Positions 1 to 51,549 are shown, numbered from the stretch's first letter. The stretch is DNA of 51,549 nucleotides from Candidatus Gastranaerophilales bacterium (GCA_944324375.1 CALUWB010000007.1:1-51549), one strand, 5' to 3'. Translations and numbers: made by a program. Notes: generated by a model not told the origin, from the letters alone.

Positions 1-1380
1 TGCAGTATCATCAAATGTTTCAAAACTATTAGATAAATCAATTATTTGAGGATACTTTTCTAGTGAATTAAATATATCCCCCTTTTGAAATGAGTAGAAT
101 TCTACTTTATCTAATTCTAATAATGGTTTAAAATAATCTATATTTATTGTTCTATGTATTGCTGAACGAATACGCATATCTCCAGCTTTCCAGCACAAAC
201 CTATTTTTAATTTATCATTAGAAAAATACTTATTTTTATATTCATTTACTTTTTGTTCATCTACCTTTAAATACCCACTAGAAAATGGTATGTGTTCGAA
301 GTTTATATTCAAATAATATTGGGCAAAACCTAAAAACATTGAACTATCATGACTAACATTATTCATTCCTTTAGTTATAAATTCAATATCAGAAAAACTT
401 CTTTGCATCAATTCAAAAAGGGGCTCTCTTACATTCACGATAATTTTCGAAAATTTATTTTTCAAAAGTGGTAAAAATCGCGAATTCATAATACAATCAC
501 CTAAACCTTGATCAGCATGTATCAACAATGTTCCACCTTCTTCTTTTGAATTAAAATTCTTCATAAAACTAAATTCTTCTGGAGGTTTTACTTGTTTAAA
601 ACATTCAAAAGCTTTATCTAATTCTTTTTGAGTTAAATAAAGACAACCTAAAGAAGCCTTAGCATCATGGTCATTTGGATAACATTCAATTGCTTTTTTA
701 TAATATTTTTCAGCTTCATTATATTTTCCAACTTTTTGCAAACTAACTGCTAAATGATAATAAGCTTGTTTATCATGATTTTCTATTGCTTTTTTATAAC
801 ATTCCTGAGCAACTTCTTCTTTACATAACAATTCCTGTAAAAATCCAGCATTTACCCAACTAGAAGGATTATTAGGGTACATTTCTAGAGTTTTTGCACA
901 ATATTCTTCTGCCTTTTTATAATCATCTATATCCATATAATACTGTGTCATTAAAGAAAGTCCTTGACAACTATTAGGATGAACAGATAAATATTTTTTA
1001 CAATATGCACCTGCAAAATTATACATTTCTAGACGCCTAAAACATTCTATAATTTTTTGATAAATTTTTTCAGAATCTTTGTCATATCTAAATAATTCTT
1101 CATACAATATTATTGAATCATCGTATTTTTTTAATACAAATTTTGTATGAGCTAGTGCTGAAATTGTTGCAGGAGACTTCTTTATTTTATATGCAGATTC
1201 TAAAATTTTCTCTGCTTTTTTATATAACCCTTTTTTTAAATTGAAAAAACCCCAAAAAGATAGAACAGTATCATCATTAGGATTTTCACGCAAAAGTTCA
1301 TAATAAATTTTTTCTGCAGAATCATAATCCTTGTTTTTTACATATAATAATGCCTGATTTAATTTTTTTATATTTAACAT
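1..1380 (-). CDS. TPR protein with GT9-like glycosyltransferase domain, 3'-truncated by the window
   Basis: Open frame of 460 codons running off the left edge; it starts with ATG at 1380, overlapping the stop of the upstream gene (TAATG), so the two are translationally coupled. Residues 1 to about 260 are tandem tetratricopeptide-like helical hairpins (repeated A-x-x-x-Y/F patterns such as YDSAEKIYYELL, YNEAEKYYKKAIE). From about residue 280 a Rossmann-like domain begins. It contains HADQGLGDCIMNSRFLPLL near residues 288-306, matching the glycine loop at the start of family-9 (heptosyltransferase-like) GT-B enzymes. The C-terminal nucleotide-sugar half is cut off. TPR-GT9 fusions are usually protein or surface-glycan glycosyltransferases; the substrate is unknown. 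It is a paralogue of the gene at 1380-2978. Flagellar rod genes start just beyond, so flagellar modification is possible but unproven. Confidence 0.82.
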   Translation of the reverse strand, partial: MLNIKKLNQALLYVKNKDYDSAEKIYYELLRENPNDDTVLSFWGFFNLKKGLYKKAEKILESAYKIKKSPATISALAHTKFVLKKYDDSIILYEELFRYDKDSEKIYQKIIECFRRLEMYNFAGAYCKKYLSVHPNSCQGLSLMTQYYMDIDDYKKAEEYCAKTLEMYPNNPSSWVNAGFLQELLCKEEVAQECYKKAIENHDKQAYYHLAVSLQKVGKYNEAEKYYKKAIECYPNDHDAKASLGCLYLTQKELDKAFECFKQVKPPEEFSFMKNFNSKEEGGTLLIHADQGLGDCIMNSRFLPLLKNKFSKIIVNVREPLFELMQRSFSDIEFITKGMNNVSHDSSMFLGFAQYYLNINFEHIPFSSGYLKVDEQKVNEYKNKYFSNDKLKIGLCWKAGDMRIRSAIHRTINIDYFKPLLELDKVEFYSFQKGDIFNSLEKYPQIIDLSNSFETFDDTA

Positions 1381-2978
1381 TAGTTTTTAATTAAAGCCTC
1401 TACTCTTTTAACTATTTTCTTTGAAACATTACTCCAATCTTCACCAAGTTTTTGCTTATATAATTCTACTGAAGGATACCAAACATTATTAGTTTCATCT
1501 GAATCAAACCAATACCATTCTGCATCAAAAGAAATTAATGCTAGAACTTTTTTATTTAAACTTCCTGCTAAATGCAATATTTCGGAATCAATTGTAATAA
1601 TTAAATCCATTGAATTGATATATTTAGCATAGTCAGCCATTGTACTTAGATTTGAAGAAATATCTATAATTTTAGGATATGTTTCTAATGTTCCAAATAT
1701 ATCATTTTTTTGAAATGAATAAAATTCAATATTATCAATATTAAATAAATCTTCAAAATATTTTGTTAAATTAACTGAAGAAATATTTACAACTTTCATA
1801 CTGTCACCATTTGGCTTCCAAAATAAACCAATTTTAAATTTATTAGATGGTAAATCTATTTTTTCAGATTTTAATTCTTGCTTAGGAATAAATTCAAAAT
1901 TAGAGTTTAAATAGTATGGTAACTCTGACAATAAAACATAATTATCATATTTTGTATTAAATACATCAGAATTTGAAATAACATTATAACCATTTATTTC
2001 CATAAGAGACACAAAATCTGGAGAACAACATAGAATAATATTTTTAAATTTATCCTTTAAACAATTAATATATCTTATATTTTTTATATTTTCATTCTCA
2101 GAACTATCAAATACAACAAGTATTGTTTTATCTTTATTATCTTTTCCATTCCATTTATTTTTTAGGGATTTAATATCCTTATTTAAATCTCTTTCTAAAT
2201 AATATTTATAACCTTTTCTCATTTTACGTTCAATAAAATTAATATCTTTTAGAAGATTTAAAACATCATTTTTTCTCGGGTAATCTTTTAATATCTTTTT
2301 AGCACATCGTTCAGCTTCATCATATTTTTTAATTTTTTTATAGCACTGTGCCAAATCAAATGTTGCTGTCAAAACCCCCATTTTTACAGCTTTTTCATAA
2401 TATTTTTGCGCTTGTACAAAATTTTTCTCAATAAATTCTTCATACATTCCTAAAAGATTAAAAGCTAATCCCTTATTAGGGAATTTCCTAATTATTTCAT
2501 TTTTTAATTCAGATAATTCATTAATTTTACCAACATTTAAATATATAAGAAATAACCTTCTATAAGCCATAATTGTTGGAAATTTTTCTACATATTCCTT
2601 AGAAATATGAATCGCATTATCATATAACTCTAATTGAATGTATAAATTTCCAATTATTACAAAAAGCTCCTCAGAAGGATCTAATTCAAGTAATTGTTCG
2701 TACAACACAATAGCATCGTAAAGTTTAAATTGTCTTTCTTTTACATATGCTAATAAATGCAACATTTTTAAATCTGCACCAATTTTAAGTCCATGCCCAA
2801 GAAGCATTTCTGCATTATCATAATCTAATTTTCCGACATTTATATATGCTAACTTATATATTGCATTACGATTTTGCTTATCATTTGCTAAAACTCTCAT
2901 ATAGAGCTTTTCAGCTTCAAATAAATTTCCATCATCAAAATAACTATCAGCAAGTTTTTCTAATTCATTAATAGACAT
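1380..2978 (-). CDS. TPR protein with divergent GT9-like C-terminal domain
   Basis: 532 residues. About eight TPR hairpins fill residues 1-260 (for example YDEAERCAKKILKDYP). A GT-B/GT9-like domain follows from about 285 to the end, with the C-terminal signature DLIITIDSEILHLAGSLNKKVLALI, which corresponds to the nucleotide-sugar-binding region of heptosyltransferase-like enzymes (D, T and H-x-A-x-x-L positions). The Gly-rich loop that the downstream paralogue keeps (GLGD) is absent here: the equivalent stretch reads SSENENIKNIRYINCL. Activity may therefore differ or be lost. There is no Shine-Dalgarno before the ATG; a -10-like TAATAT sits six bases upstream, which suggests a leaderless message. 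It is the first gene of a two-gene operon reading away from the flagellar rod operon. Confidence 0.8.
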   Translation of the reverse strand: MSINELEKLADSYFDDGNLFEAEKLYMRVLANDKQNRNAIYKLAYINVGKLDYDNAEMLLGHGLKIGADLKMLHLLAYVKERQFKLYDAIVLYEQLLELDPSEELFVIIGNLYIQLELYDNAIHISKEYVEKFPTIMAYRRLFLIYLNVGKINELSELKNEIIRKFPNKGLAFNLLGMYEEFIEKNFVQAQKYYEKAVKMGVLTATFDLAQCYKKIKKYDEAERCAKKILKDYPRKNDVLNLLKDINFIERKMRKGYKYYLERDLNKDIKSLKNKWNGKDNKDKTILVVFDSSENENIKNIRYINCLKDKFKNIILCCSPDFVSLMEINGYNVISNSDVFNTKYDNYVLLSELPYYLNSNFEFIPKQELKSEKIDLPSNKFKIGLFWKPNGDSMKVVNISSVNLTKYFEDLFNIDNIEFYSFQKNDIFGTLETYPKIIDISSNLSTMADYAKYINSMDLIITIDSEILHLAGSLNKKVLALISFDAEWYWFDSDETNNVWYPSVELYKQKLGEDWSNVSKKIVKRVEALIKN

Positions 2979-2984
2979 AAGTTT

Positions 2985-3014
2985 ATATTAACATTTCCAT
3001 AATAATTACGTCAA
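2985..3014 (-). promoter_or_regulatory. Candidate promoter for the TPR-GT operon, probably leaderless
   Basis: On the minus strand TTGACG (3014-3009), an 18-base spacer and TAATAT (2990-2985) resemble a sigma-70 promoter. Only six bases separate the -10 box from the ATG at 2978, so transcription would start at or next to the start codon. No ribosome-binding site is present. The same geometry occurs at 44770-44805. Confidence 0.5.
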
Positions 3015-3068
3015 TGATATAAAAAAACCTACAACAAAAGTATTACTTATATAAATCAAATCAATAAA

Positions 3069-3096
3069 TTGACTTATACTAAATAATCATTATATA
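3069..3096 (+). promoter_or_regulatory. Candidate promoter of the flagellar rod operon
   Basis: TTGACT at 3069-3074, a 16-base spacer and TATATA at 3091-3096 form a housekeeping-type promoter. It would leave a leader of roughly 100 bases before the first rod gene at 3206. I see no convincing sigma-28 (GCCGATAA-type) or sigma-54 (GG-N10-GC) element. Confidence 0.5.
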
Positions 3097-3205
3097 GAAA
3101 TACAGGGTAATACATATAGAGGATTTTAACTAACAACCCCTAATAAAAGACAAATATAATCCGATATATAACAATAGTTTAACTAATGAATTAGAGAGGT
3201 AACAA

Positions 3206-3904
3206 ATGAAGATAAACGGTGGAGTCAGGTATTGTGAACTTGGTGTACGTTCTTCAATTAGAGCAATGCATGTCGCAACAGAGTTAATGGGAATAACCAA
3301 TGAAAATGTTGTTGGGTTCGATAAAATTGGATACCAAAGAAAAGATGCAGTTGTATCTTCTTTTGCAGAATATCTTGGAGTTGATGGGATTTCAAGAAAC
3401 ACTGACGAAAAAGTTGGTCGTATTATGACATCTGAAAAACCTCTTGATATCGCATTAGCAACTAAAGGCTATTTTCAAATTCAAACTCCTAATGGTATTC
3501 AATTAACAAGAGATGGTAGATTTAAGCTAGATAAAGATGGGAATTTACTAAACCTTGAAGATAATAAAGTTTTATCAGATAGTGGTGTTCCTATTAAATT
3601 ACATCGAATTCCTGAAGATGTTAAAGAAGTTGTAATTAATAAAAAAGGATTAGTAAGCGTTTTCAACAAAGATAAACGTAAACTTGAACCTGTAGCATTC
3701 TTAGGAATAGTTGATTCAAATGGAATGGCAGTTATGAATCCTGATGTAAAGCAAGGTTTTAACGAATATTCAAACGTATCACTTCAAAATGAATTTTTAG
3801 CAGTAATGCCAACAATTAGAAATTTTGAAGCAAATCGACAAATGTTCATAATGAACAATACAAATATGCAAAAAGCAATAAGCCAATTAGGTTCTGCATC
3901 ATAA
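3206..3904 (+). CDS. Flagellar basal-body rod protein, FlgF/FlgG family (first copy)
   Basis: 232 residues, preceded by GAGAGGT six bases before the ATG. The central region matches the FlgF/FlgG core: PLDIALATKGYFQIQT followed by TRDGRFKLDKDGNLL (about residues 78-115), equivalent to the family's 'plDvAIdGdGFF ... YTRdGsF'. The C-terminus (FLAVMPTIRNFEANRQMFI) is the conserved amphipathic helix that packs in the rod with the N-terminal helix. The usual N-terminal 'NNxANxxTxGYK' motif is degenerate (NENVVGFDKIGYQ). It is first of four rod genes (then a second FlgF/G, FlgB, FlgC). The family forms the proximal (FlgF) or distal (FlgG) axial rod and is exported by the flagellar type III apparatus without a cleaved signal. 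I cannot decide between flgF and flgG from sequence alone. Confidence 0.85.
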   Translation: MKINGGVRYCELGVRSSIRAMHVATELMGITNENVVGFDKIGYQRKDAVVSSFAEYLGVDGISRNTDEKVGRIMTSEKPLDIALATKGYFQIQTPNGIQLTRDGRFKLDKDGNLLNLEDNKVLSDSGVPIKLHRIPEDVKEVVINKKGLVSVFNKDKRKLEPVAFLGIVDSNGMAVMNPDVKQGFNEYSNVSLQNEFLAVMPTIRNFEANRQMFIMNNTNMQKAISQLGSAS

Positions 3905-3918
3905 GGAGATAATTAAAA

Positions 3919-4632
3919 ATGTTTAACGCTCAAGCTATTATCAGAAGAAGTATTAATAATGCAACTAACCAGTTTGATAGACTTGCATATGTTGGAAATA
4001 ACTTAGCAAACTATAATACTGCAGGTTATAAATGCGTTCGTTTTGAACAAATGTTAAAAGAAAGTGGCTATATTGAAGGTGCAATAAGAACAGATTCAAA
4101 ACAAGGTTCATTAAGAATTACAGACAACCCTTATGATGTAGCAATTGATGGGCAAGGTTATATTCCCGTAACTTCACCCGATGGAGAAACTCAATACACA
4201 AGAGATGGAGCTTTCAAAAGAGGGGCTGATGGCTATTTATATACATTAGATGATTGGATTGTAGGAGATGGTATTAAATTCCCACCAAATTGTTATAAAT
4301 TCCAAATAAAACCTAATGGAGATATTATGAGCTTTGATGCAGCAGGATCCCCTGGTGAAAAAGTTGGAACAATTCCTCTTGTTACATTTGATGCGCCTGA
4401 AGAATTGGAACAAGGAGTTAACAATAAAATGGTTGCAACAGAAACATCAGGTTCTCCAAAACTTGTTTTATCTCATGATAGATTTAAACAATGTTTTTCT
4501 GAAAATTCAAACACTAATATATATGCAGAAGTAAACGATATGTTAAGACTTAATGCATCAATGATTGCAAGTATGCGTCTTTTAAAAGTAACAGACGATA
4601 TGTACAACAAAGGTATTAACATTAGAGAATAG
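3919..4632 (+). CDS. Flagellar basal-body rod protein, FlgF/FlgG family (second copy)
   Basis: 237 residues with AGGAGAT just upstream. It carries the canonical N-terminal rod motif NNLANYNTAGYK (about residues 27-38) and the core NPYDVAIDGQGYIPVTSPDG ... QYTRDGAFKRGADGYLY (about 73-112). The C-terminal helix (MLRLNASMIASMRLLKVTDDM) aligns with the FlgF/FlgG end, which normally reads 'aqRaYeaN'. It is shorter than typical FlgG (about 260), matching its neighbour. The gap to the upstream copy is 14 bases and to flgB 12 bases, so one transcript is likely. Its better preserved N-terminus makes it the more FlgG-like of the pair, but the assignment is tentative. Confidence 0.85.
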   Translation: MFNAQAIIRRSINNATNQFDRLAYVGNNLANYNTAGYKCVRFEQMLKESGYIEGAIRTDSKQGSLRITDNPYDVAIDGQGYIPVTSPDGETQYTRDGAFKRGADGYLYTLDDWIVGDGIKFPPNCYKFQIKPNGDIMSFDAAGSPGEKVGTIPLVTFDAPEELEQGVNNKMVATETSGSPKLVLSHDRFKQCFSENSNTNIYAEVNDMLRLNASMIASMRLLKVTDDMYNKGINIRE

Positions 4633-4644
4633 GAGTTTTAACTA

Positions 4645-4989
4645 ATGTCATACGCAAGTTTAGATAGTATAGGAAGAACATCTTTAGCGTTAGGATTAAT
4701 CTCCCAACAACAAAGAGCTCTAGGTGCAAATATTGCTAACGTAGATACACCAGGTTATGTTAGACAACACTTAGATTTTGCTTCATACTTAGGCACAGGC
4801 CCATTAGAAACTAAATTAGCTCAAAGAATGGGACCTTGCCCTGTATTTCCTGATTATGAACAAGAAGAAATAAATCCTGCTAACGAATTAACAGAAATGC
4901 AAAAAAATGCAATTCTTTATTCTATGGCTTCAAGACGTATGTCTAATATAATTACACAAATGAAAACAGTTATTAACGTAGGAAAGTAG
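4645..4989 (+). CDS. flgB: Flagellar basal-body rod protein FlgB
   Basis: 114 residues, slightly shorter than usual FlgB (about 130). The N-terminal half has the rod-family motif QQRALGANIANVDTPGYVRQ (about residues 22-41). The C-terminal part (ELTEMQKNAILYSMASRRMSN) matches the FlgB helix that normally begins 'vdleeEm'. FlgB is the most proximal rod subunit and contacts FliE and the MS ring. FliE is encoded far away in this window at 40743-41093. AGGAG precedes the start, and the order FlgB-FlgC is the standard one. Confidence 0.93.
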   Translation: MSYASLDSIGRTSLALGLISQQQRALGANIANVDTPGYVRQHLDFASYLGTGPLETKLAQRMGPCPVFPDYEQEEINPANELTEMQKNAILYSMASRRMSNIITQMKTVINVGK

Positions 4990-4996
4990 GCTCATT

Positions 4997-5440
4997 ATGG
5001 GTATAATGGAATCAATGGACATAGGCTCACATGCCTTAAAATGTCACGGTATAAGATTAGACATTCATGCAAAAAACATTGCAAACATAGATACTCCTAA
5101 CTATGTAAGAAAAATTCCAATCTTAAATGCAACAGATGAAAATTCATTTAGAGCTGTTCTTGGACAAATGAAAAATGACGTATTTGGAACAGGAACTCTA
5201 CCTTATTTAACAGGAGGAGTAACATTTAACGGAGTTGTAGAAGACCCAACAATGGGTGACAAAATATATCGTCCTGGACACCCTGATGCAGATGCAAACG
5301 GATATATTCGTTCATCTAACGTTAACGCAATGGTTGATATGGCTGATGCTGTTTTAGCACAAAGAGCCTATGAAGCGAACCTTGCGGTAATAAACATTAC
5401 TAAATCAATGGCTACAAAAGCAGTTGATATTGGAAGATAA
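4997..5440 (+). CDS. flgC: Flagellar basal-body rod protein FlgC
   Basis: 147 residues, typical FlgC size. The N-terminal signature GIRLDIHAKNIANIDTPNYV and the C-terminal signature SNVNAMVDMADAVLAQRAYE, then AN and an amphipathic helix ending in DIGR, both match FlgC (family 'SNVdp..EMvnmi.AsRaYeaN'). The ATG at 4997 gives the full N-terminal helix; an in-frame ATG at 5006 is an alternative. FlgC polymerises on FlgB in the proximal rod. A strong terminator follows at 5546, so this is the last gene of the rod operon. Confidence 0.95.
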   Translation: MGIMESMDIGSHALKCHGIRLDIHAKNIANIDTPNYVRKIPILNATDENSFRAVLGQMKNDVFGTGTLPYLTGGVTFNGVVEDPTMGDKIYRPGHPDADANGYIRSSNVNAMVDMADAVLAQRAYEANLAVINITKSMATKAVDIGR

Positions 5441-5472
5441 TAAATAGACTCAAAAATATACAAACCTTATAA

Positions 5473-5503
5473 AAGGAAAAGGAACTTACTTCCTTTTATC
5501 CTT
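5473..5503. other. Purine/pyrimidine inverted repeat after flgC
   Basis: AAAAGGAA (5477-5484) pairs with TTCCTTTT (5490-5497) over a five-base loop, extended by AAGG/CCTT across a two-base bulge. No T-tract follows, so this is not an ordinary terminator. It could protect the 3' end of the rod mRNA made by the terminator at 5546. Confidence 0.4.
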
Positions 5504-5545
5504 GCCCCATATATTATAATGAAATTATCAAACCGTTTATTGACA

Positions 5546-5576
5546 GGCAGATGTCCAACTACATCTGCCGTTTTTA
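5546..5576 (+). terminator. Rho-independent terminator of the rod operon
   Basis: A perfect 9-bp stem, GGCAGATGT (5546-5554) with ACATCTGCC (5561-5569), six-base loop, followed by GTTTTTATTT. It lies about 105 bases after the flgC stop. Confidence 0.9.
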
Positions 5577-5608
5577 TTTATTAAGAAATATTACAACATT
5601 TTTAAAGA

Positions 5609-5636
5609 TTGAAATTCACTATTATATTAATACTTT
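5609..5636 (+). promoter_or_regulatory. Candidate promoter of the EF-hand protein gene, with adjacent inverted repeat
   Basis: TTGAAA (5609-5614), a 16-base spacer and TACTTT (5631-5636). An inverted repeat TTTACA (5634-5639) / TGTAAA (5652-5657) overlaps the end of the -10 and the likely start point and could be an operator. GAGGAAG at 5662-5668 serves as the ribosome-binding site for the ATG at 5672. Confidence 0.35.
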
Positions 5637-5671
5637 ACATGATTAATGAAGTGTAAACACGAGGAAGCAAT

Positions 5672-8600
5672 ATGGGCTACGAATTTGATAATAATGTTAG
5701 TAAAAATGGGATAACAAAACAAGATTTTGAAGCAAGACTAGATAAAAAATTAGAAAATCTAAGTATTAAAAAACAAGCTAAGTATAAAGAAAAAGCTATG
5801 GATATTTTTACTAAATTCGCTAGTCTTAATGGAGATGCAAATGTTCTTGATGAATCTGAACAAATTCAGTTTAGAGCAGCCTTTTCCGATTTAGATAGAA
5901 ATGAAAATGGAGAAATTTCAAGAAAAGATATTAGAAAGGGTAAAAAAGGTTCAGAAACACAAAAAATTATTTCTGAAAATGGATATAAAGCAAGCAAATA
6001 TTTTAGTGAAACTCTAGATGAAGCAATATCACAAGAAGCTAGCGAAGATATTGGAGATGTACAATATGGAGAAGAATCAAATAACGGAAATTCTACCGTA
6101 ACAGTACATTATAATCAAAATAGTGAAAGTACTAAAGATGATGGATTAAAAACATACCATATTGATGACGAAAAAAGAGTAATCAGAATAGATGATATAA
6201 AAGAAAACCAAACAGAAATCTATGAAGGAGAAGAAGATAATCCTTATGATATCGATGATGAAGTAGATAGAACAGAAGCAGATGGACTTCCACCTGCACC
6301 TCCTGAAATAAAAAAATCGCCTAATACTAAACCCAAAACAAAACCAACTAAAGAAGATATTAAATCAGGATTTTTCCAATATATAACCCAAGATAATGCT
6401 TTTACAGGTAAACTTAAAAATGGTACAACAATAGATTTACCTGATGGCTGTAAAATCGTTGAAGACGGAATTGAATATAATGGCAAAATCTATAAAATGA
6501 GAGGAGACCATTCTTCTAGCGAAAACCCTCTAAGATTTGAATGTGATGAAACAAAAGAAACATTACAACAAGCTATTGCAAAATCAGAATCTACAGACAA
6601 CACTCACCGATATCACAACCATGGTGATAATGTAAATGAGCAATCAAAGTATGATGCCAAAACAGGAACTATAACCCACGGGAATGATGAAACAGCAGTA
6701 TCTCAAACCCAAACATTTGCATCAATGCTAATGAATAATGCTGAAAATTCTACATTAACTCTAGATAAACAATCGGGTAAAACTATAACAACAGGAGAAA
6801 TCATTCTTAATACCATCAATGCAAATGAAGATAATGGTATCGATATGCAAGAATTAATTTCATACCTTAACGCAGCAAAAAATGAAGCAAATTCAGTAAA
6901 AAATAAAACCGGAGCAAGAAAATTAGCATCAGGAGTAGATATTGATGCAAAAGATTTAGTAAATATCGGTAAAGTCTTTAAAAAATATGCAGGTTCTGAC
7001 GGAAAACTTCAAAAAGAAGAATTACAAAAACTCCTTGATGATTTAAAAAAATCAAGTATGACAAAACTAGCAACAGGTAATGACAAATATATTGGAGAAA
7101 AAGATTCTAAACCTATTTTAGAAAATAATCCACCACAACCAATTCCAAAACCTGAACCTGAACCCAAACCAGATCCTGAACAAGTTGTCATAAAGGATGG
7201 TAACAGAGAAAGAAAAGTTAAAGACAATAATAATACAATAGGTAACGGAGAAAATCAAGAATACTATTATAAAGCAGGGAAAAGAACTGCGCTTAAAGAA
7301 ACAGAAGTTGATAGTCCAATAAGAAATAATAAAATAAAAGTACAAACTGAAGATACTGATGGCAACATTGCACAAAATGGTCGTTCATCATTATTCAAAA
7401 AGAAATTTATATATATTCAAGACTTAGAAAAAGAGGTTAATGCAAAAGTTCTTGAAAGAACAGTTAATGATCAAGAAAACCAACAAATTGTGCGAGTAAA
7501 AGATAAAAATGATGAAATAACTCGTTATCAAGTAATTACAAATCCTGATGGTAGCTATACATTAGGAGAAGAACTTATAACAAAAACCACAAAAGGAAAA
7601 AATACTTATGTAACCAAAAGTCAACATGAAAAGGATATCAAAAAAGCACTAGGAATACCTGAAGAATTAGAATTACCTAAAAATATTACAGCAGAATATG
7701 AAAACGGTAATATGCAAATAAAACTTAATGGTGGTAACTGCTCAATTAATACTGCCAAAGTTTATGTAATAAGACATAATACACAACTTAAACATAAAGT
7801 AGATGACAATGTAAGACAAATAGATATTAATCCAGAAATAAAAGAAGAAAAAGTCAAAAAATCTGATGATGATAACGAAACATATCAAAAACCTATAAAA
7901 CTAGATAAAGAAGAACTTAAAATAGCTGAAGAACAAGCTAAAAAACAAGGCTTAAGAAGAACTAATGGTAGCAATTTCGGTTGGTTTTATAGTAATAAAA
8001 AACAAACTCATTATTTTTGGGATAAAGAAAAGCAAAAATTTATTAAATACAAAAATATTTTATATGCTCATGAAAATGGCAGCGTAAATTTCATTGAAAT
8101 ATCAAATACAATAATTCAATTAGCTCAAAATGGAAATAAAAACATTCTTAATAGCATACATGAATCTAGTACTATAAATAACTCAAATAGAACAAGTCGC
8201 AATATTACAAATGTTATCAATGGCATTAATCAAGGCAAACAAAAACAAAAATACTTTGAATTAATGTATAATGCAAATCCTGAAAATATAAAGTCAGATA
8301 TATCAAAATTAATTATATTAGCACGATATGCATCACTTGAAAATGATACAAACTACCAAGAGTTGTATAAATTCAAACAAAAATACGTTGATACAAATAA
8401 ATACAAAAATTTAACAAATTCAGAATTAAAAGAATTAGATAATATTACAAATGAATTAAATAAAAAAATATTGGAAACTAAAATAAAAGAAATAGATAAA
8501 ACTGAATTAGAAACAATCAAAGCAAAAGCCAAAGAACAAGGATTGACAGAAACTTGGAGTAGTAATTATGGTTGGTTCAAAGATAAAAATGAAAACCATT

Positions 8601-8683
8601 ATTATTGGGATAAATCGCAAAATAAATTTATTAATGATATAAAAATATCGATGATATTTTTCAACGGAGAAGTTTCACTTTAA
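5672..8683 (+). CDS. Large EF-hand protein with duplicated aromatic module, unknown function
   Basis: 1003 residues, very rich in K, E, N and D. A canonical EF-hand loop, DRNENGEISRKD, lies at residues 75-86, preceded by a degenerate partner at about 52-63. Further EF-like loops are NANEDNGIDMQE (near 390) and AGSDGKLQKEEL (near 445). Pro-rich linkers at about 206-228 and 486-507 (PKPEPEPKPDPE) separate domains. The C-terminal half has two copies of a roughly 47-residue module (744-791 and 942-987) with the shared pattern QGL...S-N-x-GWF...HYxWDK...KFI. I see no signal peptide or membrane segment. It is a single-gene unit between two strong terminators. Large EF-hand/Pro-linker proteins can be extracellular or flagellum-exported; neither is shown here. 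The domains are seen; any function is unknown. Confidence 0.85.
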   Translation: MGYEFDNNVSKNGITKQDFEARLDKKLENLSIKKQAKYKEKAMDIFTKFASLNGDANVLDESEQIQFRAAFSDLDRNENGEISRKDIRKGKKGSETQKIISENGYKASKYFSETLDEAISQEASEDIGDVQYGEESNNGNSTVTVHYNQNSESTKDDGLKTYHIDDEKRVIRIDDIKENQTEIYEGEEDNPYDIDDEVDRTEADGLPPAPPEIKKSPNTKPKTKPTKEDIKSGFFQYITQDNAFTGKLKNGTTIDLPDGCKIVEDGIEYNGKIYKMRGDHSSSENPLRFECDETKETLQQAIAKSESTDNTHRYHNHGDNVNEQSKYDAKTGTITHGNDETAVSQTQTFASMLMNNAENSTLTLDKQSGKTITTGEIILNTINANEDNGIDMQELISYLNAAKNEANSVKNKTGARKLASGVDIDAKDLVNIGKVFKKYAGSDGKLQKEELQKLLDDLKKSSMTKLATGNDKYIGEKDSKPILENNPPQPIPKPEPEPKPDPEQVVIKDGNRERKVKDNNNTIGNGENQEYYYKAGKRTALKETEVDSPIRNNKIKVQTEDTDGNIAQNGRSSLFKKKFIYIQDLEKEVNAKVLERTVNDQENQQIVRVKDKNDEITRYQVITNPDGSYTLGEELITKTTKGKNTYVTKSQHEKDIKKALGIPEELELPKNITAEYENGNMQIKLNGGNCSINTAKVYVIRHNTQLKHKVDDNVRQIDINPEIKEEKVKKSDDDNETYQKPIKLDKEELKIAEEQAKKQGLRRTNGSNFGWFYSNKKQTHYFWDKEKQKFIKYKNILYAHENGSVNFIEISNTIIQLAQNGNKNILNSIHESSTINNSNRTSRNITNVINGINQGKQKQKYFELMYNANPENIKSDISKLIILARYASLENDTNYQELYKFKQKYVDTNKYKNLTNSELKELDNITNELNKKILETKIKEIDKTELETIKAKAKEQGLTETWSSNYGWFKDKNENHYYWDKSQNKFINDIKISMIFFNGEVSL
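7901..8044 (+). repeat. Aromatic module, copy 1 (residues 744-791 of the EF-hand protein)
   Basis: Encodes a helix (ELKIAEEQAKKQGL) followed by SNFGWFYSNKKQTHYFWDKE and KFI. It aligns without large gaps to copy 2 at 8495-8632. Conserved positions are EL, I, A, AK, QGL, N-x-GWF, K, H-Y-x-W-D-K, K-F-I. The duplication is at protein level; the DNA copies have diverged. Confidence 0.75.
8495..8632 (+). repeat. Aromatic module, copy 2 (residues 942-987 of the EF-hand protein)
   Basis: Encodes ELETIKAKAKEQGL then SNYGWFKDKNENHYYWDKSQ and KFI, mirroring copy 1. It sits at the extreme C-terminus, a common place for adhesion or binding modules; that role is inference. Confidence 0.75.
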
Positions 8684-8685
8684 AT

Positions 8686-8717
8686 AAAAAAGACCGGTAT
8701 GTAAACCGGTCTTTTTT
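8686..8717. terminator. Bidirectional terminator between convergent genes
   Basis: A 13-bp perfect stem: A6-GACCGGT (8686-8698) pairs with ACCGGTC-T6 (8705-8717) over a six-base loop. The A and T runs give a U-tract in both directions, so it can end the EF-hand gene from the left and the ribosomal-protein operon (rpsI stop at 8739) from the right. Confidence 0.95.
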
Positions 8718-8738
8718 GTATGATATAAAATCTGAATA

Positions 8739-9137
8739 TTAACGTTTTGAGAATTGGAAACGTTTTCTTGCTCTTTTTCTACCATATTTTTTACGTTCTT
8801 TAACTCTTGCATCTCTTGTTAAAAGACCTTCTGAACGTAAAACGTTTTTGTATTCTTCGTTAGATTTAACTAATGCTCTTGCAATACCGTGACGAATAGC
8901 ACCTGATTGAGATACTACACCACCACCTATTGCTTTAACTTTAACATCATATTTATCTTGATTATCAGTTAAAACTAATGGTCTATATATCATCATCTCA
9001 ACAGCTGGTCTGTTTCCGATATAAGCAGCTAATGTTTTACCATTAACGAAAATTCTGCCTTTACCTTTTACAAGTTTAACTATTGCGATAGATGTCTTTC
9101 TACGGCCAGTTGCCATAATTTCATTAGATTGTGCCAT
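8739..9137 (-). CDS. rpsI: 30S ribosomal protein S9
   Basis: 132 residues, full length. It shows the S9 hallmarks: ATGRRKTSIA near the N-terminus, VKAIGGGVVSQSGAIRHGIA in the middle and the basic tail KKYGRKRARKRFQFSKR that reaches the ribosomal P site. It overlaps the rplM stop by TAATG, the usual L13-S9 coupling. It is the last gene of the operon, followed by the bidirectional terminator. Confidence 0.98.
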   Translation of the reverse strand: MAQSNEIMATGRRKTSIAIVKLVKGKGRIFVNGKTLAAYIGNRPAVEMMIYRPLVLTDNQDKYDVKVKAIGGGVVSQSGAIRHGIARALVKSNEEYKNVLRSEGLLTRDARVKERKKYGRKRARKRFQFSKR

Positions 9138-9574
9138 TATTTAGCCTCCTTTTCTATCACGATAGGTTTTTGTGCTGCATGTGGATGTTCAGAACCACAA
9201 TAAACTTTTAATTTAGTGAATTGTTGAGCACCTAAAGTATTGTGTTGTAACATACCTTTAACTGCTTTTTCAATTAATTTTGTAGCGTCTTTTTCACGAA
9301 CTTCTTTTACGCTAGCAGCTTTTAAACCACCTGGATAGCCAGTGTGATGATAATAGATTTTATCAGTTTCTTTATTACCTGAAACAACTACTTTTTCTGC
9401 ATTGATAACGATTACGAAATCACCAGTATCAACATTTGGAGTGTATTCAGGTTTATTTTTACCTCTTAAAATGTTAGCAATTTTTGTTGCTAAACGACCT
9501 AATACTTCGCCTTCAGCGTCGATTAAGTACCATTTTCTTTCAACTTCTAGAGGTTTTGCTGAATATGTCTTCAT
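9137..9574 (-). CDS. rplM: 50S ribosomal protein L13
   Basis: 145 residues, typical L13 length. Conserved stretches include [20 protein letters not shown], then [20 protein letters not shown], and [20 protein letters not shown] near the C-terminus. It lies 17 bases after truA and is coupled to rpsI. Confidence 0.98.
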
Positions 9575-9591
9575 GCTTTATTCTCCGTTTA

Positions 9592-10368
9592 TTAATTATA
9601 TCTTACTTCTATTAATGTCAGTCCATAAGGACTTACTGTTCGTCCAGCTTTTGAACGATTTTTTGATTCTAGAACTTCAAGCATATGCTCTGGCTCTAAA
9701 TTATGACCTTCTATCTCTAAAAGGGTGCCGACTATTGTTCTTACCATATTATAAAGAAATCTATTCCCTATAATATCTATAACAATCCTATCTCCACATC
9801 GTTTACACTCAGCTTTTGATATAAAACAAATTTTGCTCGGGTTAAGCGTTCCAGAACTTTTAAAACTTGAAAAATCATGTTCCCCTAATAAATAATTTAA
9901 AGATTTTTGCATTCTTTCAATATCTATTTGATATTTTATTCTTAATAAATCACCATCAAAAGCATTCTTACATCTACGATTTATAAATTCATATCTATAA
10001 TGTCTACTTTTTGCTGATTTTTGAGAATGAAATGTATCAGGAACAATTTTCAAGTCTGAAACTGATATATCAGATGGTAATATCTCATTTAAACTATAAA
10101 CAAAGTTTGAAGCAACAATATCCTTATCTATATCAAAATGAACAACTTGACCTGTAGAATTAACTCCTCTATCAGTTCGTCCAGAAAAAATTGTTTTTAT
10201 CGGCCGTTTATTATCTTTGGGGCAATTACTTGCCCCATATATCAAAGTACAAATTGCTTTTTCTAGTTCACCTTGTATTGTTGGCTTTATTTCTTTACCA
10301 GATTCAAATTGAATTTGACTTCCAGCATAATTTTTGCCGATATACTGAACCAGAAATGCATATCGCAT
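9592..10368 (-). CDS. truA: tRNA pseudouridine(38-40) synthase TruA
   Basis: 258 residues. The catalytic motif FSGRTDRGVNSTGQVVHFD places the nucleophilic Asp at residue 66. The C-terminal FLYNMVRTIVGTLLEIEG is the second signature of TruA. The enzyme isomerises uridines 38-40 of the anticodon arm. It sits two bases after rplQ and before rplM, the arrangement of cyanobacterial ribosomal operons (Firmicutes usually insert ECF-transporter genes here). Confidence 0.96.
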   Translation of the reverse strand: MRYAFLVQYIGKNYAGSQIQFESGKEIKPTIQGELEKAICTLIYGASNCPKDNKRPIKTIFSGRTDRGVNSTGQVVHFDIDKDIVASNFVYSLNEILPSDISVSDLKIVPDTFHSQKSAKSRHYRYEFINRRCKNAFDGDLLRIKYQIDIERMQKSLNYLLGEHDFSSFKSSGTLNPSKICFISKAECKRCGDRIVIDIIGNRFLYNMVRTIVGTLLEIEGHNLEPEHMLEVLESKNRSKAGRTVSPYGLTLIEVRYN

Positions 10369-10370
10369 TA

Positions 10371-10799
10371 TTATACCAACTGGATTAATGCCATTTCTGT
10401 AGCATCACCACGTCTTGGTGGTAAACGATAAATTCTTGTATATCCACCTTGACGTTCTGAATACTGCTTAGAAATAATACAGAATAATTTTCTTAAAACT
10501 GTTTGAGGTGCTAATTTTTTACCTTCTTCTAGTTTATCAAATACTTCTGCTGTTTCTAAATCCATGTATTTGCCAGTTTCTTTATCAAAAATAAACTTAG
10601 CAGCTTGTCTTCTTGAGTTCAAGTCACCTTTTTTTGCTAAAGTGATAATCCCTTCTGCATATGGTCTTAAAGCTTTTGCTCTAGCCATAGTAGTTTTGAT
10701 TTCACCGTGAACAAAAAGTTCAGTAGCCAATGAACGTAACAAGGCCTTTCTTTGGTCTTGAGCTTTGCTAAGCGTATGTTTTTTACATTGGTGTCTCAT
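10371..10799 (-). CDS. rplQ: 50S ribosomal protein L17
   Basis: 142 residues. The N-terminus MRHQCKKHTLSKAQDQRKAL with LLRSLATELFVHGEIKTTMARAK-type sequence is the L17 signature. The C-terminal YTRIYRLPPRRGDATEMALI is also typical. It is longer than the 116-127 residues common in L17 because of a mid-protein insertion (about 70-105). Confidence 0.97.
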   Translation of the reverse strand: MRHQCKKHTLSKAQDQRKALLRSLATELFVHGEIKTTMARAKALRPYAEGIITLAKKGDLNSRRQAAKFIFDKETGKYMDLETAEVFDKLEEGKKLAPQTVLRKLFCIISKQYSERQGGYTRIYRLPPRRGDATEMALIQLV

Positions 10800-10830
10800 T
10801 TTTTTGTTTCCTTATATCTTAAATTTACTA

Positions 10831-11835
10831 TTAATTTTCATCTCCGATTAAAACACCATTTTCATCCATTTCTGGACTTGGTGCTAAATCTAATCCGTGT
10901 TCACGCAATCTTTCAATAACTTCATCTGATGATTTTTTACCAAAATTTTTGATATTTAATAAATCATGCTCAGATTTCTTTAATAACTCTGCCATTGAAT
11001 TAATACTTGCACGTTTTAAACAATTATATGCTCTAACAGATAATTCTAATTCTTCAATAGTAATTGAAGGAGCTTCCTCAGCTTCTTGTGGTTCATCTTC
11101 AATAACTGCTTCTTCAGAACTATATGCTTCAATAATTGGAGCATTTCCTGTTATTGACGCAATTTGAACAAAATGTTCTATTAGCAAATTAGCAGCTTGA
11201 GCTAATGCTGTAGAAACATCGATAGTACCATTTGACCAAATTTCTAATGTTAATTTATCAAAATCAATTGATCCACCAACACGAGTGTTTTCTACATCAT
11301 ATTTAACACGTTTAATTGGCATAAATGTTGCATCAATAGGTAACACATCAATAGATGTCATTTCGTTTGATACACGAGGAACATCATTTGCTACATAACC
11401 TTTTCCTGTTTCTACTGTAATATCAGCGTGGAAGCTACCACCATCTGCAATTGTACATATTAACCAATCTGGATTAACAACCTTAACACCTGCTGGTAAT
11501 TGGATATCACTAGCTAAAACAGGACCTGGTTTATCTACATCAATTCTTAAATGTTGAGGTTCTTTTGATTCAGTTTTAATTGCTAAACCTTTTAAATTTA
11601 ATAAAACATCAACAACATCTTCAAGAACACCTGGAATAGCAGTATATTCGTGAGTAATACCTTCTATTCTTGTAGATGTAACTGCAGTACCTTCTAAACT
11701 AGAAAGCAATACACGTCTTAGAGAATTACCTATTGTAATACCAAAACCTCTTTCTAATGGTTCAATTACAAACTTACCATATTGAGAACCATCAGAACTT
11801 GTTGCAGTGTTTACAGTTTTTATTTTTAATTCCAT
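10831..11835 (-). CDS. rpoA: RNA polymerase alpha subunit
   Basis: 334 residues from the ATG at 11835. The open frame extends upstream to 11880, but AGGAGA seven bases before 11835 and the conserved MELKIKTVNT beginning support this start and remove an overlap with rpsD. The N-terminal dimerisation domain holds the family motif EPLERGFGITIGNSLRRVLL. The C-terminal DNA-contacting domain (about 240-315) includes LELSVRAYNCLKRASINSM with paired helix-hairpin-helix turns (LLNIKNFGKKSSDEV). An acidic linker near 240-255 (EEAVIEDEPQEAEEAPS) joins them. Confidence 0.98.
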   Translation of the reverse strand: MELKIKTVNTATSSDGSQYGKFVIEPLERGFGITIGNSLRRVLLSSLEGTAVTSTRIEGITHEYTAIPGVLEDVVDVLLNLKGLAIKTESKEPQHLRIDVDKPGPVLASDIQLPAGVKVVNPDWLICTIADGGSFHADITVETGKGYVANDVPRVSNEMTSIDVLPIDATFMPIKRVKYDVENTRVGGSIDFDKLTLEIWSNGTIDVSTALAQAANLLIEHFVQIASITGNAPIIEAYSSEEAVIEDEPQEAEEAPSITIEELELSVRAYNCLKRASINSMAELLKKSEHDLLNIKNFGKKSSDEVIERLREHGLDLAPSPEMDENGVLIGDEN

Positions 11836-11860
11836 GTTTAAATTTCTCCTATCAATTCTA

Positions 11861-12463
11861 TTATTTAGAATAGTACTCAATTACTAATTGTTCTTTAAAA
11901 TCAGGATCTAATTCATCTCTGTTTGGAAGTCTGTCAAATGTAATTTTTAATGCATCTTTATCGACAGTAATCCAGCTTGGAGCACATGATAAATCAATCA
12001 TTGCCATTACAGATTTTAAATAATCAGCACTTTTTGATTTAATTTCAATAACATCACCTGGTTTTAATTGATATGATGGAATATCTACTTTCTTACCATT
12101 GATTGTTATATGACCATGGTTTACTATTTGTCTTGTTTGTTTTCTTGTTACACCAAAACCAGCTCTATATAAAATATTGTCTGCTCTTGATTCTAACATT
12201 TGTAATAAGATTGTACCTGTAACGCCTTTTTTACGTACAGCTGCATTGTAACATTTAGCAAATTGTTTTTCACTTACTAAATATGTATGTCTGATTTTTT
12301 GTTTTTCATTTAAGTGAATTGCATATTCAGAAAGTTTTTTTCTTACAGCACCATGCTGACCTGAAGCAGTCTGTCTCATTGAAGAAGTTAACTTTCTATT
12401 TGATAAATCTTTTACTCCGTAGTTACGGAATAATTTGTTTGTAGGTCCTGTATATCTTGCCAT
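11861..12463 (-). CDS. rpsD: 30S ribosomal protein S4
   Basis: 200 residues. It carries the S4 RNA-binding domain with motifs LESRADNILYRAGFGVTRKQ and HGHITINGKKVDIPSYQLKPGD (the S4 fold), and an N-terminus MARYTGPTNKLFRNYG. The zinc-finger cysteines seen in some S4 proteins are absent. It lies between rpsK and rpoA. A structured leader at 12488-12523 precedes it and may allow S4 feedback control. The ribosome-binding site is AAGGAG. Confidence 0.98.
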   Translation of the reverse strand: MARYTGPTNKLFRNYGVKDLSNRKLTSSMRQTASGQHGAVRKKLSEYAIHLNEKQKIRHTYLVSEKQFAKCYNAAVRKKGVTGTILLQMLESRADNILYRAGFGVTRKQTRQIVNHGHITINGKKVDIPSYQLKPGDVIEIKSKSADYLKSVMAMIDLSCAPSWITVDKDALKITFDRLPNRDELDPDFKEQLVIEYYSK

Positions 12464-12487
12464 ACAGTTTATTCTCCTTTTCCTTGA

Positions 12488-12523
12488 TGGTGAGGCACCT
12501 ATGACTCTTACGAGCCCTCACCA
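12488..12523 (-). promoter_or_regulatory. Structured RNA leader upstream of rpsD
   Basis: In the 113-base rpsK-rpsD gap the minus-strand RNA can form an 8-bp stem TGGTGAGG/CCTCACCA closing a 20-base loop. The loop contains a smaller CTC-GUAA-GAG hairpin with a GNRA-type tetraloop. No T-run follows; instead AAGGAAAAGGAG and the rpsD start come within about 25 bases. S4 is a known translational autoregulator in other bacteria, so a protein-binding leader is a reasonable inference, not shown. Confidence 0.5.
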
Positions 12524-12576
12524 AATTGTAACTCTATCTGTAAAGTTGTCTTGATGACAGTTATAATTATTATTAA

Positions 12577-12963
12577 TTATACTCTACGTTTTTTAGGTGG
12601 ACGGCATCCGTTGTGTGGAATAGGTGTTACGTCCTTGATTAATGTAATTTCAAGTCCTGCTGCTTGAATTGCTCTGATTGCAGTTTCACGACCTGAACCT
12701 GGACCTTTGATATAAACTTCAACTTTTTTCATACCTTGGTCTATTGATTTTTTTGCTACCAATTCTGCTGCTGATTGAGCTGCAAATGGAGTTCCTTTTC
12801 TTGCACCCTTGAAACCAGTTGCACCAGCTGTTGCCCATGCAATAGCATTACCTTGAGTGTCTGTAGAAGTTACGATTGTATTGTTAAATGTTGATTGTAT
12901 ATGTACAACCCCTTGCAATACATTCTTCTTTTCTTTTTTCTTTGTTTTTTGTGGTCTTGCCAT
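12577..12963 (-). CDS. rpsK: 30S ribosomal protein S11
   Basis: 128 residues. Diagnostic blocks are [18 protein letters not shown], then [20 protein letters not shown], and the C-terminus [20 protein letters not shown]. It lies 48 bases after rpsM in the alpha operon. Confidence 0.98.
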
Positions 12964-13011
12964 TTCTATTTCCTTTATATTAATTAATTATTTTACTTCC
13001 TATTTTATAAC

Positions 13012-13377
13012 CTATTTCTTCTTAGAAACTGGTCCTGTTTTCTTTCCACGTCTTGTTCTTGCATTTGTTTTTGTTCTTTGTCCTCTGCAAGGTAAGTTTC
13101 TCTTATGTCTCATTCCTCTATAAGAGTTAATTTCTTGTAGACGTTTAATATTCATTGTAATCTCACGACGAAGGTCACCTTCTATGTGATAATTCGATAA
13201 TTCATTTCTTAATAATTTAATATCTTCATCTGTTAAATCATCTGTTCTCAAATCAGGTGAAATACCTGTTGCTTCTAAAATTTTCTTACTTCTTGTTGGT
13301 CCAATGCCAAAAATATAAGTAAGTGCTATTTCAATTCTTTTATTACGAGGTAAATCAACCCCTGCTAGTCTTGCCAT
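13012..13377 (-). CDS. rpsM: 30S ribosomal protein S13
   Basis: 121 residues. It begins [20 protein letters not shown] and carries the S13 signature [20 protein letters not shown], then a basic tail ending [11 protein letters not shown]. The start is preceded by AAAGGAGAAA. It contacts 16S helices in the head of the 30S subunit. Confidence 0.98.
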
Positions 13378-13473
13378 TATTTTTCTCCTTTTCTGTTGTT
13401 AGATTTTTTTCTGTAGGAGGCATAAATACTTCCTCCCCACCGATATTTTAAGTCCTTCGGTTAGACCTTTAAA

Positions 13474-13587
13474 TTAACCTTGTCTTTGTTTGTGTTTAGG
13501 ATTTTCACAGATTACTGCTACTCTACCTTTTCTTCTGATAACCTTGCACTTATCGCACATTGGTTTTACTGATGATCTTGTTTTCAT
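13474..13587 (-). CDS. rpmJ: 50S ribosomal protein L36 (37 residues)
   Basis: A short frame between infA and rpsM encodes [20 protein letters not shown] followed by a tail ending NPKHKQRQG. The zinc-ligand pattern C11-x2-C14-x12-C27-x4-H32 is intact (the C+ form). Length 37 is exactly that of typical L36. The order infA-rpmJ-rpsM is universal in this operon. Confidence 0.97.
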
Positions 13588-13615
13588 AATGTTTTCCTTT
13601 ATATTTACCGATTTC

Positions 13616-13831
13616 TTATTTTAATCTGAATGTTATACGACCTTTTGTTAAATCATATGGAGTCATTTCTACTTTTACTTTGTCTCCTGGTAAAATTCTG
13701 ATGAAATTTTTTCTGATTTTACCTGATATATGAGCTAGAATTTCATGCCCATTTTCCAATTCAACCCTGAACATCGCATTAGGCATTGACTCTATTATCG
13801 TACCTTCTATTTCTATTACATCTTTTGACAT
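13616..13831 (-). CDS. infA: Translation initiation factor IF-1
   Basis: 71 residues forming one S1/OB-fold domain: [20 protein letters not shown], then [20 protein letters not shown] and [26 protein letters not shown] precedes the ATG. IF-1 occupies the ribosomal A site during initiation. It is the first gene of the minus-strand ribosomal operon in this window; secY and adk, often upstream in other genomes, are not present. Confidence 0.97.
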
Positions 13832-14192
13832 TTAGTCCTCTTTACTATTTATATTTCACTACACTAAATTGTGCCTTTTACAATCTTATCTGCTAAAAGT
13901 CTGAATGCAAGCAATTCCAAGCAACAAGTTAACAAATTTACATATTTTATATTAGATTGTTTTTATAATATTACAACTCTTTCACCTTTTAAATCTACAT
14001 GTATAAATTAAGTAAACAGAGACTTTTCAGGCTAATCCTTAATATTCAGATTTAATTTTAATTTATTAATATTTTTATAAACAATCATTATTGTATTGTA
14101 ACAAATTGTTAAATCATTTTTTCAAAAAAAGCAATTTTTTTATAATTATATACTTTATATATACATAAGAGAGAAATAGAGGAGAGCACATT
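13832..14192. other. 361-base divergent intergenic region (infA / 14193 gene)
   Basis: Very AT-rich with no convincing gene. On the minus strand TTGTAA (13976-13971), 16 bases, TAATAT (13954-13949) could be the infA promoter, with a leader of about 110 bases. On the plus strand the T-rich stretch 14120-14150 followed by TATAAT-like sequence is a possible promoter for the 14193 gene, without a clear -35 box. An 18-codon frame near 14000 lacks a ribosome-binding site and was not called. Confidence 0.4.
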
Positions 14193-14909
14193 ATGAGTCT
14201 AGCAATTTCAGCTTCAAGGCTTGATGAACTTGATAAATTACAACTTAATGCATCAAACATGATGGGAAATGCCTCTTCTATGGGTAATATTGGAGGTATT
14301 GGGAATGTTAACTCAATATTTTCAGTTGGAAGATCAAATGCAACACAAGCAAAAGCTTTAGCAATGAGCCAAAATGGCTCAATATTTGATATTGCTAAAG
14401 CTTCTGATACTCAATCATCTGCAGCTCAAACAGGCACAACTCAAAAAGCAGGCGCAGATGCAAGTTCTATGCTAGCCACATTTAACAATTTATTTAATAC
14501 TGCACAAAGTAGCTTTAATAATGTTATAAGTATGGTTAAAGATGCAATACAAGCATCTACAGCAGAAGCATCAGCACTATCAGGGCCTCAAACAAGTGGT
14601 CAAACAGTAAATCCAGAAGATAACATCCCAACAGACAATAAAGGTTCAGAAAATAAAGCTGGAAATGCTTCTGATAGCCAAAAACCTCAAGTTGGATTTG
14701 GTGAAGAAACAGTAGAAGATAAAACCAAAACAGACACTACTGATTTTGGAACAGAAACAAAAGTAGAACAACAAGAAGAACAAAAAATACCAGAAACAAT
14801 TGAAGAAGTAGATCAAAAAACAATTAAAGAACAAGAAGAAAAGAAACTTGAAGAAGCTAAAAAGAAAGCTGAAGAAGAAGCTAAATTAAGAGAAATGGCA
14901 CAAGCATAA
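14193..14909 (+). CDS. Low-complexity Ser/Ala/Asn-rich protein with charged coiled-coil tail, unknown
   Basis: 238 residues preceded by GAGGAGAG. Residues 1-125 are rich in S, A, N, G, M with few charges (SNMMGNASSMGNIGGIGNVN). Residues 135-185 are polar and disordered-looking. The last 50 residues are a Glu/Lys-rich helix (KEQEEKKLEEAKKKAEEEAK) likely to be a coiled coil. There is no signal peptide, no membrane segment and no family I recognise. An uncharged N-terminus of this sort resembles substrates of type III-like export, and flagellar genes are in the window, but this is speculation. It converges with the radical SAM gene, leaving three bases between stop codons. Confidence 0.75.
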   Translation: MSLAISASRLDELDKLQLNASNMMGNASSMGNIGGIGNVNSIFSVGRSNATQAKALAMSQNGSIFDIAKASDTQSSAAQTGTTQKAGADASSMLATFNNLFNTAQSSFNNVISMVKDAIQASTAEASALSGPQTSGQTVNPEDNIPTDNKGSENKAGNASDSQKPQVGFGEETVEDKTKTDTTDFGTETKVEQQEEQKIPETIEEVDQKTIKEQEEKKLEEAKKKAEEEAKLREMAQA

Positions 14910-14912
14910 AGT

Positions 14913-16442
14913 TTATATATTTAGCAATCTTATATATTCATTTTTCAAGAACTCCTTACCAGGATTTAAAGCTATAAAATCCCAAGGGAGTTCTTGATTT
15001 ATAACAAGATCTTCTTCTGCAAATTTATCTGTATCAATATTATATTTTTTAGCTGCAGATTTATAAGCTCCGAGTTTGGCTCCTTGTTTATAAACATCAA
15101 TCAAATAGTCTGATAAAGATGAATCACCTCTCGATAAAACTGCTTGATAGTAATCCCATTTCGCACTTGAAAATTTAGGTTTCATTCCTAGTTTATGCAA
15201 TTCTTTTTTTAAGTAATTTTGTTTTTGTTCAAGGGATTTTACGGGTTCTTTTCCACACCATTGAAAAGGTGTATGAGGCTTTGGAACAAATGTTGAAAAA
15301 GAGAATGTAATATCAAAACCTTTATTCTTAATTTTTAAATCTTTAGCTAAACGAATAAACTCATCAATATCTTCTTGAGTCTCTGTTGGTAAACCTATCA
15401 TTGAATATATTTTTATTCCCTTTAAGCCTGAATCTTTTGCAATTTTTACAGCATCAAATATTTGATTTTCAGTAAGATTTTTATTTACAACTTTTCTTAA
15501 CCTTTCACTTGCTGCTTCTATTGCAATGGTTGTATGTTTTTGACCAGCTGCAGAAAGGGTTTTTATAACTTTAGGAGTGATTGCATCTGCACGTAACGAA
15601 GAAACGCTCATTTCTATTTTTTCACCATTTTGAATACGATTATAAATATAATCACAAATATCACTAAATCTTGGGTGAGCCGATATCAATGCACCTAACA
15701 AAGCAATTTTATTTGTATATTTAAGACCTAAATCAATTTTAGAAATAATTGTTTCATAGTCAACAAATCTTACAGGAAGATTTAAATATGATGCAACACA
15801 AAATCCACATCTATTATAACAACCTCTTGAAACTTCTATTATAAATGTATTAGGAAAAAAACTTTCTTCACTAATAATTGGCGTATAAACACATTCGGAT
15901 AAATCATAATGACATTTATTAACTTTTTTACTTATATTAGGGACATAAATCCCTTCCTGCAAAGTTAAGATTTCTAGTAATTCATCTTTTGATTTACCCC
16001 TATTTTCACGACATAATTTTATAACTTCTAAATTACACTTGTCTCCATCACCAATAATAAGAAAATCAAAAAATTCTTTATAAGGTTCAGGATTTGCAGT
16101 AATAACTGGACCACCTGCAAATATCAATGGAAAAGCATTTTCTCTATCTTTTGATTTTAATGGGATATTATATTTATCTAAGATGGTAAATATACCTATA
16201 AAATCCATATCAAAAGAAAATGAAAAACATATTGCATCGACATCTTTAGGGTTTATTTCTGTAATTTTTGTATCTGTACAAATCCGTTCAACTTTAATAT
16301 TAGGTTCTTCATCAAGTGACTTATAAAGCCACATAAAACCTAATGAAGATAATGAGAAGGAATTACAATTTGGAAACCCCATCCATACATTATAATCAGA
16401 TTGTTTATTTAATTGTCGTTCATACAAATAAATTTCAGACAT
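14913..16442 (-). CDS. B12-binding-type radical SAM protein
   Basis: 509 residues. The N-terminal third (about 20-150) resembles a degraded cobalamin-binding/Rossmann domain: FSLSSLGFMWLYKSL, then FSFSFDMDFIG and the FAGGP motif at 108-112. The radical SAM CxxxCxxC cluster is C208-x3-C212-x2-C215 within EVSRGCYNRCGFCVAS. EAASERLRK and IGLPTETQED follow as expected for the TIM-barrel core. This layout matches the large 'B12-binding domain-containing radical SAM' families (YgiQ/TIGR03960-like). The substrate is unknown. It begins six bases after the stop of the AI-2E-family gene, so the two share a transcript. Confidence 0.85.
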   Translation of the reverse strand: MSEIYLYERQLNKQSDYNVWMGFPNCNSFSLSSLGFMWLYKSLDEEPNIKVERICTDTKITEINPKDVDAICFSFSFDMDFIGIFTILDKYNIPLKSKDRENAFPLIFAGGPVITANPEPYKEFFDFLIIGDGDKCNLEVIKLCRENRGKSKDELLEILTLQEGIYVPNISKKVNKCHYDLSECVYTPIISEESFFPNTFIIEVSRGCYNRCGFCVASYLNLPVRFVDYETIISKIDLGLKYTNKIALLGALISAHPRFSDICDYIYNRIQNGEKIEMSVSSLRADAITPKVIKTLSAAGQKHTTIAIEAASERLRKVVNKNLTENQIFDAVKIAKDSGLKGIKIYSMIGLPTETQEDIDEFIRLAKDLKIKNKGFDITFSFSTFVPKPHTPFQWCGKEPVKSLEQKQNYLKKELHKLGMKPKFSSAKWDYYQAVLSRGDSSLSDYLIDVYKQGAKLGAYKSAAKKYNIDTDKFAEEDLVINQELPWDFIALNPGKEFLKNEYIRLLNI

Positions 16443-16448
16443 AAAATT

Positions 16449-17474
16449 TTAATTCTCATTGTTTATTGGTTTGATATATAATTCATCAAGTATAACACAA
16501 GCCGTAGCAGCTAAAGCTGGCGCAAAAATTACACCAATAACACCTAAAAATTTTGCTGTTACAAATATTGAGAAAAATACTAATAGAGGGTGAATATCAA
16601 GGAATTTACCAAAAACATATGGTCTTACAAAGTTATTTTCAACCCATTGCGCAATAAAGAATGCTAATGAAATCAAAATTAAAGATATAGGTCCCATTTG
16701 ATAGCACATTACTAAGCATATTATTAAAGCAATAGCAGGACCAACAACAGGAACAATATCTAGAACTGTTGCAATTAAACCTAATAATACGGCATAATCG
16801 ACTTTTAATAATAACAAGCCTATTGTAAATACAATACCTACACTCAACATTGTTACACCTTGAGCAACAATATATCCACCTATTTTATGAGAAATTGTTT
16901 CTACAATTCTATCGGCTTTTTTCTTCATTTGTTTAGGGAAAAGCATTAGAAATGTTCTTCTTATTAACTTTTTATCAACAATAAAATAATACATTATAAT
17001 ACATATTGCTAATACATAAATCAATGCTGACGCTATTCCTAACGTTAAATTAATAGATTGATTAACTAAATTAGTAGTAAAATCTGAAACTGGTTGAATA
17101 AAAGAAGGAATATCTATCATTTCTACAATTTTTTGCCCTAATATTTGTTTATTTAATATAAAAGTTTTAATAGCCTCAATATGAGCAGGTAAAACTTGAA
17201 CAAAAGAAGTAATCTGTTTCGATGCAATTATAATTACAGGCATGAAAAATGCTACAAATATAGCAATCATACCACTTACTACAATTGAAGCGGCTAAAGG
17301 ACGTTTCATTCTTTTTGCAAGCCAATCAACCAAAGGATTCAATGAACATGCCAGTACATACGATGCAAAAAACATCATAGCTACACCACTAATCATAGAT
17401 ATAAATTTTATAAATAATATTGCAACAATTAAGAATATTATATTTTTAACAGTTAAATAATTTTGAAATAGCAT
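16449..17474 (-). CDS. AI-2E transporter family (PerM/YdiK-like) membrane protein
   Basis: 341 residues with about seven to eight membrane segments: a pair near 10-40 and 62-90, one at about 150-170, and a dense set from 205 to 330. The family hallmark LDIVPVVGPAIALIICL (about 240-256) and the IHPLLVFFSIFVTAKFLGVI block are present. Members export small molecules or act in ion/osmotic homeostasis. The quorum-sensing name comes from one E. coli member and should not be over-read. GATGAGG precedes the start. Confidence 0.9.
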   Translation of the reverse strand: MLFQNYLTVKNIIFLIVAILFIKFISMISGVAMMFFASYVLACSLNPLVDWLAKRMKRPLAASIVVSGMIAIFVAFFMPVIIIASKQITSFVQVLPAHIEAIKTFILNKQILGQKIVEMIDIPSFIQPVSDFTTNLVNQSINLTLGIASALIYVLAICIIMYYFIVDKKLIRRTFLMLFPKQMKKKADRIVETISHKIGGYIVAQGVTMLSVGIVFTIGLLLLKVDYAVLLGLIATVLDIVPVVGPAIALIICLVMCYQMGPISLILISLAFFIAQWVENNFVRPYVFGKFLDIHPLLVFFSIFVTAKFLGVIGVIFAPALAATACVILDELYIKPINNEN

Positions 17475-17553
17475 TCAATACCTCATCATTACTAGTAACA
17501 GAGGGTATCATAGCAGAAAACTTATCTCACGTAAACTCCCCTAATATAGGATT

Positions 17554-18102
17554 TTATTTTATATTGAGAATTAAATTAGTATAACTATCCATCGTAGATT
17601 CCTTATCCTTTATCTCAGGAAAAACTTTTTTATAAAAAGGTTTTACTTTATGGTCAGCAAACAAATCCATTGTTTTTATACCTGCCTTTTTAAAATATAA
17701 AACAAGTCCTTCAATTAGAGATTGACCTACTTTTTTAACTCTACCTAGACCAGTATTAATAGCTTTGGGGATAACCTGCAAAAAACGTAAATTTGCATTT
17801 TGTTTTTTTAATCCAACATCAGCGAAACCTAAAACTTTTCTTGGATTAATATTGTTAAAATGAGATTTTTGTCTTGTTATAAGATAAATTTTATTATTAT
17901 CATCGAATTTATCATACAATATATTTGAAAATTTGGATTTTTTCCAATTTTTCTTTATATATCTAACAATTTGCTTATCAGCTTTAGAATTTGTAAGCTC
18001 TATAATACTAACATTCTTAGGCCTATTACCAACTAAAATATTTTTAGTTGTAATATATTTTGCAGAAAAATTGATATTTTGATTTCTACTTTGGACATCC
18101 AT
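17554..18102 (-). CDS. Small protein with GNAT-like fold and N-terminal 'NFSAKY' tag
   Basis: 182 residues. The N-terminus reads MDVQSRNQNINFSAKYITT. The remainder fits a GNAT acetyltransferase outline: beta strands around KVLGFADVGLKKQNANLRFL, a weak acetyl-CoA loop (GRVKKVGQSLIEGLVLYF, lacking the full Q/RxxGxG/A), and the C-terminal FADHKVKPFYKKVFPEI typical of GNAT 'a.rfYek.GF'. The enzymatic assignment is tentative. The NF-x-AK start recurs in the 58-residue protein at 47951. No Shine-Dalgarno is evident before the ATG. Confidence 0.6.
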   Translation of the reverse strand: MDVQSRNQNINFSAKYITTKNILVGNRPKNVSIIELTNSKADKQIVRYIKKNWKKSKFSNILYDKFDDNNKIYLITRQKSHFNNINPRKVLGFADVGLKKQNANLRFLQVIPKAINTGLGRVKKVGQSLIEGLVLYFKKAGIKTMDLFADHKVKPFYKKVFPEIKDKESTMDSYTNLILNIK

Positions 18103-18245
18103 ATAAGGTATAAAATTTCTAAAATTATTTTTTGCTATTTAAATTATTAAGTTTCGTTTCAATTTTTGTTAAAATAGAACTTTACAAAACCCATGCCTTT
18201 TTAATTTGATATAAAATTAAAAAATAGAAGATATGGAGGAACGTC

Positions 18246-20225
18246 GTGGTAGTAGAAGAAACAAGTAAAGTGTGTTTGTCCGAAAACGCTATTAAAGTTT
18301 TAGAAAAACGTTATTTAAAGAGAGATAAAGATGGTAATTGTGTAGAAACTCCTGCTGATATGTTCAGAAGAGTTGCTGATACTTTAGCTTCTGGAGATTT
18401 AAAATTTGGAAAAACTCAATCAGAAGTAAAAGAATTATCAGACAGATTTTATGAAGCAATTACAAATAGATATTTTATGCCTAACTCTCCAACATTAATG
18501 AATGCAGGACGAGAATTAGGTCAATTAGCTGCATGTTTTGTTTTACCTGTTGAAGATTCATTAGAAGGAATTTTTGAAACAGTAAAAAATACAGCATTAA
18601 TACATAAATCAGGTGGTGGAACAGGTTTTTCATTCTCAAGATTAAGACCTAAAAATGATGTTGTTCGCTCTACTATGGGTGTTTCATCAGGTCCTGTATC
18701 TTTTATGGAAGTATTTAATGCTGCTACAGAAGCAGTTAAACAAGGTGGCACAAGACGTGGTGCCAATATGGGTATCTTAAGAGTAGATCACCCTGATATT
18801 TTAGAATTTATTGACTGTAAAGCAGATAATACTAAGTTAAATAACTTCAATATTTCTGTTGCTATTACAAATAAATTTATGGATGCATATCTTAAAGGTG
18901 AAGATTATGATTTAATCCATCCTAATACAAAAAAAGTTGTTGGCAGATTAAATGCTAAAAAAGTATTTGATTTAATCGTTGATGGTGCTTGGAGAAATGG
19001 AGAACCTGGTATTATATTTATTGATACTATGAACTCAGATAATCCAACACCATTAGTTGGTGAAATTGAGTCAACAAATCCTTGTGGGGAAGTTCCTTTA
19101 TTACCTTTTGAAGCTTGTAACTTAGGTTCTATTAACTTAAATAGAATGGTTAAAGAAGAAAATGGAAAACAAGTTGTTGATTGGGATTTATTAGGAAAAA
19201 CAACAAGAACAGCTATTAGATTCTTAGATAACGTTATTGAAATTAATAACTATCCATTACCAAAAATTTCTGAAATGGTTCAAAATAACAGAAAAATTGG
19301 TTTAGGTGTTATGGGTTGGGCTGATATGCTTATGAAGATGGGTATTTCTTATGCATCTGAAGAAGGTATTAAATTAGCTGCTCAAGTTATTGAATTCATT
19401 GATTACGAATCAAAATGCGAATCTGTAGAATTATCTAAAGAACGCGGCAGATTTAATAACTTTAAAGGAAGTATTTATGATCAAGAAAATTATTTATACA
19501 ACAAATTTAAAGGAAAATCTGCAGGTATTATAACAGATGAACAATGGAAAGAATTAGATGCTCAAATTAAAGAATACGGTATCAGAAACGCGACTACAAC
19601 TTGTATTGCTCCAACTGGTACAATTTCAATGATTGCATCAGCTTCAGGTGGTGTTGAACCATTATTTGGTCTTGTATTCTCAAGATTAATTATGGATGGA
19701 ACTGAAATGTTAGAAGTTAATGACATTTTCAAAGATTATATGATTGCAAGAGGTCTTTATTCAGAAGATTTAATGAAAAAGATTGCAGTTGATGGTTCTG
19801 TAGCCCACGTTGATGGTATTCCAGAAGATATCAAAAAAATCTTTGTAACAGCTCATGATGTTACTCCATACTGGCATGTAAAAATGCAAGCAGCATTCCA
19901 ATTACATACAGATAATGCAGTATCAAAAACTGTTAATTTTGTTGAAACAGCAACAAGAGAAGATATTGAAGAAGCATATGTTCTAGCATACAAAAATAAC
20001 TTAAAAGGTATTACAGTATACAGAAACAATTCAAGATTCTTCCAACCAATGAATATTGAAAAGAAAGCTGAAGAAACAAAAGAAGAAACAGTTGTAGAAG
20101 AAACAGAAGAATATAATCCAACAGGAGAAATTAAAACAGTAACTTGTCCTGAGTGTGGAAATAAAGTAGAAATGGCAGAAGGATGTTTCATCTGTCTAAA
20201 CTGTGGTTATTCAGGCTGTTCGTAA
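18246..20225 (+). CDS. nrdJ: Adenosylcobalamin-dependent (class II) ribonucleoside-diphosphate reductase
   Basis: 659 residues from a GTG start that has GGAGG six bases upstream. It reduces ribonucleotides to deoxyribonucleotides using a thiyl radical generated from coenzyme B12, without oxygen. Key residues are visible: thiyl Cys280 within N278-P-C280-G-E282 (the N-x-C-x-E of all reductases) and the redox pair Cys97 (LAACFV) and Cys291 (EACNLGSINL). The ATTTCIAPTGTISMIA phosphate-binding block is near 450. The C-terminal zinc-like module CPECGN...CFICLNCGYSGC supplies the shuttle thiols. The length is on the short side for this family (TIGR02504-like). A 13-bp terminator follows. Confidence 0.95.
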   Translation: MVVEETSKVCLSENAIKVLEKRYLKRDKDGNCVETPADMFRRVADTLASGDLKFGKTQSEVKELSDRFYEAITNRYFMPNSPTLMNAGRELGQLAACFVLPVEDSLEGIFETVKNTALIHKSGGGTGFSFSRLRPKNDVVRSTMGVSSGPVSFMEVFNAATEAVKQGGTRRGANMGILRVDHPDILEFIDCKADNTKLNNFNISVAITNKFMDAYLKGEDYDLIHPNTKKVVGRLNAKKVFDLIVDGAWRNGEPGIIFIDTMNSDNPTPLVGEIESTNPCGEVPLLPFEACNLGSINLNRMVKEENGKQVVDWDLLGKTTRTAIRFLDNVIEINNYPLPKISEMVQNNRKIGLGVMGWADMLMKMGISYASEEGIKLAAQVIEFIDYESKCESVELSKERGRFNNFKGSIYDQENYLYNKFKGKSAGIITDEQWKELDAQIKEYGIRNATTTCIAPTGTISMIASASGGVEPLFGLVFSRLIMDGTEMLEVNDIFKDYMIARGLYSEDLMKKIAVDGSVAHVDGIPEDIKKIFVTAHDVTPYWHVKMQAAFQLHTDNAVSKTVNFVETATREDIEEAYVLAYKNNLKGITVYRNNSRFFQPMNIEKKAEETKEETVVEETEEYNPTGEIKTVTCPECGNKVEMAEGCFICLNCGYSGCS

Positions 20226-20246
20226 GATTAAATAAGATTAAGAGTA

Positions 20247-20280
20247 AAAGAGGTTGGTTTTATAACCAACCTCTTTATTT
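20247..20280. terminator. Terminator overlapping the stop codon of the convergent gene
   Basis: AAAGAGGTTGGTT (20247-20259) pairs perfectly with AACCAACCTCTTT (20264-20276) over a TTAT loop, then ATTT. It ends nrdJ on the plus strand. The stop codon of the minus-strand phosphoesterase (20277-20275) lies inside the stem, and the A-rich left arm could also serve the minus direction. Confidence 0.9.
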
Positions 20281-20943
20281 ATGTAAATGCTTTGCTCCAT
20301 CTTTTAACGATCCATAATAGTATGAATTAAAACCTACTTTATCCATTAAATAACAAACTTTTTCTATATCATATTCTACTCGATACAATTTAAAGTTTGC
20401 TCCATCAAATACAGCAAATGCTGATTTATTATTATTATCTCTTGGTTGACCAACTGATCCCGGATTACAATATATTTTATTATCATATTTATCTATCCGT
20501 TGATTATGAGTATGTCCGGAAACAAAAATATTTCCTTTTAATTTTTCAAAATACTCTTGATTGGGTTCTAAATACTCATCTATAGGATTTGTCCAGCCAC
20601 CATGCACCATAGAAATATTATGTTCATTACGAATTATTGGAAATGTTTTCAACCAATTCTTATTGGTTTCTGTAATTATTTCTCTTTGATACTTCAAACA
20701 ATCATTAACACTTTGTGAACGAGGGCAAAAACTATCTGCAACCATGTACCAATCATGGTTTCCCATAACACATTTCACATTTCGTTGACGCAATTCATCG
20801 CAACATTCATTTACTTGCGAATAATATCCAACAACATCGCCTAAGCAATAAATTTCATTAATTGACATTTTATCAATCAGTGACAAAACTTCTTTCAAAG
20901 CCTCGTAATTTCCATGAATATCAGATATTATTGCTATTGTCAT
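20275..20943 (-). CDS. Calcineurin-like metallophosphoesterase (YfcE/MJ0936-type)
   Basis: 222 residues with all metal-binding motifs in order: D8-x-H10 (ISDIHGN), GD in CLGDVVGY (about 35), GNHDW (N62-H63), a His in MVHGGW, and SGHTHNQ near residue 143. Such enzymes are cytosolic phosphodiesterases or phosphatases; the substrate is unknown. It is last in the glycan operon, with its start 23 bases inside the ATP-grasp gene, so coupled translation is likely. It may dephosphorylate a sugar intermediate, or simply be a housekeeping gene caught in the operon. Confidence 0.88.
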   Translation of the reverse strand: MTIAIISDIHGNYEALKEVLSLIDKMSINEIYCLGDVVGYYSQVNECCDELRQRNVKCVMGNHDWYMVADSFCPRSQSVNDCLKYQREIITETNKNWLKTFPIIRNEHNISMVHGGWTNPIDEYLEPNQEYFEKLKGNIFVSGHTHNQRIDKYDNKIYCNPGSVGQPRDNNNKSAFAVFDGANFKLYRVEYDIEKVCYLMDKVGFNSYYYGSLKDGAKHLHK

Positions 20944-21901
20944 ATATCACATAATCCTCTATATATCTTATTACCTTACCAAATTTTAACTCTAAAACTT
21001 TAGGTTTTATCCCTTCTAAATAATAATCCACTGCAATTTTTGATTCATTATAATTAAACTTTGCTCTAATTGATGTTGATGATGATATTCTAGGGTTAAC
21101 TTCAAGTAGTTTAAGCTGATTATTATCTTTTCTAAATTGAAAGTTTGTTGGACCAATTGGTTTTAAAATAGCAGCTAAATCATTCAAAATATTTGATATA
21201 TTATCTAATTCTACAGTTTCTGCTATTTCTGTATAACCATCTTTTGATAATTTACGTTTTAACTGATGAAAATATAATAAATTACTATCGTTATCAAAAA
21301 AAGCTGATACTGTATATTCTTCTTCATCAGTACCTATAATTTGTTGCGCTAAATGTGTTGTTCCTATAAATGATTTATAAATATTATATTCTTCAGCATT
21401 ATTTATTTTATAAATATCTTTAGAACCAAAACCTTTTCTAGGTTTTATTAAAAATGGAAGTCCTAAATTGTGACTCAAATATTCAAAATCATTCTTTAAT
21501 TCAGATAAGATTGCATATTTAGTATTTTTTATTGTTTGATAAAAAAGGAATTTATCCTCACATAAATTTATTAAATCAGAATTATTTAAAAGAATTTTAA
21601 CACCTGTTTTTTCTATAACACTACGATTGTTATTCCATGCATACATATCTGCTTCTATTCCCGGAATAATAATATCGATAGAATATTTTTTAATAATATC
21701 TATTAACCAATCAATATAATTTTCATCAGATGTTTTGGGAGCTAATTCAAAAATGTCAGCAAAACAATTCGCTGGAGATTGTTTATAAATTGTTGTTCCA
21801 ATTAACTTATAGTTATTATAAATTCTTAATGATTTTAATATTCCATACCCGACTATTCCGGAAGCTCCTGAAACGAGAATTTTCTTATTATTCGATTGCA
21901 T
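20921..21901 (-). CDS. ATP-grasp protein (carbamoyl-phosphate-synthase-like)
   Basis: 326 residues. An N-terminal Rossmann-like pre-ATP-grasp domain starts KKILVSGASGIVGYGILKSL (about 6-25). The ATP-grasp core follows: LGLPFLIKPRKGFGSKDIY (about 148-166) is the nucleotide-binding Lys/glycine loop, QQIIGTDEEEYTVSAFF the central strand, and LLEVNPRISSSTS (about 268-280) supplies the Mg-binding E-x-N. Family members ligate a carboxylate to an amine or thiol. It overlaps the ThDP enzyme gene by 14 bases. In this operon it could acylate an amino sugar with an amino acid or hydroxy acid (inference). Confidence 0.88.
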   Translation of the reverse strand: MQSNNKKILVSGASGIVGYGILKSLRIYNNYKLIGTTIYKQSPANCFADIFELAPKTSDENYIDWLIDIIKKYSIDIIIPGIEADMYAWNNNRSVIEKTGVKILLNNSDLINLCEDKFLFYQTIKNTKYAILSELKNDFEYLSHNLGLPFLIKPRKGFGSKDIYKINNAEEYNIYKSFIGTTHLAQQIIGTDEEEYTVSAFFDNDSNLLYFHQLKRKLSKDGYTEIAETVELDNISNILNDLAAILKPIGPTNFQFRKDNNQLKLLEVNPRISSSTSIRAKFNYNESKIAVDYYLEGIKPKVLELKFGKVIRYIEDYVIYDNSNNI

Positions 21902-23615
21902 AATTAATTTCTTCCTCTAACTTTAGCATTTCATCTTCCGACAACAATGGATTTTGTCTATCAATAACATCTCCAGGTTCTGGATAATTTTCCATATTTT
22001 GTGGCAAAATAACCTCTATAAATCTTGGAGATGACATACTTATAAAATCTTTTATTTTTGAATAATCATTAACTGTTTTAATACAAAGATATGGTATTTC
22101 GTATGCATTTGCAATAGCTTCAAAATTAGGATTAGCATAACCATCAACAGAAGCATAAAATCTACCATTATATAACTTCTCTTGTGTTTTTCTTATCATT
22201 CCAAGACAATTATTATTCATTAATATTACATTAATAGGAAGATTATCTCTTTTTATAGTTTGCAATTCTTGAATATTCATTTGCAAACCACCATCTCCAT
22301 TTACGGAAATTATTGCAACTTTTTTATCTGTAGCATAAGCTGCACCTATTGCTGCAGGTAATGAAAACCCCATAGAGGCATATCCTGCAGAATTAATAAT
22401 TCGTCTATCATCATCAAGTCGGATTGCTTGAGCTACACTCATTTGATTTTGTCCTACATCTGAACATATAACGGCATTTTTAGGCAAATAATCTGAAATA
22501 TATCTTATAAAATCATTTGCATTTACATTATTTGAATTTATTGCATAAGAAGGATATCGTTCTTTTAATGATGATAATACATTTAACCAATTTGAATAAT
22601 TCAAATTAGCATAATCTTCTTTATTTAACTTATCCAAGAAATTTTCGGTACTAGAATATAAACTAATCGTTTCAGGAATTTTTCTACCTAACTCAACCTT
22701 ATCAATATCAACTCTTATAACTTTAGTATCTGAAGATAATTGAGTTCTATACCCTCCAAGCTGTCTTTCATCTAATCGAGAACCTAAAACAATTAAACAA
22801 TCACTATTTGCGACTGCTAAATTTGCATATCTATTACCATAATGCCCTATAAAACCAATAAAACATTCATGATTATGTGACAAAACATCTAAACCACATA
22901 ATGAAGCGACAACAGGGATTTTTATTTTAGTTAAAAAATGCTTTAATTTTTCTCGACATACATTACTTCGCATTCCTCCACCAACTAAAATTATTGGTTT
23001 TTTAGCATTTTTTAATATCCCTTTGATTTCATTTACATTTATAAAATCATAATTATCCTCTTGAGGTTTTATAAAACTTCTCAATTCAGAAATATCAATA
23101 TTCTCTCTTGCAATATTATAAGGAATATCTATTAGTACAGGACCTTTTCTTCCTTCATTTGCAATATAAAAAGCCTTTTCTAGTTCATATTTTATATCTA
23201 AAGGTTTTGTTATTCTTGTAGAATATTTAGTTATTTCAGATACCATTGATACAATATCTATTTCTTGAAAATTATTTTGTCTAATATTGCTTGTCTCTTT
23301 CATCCCTAATAAATGAACATTTCCTGTTATATATATACAAGGAATTGAATCACAATAAGAATTGGCAATTCCACCTATTAAATTTATTGCTCCTGGTCCA
23401 GATGAAGCAATTGAAATTCCAGTTTTATCAATTAAATTAGCATATGCATTTGCTGAAAAAGAAGAAGCCTGTTCATTATAATTCTGAATAAATTTTATAT
23501 TTGATTTTGTTTCAATAGAATCAATCAAATCAATAATAGTACCACCTTGGTATCCAAATACTATCTTTATACTTTTATTTTGTATATATTTAGCAATATA
23601 ATCAGATAATTTCAT
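21888..23615 (-). CDS. Thiamine-diphosphate enzyme, acetolactate-synthase-like
   Basis: 575 residues with the three domains of the ThDP family. N-terminal PYR domain: FGYQGGTIIDL, and the cofactor-activating Glu48 in NYNEQASSF. Central domain: PIILVGGGMRSN, about residue 205 on. C-terminal PP domain: GDGGLQMNIQELQTIKRDN at about 438 with N-N about 27 residues later, the GDG-N motif. No ilvN regulatory subunit or other branched-chain gene is nearby; the gene sits among glycan genes. ThDP enzymes such as YerE and its relatives attach a two-carbon unit to keto sugars, so a branched-sugar role is a reasonable hypothesis. Other options are a decarboxylase for an unusual 2-keto acid or true acetolactate synthase. 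Confidence 0.88.
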   Translation of the reverse strand: MKLSDYIAKYIQNKSIKIVFGYQGGTIIDLIDSIETKSNIKFIQNYNEQASSFSANAYANLIDKTGISIASSGPGAINLIGGIANSYCDSIPCIYITGNVHLLGMKETSNIRQNNFQEIDIVSMVSEITKYSTRITKPLDIKYELEKAFYIANEGRKGPVLIDIPYNIARENIDISELRSFIKPQEDNYDFINVNEIKGILKNAKKPIILVGGGMRSNVCREKLKHFLTKIKIPVVASLCGLDVLSHNHECFIGFIGHYGNRYANLAVANSDCLIVLGSRLDERQLGGYRTQLSSDTKVIRVDIDKVELGRKIPETISLYSSTENFLDKLNKEDYANLNYSNWLNVLSSLKERYPSYAINSNNVNANDFIRYISDYLPKNAVICSDVGQNQMSVAQAIRLDDDRRIINSAGYASMGFSLPAAIGAAYATDKKVAIISVNGDGGLQMNIQELQTIKRDNLPINVILMNNNCLGMIRKTQEKLYNGRFYASVDGYANPNFEAIANAYEIPYLCIKTVNDYSKIKDFISMSSPRFIEVILPQNMENYPEPGDVIDRQNPLLSEDEMLKLEEEINYAIE

Positions 23616-24566
23616 TTATATAATTTCCAACTCTGCATAACCAAAACCGTCATAGCCAAAATTATTCCCACAATACAACATAACATATTTATTATTTATT
23701 TTAGTAATATGAGGATAAGCTATCATTTCAGAATCCCAACCAGAATCTGAAACTGTTATACCTGCTTTAGAATCATCTCTTATCCAAGTATATAGATCTT
23801 TTGAATAAGCATATCCAATAGAATAGCCTCTACCCTTAGTATTTCTAAAATCTAATCCATAACGATAGCAAAAAAACATATGATATATGTTATCAATTTT
23901 CATAATTGCAGCACTAGTTTGACTTTCATATTCTACTTTTGGCTTAATTATTGGTGTTGGATCTCGTTGCCAATCTATTCCATTATCAGAAGTAGCATGA
24001 ACAAGTAAATATTGTGATTCCATTTTTCCATCACCTTGAAGCCATTTTTGTCCTGATAAATAAAACATATGCCACTCATTATTTGAAAATTTATATACTT
24101 GTGGACAGGCATGCAAATATGGTTCGGACATTGTTGGACCAATAATTGGACCTTTTCCTTCTTTAATAAAATAATTAGTATCATTACCTTTGGCCAAACC
24201 AATTTCCCAAGAATATGGTGTACTTACTTGACGATTCCAACCACAATAATAAAGATAATATTCATTATCATTAACTTTTATTATACTATTTGGCATGGAT
24301 CCAAATTCATCAAACTCCCCAATATTTCCTAACTCCATTATAGGTTTATTGGCAATCCTTAGTATTTTTTTAAGATTATTTTTATCCAAATCAACCCAAC
24401 CTCCATAGGATCGAGACATATTGTCCTGATACTTTTCTCTTGTTGAAAAAAATACTCTAATATAATCACCTAAATCTAAAGTAAAAGGACATTGTGCATG
24501 ACTATACATCCAATCAGAATAGTGATTTGGAGAAAAAATTAAACCTTTTTTATGCCATTTAAACAT
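23616..24566 (-). CDS. Five-bladed beta-propeller glycosidase-like protein (GH43/GH32-clan-like)
   Basis: 316 residues without signal peptide. Repeated blade strands end in aromatic-rich turns: YYLYYCGWNR, WHMFYLSGQKW, YHMFFCYRYG, YVMLYCGNNFGYDGFGYAEL. That is the pattern of GH43/GH32/GH130-type propellers. Acidic residues that could be catalytic are present (for example D at WDSEM and E at SEPYLHACPQVY), but I cannot assign them. Lack of a secretion signal and its place between WbqC and the ThDP enzyme suggest it handles a cytosolic sugar intermediate or acts as a non-catalytic sugar-binding protein. Its stop abuts the next gene (TAAATG). Confidence 0.72.
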   Translation of the reverse strand: MFKWHKKGLIFSPNHYSDWMYSHAQCPFTLDLGDYIRVFFSTREKYQDNMSRSYGGWVDLDKNNLKKILRIANKPIMELGNIGEFDEFGSMPNSIIKVNDNEYYLYYCGWNRQVSTPYSWEIGLAKGNDTNYFIKEGKGPIIGPTMSEPYLHACPQVYKFSNNEWHMFYLSGQKWLQGDGKMESQYLLVHATSDNGIDWQRDPTPIIKPKVEYESQTSAAIMKIDNIYHMFFCYRYGLDFRNTKGRGYSIGYAYSKDLYTWIRDDSKAGITVSDSGWDSEMIAYPHITKINNKYVMLYCGNNFGYDGFGYAELEII

Positions 24567-24630
24567 TATATTACCTCTTGATTATTATTTTACTATAAAT
24601 TAATAATCTACTCATTTGAATATTTTTTAT

Positions 24631-25338
24631 TTAATTTAAAATATACTGCAATAAATAATTTTTAATCATACTTATATCATTAAACATTAAAATATCTATA
24701 ATTGACAAATTTGAGATAAAAAAATTGTTAAATTGCTTATAATTAAAATCTAATGTTTTTATAAAATTTAATTTAATATTATTTTGTTTAAATTGTAATT
24801 CAGAATATAAATTTTTACCTCCAATTGCATTTATATAACGAGAAGCATTTAACTGCTTATTAATTTCTATAATTCTATCCGAACCTTTCAATGTATTATT
24901 TTTATTAATTTCTGATGATATTAAAATTTCTGTATTAATATCTAAATATAAATTAATTTTATCAATTGAATATTTTATATAACCTGTTAAATCATTATTA
25001 TTATTAAAAATTATATCTTCTAAAAGTGGATAAACATAAGAAAAATAAGGAGCTTTTTTGTATGCAATAATTATTGTTTTTAGAAAATTCTCTTTATCTT
25101 TATTATTAAATTTCAATTTTGTATCCTTAATTAATTTATTTTGAGATATTTTTTCTATAGGAATTGTAAATAAATGAGATTTCCCGTTTATTAAAATATA
25201 ATTTCTATTAATGTAGCCTTTTTTAATAAAACTAACATCATCTAATAAAACAAAAGTATCTACAGCATTAATAAGCTGCCAATAACCTATATATGGAAAA
25301 AAATATGGTTGCATTATACCTATTATTTTATCTTCCAT
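24631..25338 (-). CDS. WbqC-family protein
   Basis: 235 residues. The N-terminus IGIMQPYFFPYIGYWQLINA with FVLLDDVSFIKKGYINRNYI is the characteristic opening of the WbqC-like family (PF08889). LYLDINTEILISSEI and GGKNLY are further conserved blocks. Members occur in O-antigen and modified-sugar clusters, often beside VioA-like aminotransferases; their chemistry is not settled. It starts one base after the FkbM methyltransferase stop. Confidence 0.9.
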   Translation of the reverse strand: MEDKIIGIMQPYFFPYIGYWQLINAVDTFVLLDDVSFIKKGYINRNYILINGKSHLFTIPIEKISQNKLIKDTKLKFNNKDKENFLKTIIIAYKKAPYFSYVYPLLEDIIFNNNNDLTGYIKYSIDKINLYLDINTEILISSEINKNNTLKGSDRIIEINKQLNASRYINAIGGKNLYSELQFKQNNIKLNFIKTLDFNYKQFNNFFISNLSIIDILMFNDISMIKNYLLQYILN

Positions 25339-25339
25339 T

Positions 25340-26407
25340 TTACACCTTCGCGTATATTACTGTTTCTGTGCGATTAATTGTATAATGATCAATATACAAT
25401 TTGTATTCTGGTAATATTGATTTTATTAATTGTGGTAAAACTATCAAATCATCTTTTTTATGATATGCACATATTGCCAATTTAGGCTTGAACGTCCTTA
25501 TTGTATTAATTGCACCTTTTAATGCTAATTCTTCTGAACCTTCTATATCCATTTTTATGAAATTAATTCGTTCTATATTATTCTGTTTTACAAAATCATC
25601 AATTGTAATTGTTGTTGTTATATTACTTTTTTCTGAATTATTTATAAAATTAGTAGCTGGACCATCTGAAGTAAATGAAATTTTTTCTCCAGTCTTATCT
25701 GAAACGGCATTGTTATATAAATGAATTTTATCTTTATAGTGTTGATTTAATTCTACATTTTTATTGAAAATATCAATATTTTCAGAAACAAATTCGAATG
25801 AGTAAACATGCCCACCTTTTGTTTTAGATGCAAAATATAATGCTGTATCACCATAACAAGCTCCACAATCCAATACATTATCATTTATTTCAGGTTTTAC
25901 TATATCTAAATACCTATATTGTTCTATATTAAAATTGGTTGAAATTCCTAATGGACAATACCATAACTTTACATCATAACCCATTTTAGACAAATCGTAT
26001 TTCTTTAAATGCATTCTGTCATTCCAAATTATTATCTCATCAGTGTTATCCATTACCATATCTTCTATTTTATCAATATGGATATAATGTTTAGAATAAT
26101 ATATTGGAAATCTTAAAATTGGTGAGCCACTAATCCTATATAATGCTACTTTTAGAAACATTTCTTTTGAATAATCATCTTCAAACATATTATATGATTT
26201 AATTAAATTTCCTAAATCATAATATTTCTTAAATTTATTTTTTATACGAAATGTTCTTATTAACTTCTTTATTATAGATGTTTCTACTTTAACTTTTTGT
26301 GTATAATCTGGCAAAATATCACTTGTTTTATCTGGATAATAGTAACAAACCGATTCACTAATTAAACCATCTAATCTATTAAAAAATTCAACATATTCCT
26401 TTTTCAT
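25340..26407 (-). CDS. FkbM-family methyltransferase
   Basis: 355 residues. An N-terminal extension of about 165 residues precedes the SAM-binding Rossmann domain. Motif I is NVLDCGACYGDTALYF (177-192), then VYSFEFVSENIDIF (the acidic ribose-binding strand), NAVSDKTGEKISFTS, and INFIKMDIEGSEELALKGA, the signature of FkbM-type O-methyltransferases. It probably methylates a sugar hydroxyl. The gene is tightly packed (1 base to wbqC-like, 15 bases from the aminotransferase). Confidence 0.9.
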   Translation of the reverse strand: MKKEYVEFFNRLDGLISESVCYYYPDKTSDILPDYTQKVKVETSIIKKLIRTFRIKNKFKKYYDLGNLIKSYNMFEDDYSKEMFLKVALYRISGSPILRFPIYYSKHYIHIDKIEDMVMDNTDEIIIWNDRMHLKKYDLSKMGYDVKLWYCPLGISTNFNIEQYRYLDIVKPEINDNVLDCGACYGDTALYFASKTKGGHVYSFEFVSENIDIFNKNVELNQHYKDKIHLYNNAVSDKTGEKISFTSDGPATNFINNSEKSNITTTITIDDFVKQNNIERINFIKMDIEGSEELALKGAINTIRTFKPKLAICAYHKKDDLIVLPQLIKSILPEYKLYIDHYTINRTETVIYAKV

Positions 26408-26422
26408 TTATTACTTTCAATC

Positions 26423-27526
26423 CTATTCTACTATTTGACATATTTTATCTAATAATTCAATACTCAAATCTCCATAATAAGGTAAACATAATACTCTATT
26501 TTTTATATCGTTTACCACATCTAAACTTGTTCTAACAATTGATGTATCATCTCGATAACATTCATAATCAGAACAAGCTGGATAAAAATATTTTCGGACT
26601 AAAATATTATTACCTCTAAATCTATCATATAATTCGTCTCTTGATATTGGATAATCATCCTCTATTACAATTGGATAATATTGATATGAATTGGTAACGT
26701 TATCTGGCATTTTAGGTACTCGTATACCTTGAATTTTAGATAATCTATCATCATAATATTCTTTAACCTTTTTTCTTTTATTTTGTTCTTCTTTATAAAT
26801 TTGTAAATTTAATAATCCCATAGCAGCTGAAAATTCATTCATTTTACCATTTATACCAACTTCTTCAACTACTTCTTCATTCTTTATTCCAAAATTTCTA
26901 AGATTATATATTTTTTTTTCTAGTTTGTCATCATTATACGTTAAACAACCACCTTCTATGGTATTAAACAATTTTGTTGCGTGAAATGAGAACATTGATA
27001 TATCACCATAATTCCCAATCCCAACTCCATCAATCTCTGTTGAAAAACAGTGTGCTGAATCATAAATTACTTTTAAATTATATTTTTTAGCAATTTCATC
27101 TATTTTCTTCACATTACAAGGAAATCCATATACATGAACCCCTAAAATTGCAGAAGTATTAGTTGTTATCAATTCTTCTATCTTGTCTGCATCTATTGTC
27201 ATTGTATTAGGTTCAATATCACAAAATACTGGTTTTAAACAATTCCAAACTATTGAATGTGGAGTCGCTGCAAATGTAAAAGGTGTTGTTATAACTTCAC
27301 TACCCACTGGCAAATTCATAGCTTTTAATGCAACTAATAATGCCGTAGTACCATTATTAAACAAAGAACAATGAGAAACCTTTAACTCGTCTTTTAATAT
27401 ATGCTCTAAAAGATTATGCTTTTCTCCCATATTAGTAATCCATTGAGTTTCATAAATCTCTTTTGATACATTTATGAAATCATCAAAATCTGGTAATAAT
27501 GGCCTTGTCAAATACACTTTATTCAA
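26423..27526 (-). CDS. DegT/DnrJ/EryC1/StrS-family sugar aminotransferase
   Basis: 367 residues. PLP-binding residues are clear: TTPFTFAATPHS (phosphate contact), Asp156 in VIYDSAHCF and the internal-aldimine Lys185 in FSFHATKLFNTIEGG. The form HATK-x-FNT-x-EGG and HVYGFPCNVKKI are typical of VioA/FdtB/QdtB-like enzymes that aminate a keto group of dTDP-6-deoxyhexoses. The keto-sugar supply genes (RmlA/B-like) are not in the window. It is next to a WecF-like transferase gene, so the product is likely a 4-amino- or 3-amino-dideoxy sugar passed to a lipid-linked glycan. Confidence 0.92.
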   Translation of the reverse strand: MNKVYLTRPLLPDFDDFINVSKEIYETQWITNMGEKHNLLEHILKDELKVSHCSLFNNGTTALLVALKAMNLPVGSEVITTPFTFAATPHSIVWNCLKPVFCDIEPNTMTIDADKIEELITTNTSAILGVHVYGFPCNVKKIDEIAKKYNLKVIYDSAHCFSTEIDGVGIGNYGDISMFSFHATKLFNTIEGGCLTYNDDKLEKKIYNLRNFGIKNEEVVEEVGINGKMNEFSAAMGLLNLQIYKEEQNKRKKVKEYYDDRLSKIQGIRVPKMPDNVTNSYQYYPIVIEDDYPISRDELYDRFRGNNILVRKYFYPACSDYECYRDDTSIVRTSLDVVNDIKNRVLCLPYYGDLSIELLDKICQIVE

Positions 27527-27532
27527 TATTCT

Positions 27533-28639
27533 CTAATCCTTATCTATAAATACTTTAGCCCATTCTTCTAACCGATGTTTTGAATTATTATCACAATATT
27601 TTAATGCTGCATTAATATTTTTATCTCTTAAATCTGATGAATATTCTATAAATTCACCCATACTCATACCTTTTATTTTTAATGAATCAAAAACTCTTAA
27701 CCCAAATTTTTCAACATATTCAAGAGATGTTGTATTATATGGTAAAAAAACTTTTGCTCCTAAGGCTAAGTCAAATATTGCATTACCTACACCCTGTTGT
27801 CTATTTTGACATAATATTAATATATCATTTTTACTTAGAAAATTCGCATAATCTTCTAATGATATTAACTTATCTATATATTTAAATTTCTCTCCAAAAA
27901 TTTCTTTTCCTTTTCTTATTATTTCATTTTTATACTGCATTTTTCCATAAGACAATACTGTTCTAACAATAATATTTTTATCACTATATTTTGATAATAT
28001 ATCTAGCATTTCTAATGTTGATTCATCACAAGAATTATTTATTTGAACAACAATATTATCGGTATTTATATGTGAAATATTTTCTAATAAAGTTTTATCC
28101 ATTAATGCAGGATATGAAGAATTATACAAAATAGAATTTGAATTATACTTTTCCTTTGCAATTTTTTCATCTCCTGTTATTAAAGAAATATAACCCTTGA
28201 AATTTTTTCTCACAAAATCATTCTTTTCATCTCTTGGAGCATTATATAAATCTCCTCCCCATATTGTCCAATATGATTTTTTCAACAATTCTGGTTCTCT
28301 ATATAACCTATCGACAACTCCTGGCATAAATAAGGAATGAAAGATTATTTTATCAATATTATCCTCAAACAATCCTTTTATATCCTTAAAATAAACATAT
28401 TCATATACATTTCTTCCTTTAGGAAATAATGTTGGAGGTTTATTTTTACAAGCTCTATAACATAAAAACATATGTTCATCATTATTAAAATTTTTATTAA
28501 AAAAATCGACAAGAGGTTTATTAAACTTATCATTTACCATTATATGAATATATTTATATTTTCTTATATCACGGTTTATTCGCGATGTAAGAATTTTACT
28601 TTTTAACCGTAAATAATAAACCTTTATTTTGTTTAACAT
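27533..28639 (-). CDS. WecF-like 4-acetamido-4,6-dideoxyhexose transferase (GT56 family)
   Basis: 368 residues from the ATG at 28639, chosen because AGAGG lies five bases upstream; the frame is open to 28690. The sequence follows the GT56/TDP-Fuc4NAc transferase pattern: IHIMVNDKFNKPLVDFFNKN at the start, IIFHSLFMPGVVDRLY, YWTIWGGDLYN and NRQQGVGNAIFDLALGAKVF in the donor-binding half. In enterobacteria WecF adds Fuc4NAc to lipid III of the common antigen. Here it more likely adds an amino sugar made with the adjacent aminotransferase. It appears to open the eight-gene glycan operon reading to 20275. Confidence 0.82.
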   Translation of the reverse strand: MLNKIKVYYLRLKSKILTSRINRDIRKYKYIHIMVNDKFNKPLVDFFNKNFNNDEHMFLCYRACKNKPPTLFPKGRNVYEYVYFKDIKGLFEDNIDKIIFHSLFMPGVVDRLYREPELLKKSYWTIWGGDLYNAPRDEKNDFVRKNFKGYISLITGDEKIAKEKYNSNSILYNSSYPALMDKTLLENISHINTDNIVVQINNSCDESTLEMLDILSKYSDKNIIVRTVLSYGKMQYKNEIIRKGKEIFGEKFKYIDKLISLEDYANFLSKNDILILCQNRQQGVGNAIFDLALGAKVFLPYNTTSLEYVEKFGLRVFDSLKIKGMSMGEFIEYSSDLRDKNINAALKYCDNNSKHRLEEWAKVFIDKD

Positions 28640-28777
28640 TACTCCCTCTTTCAATATATTCATAATAGCATAATTTGATAAAAAAAACATATTTCTAGTC
28701 TTTTCTAACTTTTATTATTTACTTTAATATCCATAAATGATATCATATTTAAGATATATTCGGTTATTTGAGGGAAA

Positions 28778-31489
28778 ATGATGGACGATTTAAAACAATT
28801 TCTTAACGGTAATATGATGTCTTATCAACTTGATGAATTAAAAGATAAGATTCAAGACAAGAAAGTTATCATTTATGGTGCTGGCTTACTATTTCAAACA
28901 ATTGTAGAAAATTACGATTTGTCAGATTTAGATATTATCGGAATTTGTGATAAAAAATTTTCATTAGATGACGAAAAAAAAGATTTTTTAGGTTATAACA
29001 TTATTCCATTTTTTAAACTACCTGAATATCAAGCAGAATATATTATTGTAGCTATAAGAAATTATTATCCGGTAATTACAGAACTTAAACATATTATAAA
29101 AGATATTAATATCATACCTTTTGTTAATTTTGATTATAAATCTAACCCTAATAAAAACATTAGTAAATTTATGAAAAATATATTTTCTATTAATAAAACA
29201 AGATATTCTAAAGAATTCAAAATTTTAGGACTTAATTTAAAATTTGAAGATAAATACAAAAAACTATTCGAAAGTTATAAAAATCTTGAATCTAAAGTAA
29301 ACTATAACCAACAACTCTTAAATAAAATCAATATGGTTATTTCTAACGAACTCAATACTGTAAAACTTGAAGAAGAAATTAACAACTTATCTGAATTAGG
29401 AATTAATCAGACTAAAAGAACCCCACAATTAATCGTTTCACTTACATCATATCCTGAAAGAATGTACGATATTCATTATTGCCTTTATTCTCTTTTAACG
29501 CAAAGTATTAAACCTGACCAATTAATTTTATGGTTAGCAGAAGAAGAATTCCCTAACAAAGAAAAAGATATTCCTAAAAAAGTTTTAAATTTACAAAAAT
29601 TTGGATTAACAATAAAATGGTGCAACAATATTAAATCATATAAAAAACTTATACCAACTTTAAAAGAATACCCTAATGATATTATTGTAACAGCTGATGA
29701 TGACATCTTTTATCAAAGAAATTGGTTAGAAAAATTATACAATGCATATTTAGAAGACAACCAATATATCTATTGTCATAATGCTCATAAAATAACATTT
29801 GAAGGGGAAAATATAAAATCTTATACTCATTGGAAAAAATCAATCAATGATAATACTGCTGATTTTATCAATATTGCTATTGGTTGTGGGGGAATCTTAT
29901 ACCCTCCTAATAGCTTAAATAAAGATATTTTTAACCAAGAATTATTCATGTGGTTAGCCCCAAATGCTGATGATATGTGGTTCTGGGCAATGGCTGTACT
30001 TAATAATACAAAAATTAAAATAATTAAAGCACCTATTAATCAAGTATTATATACAAATCCTAGAAGGGAACTTGGATTATCCACTGAACATACACTATAC
30101 CAAATAAATCTTAAAGGTGGAAACGATTTACAATTAAAAAACATTCTTGAACAATATCCTGAAATCAAAGATAAATTGAGAGATTATCATTATGTATTTG
30201 AATGTTATAACGATGATATTTATAATTATGTCCTATTTCTTGACCATAAATTTGCATATGATTATGTTACAAAACAAATTAAAGGAAATTCATCTATTCT
30301 TGAAATAGGTTGTGGTGATGGATATGGAACATCTTTCCTTGCAAAACATTTTAAACAAGTAGAAGCAATAGACATTTCTAAAGAAGCCATACAAAAAGCA
30401 AAGGCTATATATAAATTAGATAACTGTAATTTTAGTGTAAGTACAGGAGAAAAATTAAATTTCCCTGATAATTCATTTGATGCAATAGTGTCTTTCCATG
30501 TTATTGAACACGTAAAAAATGTTAGAAAATATTTAAAAGAAATAAAAAGAGTTTTAAAACCGGATGGGAAATTTATATTAACAACACCATCTAGAACTCA
30601 TAGACTTGCACCAAAACAAAAACCTTGGAACGAGGAACATTTAAGAGAATATGACTCTGAAACATTGAAAAAAGAAATTAATAAAGTATTTAATAATTAT
30701 AAAATATTCTCTATTACTGCAAAACAAGAAATTAAAGATATTGAATTTGATAGAGTTATAGATAAACGAGCTGATTATAACGGTATTAGAAAAAATATCA
30801 ATACTAATATTGATTATAAAAAAGAGTTTTCTATAAATGATTTTTATGTTTCTGAAGAAGATCCTGATTCTGGATTAGATTTAATGGTTACGAATATTAA
30901 TTTTGATTCCAAAGAATATTGGGAAAATAGATACAAATATCAAGGAAATTCAGGAGCTGGAAGTTATGGAAAGTTAGCTGAATTTAAAGCTGAAGTCATT
31001 AATGAATTTATAAATGAAAATAATATAAATAATGTGATTGAATTTGGTTGTGGAGATGGTAATCAACTAAATTTATTCAATATAAAAAATTATCTAGGGT
31101 TTGACGTCTCTGATACTATTATTAAACTTTGTCAAGATAAATTCTTTGATAATCCTAATTACAAATTTAAAAATATGTCAGAATATAGAGGTGAAAAAGC
31201 AGAACTTACACTATCCCTTGATGTTATATATCATTTAATAGAAGATAGTGTTTTCAATGATTACATGAATAAACTTTTCTATGCTTCTAATAAATATGTT
31301 ATCATTTATGCTTCTAATAAAAATGAAGAACATTATATTCATGTTAAACATAGAAAATTTACGGACTGGATTGAAAAAAATAAAAAAGAATGGAAATTAA
31401 TTAAACACATTCCTAATAAATACCCATACGATATTAACAAAATTGGAGAATCTTCTTTTGCTGATTTCTATATTTTTGCTAAATCATAA
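28778..31489 (+). CDS. Four-domain fusion: Rossmann module, glycosyltransferase and two SAM methyltransferases
   Basis: 903 residues; GAGGG precedes the ATG, with a second ATG directly after. (1) About 20-120: a Rossmann-like module (KVIIYGAGLLFQTIVEN, then LDIIGICDKKFS and EYIIVAIRNYYPVI) akin to the C-terminal modules of the two GT2 proteins beyond it. (2) About 215-445: a GT-A-like domain (LIVSLTSYPERMYDIHYCLY, IIVTADDDIFYQRNW with a DDD metal motif, and an APNADDMWFWA block). (3) About 503-640: a class I methyltransferase (ILEIGCGDGYGTSFLA, FDAIVSFHVIEHV). (4) About 750-903: a second methyltransferase (VIEFGCGDGNQLNLF, LTLSLDVIYHLIED). It is the only plus-strand gene in the island and converges, with a 22-base overlap, on the GT2 gene. 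It may build and cap a glycan in one polypeptide. Confidence 0.85.
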   Translation: MMDDLKQFLNGNMMSYQLDELKDKIQDKKVIIYGAGLLFQTIVENYDLSDLDIIGICDKKFSLDDEKKDFLGYNIIPFFKLPEYQAEYIIVAIRNYYPVITELKHIIKDINIIPFVNFDYKSNPNKNISKFMKNIFSINKTRYSKEFKILGLNLKFEDKYKKLFESYKNLESKVNYNQQLLNKINMVISNELNTVKLEEEINNLSELGINQTKRTPQLIVSLTSYPERMYDIHYCLYSLLTQSIKPDQLILWLAEEEFPNKEKDIPKKVLNLQKFGLTIKWCNNIKSYKKLIPTLKEYPNDIIVTADDDIFYQRNWLEKLYNAYLEDNQYIYCHNAHKITFEGENIKSYTHWKKSINDNTADFINIAIGCGGILYPPNSLNKDIFNQELFMWLAPNADDMWFWAMAVLNNTKIKIIKAPINQVLYTNPRRELGLSTEHTLYQINLKGGNDLQLKNILEQYPEIKDKLRDYHYVFECYNDDIYNYVLFLDHKFAYDYVTKQIKGNSSILEIGCGDGYGTSFLAKHFKQVEAIDISKEAIQKAKAIYKLDNCNFSVSTGEKLNFPDNSFDAIVSFHVIEHVKNVRKYLKEIKRVLKPDGKFILTTPSRTHRLAPKQKPWNEEHLREYDSETLKKEINKVFNNYKIFSITAKQEIKDIEFDRVIDKRADYNGIRKNINTNIDYKKEFSINDFYVSEEDPDSGLDLMVTNINFDSKEYWENRYKYQGNSGAGSYGKLAEFKAEVINEFINENNINNVIEFGCGDGNQLNLFNIKNYLGFDVSDTIIKLCQDKFFDNPNYKFKNMSEYRGEKAELTLSLDVIYHLIEDSVFNDYMNKLFYASNKYVIIYASNKNEEHYIHVKHRKFTDWIEKNKKEWKLIKHIPNKYPYDINKIGESSFADFYIFAKS

Positions 31490-32691
31490 ATATTAGGTAA
31501 AAGTTCTACCTCTGGATAATTATTTGCTAAATATTCTTGTAATTCAGGGTATATATCTTCATAATTGTTTTTTATAGTTAAAAGAATACTCTCAGGAGAT
31601 AAATCAGCTAAAGCAGAAGGAGAGTATACCTTATAACCTTCTATATAATCTCCCCAAATAGAAGAATTATTATCAATAATTCCAATTACATTATCTAACT
31701 TTTCTTGACCTTTTAAAAGGTTTTGTAAATATAAACTTGCACCCCAAAATACTATTCGCTTATTAGATATATATTTTTTTAAATAATCATATGTAATATA
31801 ATCAGTTCTAAAAGCTGAAGAAAACATCTTATATTCATTTGGTAATAATTCTTTTATATCATGTACAAATTTTTCATATTGCTCATTATTCAATCTTGGA
31901 ACAAGTGCTTGAACATGAGCACGGAATATTTTTATCAAAGGAAGTTTTAATTCTTTATATACACCATAAAAATTTAACAAATCTCTTGTTTGCATATAAC
32001 ATTTAATAATATTTATTACATACTTAGAATAAGTAGAAGTTATACTACCTTTTCTATGTTTGCGATAATTTATATATACCTTATCAAGATATACAATTCG
32101 TCTTGCTAATATTCTTATTGCATAAGCAAAACTTGTATCATTAAAACATTCTATGCTTTGAAATTCTAAATTGTTTTCTACTATAAGCTCTCTTAAATAT
32201 AGTTTATTCCAAGGAGCTGGTGATAACATTTTAAAAATATCCTTTGGATAATCCTTCCAATTAAAAGGTTTATCTATTGGAGTATTGGAATAAACAAATG
32301 GCACACTTTTTAAGTCAATATCACCATTTTCATAATATCGGTCAGCATTACATACTACGATATCAGCATGATGTCTTTCTGCTGCATCATACATTTCTTG
32401 AAACATATTGGGCTTAAAATAATCATCAGAATCTAAAAAATAGATATATTTACCACTTGACTTACTTAAACCTAAATTTCTTGCAGCACCTGCATTTTGA
32501 TGAGCTTGCTGGAGGACAATAAATCTATTATCATTTAACTCATATTCTTTTAAAATCTCATAGGAATTATCTGTTGAACCATCATCTACACATATTATTT
32601 CTATATCTTGAAAAGTTTGATTAATAATACTATCTAATGTATTTCTTAATACATCACCGACATTATAAACTGGTACAACTACTGATATCAT
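31468..32691 (-). CDS. GT2 glycosyltransferase with C-terminal Rossmann-like module
   Basis: 407 residues. The GT-A domain (1 to about 230) opens ISVVVPVYNVGDVLRNTLDS, with IICVDDGSTDNS and the metal-binding LDSDDYF. LAPAPWNKLYLRE-like sequence (SPAPWNKLYL) marks the acceptor side. Residues about 300-400 form an extra module, RIVFWGASLYLQNLLKG, then NVIGIIDNNSSIWG and GYKVYSPSALADLSPESILL, also found in the next gene and at the N-terminus of the 28778 fusion. The last 22 bases overlap the convergent fusion gene. The upstream GT2 gene stops 17 bases before it, so the pair is co-transcribed. Confidence 0.9.
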   Translation of the reverse strand: MISVVVPVYNVGDVLRNTLDSIINQTFQDIEIICVDDGSTDNSYEILKEYELNDNRFIVLQQAHQNAGAARNLGLSKSSGKYIYFLDSDDYFKPNMFQEMYDAAERHHADIVVCNADRYYENGDIDLKSVPFVYSNTPIDKPFNWKDYPKDIFKMLSPAPWNKLYLRELIVENNLEFQSIECFNDTSFAYAIRILARRIVYLDKVYINYRKHRKGSITSTYSKYVINIIKCYMQTRDLLNFYGVYKELKLPLIKIFRAHVQALVPRLNNEQYEKFVHDIKELLPNEYKMFSSAFRTDYITYDYLKKYISNKRIVFWGASLYLQNLLKGQEKLDNVIGIIDNNSSIWGDYIEGYKVYSPSALADLSPESILLTIKNNYEDIYPELQEYLANNYPEVELLPNIYDLAKI

Positions 32692-32708
32692 TATTATTTA
32701 TATTCCTC

Positions 32709-33938
32709 CTATGATAAAGCAAATATATTTGGCAATAATTCTATATTTGAATGATTTTGAGAAAACAATTTTATTAAATCTTTATAAATATCCTCATTAT
32801 TAGACAGAACTGTTAATAATACAGCATCTGGGTTTAATTCTTTTATCTTATCTGGAGAATAAACAGTATAATTCCCTACCTGCTTTCCCCATAAACTTTG
32901 GTTTCTATCTACTATACCTATTATATTAGGATTTTTTTCTTTTTCTGACTCTAATACTCCTCTTATAAAAACACTTGCTCCCCATAATAGTGTTTTTTTA
33001 TCTCCTATTATATTTTGCAGATATTCTGGAGTTATATATGTTTTTTGAAACACTGGTTTAAATTCATCCCATTCATCCGGCATAATATTCTTACAATCTT
33101 GTAATAATTTTAAATATTGTTCATTATTACATAAACTTATTCCTGAACGAATATGATTTTTAAAACCATTTATAAAACCTTCTTTATAATACAAATAAAG
33201 TCCTTTATCCTCCAAAAAATTTTTTACAAAAGCAGCTGCTTTCAATATGTTTTCACAACTATTTGCACGAACTTTTGCAATACTACCTTCTCGATTAAAT
33301 CTATAATTAATTAATTCATCTTTTATTACAATTATTCGCTTTGCACAAATTCTTGAAATATGACCAAATCCTACATCATTACTTGATGATAAGTTTTGAA
33401 ATTTTAAACCGTTTTCTAAAATTAAACTTTTTTTATATAACTTATTCCAAGGAACAACACAAAACAATCCAAATATATCTTCTGCATAATCATCTGGAGA
33501 AAAAACTTTATCAAATACAATTTTATCAAGATTAATTGGCCATAATGGATTTCCTGATTCTATAATATTTTTATTTTCATCAACTTTTCTTGCAGAACAT
33601 ACAACCATATCTGCATCATTTTCTTTTGCTGTTGAATATAACTTTTCTAACATATTAGGTTCAAAATAATCATCTGAATCTAAAAACTGAATATAATCAC
33701 CTTTTGCAACTTCTATCCCTCTATTTCTTGCAGCACCAGCGCCTTTATTATCTTGTTGTATTATAATAAATCGTTCATCTTTATTTTTGTATTCTTCTAA
33801 TATTTTATAAGATTCATCAGTTGAACCATCATCAACGCATATCAGCTCAAAATCTTGATATGTTTGATTCAATAAACTATCTATACACTCTCTTAAATAT
33901 TTTTCTACATTATATACTGGTATAATAATTGATATCAT
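32709..33938 (-). CDS. GT2 glycosyltransferase with C-terminal Rossmann-like module (paralogue)
   Basis: 409 residues, a paralogue of its downstream neighbour. GT-A motifs are ISIIIPVYNVEKYLRECIDS, LICVDDGSTDES and FLDSDDYFEPN. The C-terminal module (about 303-400) reads KTLLWGASVFIRGVLE, then NIIGIVDRNQSLWG, GNYTVYSPDKIKELNPDAVL and LLPNIFAL. The GT domain presumably transfers sugars onto the glycan made by this island. The C-terminal module may bind a nucleotide or act as a docking surface; its role is unknown. No good Shine-Dalgarno lies next to the ATG; see the leader at 33953-33996. Confidence 0.9.
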   Translation of the reverse strand: MISIIIPVYNVEKYLRECIDSLLNQTYQDFELICVDDGSTDESYKILEEYKNKDERFIIIQQDNKGAGAARNRGIEVAKGDYIQFLDSDDYFEPNMLEKLYSTAKENDADMVVCSARKVDENKNIIESGNPLWPINLDKIVFDKVFSPDDYAEDIFGLFCVVPWNKLYKKSLILENGLKFQNLSSSNDVGFGHISRICAKRIIVIKDELINYRFNREGSIAKVRANSCENILKAAAFVKNFLEDKGLYLYYKEGFINGFKNHIRSGISLCNNEQYLKLLQDCKNIMPDEWDEFKPVFQKTYITPEYLQNIIGDKKTLLWGASVFIRGVLESEKEKNPNIIGIVDRNQSLWGKQVGNYTVYSPDKIKELNPDAVLLTVLSNNEDIYKDLIKLFSQNHSNIELLPNIFALS

Positions 33939-33952
33939 TTAAAATCTTTTAA

Positions 33953-33996
33953 AATAAGAAATACTTATTCTCCTCTAATATTAAAATATCATAACA
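33953..33996 (-). promoter_or_regulatory. Extended -10 promoter and hairpin leader of the GT2 pair
   Basis: On the minus strand TGTTATGAT (33996-33988) is an extended -10 element; no strong -35 is seen. Downstream, AGGAG (33974-33970) abuts a 6-bp hairpin AATAAG/CTTATT (33953-33969 on the plus strand). The ATG is at 33938. The ribosome-binding site is too far away linearly (about 31 bases) but would come nearer if the hairpin folds. Confidence 0.35.
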
Positions 33997-34024
33997 TAGA
34001 ATCATATCTTTTAAAATATATAAA

Positions 34025-34861
34025 TTAACTCCACTTAATTCCTACTATTGCCTTAAATTTATTTACAAAATCGTCAAAACTTATATTTGTTTTATAATTC
34101 GTCCTTTTATTCAATATTTTTACTGTTTGTGTTTTTTGATTTACAGATACAATTGGTAATGTATGCCAGCTTGAAATACCCTTTACTTTTTTATTCCCTG
34201 TAACTGCAACAAAACTATAATCCTTAGGATCTTTTGTACCTAAATCATTTAGTAAATCCAAAACTTTATCCTTATGCTTCTTTAATGATAAACTTGTAAC
34301 CTCTTCTCCGTAAGATATCGGTGTTTTACCTGTAAACCACTTAAATGCATTAGACGGTTTATTATATTCACAAGCTCTATTTACAATAATCGGAAACATA
34401 TATAGCCTTGATAAAAAAGGCTTCATTGATGGATGTTTTTTTACCAATTTTCGAACTGCAATATTTACACCTAAACTTAATCTTGCTTTTGCAGTTTCAA
34501 AACTTAAACCTCCTCGTGATATATCATAATAATCATTAAACAAATCAGAATGACCACTAAAATAATCTATTTTAGTAGATTTATATATTTCTTCCTTTCC
34601 TTTTACATTTAATTTAAATTTATATGCAGGTAAAATATTTTCCCCTTTTTGAATTTTAATCCTATTTTTTAATAAATCTCTTCCTTTTTCAGATGCCAAT
34701 AAAGCATAACGGGTAGCTTCATCAAAACAATTTGCAATGATTTGGGGCTCTGTCATTGCTTTATTCAATTCTACATCTGTTAACGAACGCCACTTTATAT
34801 TTTTTACATCTGAAGATAAATATGGATAAATTTTTCGTAGGATAGAAAGTTTCATATTCAT
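34025..34861 (-). CDS. Papain/calpain-like (clan CA) cysteine peptidase-like protein
   Basis: 278 residues, no signal peptide. PQIIANCFDEATRYALLASE followed by KGRDLLKNRIKI resembles the active-site helix of C2-type peptidases ('GxCw/y..A.L..la ... g.e.lk..I'), with the candidate nucleophile Cys45. The end of the protein has SSWHTLPIVSVNQKTQTVKI followed by LNKR, equivalent to the catalytic His ('GHAY.v..v') and Asn ('l.NPW') strands: His233 and Asn251. The typical Trp or Tyr after the Cys is replaced by Phe-Asp, so activity is uncertain. Targets are unknown. Its start overlaps no neighbour; yidD and flhA lie upstream on the same strand. Confidence 0.6.
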   Translation of the reverse strand: MNMKLSILRKIYPYLSSDVKNIKWRSLTDVELNKAMTEPQIIANCFDEATRYALLASEKGRDLLKNRIKIQKGENILPAYKFKLNVKGKEEIYKSTKIDYFSGHSDLFNDYYDISRGGLSFETAKARLSLGVNIAVRKLVKKHPSMKPFLSRLYMFPIIVNRACEYNKPSNAFKWFTGKTPISYGEEVTSLSLKKHKDKVLDLLNDLGTKDPKDYSFVAVTGNKKVKGISSWHTLPIVSVNQKTQTVKILNKRTNYKTNISFDDFVNKFKAIVGIKWS

Positions 34862-34888
34862 CTAAAATATGAAAATAAAAAAATTTGC

Positions 34889-35098
34889 TTAAGGAACTGG
34901 ATCGTAACCACCCTCATTTAATGGATGGCAACGACATATACGTTTTATCCCTAACCAACCACCTTTTAGTATTCCATATTTTATTATTGCTTGCTTCATA
35001 TATTCAGAACAAGTTGGATAAAAACGACATCTTGATGGAGTTAATGATGAAACTTTCTGATAAATTTTTATTAACCCTAATATTATTTTTTTTATCAT
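34889..35098 (-). CDS. yidD: YidD, membrane protein insertion efficiency factor
   Basis: 69 residues. The diagnostic core [17 protein letters not shown] (three Cys counting the next block), [14 protein letters not shown] and the C-terminal GYDPVP are all present, with an N-terminal amphipathic helix [14 protein letters not shown]. YidD associates with the inner membrane and assists YidC-dependent insertion. It normally sits in the rnpA-yidC cluster; here it lies three bases downstream of flhA. Confidence 0.95.
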
Positions 35099-35101
35099 TT
35101 A

Positions 35102-37186
35102 TTATGCAGCACCTTCTCCAATTGTATCAACTGCTTCAACCTTAATATCTGTAATTAATTCAGAATAAGAAATTACAACAATTGTTGGAATATGGCGTTC
35201 TAATAATTGAAACAATGGCAATCTAATTCTTGGAGAACATAAAATTACAGGCTGTTTACCAATATTTTGATGAGCACGCATTAATGTCATAGCTGTAGAT
35301 TCAATCAAATCTTGAACTTGCATTGGATTTAATAAGAACATTGTACCTAACTCTGTTCTTTGACAACTATCATCAAGTATCTTTTCCCATTCAGGAGATA
35401 AAGTTAATGCATATAATACATTATCATCTTGAACATTAGTTAAACAAATTTGACGCCCTAATGCAGCTCTCAAACGTTCTGACAAAATATCTGGTTCTTT
35501 TGAAAATCTTGCATAATCACAAAGTCGTTCAAATACAAATATAATATCTTTGATAGAAACTTTTTCCCTAATTAAATTAACAAATATTTTTCTTAAATCA
35601 GATGTAGAAATAATTGCAGGAACTAAATCGTTAACTAATGTAGGGTCTTGAGATCTAACAAGTTCCATAAGTTTAAGAACGTCTGTTTTTGTCATAACTT
35701 CATCTACATGCTTACGAACACATTCTTGTAAGTGAGTAACAAGAACATCTGTTGCATCAACTGCAGTAACATTACTTGCAGATTGTGCATCTTCAGAATT
35801 AACCCAATAAGCCTGTGTTTGATATGTAGGATCAACTGCAATAATCGCATCATCTGGAACAGACTTTTTAACTGCATCCCACTGATCTGCAATTACCATA
35901 TATTTACCTGGATATACATAACCTGTTGCAACAGTATTTCCACGAATAGAAATCATGTATTCATTAGCTTCTAATGCCGATGAATCCATAATACGAATAT
36001 TTGGTAAAATGTAACCTAATTCATCTGTTACACGTTGACGCAATGCAGCAATCTTAGCAAGCAATTGACCTTCTTGATCAGGGTCTGCAATTACAAGCAA
36101 ACCTGCACCAACTTGCAAACTCAATACATCAACACCCAATCTCTCATACATCTTATTAGGGTTAACTAAATCTTGCATATTTTGACGAACATTTTCTAAT
36201 TGACCTAATTGAGACTGAACATCAGCATTAATAAGAACAGAGAACCCTGCAACAGCCAAACCTATTGAAAATAATAAAAACGGTATAAATGGCAAACCCG
36301 TAATTGGACAAGTAACAGCAATTAAGAATAAAAATACAGATGCAAAAAATAATGAATATGGTTTATTCATTATTTGTTCAGTCAAATCTGCACCTAATGA
36401 TGCACTTGCAGCTGAAGCTCGAGTCATAACGATACCTGCTGCTATTGACATTAATAATGATGGAACCTGCGATGCCAAACCATCACCGATTGTTAAAATT
36501 GTATATTTAGAAACAGCATCTGCAGCTGGCATCTGATTCATTAAACAACCAATTAATAAGCCACCAACAATGTTAATGATAACGATAATGATACCAGCCA
36601 TGGTATCCCCTTTTACGAACTTCATCGCACCATCCATTGAACCGAATAAACTTGACTCTCTTTGCAAGTCTTCACGACGCTTAACTGCTTCTTCTGGAGA
36701 TATCAAACCTGCATTAAAATCGGCATCAATCGTCATCTGTTTACCTGGCATTGCATCTAATGCAAATCTGGCAGATACTTCAGCAATACGTTCAGCACCT
36801 TTGGTAATTACCATGAACTGTACAACAGTAATAATCAAGAAAATTACACCACCTACAACCATATTACCACCAGTTACGAATGTTCCAAATGCGTGAATTA
36901 CTTCTCCTGCTTCACCCTTTGCTAAAATCAAACGAGTTGATGCGATAGATAACACTAAACGAAACATTGTTCCTAACAAAATTATTGATGGAAAGGCTGC
37001 TAATTCTAATGGTTTTTGAACATACAATGAAATCATTAAAAGAACTATTCCTAATGTTATGTTCAAACTAATTGAAAAATTGATAACCCAAGTTGGCATT
37101 TCTACCAACAAAATTAATATCAAAGTTAGTACGAAAAATGCAAGGAATATTTCACTTATTGGTTTATGTTCTGCTTCTGCTGACAT
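35102..37186 (-). CDS. flhA: Flagellar export apparatus protein FlhA
   Basis: 694 residues, full length. The N-terminal half holds about eight membrane segments with the family signature FRLVLSIASTRLILAKGEAG (about 87-106), and a cytoplasmic FHIPEP-equivalent loop with RFALDAMPGKQMTIDADFNA and GLISPEEA. The C-terminal cytosolic domain (about 330-690) includes DSSALEANEYMISIRGN and the conserved ILCSPRIRLPLFQLLERHIP. FlhA is the proton-driven gate and chaperone dock of the flagellar type III system. The ATG overlaps the fliH stop (TAATG). fliI and flhB are not adjacent. Confidence 0.97.
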   Translation of the reverse strand: MSAEAEHKPISEIFLAFFVLTLILILLVEMPTWVINFSISLNITLGIVLLMISLYVQKPLELAAFPSIILLGTMFRLVLSIASTRLILAKGEAGEVIHAFGTFVTGGNMVVGGVIFLIITVVQFMVITKGAERIAEVSARFALDAMPGKQMTIDADFNAGLISPEEAVKRREDLQRESSLFGSMDGAMKFVKGDTMAGIIIVIINIVGGLLIGCLMNQMPAADAVSKYTILTIGDGLASQVPSLLMSIAAGIVMTRASAASASLGADLTEQIMNKPYSLFFASVFLFLIAVTCPITGLPFIPFLLFSIGLAVAGFSVLINADVQSQLGQLENVRQNMQDLVNPNKMYERLGVDVLSLQVGAGLLVIADPDQEGQLLAKIAALRQRVTDELGYILPNIRIMDSSALEANEYMISIRGNTVATGYVYPGKYMVIADQWDAVKKSVPDDAIIAVDPTYQTQAYWVNSEDAQSASNVTAVDATDVLVTHLQECVRKHVDEVMTKTDVLKLMELVRSQDPTLVNDLVPAIISTSDLRKIFVNLIREKVSIKDIIFVFERLCDYARFSKEPDILSERLRAALGRQICLTNVQDDNVLYALTLSPEWEKILDDSCQRTELGTMFLLNPMQVQDLIESTAMTLMRAHQNIGKQPVILCSPRIRLPLFQLLERHIPTIVVISYSELITDIKVEAVDTIGEGAA

Positions 37187-37929
37187 TAAGCACTCCTCAA
37201 TGCACTTTGTACAATATCTAATTGAGCTTCTAGACTTGCATCTACTATACCATTATTTGTTTGAACAATACAACTACCTTCAGATATAGAATCATCTGCA
37301 ACTATATTAATTTTAGCTTCAACTCCAAGTAATACTAACTTTTCAGGTAAATTATCTTTTACATATTGAGCCTGAACTGTATTAACTTTAATTACTACTT
37401 TAGGTTCATTTTTAGGTATATTTTTAAATATATCCATTACTGTATCTATTATAATTTGAGGATCTGTTTGAACCTCATGTTTAATTATTTTTTTTGCAAT
37501 TTCTAAACTTATTTCTATTATATCAGGAGCAATTGCATCAAATACTCTTTTATCTGCCCCCATAAAAATTGTTAAAGCATTTTTCAATTTTTCAACATCA
37601 CTTTTTGCTTGTTCTAAACCCAAATTATAACCTTCTTGATACGCAGCTTCTTTAATCTGAGTAGCTTCTTCTTGAGCTCTTGATATCAAATTTCTATCAT
37701 CTATTCTACGATAACCACGTCTTCTATTACCTGTTCTTCGTTCTTCTCTTTGTGTAAAATCAATATTATCAATATCAAAAATCTCAGCTTCAGACCCTTC
37801 ATCTTCTTCTGGTTTTGTTTCTTCAGCATTAGATTCTTCTAAAGCTCTTCTTGCTGCTTCTTCTTCTAAACGCTGCTGTTCCTCTCTTGCTGCTATTTTT
37901 TTTTGAAAATTTTTCTTTTTTATTATCAT
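37186..37929 (-). CDS. fliH: Flagellar assembly protein FliH
   Basis: 247 residues. A charged N-terminal part (Glu/Arg-rich, 1-100) leads to the FliH helix AYQEGYNLGLEQAKSDVEKL (about 112-131). The C-terminal globular domain has ISLEIAKKIIKHEV, then TVMDIFKNIPKNEPKVVIKV and ISEGSCIVQTNNGIVDASLE, matching the FliH/V-ATPase E-subunit-like fold ('GGc.ietd.G.iDasi'). FliH tethers and inhibits the ATPase FliI, which is not encoded next to it here. Confidence 0.92.
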   Translation of the reverse strand: MIIKKKNFQKKIAAREEQQRLEEEAARRALEESNAEETKPEEDEGSEAEIFDIDNIDFTQREERRTGNRRRGYRRIDDRNLISRAQEEATQIKEAAYQEGYNLGLEQAKSDVEKLKNALTIFMGADKRVFDAIAPDIIEISLEIAKKIIKHEVQTDPQIIIDTVMDIFKNIPKNEPKVVIKVNTVQAQYVKDNLPEKLVLLGVEAKINIVADDSISEGSCIVQTNNGIVDASLEAQLDIVQSALRSA

Positions 37930-37935
37930 AATATT

Positions 37936-38964
37936 TTATTCTTCTACACTATCTTTTACATATTGGACTACTATCTGAGCAACCTTAGTTGGTATAGGAT
38001 AATAATCTCCCTCATATGCTTTTGAAATAAAACGCTTTAAAAATGGACGTTCTGACTTAAAGAGTTTTTCTATATTTTCCATTGGATATTTGTCAAATAG
38101 CTTATTTAATTGTCTTAAGATTGATTCTTGACTCGGAGTTTTACGTTTTGGTAAAAAGTCTTTGATATTTTCTAAACATTTTAACGTATAATTTATATCT
38201 AAACCAGCTTCTAGATTCTCTACTTTCATATAGTTACGAATAGTTTCAACATCTTGAGGGGAAAATTTTTCTAATATTGCTTCTACTCTATCCTCTGGCA
38301 AAATCTTTAATACTAATGCTACGGACATTAACTTTAATGATCTATCCATTGGACTTGCTGGTAATGATGGAGAAATCGGTTGTGAAACAGGCAAATCAGC
38401 ACTTGCTTGAACATTCTGGTTAGCTTGAGCTTCTTCCATTGCTGCTTTTTGTTCAGCCTCAGCTTGTGCTGCTTGAGCTGCCATATCATCTATATTTGAT
38501 TGACTCATTGCCTTTTGAGATATTTCGGATGAAATAACTCCTCTTTTTTCTAAGCTATCAATCGCTTCTTTAAAACTTTTATTTACATGATGTTCTATTA
38601 ACTGTAATATTTGATCTTGAGGGATATTTTTCTTTATTGCTTGTTTTGCAACTTCAAATATAGTAAATGCAATCTTCTGCATTATACCATCCCAATGCTC
38701 TGGCATGATTCCTGAATGAACCAAATCAATTGATTTATGAAATGCCCATTCTGCAATAATTTGAGTTACAAATATTGCTTGCTCTGCATTAAACCCTAAT
38801 GCCTCATCATTTGCAATAGCTTCACCTGCTAAAAGAGTAAAATTTGACAAAGTTTTAACGACATAATTTTTTTGCATATCGTTAAAATCTTTTGGAATTA
38901 ATTCACCAGCTTGTGATGACATTAATTGCGCAAACTCTTTATAATCAAATCCTTCTATTGCCAT
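37936..38964 (-). CDS. Divergent FliG-position protein
   Basis: 342 residues from the ATG at 38964 (AAAGG just upstream; an in-frame TTG at 38988 would add eight residues). By position between fliF and fliH this should be FliG, the switch protein that binds the FliF tail. A middle block, KLMSVALVLKILPEDRVEAI then LEKFSPQDVETI (about 210-240), resembles one FliG armadillo repeat ('aailLslLpee.a..iL..l'). The rest does not match: residues 1-130 are helical and unlike the FliG N-domain, 155-205 is an Ala/Gln/Pro-rich linker, and the C-terminus lacks the 'FEDL..LDDR' torque helix. It may be a highly diverged FliG or a substitute. Confidence 0.5.
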   Translation of the reverse strand: MAIEGFDYKEFAQLMSSQAGELIPKDFNDMQKNYVVKTLSNFTLLAGEAIANDEALGFNAEQAIFVTQIIAEWAFHKSIDLVHSGIMPEHWDGIMQKIAFTIFEVAKQAIKKNIPQDQILQLIEHHVNKSFKEAIDSLEKRGVISSEISQKAMSQSNIDDMAAQAAQAEAEQKAAMEEAQANQNVQASADLPVSQPISPSLPASPMDRSLKLMSVALVLKILPEDRVEAILEKFSPQDVETIRNYMKVENLEAGLDINYTLKCLENIKDFLPKRKTPSQESILRQLNKLFDKYPMENIEKLFKSERPFLKRFISKAYEGDYYPIPTKVAQIVVQYVKDSVEE

Positions 38965-39020
38965 TTTACCTTTTCCCTTATCTATCAAGATGAGAGGAAT
39001 AAATTCCTCTCATAATAAAC

Positions 39021-40679
39021 TTAACCTTGTTCAATCCAACTCTTGATTTTTTCACCAGCGATATCTTCATCAGCAATTTCAAAATCATTCTTGATTTCTG
39101 CTAATGCATTTTTCAAAGGAGTATAATCTATAGGCATCCTTGCTTGCTGAATTTGAAGCATTGTTTGTTCTCTTTGATCAATCAACCCTTGTTGTAATTG
39201 TTGTTGCTGTTGAACAAGTGCATCTGCTTTTTGACTTACATCTCTTAATTGTTGTTCTTGAGCAACTGTTTTTTCTCTTAATACTTCCATTTCGCTTTCT
39301 TGTTTTTCTCTCATTTTCTTTAGTCTATGAGTCACTGCTCTATGACCTAAGAATAAACTAGCTGCAACCATTGCTATTGCTAACCACCATGGATTACCAG
39401 TTTCATCTGGTTTTGGAAGTTTTTCTGGATTATCAGATGCCAAATATGGATCATTTGAATCATTAAATGCTATAGATACATTTTCAGGATTTGCCTTTGG
39501 ACTTGCAGCATGTGCAATTAACTCTTTTAAGTCATCAATTGTTATATCTGGTGGTAATGCAGCTTTATCCATTGTTACTGCAATTGAAATATCTTCTATT
39601 ACTCCAGGATTCATATATTCATTTGTTTGAATTTTTGATACACCATATTGTGTTTCTTTTGCTGTTCTGGAATAATTTCTATTTTGGCTTGAATCACCAC
39701 CACCACCTGGTAAACCATTTGGTAAATATACACTTACTGCATTTGTATTTTTGTTTCTGTCACTTGTTTGATCTCCCAAACCTTCTGAGAATGTTTGTTC
39801 TGTTATTGATGCCTTCTGATTAGGATCATACCAAGTTGTAAACTTCTCTGTTGGGGATTGTTTTAAGAATGTACTTACTGTTGCTGTATAGTTTCCTTTA
39901 CCTACCAATCTATCTAATTGAGTATTTACTTTTTGCAACATATATTTATCTTTTTCATGAAGTTTTTCTTCATCTTGAGATGTTGCATCCAAAATATTGT
40001 TATATACATTACCATTAGTGTCTGTTATTGATAAATTCTCTGGGGTAAGACCTGATACAGAACCAACTAATAAATTTGTGATTGCTTTTACTTTAAAATT
40101 ATCAAGTTTTTCTCCTGATGGCATATCAAGTTGAACTGTTGCTGTAATAGGTTTTTGATTTTGTGCAAACATTGTTTGTTCTGGAATTGACACAAAAACT
40201 GATGCATTCTGTATTGGAGGGATTTTTCTTATTAATCTCGCTAATTCTCCATCAATTGCTCGAATTAAACGAATTCGTTTATCTTCTTTAGTAGAAGTAA
40301 AATCTCCCTTATCAAACATCTCTAACCCAACATTTTGATCCATTAAACCACTTTTTACAATTGCTAATAATGCTCTATCACGTTGAGTCTGTGTATAGTC
40401 CTTTAAAAATATTGTTGATTTTGTACCATCTAATTTTCTATTTGCTGTAATACCTTCTCTTGCTAATAATGCTTGTATCTCTATTGCTTTACCTAGATTG
40501 TCAGTTGTTAATAAATCAAGAGGATCTTTTATTACCTTTTCTTGAACAACTTTACCACCTGCTCCTCTATTGGAACCAGATACAATCGCAACAGTTACTA
40601 TCAAAGCAACAAGAACTACTGCAACTACTGCTGCTCCTATTAAGAAATTTTTATTTTGTAATAACTGTTTAAAATCCAT
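39021..40679 (-). CDS. fliF: Flagellar MS-ring protein FliF
   Basis: 552 residues. The N-terminal membrane segment is FLIGAAVVAVVLVALIVTVA (about 12-31). The periplasmic ring-building motifs include LLTTDNLGKAIEIQALLARE, then RLIRAIDGELARLIRKIPPI and NASVFVSIPEQTMFA, NLSITDTNG and QLDRLVGKGNYTATVS. The second membrane segment is NPWWLAIAMVAASLFLG (about 427-443). A Gln-rich cytosolic coil follows, ending DIAGEKIKSWIEQG, which corresponds to the short FliG-binding tail. FliF forms the ring on which rod and export gate assemble. That the FliG-binding tail persists suggests a FliG partner exists. Confidence 0.96.
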   Translation of the reverse strand: MDFKQLLQNKNFLIGAAVVAVVLVALIVTVAIVSGSNRGAGGKVVQEKVIKDPLDLLTTDNLGKAIEIQALLAREGITANRKLDGTKSTIFLKDYTQTQRDRALLAIVKSGLMDQNVGLEMFDKGDFTSTKEDKRIRLIRAIDGELARLIRKIPPIQNASVFVSIPEQTMFAQNQKPITATVQLDMPSGEKLDNFKVKAITNLLVGSVSGLTPENLSITDTNGNVYNNILDATSQDEEKLHEKDKYMLQKVNTQLDRLVGKGNYTATVSTFLKQSPTEKFTTWYDPNQKASITEQTFSEGLGDQTSDRNKNTNAVSVYLPNGLPGGGGDSSQNRNYSRTAKETQYGVSKIQTNEYMNPGVIEDISIAVTMDKAALPPDITIDDLKELIAHAASPKANPENVSIAFNDSNDPYLASDNPEKLPKPDETGNPWWLAIAMVAASLFLGHRAVTHRLKKMREKQESEMEVLREKTVAQEQQLRDVSQKADALVQQQQQLQQGLIDQREQTMLQIQQARMPIDYTPLKNALAEIKNDFEIADEDIAGEKIKSWIEQG

Positions 40680-40742
40680 ATCGATAGCACCCTAACGCAA
40701 ATTTTATTAGTTTTATACACACTACTATGTCACTATACTATA

Positions 40743-41093
40743 CTATACTTGAAGTTGCATAATTTTATCATATGTTTGGATGATTTTACCAGTAAATTGT
40801 GTTGCAACATTCACATTAATTTCTGCTTTTGCCATTGCAGTCATAACATCGTGGATATCAACATCATCATTACCCATCATAACATCTTTTAACATTCCAT
40901 CTGGAGCATTCAAGTCATCATTAAATTTTTCTACTAAACCTGACATTACAGATTGAAAATCTGCTGTCTCTGGAGTTTCAACACGACTCATTCTTGCTCC
41001 TGGTAAGCCTCCAAACCAAGGATCCATTTTTGTATGTTGGATTCGAGCTTGTAAATCATACCTCGGATAAAATCCATGTCCATTTGATAACAT
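40743..41093 (-). CDS. fliE: Flagellar hook-basal body complex protein FliE
   Basis: 116 residues. The C-terminal half, VDIHDVMTAMAKAEINVNVA then TQFTGKIIQTYDKIMQLQV, is the FliE signature ('dvh.vmiA.qkA.laf.l.vqvRnKl..aYqeIm.m.v'). FliE joins the MS ring to the proximal rod (FlgB). GTGAGG lies before the start. It heads the operon fliE-fliF-fliG-like-fliH-flhA-yidD. Confidence 0.93.
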   Translation of the reverse strand: MLSNGHGFYPRYDLQARIQHTKMDPWFGGLPGARMSRVETPETADFQSVMSGLVEKFNDDLNAPDGMLKDVMMGNDDVDIHDVMTAMAKAEINVNVATQFTGKIIQTYDKIMQLQV

Positions 41094-41395
41094 ACTTATA
41101 CCTCACTCTTTTAGTTAAACTCGTTTACACTTTTGTTTATAGTAATCGGATAAAATTCTGATAAAATTAATTAAATACATAACAAATCCTTCATTTGTGT
41201 TAGTTAAAACTCTAGTTTGACCATATTTGTTTTAAGGATTTGATTTAAAAAGTCAACAAAAAAGTAAGGCTATGACATGATTTCAGCCTATTTTGTAATA
41301 TTTCTTAATAATTCGTAAGTCTTAAATTTCAAGTATTTTTAGATAAATACAACAATTTAATTATTAATTTTTTATTTGCCCTTACTATTTACACC
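41094..41395. other. 302-base intergenic region between the SNF2 helicase stop and fliE
   Basis: No strong promoter is evident for fliE. A minus-strand TCCGATTA at about 41153-41146 resembles a sigma-28 -10 element (GCCGATAA), but no matching -35 (TAAAGTTT) is found. A hairpin ACAAAT/ATTTGT lies at about 41181-41198. A 21-codon minus-strand frame at 41115-41180 is listed separately. No terminator with a clear T-tract follows the helicase gene. Confidence 0.4.
41115..41180 (-). CDS. Possible 21-residue leader ORF before fliE
   Basis: ATG at 41180 with AAGGA seven bases upstream encodes MYLINFIRILSDYYKQKCKR followed by V and a stop at 41115, 22 bases before the fliE start. The spacing and ribosome-binding site are good, but the AT-rich setting makes a chance frame plausible. 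If real it could be a leader peptide or a small membrane-active peptide. Confidence 0.25.
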   Translation of the reverse strand: MYLINFIRILSDYYKQKCKRV

Positions 41396-44300
41396 CTAGT
41401 CAACAGAGAAAATATCTCTAATATCATCCATCGTTAGGGATTTCGTAATATTTCTATCTACAGAAATTACGCTATCAACAAGGTCACGTTTTCTTGTTTT
41501 AAGCTTTTGAATTTTTTCTTCAACTGTATTCTTAGTAATAATTCTATATACAAATACTTTCTTAGTTTGACCAATACGATAAGCTCTGTCTGTTGCCTGA
41601 TCTTCAACAGCAGGGTTCCACCAAGGGTCATAGTGGATAACATAATCTGCACCTGTTAAATTCAAACCTGTTCCACCAGCTTTTAAACTGATTAAGAATA
41701 CTTTTACATTTGGATTATTATTGAAGTTTTCAACTGCTTTTTGTCTGTCTTTTGTCTTTCCTGTTAAGTATTCATATTCAATACCAACTCTATCCATCCA
41801 ACCTTTTATAATATCTAACATATCAACAAATTGGCTGAATAATAGAACTCTATGACCTTCATCAACAATCTGTTCAAGCATTCCTTTAAGATATTCAAAT
41901 TTACCTGACTGCATAACACCTTTAACATGTTCTTTGTCATAAAGTTTAGGGTGACAACAGATTTGACGTAATCTCAATAATGCAGAGAAAATAGACATTC
42001 TGCTCTTTTCTAAACCATTCATTTCGATACTCTTGAATAGTTCTTCCTTCGTGCTGTCTAAAACTTCTAAATAGAAATCTCTTTGTTCTGGAGTCAATTC
42101 ACAGTATGCCATATTTTCAACTTTATCAGGTAAATCTTTTGCAACATCTCGTTTCATACGACGTAAGATGAATGGATATATTTGAAGTTTAAGACGTTTT
42201 TCAACTGTTTTATCTTGTCTTTCCATAATTGGAGTAACATAACGTGAGTTAAATTCTGCCATTGAGAACAAGAAACCATTCATTAAGAAATCAAATACTG
42301 ACCATAATTCTTCAAGTTTATTTTCAATTGGCGTACCTGATAATGCTAATCTATGTTTTGAATTCAATGTCTTAACGGCTTGAGCTGTCTGTGAAATAGC
42401 ATTTTTAATATTTTGAGATTCATCAAGAATAATATATCTGAAATTATATTTTCTGAATTTCTCAATATCACGCCTTATCAAAGCATAACTTGTGATAACA
42501 ATATCATAATTTGGAATTTCATCAAATAATTTTGCCCTATCTACACCTGATAATTTTAAACAACTTAAGCCTGGTGTAAATTTCTGGATTTCTGCTTCCC
42601 AGTTAAATACAACTGTAGTTGGTGCAATAACTAATGTTGGTTCTGGTCCATCTACTTCTTTTGCTTTTTGAAGTAAAGCTAGGGCTTGAAGCGTTTTACC
42701 TAACCCCATATCATCAGCAAGGATTCCATTCAAACCATACTTATACATAAACCATAACCAGCTGAAACCTTTAATCTGATAATCACGGAATGTTGCATTT
42801 ATTTCTTTTGGTAACTCAACATGCTCTGTTGTTGAGAAAGATGAAATTTGATCCCAAAATACTTTAAATTCATCGCTTAAAACTAATTCAAAATCTAAAT
42901 TCTTAAGTTCCTGAATCAAACCTGCACGATATGTTTTTACTCGATATTTATTTTCATTGTTTCTATATGCATCAAAAGAATTAAAAGATTTCATCATCTG
43001 ATAAATATTTTGAGCAGGATATTCTACAAATCCTAAGCTTCTTACTCTTGCATATTTTTCTCCACTTTGAATTGTGTCATAAATATCATCAAAATTAATA
43101 ATCTCATCACCAACTTGCCCATATAATTGAACTTCAAATTCATCAGGTGCATCTTCACAAAAATCTATCTTTGCACACATTCTAAATGGACTTTCCATGA
43201 GTTTAAAGAAACTCATATCATCTTTTTCTTCAAACTTCCACCCATCACCAGCTTGTTGAATATAATAATTATAAAAATCTATCGCAACTTCTTTTTCTAA
43301 AGCTAAGTTATTTGTTTGCATTGGAACAAATTTACACCCTAATAACATTTGATAAGCAAGCTGCTCATGTTGATAATTTCTTTTTATCCAATAAACATAA
43401 TCTTCTCCATCTTTTTTGGTTGTTATTGTTACATATGGAGACTTATCCTTAATTTTTGAATATGGAACTCTTACACCATCATAATCAAATTCTAAAGATG
43501 CCTTTAAAGACTGATCATAATCTATGCCTAAATTAACAACATTTAGTGGAGGTCTTTCCTCAAGCATCAATTTACTAATTTGTTCAGATACTGTTACATC
43601 TATTACAGACTGAATTTGTGGCAATTCTTCATAAATAAATTTACCACCTTCTGAATCTTTTAAATCAGTAAATGTTGCCTTGATAATATTTTGAGGCAAT
43701 TCATTCATTGCAACATTTATTGGGAAGATTATATTTTTATATCTACCCCATTTTAATTGACGAGAGAAATATTTTACTTCTTCAAATGGATAAACATTGG
43801 CATCATTTGGTCTATTCCAATATAATGCAAGCATTATACTACCATTTGGAGAAGACGAAACATCCATTGATAATTTCCATTCTTCGTCAACAAATTTTAT
43901 TCTTTGTTTCGTTTTTTCATCCAATACCTCATCAACTTGAGCTAACAATGGAAACATTGGTTGGAATTTCGTAATAGGTATATCATACCAACCAGCCTTT
44001 TTATCTTGACGAGCTATTTTAAAAATTGTTTGGAATATTGCAACTTCTGCTTTTTGTGAATCATTCAATGAAAAATTAGGTTGTTCTCTTTGAATTTCTA
44101 TTAAAGCTCTTAAAACATTTTCTATTGAACGAATAATTTTTCCTGTTTTTCTATCTCTTATAAGAACTGAAAAGAAATTTTGTTTTCTTTTAGGATTAAA
44201 ATGAAAAATATAACTTCCTTGTGGTATATCCATTAAATCAGTATTTTCATCAGGAAAATCATGTTCTATGCCATATTTTGTTTCTAACCAATCTTCATAA

Positions 44301-44581
44301 GCATGCTCATTGATAGCCTTCAAAGCAACAGCTACAGAATGTTTACACCATTCTTCCTTCAATGGGCAATTACAACGCGCTTCAACTATATTCTTTTTAA
44401 AAATTAAATCTGTAGTATAAGCATCTTGATAATTACCTTTTACTTTTGCCTTATAAAAGTTTTTTTCAGGTTCTGAGCTCATTATCATATCTTTTTGATA
44501 ATACTCATAACCTCTGCGCCAACTACCAGCAGAAGCTACTTCTTTTATATACTTATAGTTAAATTCAAAAACTTTACTCAT
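41396..44581 (-). CDS. SNF2/Rad54-family helicase with SWIM zinc finger
   Basis: 1061 residues. The N-terminal SWIM zinc finger is C70-x-C72-x6-C79-x-H81 (RCNCPLKEEWCKHSV). A long bacterial SNF2-associated region follows. The helicase core begins near residue 600: YQIKGFSWLWFMYKYGLNGI, Walker A DDMGLGKTLQALALL, motif II DESQNIKN, motif III LALSGTPIENKLEELWSVFD, and the C-terminal RecA-like lobe with LISLKAGGTGLNLTGADYVI and DQATDRAYRIGQTKKVFVYR. Such proteins are ATP-dependent DNA or RNA-polymerase translocases (RapA/SNF2-like), broadly distributed in bacteria. The gene stands alone with promoter sequences upstream. Confidence 0.95.
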   Translation of the reverse strand: MSKVFEFNYKYIKEVASAGSWRRGYEYYQKDMIMSSEPEKNFYKAKVKGNYQDAYTTDLIFKKNIVEARCNCPLKEEWCKHSVAVALKAINEHAYEDWLETKYGIEHDFPDENTDLMDIPQGSYIFHFNPKRKQNFFSVLIRDRKTGKIIRSIENVLRALIEIQREQPNFSLNDSQKAEVAIFQTIFKIARQDKKAGWYDIPITKFQPMFPLLAQVDEVLDEKTKQRIKFVDEEWKLSMDVSSSPNGSIMLALYWNRPNDANVYPFEEVKYFSRQLKWGRYKNIIFPINVAMNELPQNIIKATFTDLKDSEGGKFIYEELPQIQSVIDVTVSEQISKLMLEERPPLNVVNLGIDYDQSLKASLEFDYDGVRVPYSKIKDKSPYVTITTKKDGEDYVYWIKRNYQHEQLAYQMLLGCKFVPMQTNNLALEKEVAIDFYNYYIQQAGDGWKFEEKDDMSFFKLMESPFRMCAKIDFCEDAPDEFEVQLYGQVGDEIINFDDIYDTIQSGEKYARVRSLGFVEYPAQNIYQMMKSFNSFDAYRNNENKYRVKTYRAGLIQELKNLDFELVLSDEFKVFWDQISSFSTTEHVELPKEINATFRDYQIKGFSWLWFMYKYGLNGILADDMGLGKTLQALALLQKAKEVDGPEPTLVIAPTTVVFNWEAEIQKFTPGLSCLKLSGVDRAKLFDEIPNYDIVITSYALIRRDIEKFRKYNFRYIILDESQNIKNAISQTAQAVKTLNSKHRLALSGTPIENKLEELWSVFDFLMNGFLFSMAEFNSRYVTPIMERQDKTVEKRLKLQIYPFILRRMKRDVAKDLPDKVENMAYCELTPEQRDFYLEVLDSTKEELFKSIEMNGLEKSRMSIFSALLRLRQICCHPKLYDKEHVKGVMQSGKFEYLKGMLEQIVDEGHRVLLFSQFVDMLDIIKGWMDRVGIEYEYLTGKTKDRQKAVENFNNNPNVKVFLISLKAGGTGLNLTGADYVIHYDPWWNPAVEDQATDRAYRIGQTKKVFVYRIITKNTVEEKIQKLKTRKRDLVDSVISVDRNITKSLTMDDIRDIFSVD

Positions 44582-44657
44582 TTAATAGAGTTTCACATCC
44601 TTCTCGGGTTTTGATAAATTAAAAAATTACACAAAAAATTGATAAAAGATAACGTTA

Positions 44658-44687
44658 TATAAAGCTTCCTAACTGCTATCTTATCAA
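44658..44687 (-). promoter_or_regulatory. Candidate promoter of the SNF2 helicase gene
   Basis: On the minus strand TTGATA (44687-44682), an 18-base spacer and TTTATA (44663-44658). The region also forms an imperfect inverted repeat, TTGATAAAAGATA (44639-44651) against TATCTTATCAA (44677-44687), which overlaps the -35 box and could be an operator or leader hairpin. Confidence 0.35.
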
Positions 44688-44769
44688 TTCTGCAATTTGT
44701 CAAAACAAAAATCTAAATTGCATAACATTATTGTACATGAAATCTAAAAAAAAACAAGAGCTATATACA

Positions 44770-44798
44770 TTGTAAAATATAGAAAATTCCTATATAAT
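44770..44798 (+). promoter_or_regulatory. Strong promoter placed for a leaderless YkgJ-family mRNA
   Basis: TTGTAA (44770-44775), exactly 17 bases, then consensus TATAAT (44793-44798). The ATG of the gene is at 44805, six bases after the -10 box, so the transcript should begin at or beside the start codon. No Shine-Dalgarno is present. Confidence 0.7.
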
Positions 44799-44804
44799 TT
44801 AATT

Positions 44805-45353
44805 ATGCTAAAAAAGTATGAGAAATTTTTAAAAGAGTTTGACAAAAAACTCAAAAAATACTTTGATTCTCAATCAAAACATATATGTTGCAAAGAAGGA
44901 TGTGCAGGATGTTGTGAAGTCGGAGATTACCCATTTTCTCAACTTGAGATGATGTATTTGATGACGGGGTTTAGAAAACTCCCACCTGAAAAACAAAAAA
45001 TTATTAAAGAAAATATGGATAATTTAAAAAAAAGCAGACTGTTCACACATTTCTTTCATAAATGCCCTTTCTTAATTGATAAAAAATGTTCCGTATATAA
45101 ATATAGAGGTATTACATGCAGAACTTTTGGGCTTGCATATTTGGTTAACAATAAAACTAAAACAGTTAAAATTCCAGAATGTACAAAAGACGGATTAAAT
45201 TTTAGCAATGTATATGATGGGAAAGAAATTACTATTGAACCAATAAAAGAAAATCTTGATTTACCTTATGTAATAGAATCAAAACTTGCCAAAAGTCATA
45301 AACTTGAATTCGGAGAAATTCGTTCTATGATCGATTGGTTCCCTGATAATTAA
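44805..45353 (+). CDS. YkgJ-family cysteine-cluster protein
   Basis: 182 residues. Eight cysteines form the family pattern: C28-C29-x3-C33-x2-C36-C37 (CCKEGCAGCC), then C87 (HKCPFL), C95 (KKCSVY) and C105 (RGITCRTFG). These probably bind zinc or an iron-sulfur cluster; the biochemical role of the family (PF03692) is not established. It appears to be transcribed without a leader from the promoter just upstream. bioF starts 30 bases after its stop. Confidence 0.9.
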   Translation: MLKKYEKFLKEFDKKLKKYFDSQSKHICCKEGCAGCCEVGDYPFSQLEMMYLMTGFRKLPPEKQKIIKENMDNLKKSRLFTHFFHKCPFLIDKKCSVYKYRGITCRTFGLAYLVNNKTKTVKIPECTKDGLNFSNVYDGKEITIEPIKENLDLPYVIESKLAKSHKLEFGEIRSMIDWFPDN

Positions 45354-45383
45354 TTTTCTTCTTATTTGTAGTAAAATAAAGCT

Positions 45384-46532
45384 ATGGAAGATATTTTAAA
45401 ACAACTTGAAGAACTTAAGTCTAATAATATGTTTAGACAAATTTCGCCTATTGAAAAAAAAGAAGGAGAATTTGTTTTTATTAATGGCAAAAAGATGATT
45501 AATTTTTCATCTAATGATTATTTAGGACTCAGTACTGATAAATATTTAGTTGATGAATTCTGTAAAAAATATATAGACTCACCAGAATTTGCTTTTTCGT
45601 CAGCTTCTGCAAGATTATTAAGTGGGACATCAAATATTTATAATACACTAGAAAACACTCTTGCTAAACTATTTAAAAAAGATTCAGCCTTAATTTTTAA
45701 CACAGGTTTTCAATGCAATTTAGGAGTTATATCTTCTATTGTTGGTCAAGGTGATGTTATTTTTTCTGATAAACTAAATCATGCCAGCATAATAGATGGT
45801 ATGAGATTATCAGGTGCAACTTTTTATAGATATAAACATCTTGATTACAACAACTTAGAAGAATTATTAAAAAAACATCGTTCAAAGTTTAAAAGAGCAA
45901 TTATTATATCGGAATCTGTTTTTTCAATGGACGGGGATATTGCTGATATTGATAAATTAATTAAACTAAAAAAAGAATACAACACATTATTAATGATTGA
46001 TGAAGCCCATGCATTTTGTGCAATTGATGATAAATGTGCAGGAATATCTAATTATAAAGATGTTGATATAATAACAGCAACATTTGGGAAAGCATTAGCA
46101 TCATTCGGAGCTTTTGCTGTATCAAATAAACCGATTATTGAATATCTGACAAATAAAGCTCGTTCTTTTATATTCTCAACATCTATTCCACCTGTTAATA
46201 TCATGTGGACAAATTGGTTATTAACAGAAAAAAAAGATTACATCAATAAAAAACGAGAAAACCTTGCAGAATTAATAATAAGGACTCATAAACTTCTTAA
46301 TGACTATAATATTAATACAGTTTCTGAATCACAAATTATTCCTGTAATATTAAAAACTCCTGATAAAGCTGGAGAAATTGCAGAAAAATTAAAAAATGAA
46401 GGATATTTTATTCTACCAATAAGACCTCCTTCTGTTCCTATTGGAACTTCAAGATTAAGATTATCTTTAACAGCTAATATTCAATTTAAAAATGTTAGAA
46501 AATTATTTGAGTTAATAAAAGATGAAATATAA
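45384..46532 (+). CDS. bioF: 8-amino-7-oxononanoate synthase (biotin synthesis)
   Basis: 382 residues, typical size. It condenses pimeloyl-ACP with L-alanine using PLP. Visible features are FSSNDYLGLSTDKYL near the N-terminus, SASARLLSGTSNIYNTLENT, the cofactor Asp in LMIDEAHAFC and the Schiff-base Lys236 in TFGKALASFGAF. The ATG has no Shine-Dalgarno; TAAAAT ends six bases before it (45372-45377), so an additional leaderless start is possible, though read-through from the YkgJ gene is equally likely. It overlaps bioG by 11 bases. Confidence 0.94.
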   Translation: MEDILKQLEELKSNNMFRQISPIEKKEGEFVFINGKKMINFSSNDYLGLSTDKYLVDEFCKKYIDSPEFAFSSASARLLSGTSNIYNTLENTLAKLFKKDSALIFNTGFQCNLGVISSIVGQGDVIFSDKLNHASIIDGMRLSGATFYRYKHLDYNNLEELLKKHRSKFKRAIIISESVFSMDGDIADIDKLIKLKKEYNTLLMIDEAHAFCAIDDKCAGISNYKDVDIITATFGKALASFGAFAVSNKPIIEYLTNKARSFIFSTSIPPVNIMWTNWLLTEKKDYINKKRENLAELIIRTHKLLNDYNINTVSESQIIPVILKTPDKAGEIAEKLKNEGYFILPIRPPSVPIGTSRLRLSLTANIQFKNVRKLFELIKDEI

Positions 46533-47133
46533 ATTTTTCCAAGAAAACAATAAAAACTTAATTATATTTTTCAACGGCTGGGGTATGGACGAATTAATAA
46601 TATCTCATCTTAAAAGAAATGGTTTTGATTTGTTGATTTTATATGACTATAACGATTTAGATATAGAATTTCCCAATTTAGATAATTATGATAAAAAATA
46701 CATTATAGGTTGGTCAATGGGAGTTATGATATCAACTTTATTCTATGATTGTTTTGGAAAAATTGATAAGTACATTGCAATAAACGGAACACCAAAACCT
46801 ATTGATGATAAATATGGGATTCCTGAAAAAATTTATAAACTAACTCTTAGAGGGTTCAATGAAACATCTTGCCAAAAATTTATGGAAAGAATGTTTGATT
46901 GTATCCCACCAATTAGTAAATTTTCAAACAGAGAATTTGAATCTCAAAAAACAGAACTTGCTAATCTTATGGGGATTGAAGGAAAAATTATTTCTTTTGA
47001 CAAAATTATTGTTTCAAATAATGATAATATTATCCCGACAAAAAATCAGTTAAATTATTGGAAAAATCCTGAGATTATAGAAAGTGGACATTGTCCTTTC
47101 TTTAAATATGAAAGCTGGTCTGAAATTATATGA
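46522..47133 (+). CDS. bioG: Pimeloyl-ACP methyl ester esterase BioG
   Basis: 203 residues of alpha/beta-hydrolase fold, the size of BioG (DUF452) rather than BioH. FFNGWGMDE forms the oxyanion region. The nucleophile is Ser65 in IIGWSMGVMI, the acid is probably the Asp in SNNDNIIPT (about 172) and His190 lies in ESGHCPFFKYE. It releases pimeloyl-ACP from its methyl ester, ending the disguised fatty-acid cycle begun by BioC. It starts inside bioF and overlaps bioC by four bases (ATGA). Confidence 0.9.
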   Translation: MKYKFFQENNKNLIIFFNGWGMDELIISHLKRNGFDLLILYDYNDLDIEFPNLDNYDKKYIIGWSMGVMISTLFYDCFGKIDKYIAINGTPKPIDDKYGIPEKIYKLTLRGFNETSCQKFMERMFDCIPPISKFSNREFESQKTELANLMGIEGKIISFDKIIVSNNDNIIPTKNQLNYWKNPEIIESGHCPFFKYESWSEII

Positions 47134-47837
47134 TAGATAAAACACTAGTCAGAGAACGATTTAAAAAAAATCTAAAAACATATAAGGATAATTCTGTCAT
47201 TCAAAAAAAAATGGCAGATAGACTTATTTCTATAATTTCAAACAATCCAAAATCTATCTTAGAATTAGGTTGTGGAACAGGTGTTTTAACGGAAAAATTA
47301 ATCAATAAATATAACTTTATAAAATATAATGCATCTGATATTGTACTTGAGTGTGAACCATATATAAAGAAAATTTCAGATGAAATAAATTTTATTCAAT
47401 CAGATATCGAAGAATTTGAATTCAAAGAAAAATATGATTTAATCATTTCAAATGCAACTTTTCAATGGATAGAAAATTTAGAGCAATTTATTAATAAAAT
47501 CAAAAAGCAACTAAATCCAAATGGAGAGCTTATATTCTCAACATTTGGAGAAGATAATTTAAAGGAAATAAATAATATTACCAACGTAGGATTAAAATAT
47601 TTTTCACTACAAGAATTAAAAAATATATTTAACCCCTCTGAAATTATAGAAGAAAAACTTACGTTAGAATTTAGTTCTGCTAAAGATGTTCTAAAGCACT
47701 TAAAATTAACAGGAGTAAACTCAATAAAATCAAAGCATTGGACAAAATCTGACTTAATAGATTTTGAAAACAAATACAAAGAAATTTGTCCAGATAAAAT
47801 CCAACTTACATATCATCCTATATATATAAAATTGTAA
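47130..47837 (+). CDS. bioC: Malonyl-ACP O-methyltransferase BioC
   Basis: 235 residues. It starts VRERFKKNLKTYKDNSVIQK, the BioC N-terminal pattern, with SAM motif I ILELGCGTGVLTEKLI (43-58) and later motifs LIISNATFQWIENLEQFI and NPNGELIFSTFGEDNLKEI, the last especially typical of BioC. It methylates malonyl-ACP to start pimelate synthesis. bioA, bioD and bioB do not follow; they must be elsewhere if biotin synthesis is complete. Confidence 0.93.
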   Translation: MIDKTLVRERFKKNLKTYKDNSVIQKKMADRLISIISNNPKSILELGCGTGVLTEKLINKYNFIKYNASDIVLECEPYIKKISDEINFIQSDIEEFEFKEKYDLIISNATFQWIENLEQFINKIKKQLNPNGELIFSTFGEDNLKEINNITNVGLKYFSLQELKNIFNPSEIIEEKLTLEFSSAKDVLKHLKLTGVNSIKSKHWTKSDLIDFENKYKEICPDKIQLTYHPIYIKL

Positions 47838-47872
47838 TTTATACACTTATTATTAAAAAATGTTACAGTTTT

Positions 47873-47901
47873 TTGACAAACATAGAAAAAAACACTATTA
47901 T
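47873..47901 (+). promoter_or_regulatory. Consensus promoter of the 58-residue protein gene
   Basis: Consensus TTGACA (47873-47878), a 17-base spacer and TATTAT (47896-47901). It predicts a start near 47908 and a leader of about 43 bases with AGGAGA before the ATG at 47951. It is one of the best sigma-70-type promoters in the window, so the small gene should be well expressed. Confidence 0.75.
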
Positions 47902-47950
47902 TAACACAACTTTTTGAAAAGTTAGTGTGTAGTTAAATAGGAGATTTATT

Positions 47951-48127
47951 ATGGCAGTAAAAGCAGTAGGAGTAAATTTTAAGGCAAAAGCACCTAATCT
48001 AAAAACACTTAAAAATGCAGTTAAAGAAGCACCTCAACCAGCAGCCCCAACAACTGTAACAACACCACAAAATCCTTTAACTGGAGTTGTTAAAAATGCA
48101 GGTGCTAAACTTAACAAAATAGGTTAA
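47951..48127 (+). CDS. 58-residue basic protein with 'NFKAKA' motif, unknown
   Basis: An ATG with AGGAGA at ideal spacing opens a 58-codon frame starting MAVKAVGVNFKAKAPNLKTL, followed by KNAVKEAPQP, a Pro/Thr/Ala linker and a Lys-rich end (GAKLNKIG). It is strongly basic, with almost no acidic residues, and lacks a membrane segment. A consensus promoter lies upstream and a large hairpin follows its stop by 12 bases. The N-terminal NF-x-AK motif is shared with the 182-residue protein at 17554. I recognise no family; nucleic-acid binding or a secreted peptide are both conceivable. Confidence 0.7.
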   Translation: MAVKAVGVNFKAKAPNLKTLKNAVKEAPQPAAPTTVTTPQNPLTGVVKNAGAKLNKIG

Positions 48128-48139
48128 ATCTCAATTTTT

Positions 48140-48223
48140 CTAACTGACAAACAAGCGGGATAAAACCTTTAATAACCTGTTTAAATGTTAACCTTCATTG
48201 TTTTCCCGCTTGATGTCCGTTAG
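48140..48223. other. 84-nt imperfect hairpin between two small genes
   Basis: CTAAC-T-GACA-AA-CAAGCGGGA (48140-48160) pairs with TCCCGCTTG-A-TGTC-C-GTTAG (48204-48223 with flanking bases). That gives about 18 pairs interrupted by one mismatch and a small internal loop, extended by AAAAC/GTTTT. The apical loop of about 33 bases contains further weak pairing. GC content is locally higher than the surroundings and no T-tract follows, so it is not a standard terminator. It could be a small RNA, an mRNA-stabilising 3' structure or an old insertion footprint. Confidence 0.6.
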
Positions 48224-48260
48224 GATTGAATATGTATATTAAGAATATGAGATGTATGTT

Positions 48261-48428
48261 CTAGAAACCTCTTTGAAGTAAAATATTATTTTCCGGAGTA
48301 TTCATAAATAATTGATTTAAAACATAAGCTTTTGTTTCATAAACAATATTTTCTGTTTGCTTTCTTCTTAAGTCACATAAACCGATAACTGTTGACTCAT
48401 TGTTAAATAAATTTTTAATAAAACCCAT
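48261..48428 (-). CDS. 55-residue protein of unknown function
   Basis: Minus-strand ATG at 48428, preceded by AGAGAGG about nine bases upstream, encodes MGFIKNLFNNESTVIGLCDL, then RRKQTENIVYETKAYVLNQL and a tail ending LLQRGF. A promoter-like TTGACA-16-TAAATA lies at 48487-48460. It has an amphipathic N-terminus and a single Cys. I recognise no family. Promoter, ribosome-binding site and full use of the space between a hairpin and the next gene support a real gene. Confidence 0.6.
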   Translation of the reverse strand: MGFIKNLFNNESTVIGLCDLRRKQTENIVYETKAYVLNQLFMNTPENNILLQRGF

Positions 48429-48459
48429 CTTTCAAAACCTCTCTTTTTGTTGTACAATT

Positions 48460-48487
48460 TATTTAATGATATTTTTTGTTTTGTCAA
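48460..48487 (-). promoter_or_regulatory. Candidate promoter of the 55-residue protein gene
   Basis: Minus strand TTGACA (48487-48482), a 16-base spacer, TAAATA (48465-48460). The predicted start lies about 25 bases before the ATG at 48428. It is divergent from the DUF1858 gene at 48538. Confidence 0.5.
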
Positions 48488-48537
48488 TTTTTTTGATAAA
48501 AAATTAATAAAAATTTCATCAATATAAGGAGCAAATT

Positions 48538-48741
48538 ATGGAAAAGAAAGTTACAAAAGAAATGGGTATTATGGATATAGTTCAACAATATCCTGAAAGT
48601 TTAGAAGTTTTTGCTAAATACGGATTAGGTTGTATTGGTTGTGCTGCAGCTCGTTTCGAAAATTTAGAAGCAGGCGCTAAAGTTCACGGATTTGATCCTG
48701 ACGAAATGGTTAACGATATTAACGAACTTATCAATAAATAG
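48538..48741 (+). CDS. DUF1858 / hybrid-cluster-associated redox-disulfide domain protein
   Basis: 67 residues with AGGAG at the right distance. VTKEMGIMDIVQQYPESLEV then FAKYGLGCIGCAAARFENLE follows the DUF1858/TIGR03980 pattern. C32 and C35 (GCIGC) form a possible redox disulfide or metal site, and FDPDEMVNDINELI is the closing helix. The family is common in anaerobes and is thought to act in thiol or metal-cluster chemistry. It may be co-transcribed with nfeD 42 bases downstream. Confidence 0.92.
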   Translation: MEKKVTKEMGIMDIVQQYPESLEVFAKYGLGCIGCAAARFENLEAGAKVHGFDPDEMVNDINELINK

Positions 48742-48783
48742 TTAACCGTTGTTTTTATTAACAACCAATATTAAGGTATTTTT

Positions 48784-49209
48784 ATGGTTATATGGCAATT
48801 ATTAGTTATTATAGGGTTAGCATTTCTTGTTCTTGAAATGTTCACTCCTGTAATGTTTTTTCTAAATTTTGCGATTGCAGCTTTTATTACTGCAATCGCT
48901 TCTATATTTATACTAAACATTAATTTTCTTATGCTATTTTTTGTTATTCTAGCTTTAGTTTTACTTTTATTTTTAAGACCTATGCTTATGAATAGAAAAA
49001 CGTCTAAAGAACAAACTACCGGCATTGAAAATAAATACATTGGAAAAACTGCAAAAGTTATTGAAACTATTACTCAAACATCAGGTGCGATTTCTATTTA
49101 TGATGAAAGATGGGAAGCTAGAATCCTTGATAATAATGAAATCCCTGTGGGTGAAAATGTTAAAATCGTTAAATACGATAGTCTTATTATGTTTGTTGAA
49201 AGGAATTAA
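48784..49209 (+). CDS. NfeD-like short membrane protein (YbbK type)
   Basis: 141 residues. Two to three membrane segments fill residues 3-67 (WQLLVIIGLAFLVLEM, then MFFLNFAIAAFITAIASIFI and LMLFFVILALVLLLFL). A soluble OB-fold follows, containing YIGKTAKVIETI, GAISIYDERWEAR and IPVGENVKIVKYD, as in NfeD C-domains. It lacks the serine-protease domain of long NfeD. Short NfeD proteins pair with SPFH proteins, as here (3-base gap), and are thought to organise membrane microdomains. Confidence 0.92.
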   Translation: MVIWQLLVIIGLAFLVLEMFTPVMFFLNFAIAAFITAIASIFILNINFLMLFFVILALVLLLFLRPMLMNRKTSKEQTTGIENKYIGKTAKVIETITQTSGAISIYDERWEARILDNNEIPVGENVKIVKYDSLIMFVERN

Positions 49210-49212
49210 ATT

Positions 49213-50196
49213 ATGTTTTTAGTAACTGTATTATTAATTGCAGCTGCGATTATTTTTGTAACCAAAGGTGTAATTATTGTTAAACAAGCAGAAGTTGTAA
49301 TAATTGAAAGACTCGGAAAATTTGAAAGAGTTTTAGAATCAGGATTAAATCTTATATTCCCAATCCTTGAAACTCCAAGACCTATTGCCTGGAAAGTTAC
49401 ACAAAAAAGCATTGATGGAAAAACTTATTCTTATGTAAAAGAAAAAGAAAGAATTGATTTAAGAGAAACTGTTTATGATTTCCCTAGACAAAATGTTATT
49501 ACAAAAGACAACGTTTCAATAAGCATAAATGCACTATTATATTTCCAAATTGTTGACCCTAAATCAGCAGTTTATGAAATCCAAAACCTACCTGAAGCTA
49601 TTGAAAAATTAACTCAAACAACATTAAGAAACTTAGTAGGTCAAATTGACTTAGATGAAACATTAGTTTCAAGAGATAAAATAAACCAAGAGTTAAGAGC
49701 AATTTTAGATGAAGCAACAAACAAATGGGGTGTAAAAGTTAACAGAGTAGAACTTCAGGACATTATTCCACCTGTTGATATTCAAACAGCAATGGAAAAA
49801 CAAATGAAAGCAGAAAGAGATAGACGTGCTGCAATCCTAGAAGCAGAAGGGCTTAAAAAAGCTGCGATATTAAAAGCTGAAGGTGAAAAGGAAGCTGCTA
49901 TTAATAAAGCAGAAGGTGATAAACAAGCATCAATCCTAAGAGCAGATGGTATTGCACAAGCAAGAATTTTAGAAGCTGATGGCGAAAAACAAGCTATTCA
50001 AAAAATTATTGACGCATTAGCAGACAAAGGACAACCTGACAAATACCTAATCGCAATGAAATACTTAGAAACAATGGAAAGTATTACATCTGGTAAAGAC
50101 AACAAAATTGTTTATATGCCTTATGAAGCAACAGGAATTTTAAGTTCTGTTGACGGTATAAAAGAAATGTTTAAAGGAACTAAAATAAATGGATAA
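49213..50196 (+). CDS. SPFH/band-7 (stomatin/QmcA-like) membrane protein
   Basis: 327 residues. A single N-terminal membrane anchor (VTVLLIAAAIIFVTKGVIIV) leads into the SPFH domain: AEVVIIERLGKFERVLESGL, then PRQNVITKDNVSISINALLY, and TTLRNLVGQIDLDETLVSRD. A long Ala/Glu/Lys coiled coil with repeated AEGEKEAAI-type units (about 200-255) drives oligomerisation. It probably forms membrane-microdomain rings with NfeD and influences membrane-protein turnover. Its last eight bases overlap the HEPN gene. Confidence 0.95.
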   Translation: MFLVTVLLIAAAIIFVTKGVIIVKQAEVVIIERLGKFERVLESGLNLIFPILETPRPIAWKVTQKSIDGKTYSYVKEKERIDLRETVYDFPRQNVITKDNVSISINALLYFQIVDPKSAVYEIQNLPEAIEKLTQTTLRNLVGQIDLDETLVSRDKINQELRAILDEATNKWGVKVNRVELQDIIPPVDIQTAMEKQMKAERDRRAAILEAEGLKKAAILKAEGEKEAAINKAEGDKQASILRADGIAQARILEADGEKQAIQKIIDALADKGQPDKYLIAMKYLETMESITSGKDNKIVYMPYEATGILSSVDGIKEMFKGTKING

Positions 50197-50605
50197 ACTA
50201 AATTTTTCTAATTTAGAAAACGCATATAACACATTAAATAAATCGTATCAAGATTATTTAAAAAATCAGGACTCAATTTTACTTGAATATATTTGTGATT
50301 CATGCGTTAAGCGCTTTGAATATACACTTGAAACTGCTTGGAAGTTTATGAGAAAATTGTTTATTCAAAAATATGGAAAAACTGATCAAGAGCTAACCAT
50401 GAATAACATTTTCAGATTTATGGAAGGGTATGGTTTCGCAAATGATTGGTTAAAATGGAAATCATACTATCAAAAACGTAATGAAACAGCTCATGAATAT
50501 AATATTGAAAAGTCTAGACAACTATTAGATATAATTCCTGATTTCTTAGAAGATGCAAAATATTTAATAGATAAATTAAAAGAAAAGGATAACAATGAAT
50601 ATTAA
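50189..50605 (+). CDS. HEPN-domain protein (HI0074-like, nucleotidyltransferase substrate-binding family)
   Basis: 138 residues, all-helical. The pattern CVKRFEYTLETAWKFMRKLF and the C-terminal KRNETAHEYNIEKSR hold the HEPN R-x4-H motif (R97-N98-x3-H102) that forms the RNase site in active HEPN toxins. The family pairs with minimal nucleotidyltransferases; in characterised HEPN/MNT toxin-antitoxin pairs the MNT adenylylates and silences the HEPN RNase. Its start overlaps the SPFH gene by eight bases and its end overlaps the MNT gene by 11, so all are coupled. Confidence 0.88.
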   Translation: MDKLNFSNLENAYNTLNKSYQDYLKNQDSILLEYICDSCVKRFEYTLETAWKFMRKLFIQKYGKTDQELTMNNIFRFMEGYGFANDWLKWKSYYQKRNETAHEYNIEKSRQLLDIIPDFLEDAKYLIDKLKEKDNNEY

Positions 50606-50897
50606 AGGTGTATCTGATAATGAATACAAAATAATAAAAAATATTTTATATCCTTTTAAAGAAAAATATGATTTTTTCTTATATGGTTCTAGAACTAAGG
50701 ATAATTTTAGAAAATTATCCGATTTAGATATATTAGTCAAAAGCGATAAAGAAATTAATTTAGATGATATTGAGACTATAAAAAACTTATTTGATAATAG
50801 TAATATTCCATACATTATAAATTTAACAAATTTCAATAATATATCCAAGGATTTTTATGAATTAATTGAAAAAGACTTAAAAAAGATTGAATTTTAA
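50595..50897 (+). CDS. Minimal nucleotidyltransferase (MNT) partner of the HEPN protein
   Basis: 100 residues. The pol-beta-type motif is present: GS at 31-32 (FFLYGSRTKDNFRKLSDLDI) with D43 and D45 as the first two metal-binding Asp residues. The third carboxylate is expected in the 'vDlvdwn.Is' strand, but here the strand reads IINLTNFNNIS, giving Asn76 and Asn79. Catalysis of AMP transfer may therefore be impaired. The stop codon lies in the loop of the terminator. Confidence 0.87.
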   Translation: MNIKGVSDNEYKIIKNILYPFKEKYDFFLYGSRTKDNFRKLSDLDILVKSDKEINLDDIETIKNLFDNSNIPYIINLTNFNNISKDFYELIEKDLKKIEF

Positions 50898-50912
50898 AAT
50901 TCAATCTTTTTT
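50879..50912. terminator. Perfect palindromic terminator spanning the MNT stop codon
   Basis: A 34-base perfect palindrome, AAAAAAGATTGAATTTT followed by AAAATTCAATCTTTTTT, ends in a T-run in both directions. The MNT stop (50895-50897) is at its centre. It ends the nfeD-SPFH-HEPN-MNT transcript just before the marR promoter. Confidence 0.88.
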
Positions 50913-50921
50913 AATTTTAAG

Positions 50922-50951
50922 TTGATTTAGAAATTCTCTTTGTGTTATGAT
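50922..50951 (+). promoter_or_regulatory. Extended -10 promoter of the marR gene
   Basis: TTGATT (50922-50927), an 18-base spacer and TATGAT (50946-50951), with the extended element TG at 50943-50944. The -10 box sits inside the palindromic operator. AGGGTAGG (50962-50969) gives the ribosome-binding site for ATG 50976. Confidence 0.65.
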
Positions 50952-50963
50952 GATAACACAAAG
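50938..50963. promoter_or_regulatory. Perfect 11-4-11 palindromic operator, probably for the MarR protein
   Basis: CTTTGTGTTAT (50938-50948), spacer GATG, ATAACACAAAG (50953-50963). Perfect symmetry, position over the -10 box and location directly before a marR gene fit autorepression by a dimeric winged-helix regulator. Confidence 0.8.
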
Positions 50964-50975
50964 GGTAGGTTTATT

Positions 50976-51434
50976 ATGGATTTAGCAGAAGTATTAAAAA
51001 GTAAAATCGGGGTAAGACTTGTAATGGCAGGCAAATTAACAAGAACTCTTGCTATTCAAAAATTTGCTGCAAACAATTATGAAATTACACCTGAGCAGTT
51101 CACAATTTTATCAGCTCTTATTGAAAACGATGGAATGTATCAAAGACAAATTGCAGCAATTACAGTTAAAGATAGACCTAATATTACAAGAATTCTTAAA
51201 ATTCTAGAAAACATGGAACTTATCACTAAAAAACCTGATGTTAATAAAAGAAAAATACACAAAATTTTTATTACAGATAAAGGTAGAAAAATGTATGAGA
51301 AGGTCCTTCCAACAATTCTTGAATTATGGGCAAGCAGCTTAGAAGGAGTTTCTTCTGAAGAAGTTAATGCGTGCTTAAAAACACTTTTTAAAATAAAAAC
51401 TAATCTTGAAAAATATGTAAAAATTCAATCTTAG
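50976..51434 (+). CDS. MarR-family transcriptional regulator
   Basis: 152 residues from the ATG at 50976 (AGGGTAGG upstream); the open frame reaches a TTG at 50940 but that lies within the operator. The winged helix-turn-helix is clear: ITPEQFTILSALIENDGMYQ, then IAAITVKDRPNITRILKILE as recognition region, and the wing NKRKIHKIFITDKGRKMYE with the usual D/K-R pattern. It probably represses itself and the following gene by binding the 50938-50963 palindrome. The inducer is unknown. Confidence 0.94.
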   Translation: MDLAEVLKSKIGVRLVMAGKLTRTLAIQKFAANNYEITPEQFTILSALIENDGMYQRQIAAITVKDRPNITRILKILENMELITKKPDVNKRKIHKIFITDKGRKMYEKVLPTILELWASSLEGVSSEEVNACLKTLFKIKTNLEKYVKIQS

Positions 51435-51445
51435 AGGTAATAATT

Positions 51446-51549
51446 ATGAAAGATGAAGCCGAAAATAAAAAAAATAATACACAAGAAGAACAAAATAAAA
51501 ATGAAGAAAATAATGATAGACCCGAATATGCAAAAAAACGAGTTTTCGT
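51446..51549 (+). CDS. Start of an unidentified protein, cut by the window end
   Basis: ATG at 51446, 11 bases after the marR stop, with AGAGGT upstream. The 34 visible residues are hydrophilic (MKDEAENKKNNTQEEQNKNE) and end PEYAKKRVF, as in the cytosolic tail just before the membrane anchor of an EmrA/HlyD-type efflux adaptor. A marR-emrAB layout is common, so this is a reasonable guess only. Confidence 0.6.
   Translation, partial: MKDEAENKKNNTQEEQNKNEENNDRPEYAKKRVF

Follow-up and report, generated by a model that had tools for sequence, protein, structure and literature searches.

A variant, probably acyl-making gene set at an exchangeable, probable aminosugar locus beside flagellar genes in a Candidatus Gastranaerophilales bacterium

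In the enterobacterial common antigen, the WecE/WecF segment accounts for dTDP-Fuc4N synthesis and Fuc4NAc transfer. The viosamine island of P. syringae (vioA, vioM, vioT, vioS, vioB, vioR and acp) yields dTDP-N-(3-hydroxybutyryl)-2-O-methylviosamine for flagellin (PMC3927599). Qui4N occurs with many N-acyl groups, and amino-acyl forms of Qui4N and Qui3N are known (PMC3210612). The characterised YerE enzymes use CDP-3,6-dideoxy-4-keto-glucose (PMC12247030). The locus described here is an exchangeable aminosugar locus of an already known kind; what is new is the variant gene set that would make the acyl group.

The locus lies in the window, i.e. the whole stretch of 51,549 nucleotides that was analysed, which makes up all of contig C7 in a genome of 2.03 Mb and 97% completeness. 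To judge by protein style the organism is probably a gut relative of cyanobacteria, from a lineage known mostly from genomes. Eight intact and closely packed minus-strand ORFs form one operon at 20275-28690, with spacings from promoter to end of 6, 15, 1, 64, 0, -14 and -23 bases (negative values are overlaps). This confirms the tightly packed eight-gene operon of a preliminary description, and its families for the GT56, DegT, FkbM, WbqC, ATP-grasp and metallophosphoesterase proteins hold as well, the family calls being Pfam matches each above its curated cut-off. Its start for the GT56 gene, 28639, is judged likelier than 28690. The island extends to 28778-33938, a part omitted there, with a 903-aa glycosyltransferase/methyltransferase protein and two GT2s, and abuts the flagellar genes. 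The features are, along the window:

18246-20225, plus strand: ribonucleotide reductase-like gene labelled nrdJ (a name given from reading the sequence), bounding the slot on the left; the G004 and G007 counterparts are 93-98% identical, and the gene is also recognisable in G005
20247-20276, no strand: terminator-like 13-bp stem between the convergent nrdJ (ending at 20225) and the operon (ending at 20275)
20275-20943, minus strand: metallophosphoesterase, YfcE-type (Metallophos_2 PF12850, 90.9 bits; TIGR00040, 65.6, above its cut-off)
20921-21901, minus strand: ATP-grasp ligase, PRK12767 type (Pfam ATPgrasp_Ter and PylC-like_N; NF009402)
21888-23615, minus strand: ThDP enzyme, putative carboligase, YerE-related (Pfam TPP_enzyme N/M/C)
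23616-24566, minus strand: GH130-like propeller protein (Glyco_hydro_130 PF04041, 30.2 bits)
24631-25338, minus strand: WbqC family protein (PF08889, 221 bits)
25340-26407, minus strand: FkbM-family methyltransferase (Methyltransf_21/FkbM PF05050, 81 bits; TIGR01444, 91.6 bits, above its cut-off)
26423-27526, minus strand: DegT sugar aminotransferase, DesI-like (Pfam DegT, 321 bits; PLP lysine motif)
27533-28690, minus strand: GT56 (WecF-like) glycosyltransferase (Pfam Glyco_transf_56; likelier start 28639, MLNKIKVYY...)
28778-31489, plus strand: 903-aa protein combining a GT2-like region with one or more methyltransferase domains, oriented divergently to the operon; its G005 counterpart is 90% identical
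31468-32691, minus strand: GT2 glycosyltransferase; 90% identical in G005
32709-33938, minus strand: GT2 glycosyltransferase; 86% identical in G005, 77% in G001
34025-34861, minus strand: 278-aa protein of no known family between slot and flhA; constant, also present in five further genomes of this genus
35102-37186, minus strand: flhA, right border of the slot, opening the flagellar run FlhA, FliH, FliF

The 13-bp stem looks like a terminator common to nrdJ and the operon. G+C content drops to 0.24-0.28 between about 20 and 34 kb, the flagellar genes having 0.30-0.34, and the genome has ten flagellin-domain matches. In the 903-aa protein, one methyltransferase domain is strong and a second methyltransferase-like region is discernible by eye at the C-terminus. 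The content and much of the gene order of the operon are found again in G007, G334, G249 and G279, which argues against a random assembly of genes.

The operon occupies a hypervariable, exchangeable slot between nrdJ and flhA. In G004, of the same genus, the only cassette genes in this slot are the phosphoesterase/ATP-grasp pair, accompanied by a few small ORFs, while in G007 it is empty, the 278-aa gene alone joining nrdJ and flhA, and the cassette sits on another contig (L057) away from flagellar genes, with a DegT 40% identical to that of the window. The G005 slot (L128:2557-10671) keeps the GT56 (68%), the GT2s and the 903-aa protein (68-90% identity overall) around a different acyl part, composed of WecE, an AsnB-like protein, phosphoesterase, SDR, ATP-grasp, radical SAM-SPASM and a PglD-like acyltransferase. 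In G001 the site (L129:3129-10328) was recognised via the 278-aa gene, a GT2 and the GT56, nrdJ not being seen in the stretch examined; it carries WecE, a hexapeptide acyltransferase, ketoreductase, KAS III, a GH130-like protein, methyltransferase, WbqC and a GT56 orthologous to that of the window (56% identical). WecE passes its cut-off at the slot in both G001 (WecE-type DegT, 590 bits against 435) and G005. In G249 an SDR stands in the ThDP position while phosphoesterase, ATP-grasp, WbqC and DegT (72%) are retained, and G279 has the same SDR arrangement without WbqC. FlhA is 98-100% identical among congeners against 66-91% for the neighbouring 278-aa protein, which suggests recombination around the slot. 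Since the GT56 and a 4-amino-sugar aminotransferase are constant and the genes between them change, the comparison argues that the acyl group is what varies. Moreover, the G001 slot combines enzyme types of the viosamine island with GT56, WbqC and GH130, so that the acyl-making part of the window looks replaced: ThDP enzyme, ligase and phosphatase appear to have taken the place of the fatty-acid-type route seen at the same site in this sister species.

The DegT protein has its PLP lysine (in SFHATKLFNTIEGG), and DesI-type 4-aminotransferases are both its closest curated model (TIGR04427 DesI, 294 bits, below the cut-off of 650) and its closest solved structure (2po3, 183 bits). On contig C71 of the same genome, rmlA, rmlB and rmlC sit together, whereas no CDP-glucose dehydratase (rfbG) was found and no candidate cytidylyltransferase (rfbF) passes, a missed gene being possible at 97% completeness; the remaining PF16363 matches are GalE and a weak LegB-like protein only. 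Judged from this inventory the genome can make dTDP-4-keto-6-deoxyglucose, which, rather than a CDP-sugar, is thus likely to be the precursor. A CDP-yersiniose pathway was rejected for the window's genome because its genes are absent, the same completeness leaving some room for a gap. The proposal in the preliminary description that an amino-dideoxysugar is acylated and transferred holds up as a frame, given the DesI-like DegT, rmlA/B/C, the ATP-grasp ligase and the WecF-family GT56.

The ATP-grasp protein scores 222.1 bits on NF009402 (cut-off 218) with K117, K153, E267 and N269 conserved, and there is a 14-base overlap between its gene and the ThDP gene; the metallophosphoesterase has intact metal motifs, and 23 bases of its gene are shared with the ATP-grasp gene. 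The GT56 passes Glyco_transf_56 (41.6 bits, Pfam cut-off 25) and stays below the equivalog cut-offs (NF002756, 202 bits; WecF equivalog NF052570, 42 against 525), and a sequence search gave it no convincing relative of solved structure. The FkbM methyltransferase carries a 180-residue N-terminal extension. The propeller protein, previously described as cytosolic and GH43-like, shows no signal peptide, in line with the first term; the second gives way, as the sequence is GH130-like (PF04041, 30.2 bits against 26). Its model (pLDDT 92.7) is a five-bladed fold near GH130 structures (Z about 28; 27.9 to Teth514_1788 and 28.7 to BT_0996), with GH43 at Z about 24-26.

For WbqC the literature is almost nil. 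Its model (pLDDT 79) had no significant match in a Foldseek search, and in VIA-align the best Z was 7.3, the top rows being mostly HUP-fold enzymes; with Z always below 8 a HUP-like fold is tentative. PPAT, TyrRS, ArgRS, FAD synthetase, NadD and PanC are among the matches (Z 5-7.3), and the segment MQPYFFPYIGY falls where the HIGH-type motif sits. This may hint at PF08889 being an adenylyl- or nucleotidyltransferase.

By sequence comparison the “acetolactate synthase” of the operon is probably related, with some divergence, to the YerE group and is not a housekeeping AHAS. Among PDB entries 5ahk, which we take to be P. protegens YerE (PpYerE), scores highest with 328 bits, against about 270 bits for plant AHAS; JanthE (8rph), the only structure confirmed as YerE-like, reaches 250 and thus less than plant AHAS. 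The comparison by profile gave 594 against 456, and the curated AHAS cut-offs are missed (TIGR00118, 424.6 against 538; PRK08978, 427 against 738). The catalytic glutamate E48 and the GDG...NN motif are kept, while acceptor-channel residues are altered (N99, H101, L286, T477). Between the CDP-sugar group and the three closest members 26 positions differ, including Q99, T286 and F477 of the former. T477 aligns with plant AHAS W574 and is F in every CDP-type YerE relative compared, and the window's enzyme lacks the PKLE/PRLE-type segment that most CDP relatives have at the C-terminus. In a study on plant AHAS, W574 and P197 are described as influencing pyruvate binding (PMC7475246). Since Q99, T286 and mostly W393 are conserved even in housekeeping IlvB and changed in the window's clade, this clade could have lost carboligation. 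The conserved R284, aligned with plant R377, is compatible with a keto-acid acceptor, yet not diagnostic because it is shared with the CDP group. A second ThDP relative on contig C18 (34% identical) has counterparts in other genus members and is thus likely the housekeeping copy. A search for viral relatives of the enzyme found none.

Relatives of the ThDP enzyme occur in two gene contexts. Thirteen loci have the CDP-sugar genes rfbF/rfbG without ATP-grasp, and seven (the window, G007, G334 twice, G357, G386 and G066) have ATP-grasp without CDP genes, a split with Fisher p 1.3e-5 before correction for relatedness, from neighbourhood-scan HMMs partly built from the same loci; further loci show neither within the stretch examined. 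The neighbourhood comparison proposed earlier thus finds the ThDP/ATP-grasp pair in seven loci including the window, and rfbF/rfbG instead in 13 others. A GH130-like propeller and a phosphatase are each present in six of the seven. The closest relatives, in G007 (62%) and G334 (56%), lie in operons of the same kind as the window's, the G334 cassette having no phosphoesterase. The second G334 locus and those of G357, G386 and G066 have FdtA and a HAD phosphatase, a LegC-type aminotransferase in three of four, a GH130-like protein in three of four, and a second ATP-grasp type related to the window's by profile comparison. FdtA and LegC-type DegT, i.e. C3 amination, lie beside the ThDP/ATP-grasp module in L114, L116 and L120. 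The module is thus found in both C4- and C3-amination clusters and tracks the amine, not the ring position.

A single clade for all ATP-grasp-linked ThDP enzymes was considered (FastTree 0.95) but UFBoot is only 57, and monophyly is not claimed. Searching the whole phylum by profile with a strict cut-off gave no extra members beyond the window's own family. In one aminosugar cluster of G334 (L114:5579-10891), two different YerE-like ThDP genes flank GH130-like and ATP-grasp genes, and in a CDP-dideoxysugar cluster of G264 a transketolase-type N-terminal half (L118:5358-6152) lies near a YerE-like ThDP gene.

Our preferred reading, to which we give a probability of about 0.5, is that the operon serves to build and transfer an N-acylated 4-amino-4,6-dideoxyhexose of Qui4N or Fuc4N type whose acid is made separately and amide-linked. 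We infer every reaction and the identity of the acid from what was observed, namely gene content, recurrence, slot exchange, pathway inventory and residue changes. RmlA/RmlB, encoded elsewhere in the genome, would supply dTDP-4-keto-6-deoxyglucose, which DegT would aminate at C4. From a small acceptor and a pyruvate-derived hydroxyethyl unit, the ThDP enzyme might form a carboxylic acid resembling an acetohydroxy acid. The metallophosphoesterase would strip phosphate from this acid or its precursor, and the ATP-grasp ligase would form the amide between the acid and the amine of the sugar. O-methylation may fall to FkbM, and GT56 would move the finished sugar onto the chain made by the adjoining GT2s; the GH130-like and WbqC proteins are taken as module members with no step assigned. 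The sugar is probably the outer one of a flagellin or surface glycan, flagellin being read from the position of the locus alone, with the G007 copy lying elsewhere. More tentatively, a YerE-related ThDP enzyme may have been recruited to make a branched hydroxy-keto acid that an ATP-grasp ligase attaches to sugar amines, an N-acylation distinct from acyl-CoA acetyltransferases and the VioS/VioR/VioB route, in a cassette exchanged at a flagellar-adjacent site.

The best-surviving alternative, which we nevertheless consider doubtful, is a branched-sugar pathway with a YerE-type two-carbon addition to the keto group of a dTDP-keto-deoxysugar, DegT and ATP-grasp modifying another position or sugar. 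It is in keeping with the match to 5ahk, with the substrate of the characterised YerE enzymes, and with relatives at 38-44% identity that adjoin rfbF/rfbG in Desulfosporosinus, a Nitrospirae bacterium and Succinivibrio (rfbH in two of three). Against it speak the missing CDP-glucose dehydratase and cytidylyltransferase, the changed residue 477, the lost PKLE/PRLE-type segment, the lack of a ketoreductase for an acetyl branch in the operon, and the amino group that would occupy C4 if DegT is DesI-like. The two-carbon addition to the same ring suggested in the preliminary description is likewise not favoured, because a C4-aminated sugar keeps no C4 ketone, C3 clusters carry the module too and the W574 equivalent is changed. 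Acid synthesis with amide ligation is preferred since the ThDP enzyme tracks amine and ligase, and since G249 and G279 have an SDR in its place but still carry ATP-grasp, phosphoesterase and DegT.

Less probable still is that the ATP-grasp ligase loads the sugar amine with an amino acid (e.g. alanine or glycine), the ThDP enzyme acting in a separate step: the known amino-acyl Qui4N and Qui3N and the phosphoesterase/ATP-grasp pairs without ThDP in G004, G249 and G279 agree with this, whereas the ThDP/ATP-grasp overlap and the presence of both genes in seven of seven ATP-grasp-type ThDP loci do not. That the ThDP enzyme is an extra acetolactate synthase of amino-acid metabolism, present by chance, is very improbable and a housekeeping role was rejected, for although the catalytic glutamate and the three TPP domains are present it scores below every AHAS equivalog cut-off shown, is set apart from IlvB by the tree and T477, has a likely housekeeping counterpart elsewhere in the genome, on C18, and overlaps an ATP-grasp gene in a pair kept in G007 and G334.

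If true, the preferred reading would add a route to unusual N-acyl sugars that relies on ATP-grasp, a role for YerE-like enzymes beyond branched-sugar synthesis, and defined natural cassette swaps at one locus, where a GT56 constant across swaps makes acyl specificity directly testable. The ThDP clade with its altered acceptor channel could be of use for biocatalysis.

Literature searches turned up no paper on acetolactate synthase with WbqC and ATP-grasp and nothing relevant linking it with flagellin glycosylation, a paper on the Geobacillus flagellin island mentions no such genes, and none of the papers found describes the full set, for which the preliminary description knew of no pathway. 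Compared with YerE, ErwE and JanthE (PMC12247030), the window's ThDP enzyme shares the sequence group, ThDP motif, catalytic glutamate and polysaccharide context; unlike them, it has no CDP-sugar genes and is partnered by ATP-grasp and dTDP-aminosugar enzymes, with T477 instead of F and no PKLE/PRLE-type C-terminal segment. The propeller shares the five-bladed fold of GH130 beta-1,2-mannoside phosphorylases (Z about 28), yet is only 15-18% identical to them and sits in a biosynthetic operon; a phosphorylase role is putative. Both the enterobacterial common antigen and the window pair a DegT aminotransferase with a GT56 transferase, whereas the window's DegT is DesI-like, its GT56 is below the WecF equivalog cut-off and a WecD-type acetyltransferase was not seen in the operon. 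With the viosamine island the window shares a sugar aminotransferase, a methyltransferase, a dedicated glycosyltransferase and the exchangeable setting. VioA is a 4-aminotransferase; the window's DegT has DesI as its best model (294 bits, below 650). GT56 stands in place of VioT. VioS (KAS III), VioR, VioB and acp are missing, in contrast to the added ThDP enzyme, ATP-grasp, phosphoesterase, GH130-like and WbqC proteins. The island's acyl-supply genes (KAS III, ketoreductase, acyltransferase), absent from the window operon, are present in G001, whose slot has the same enzyme types except acp, which was not seen there. In the viosamine island the sugar is N-acylated by dedicated genes, and the same is proposed for the window.
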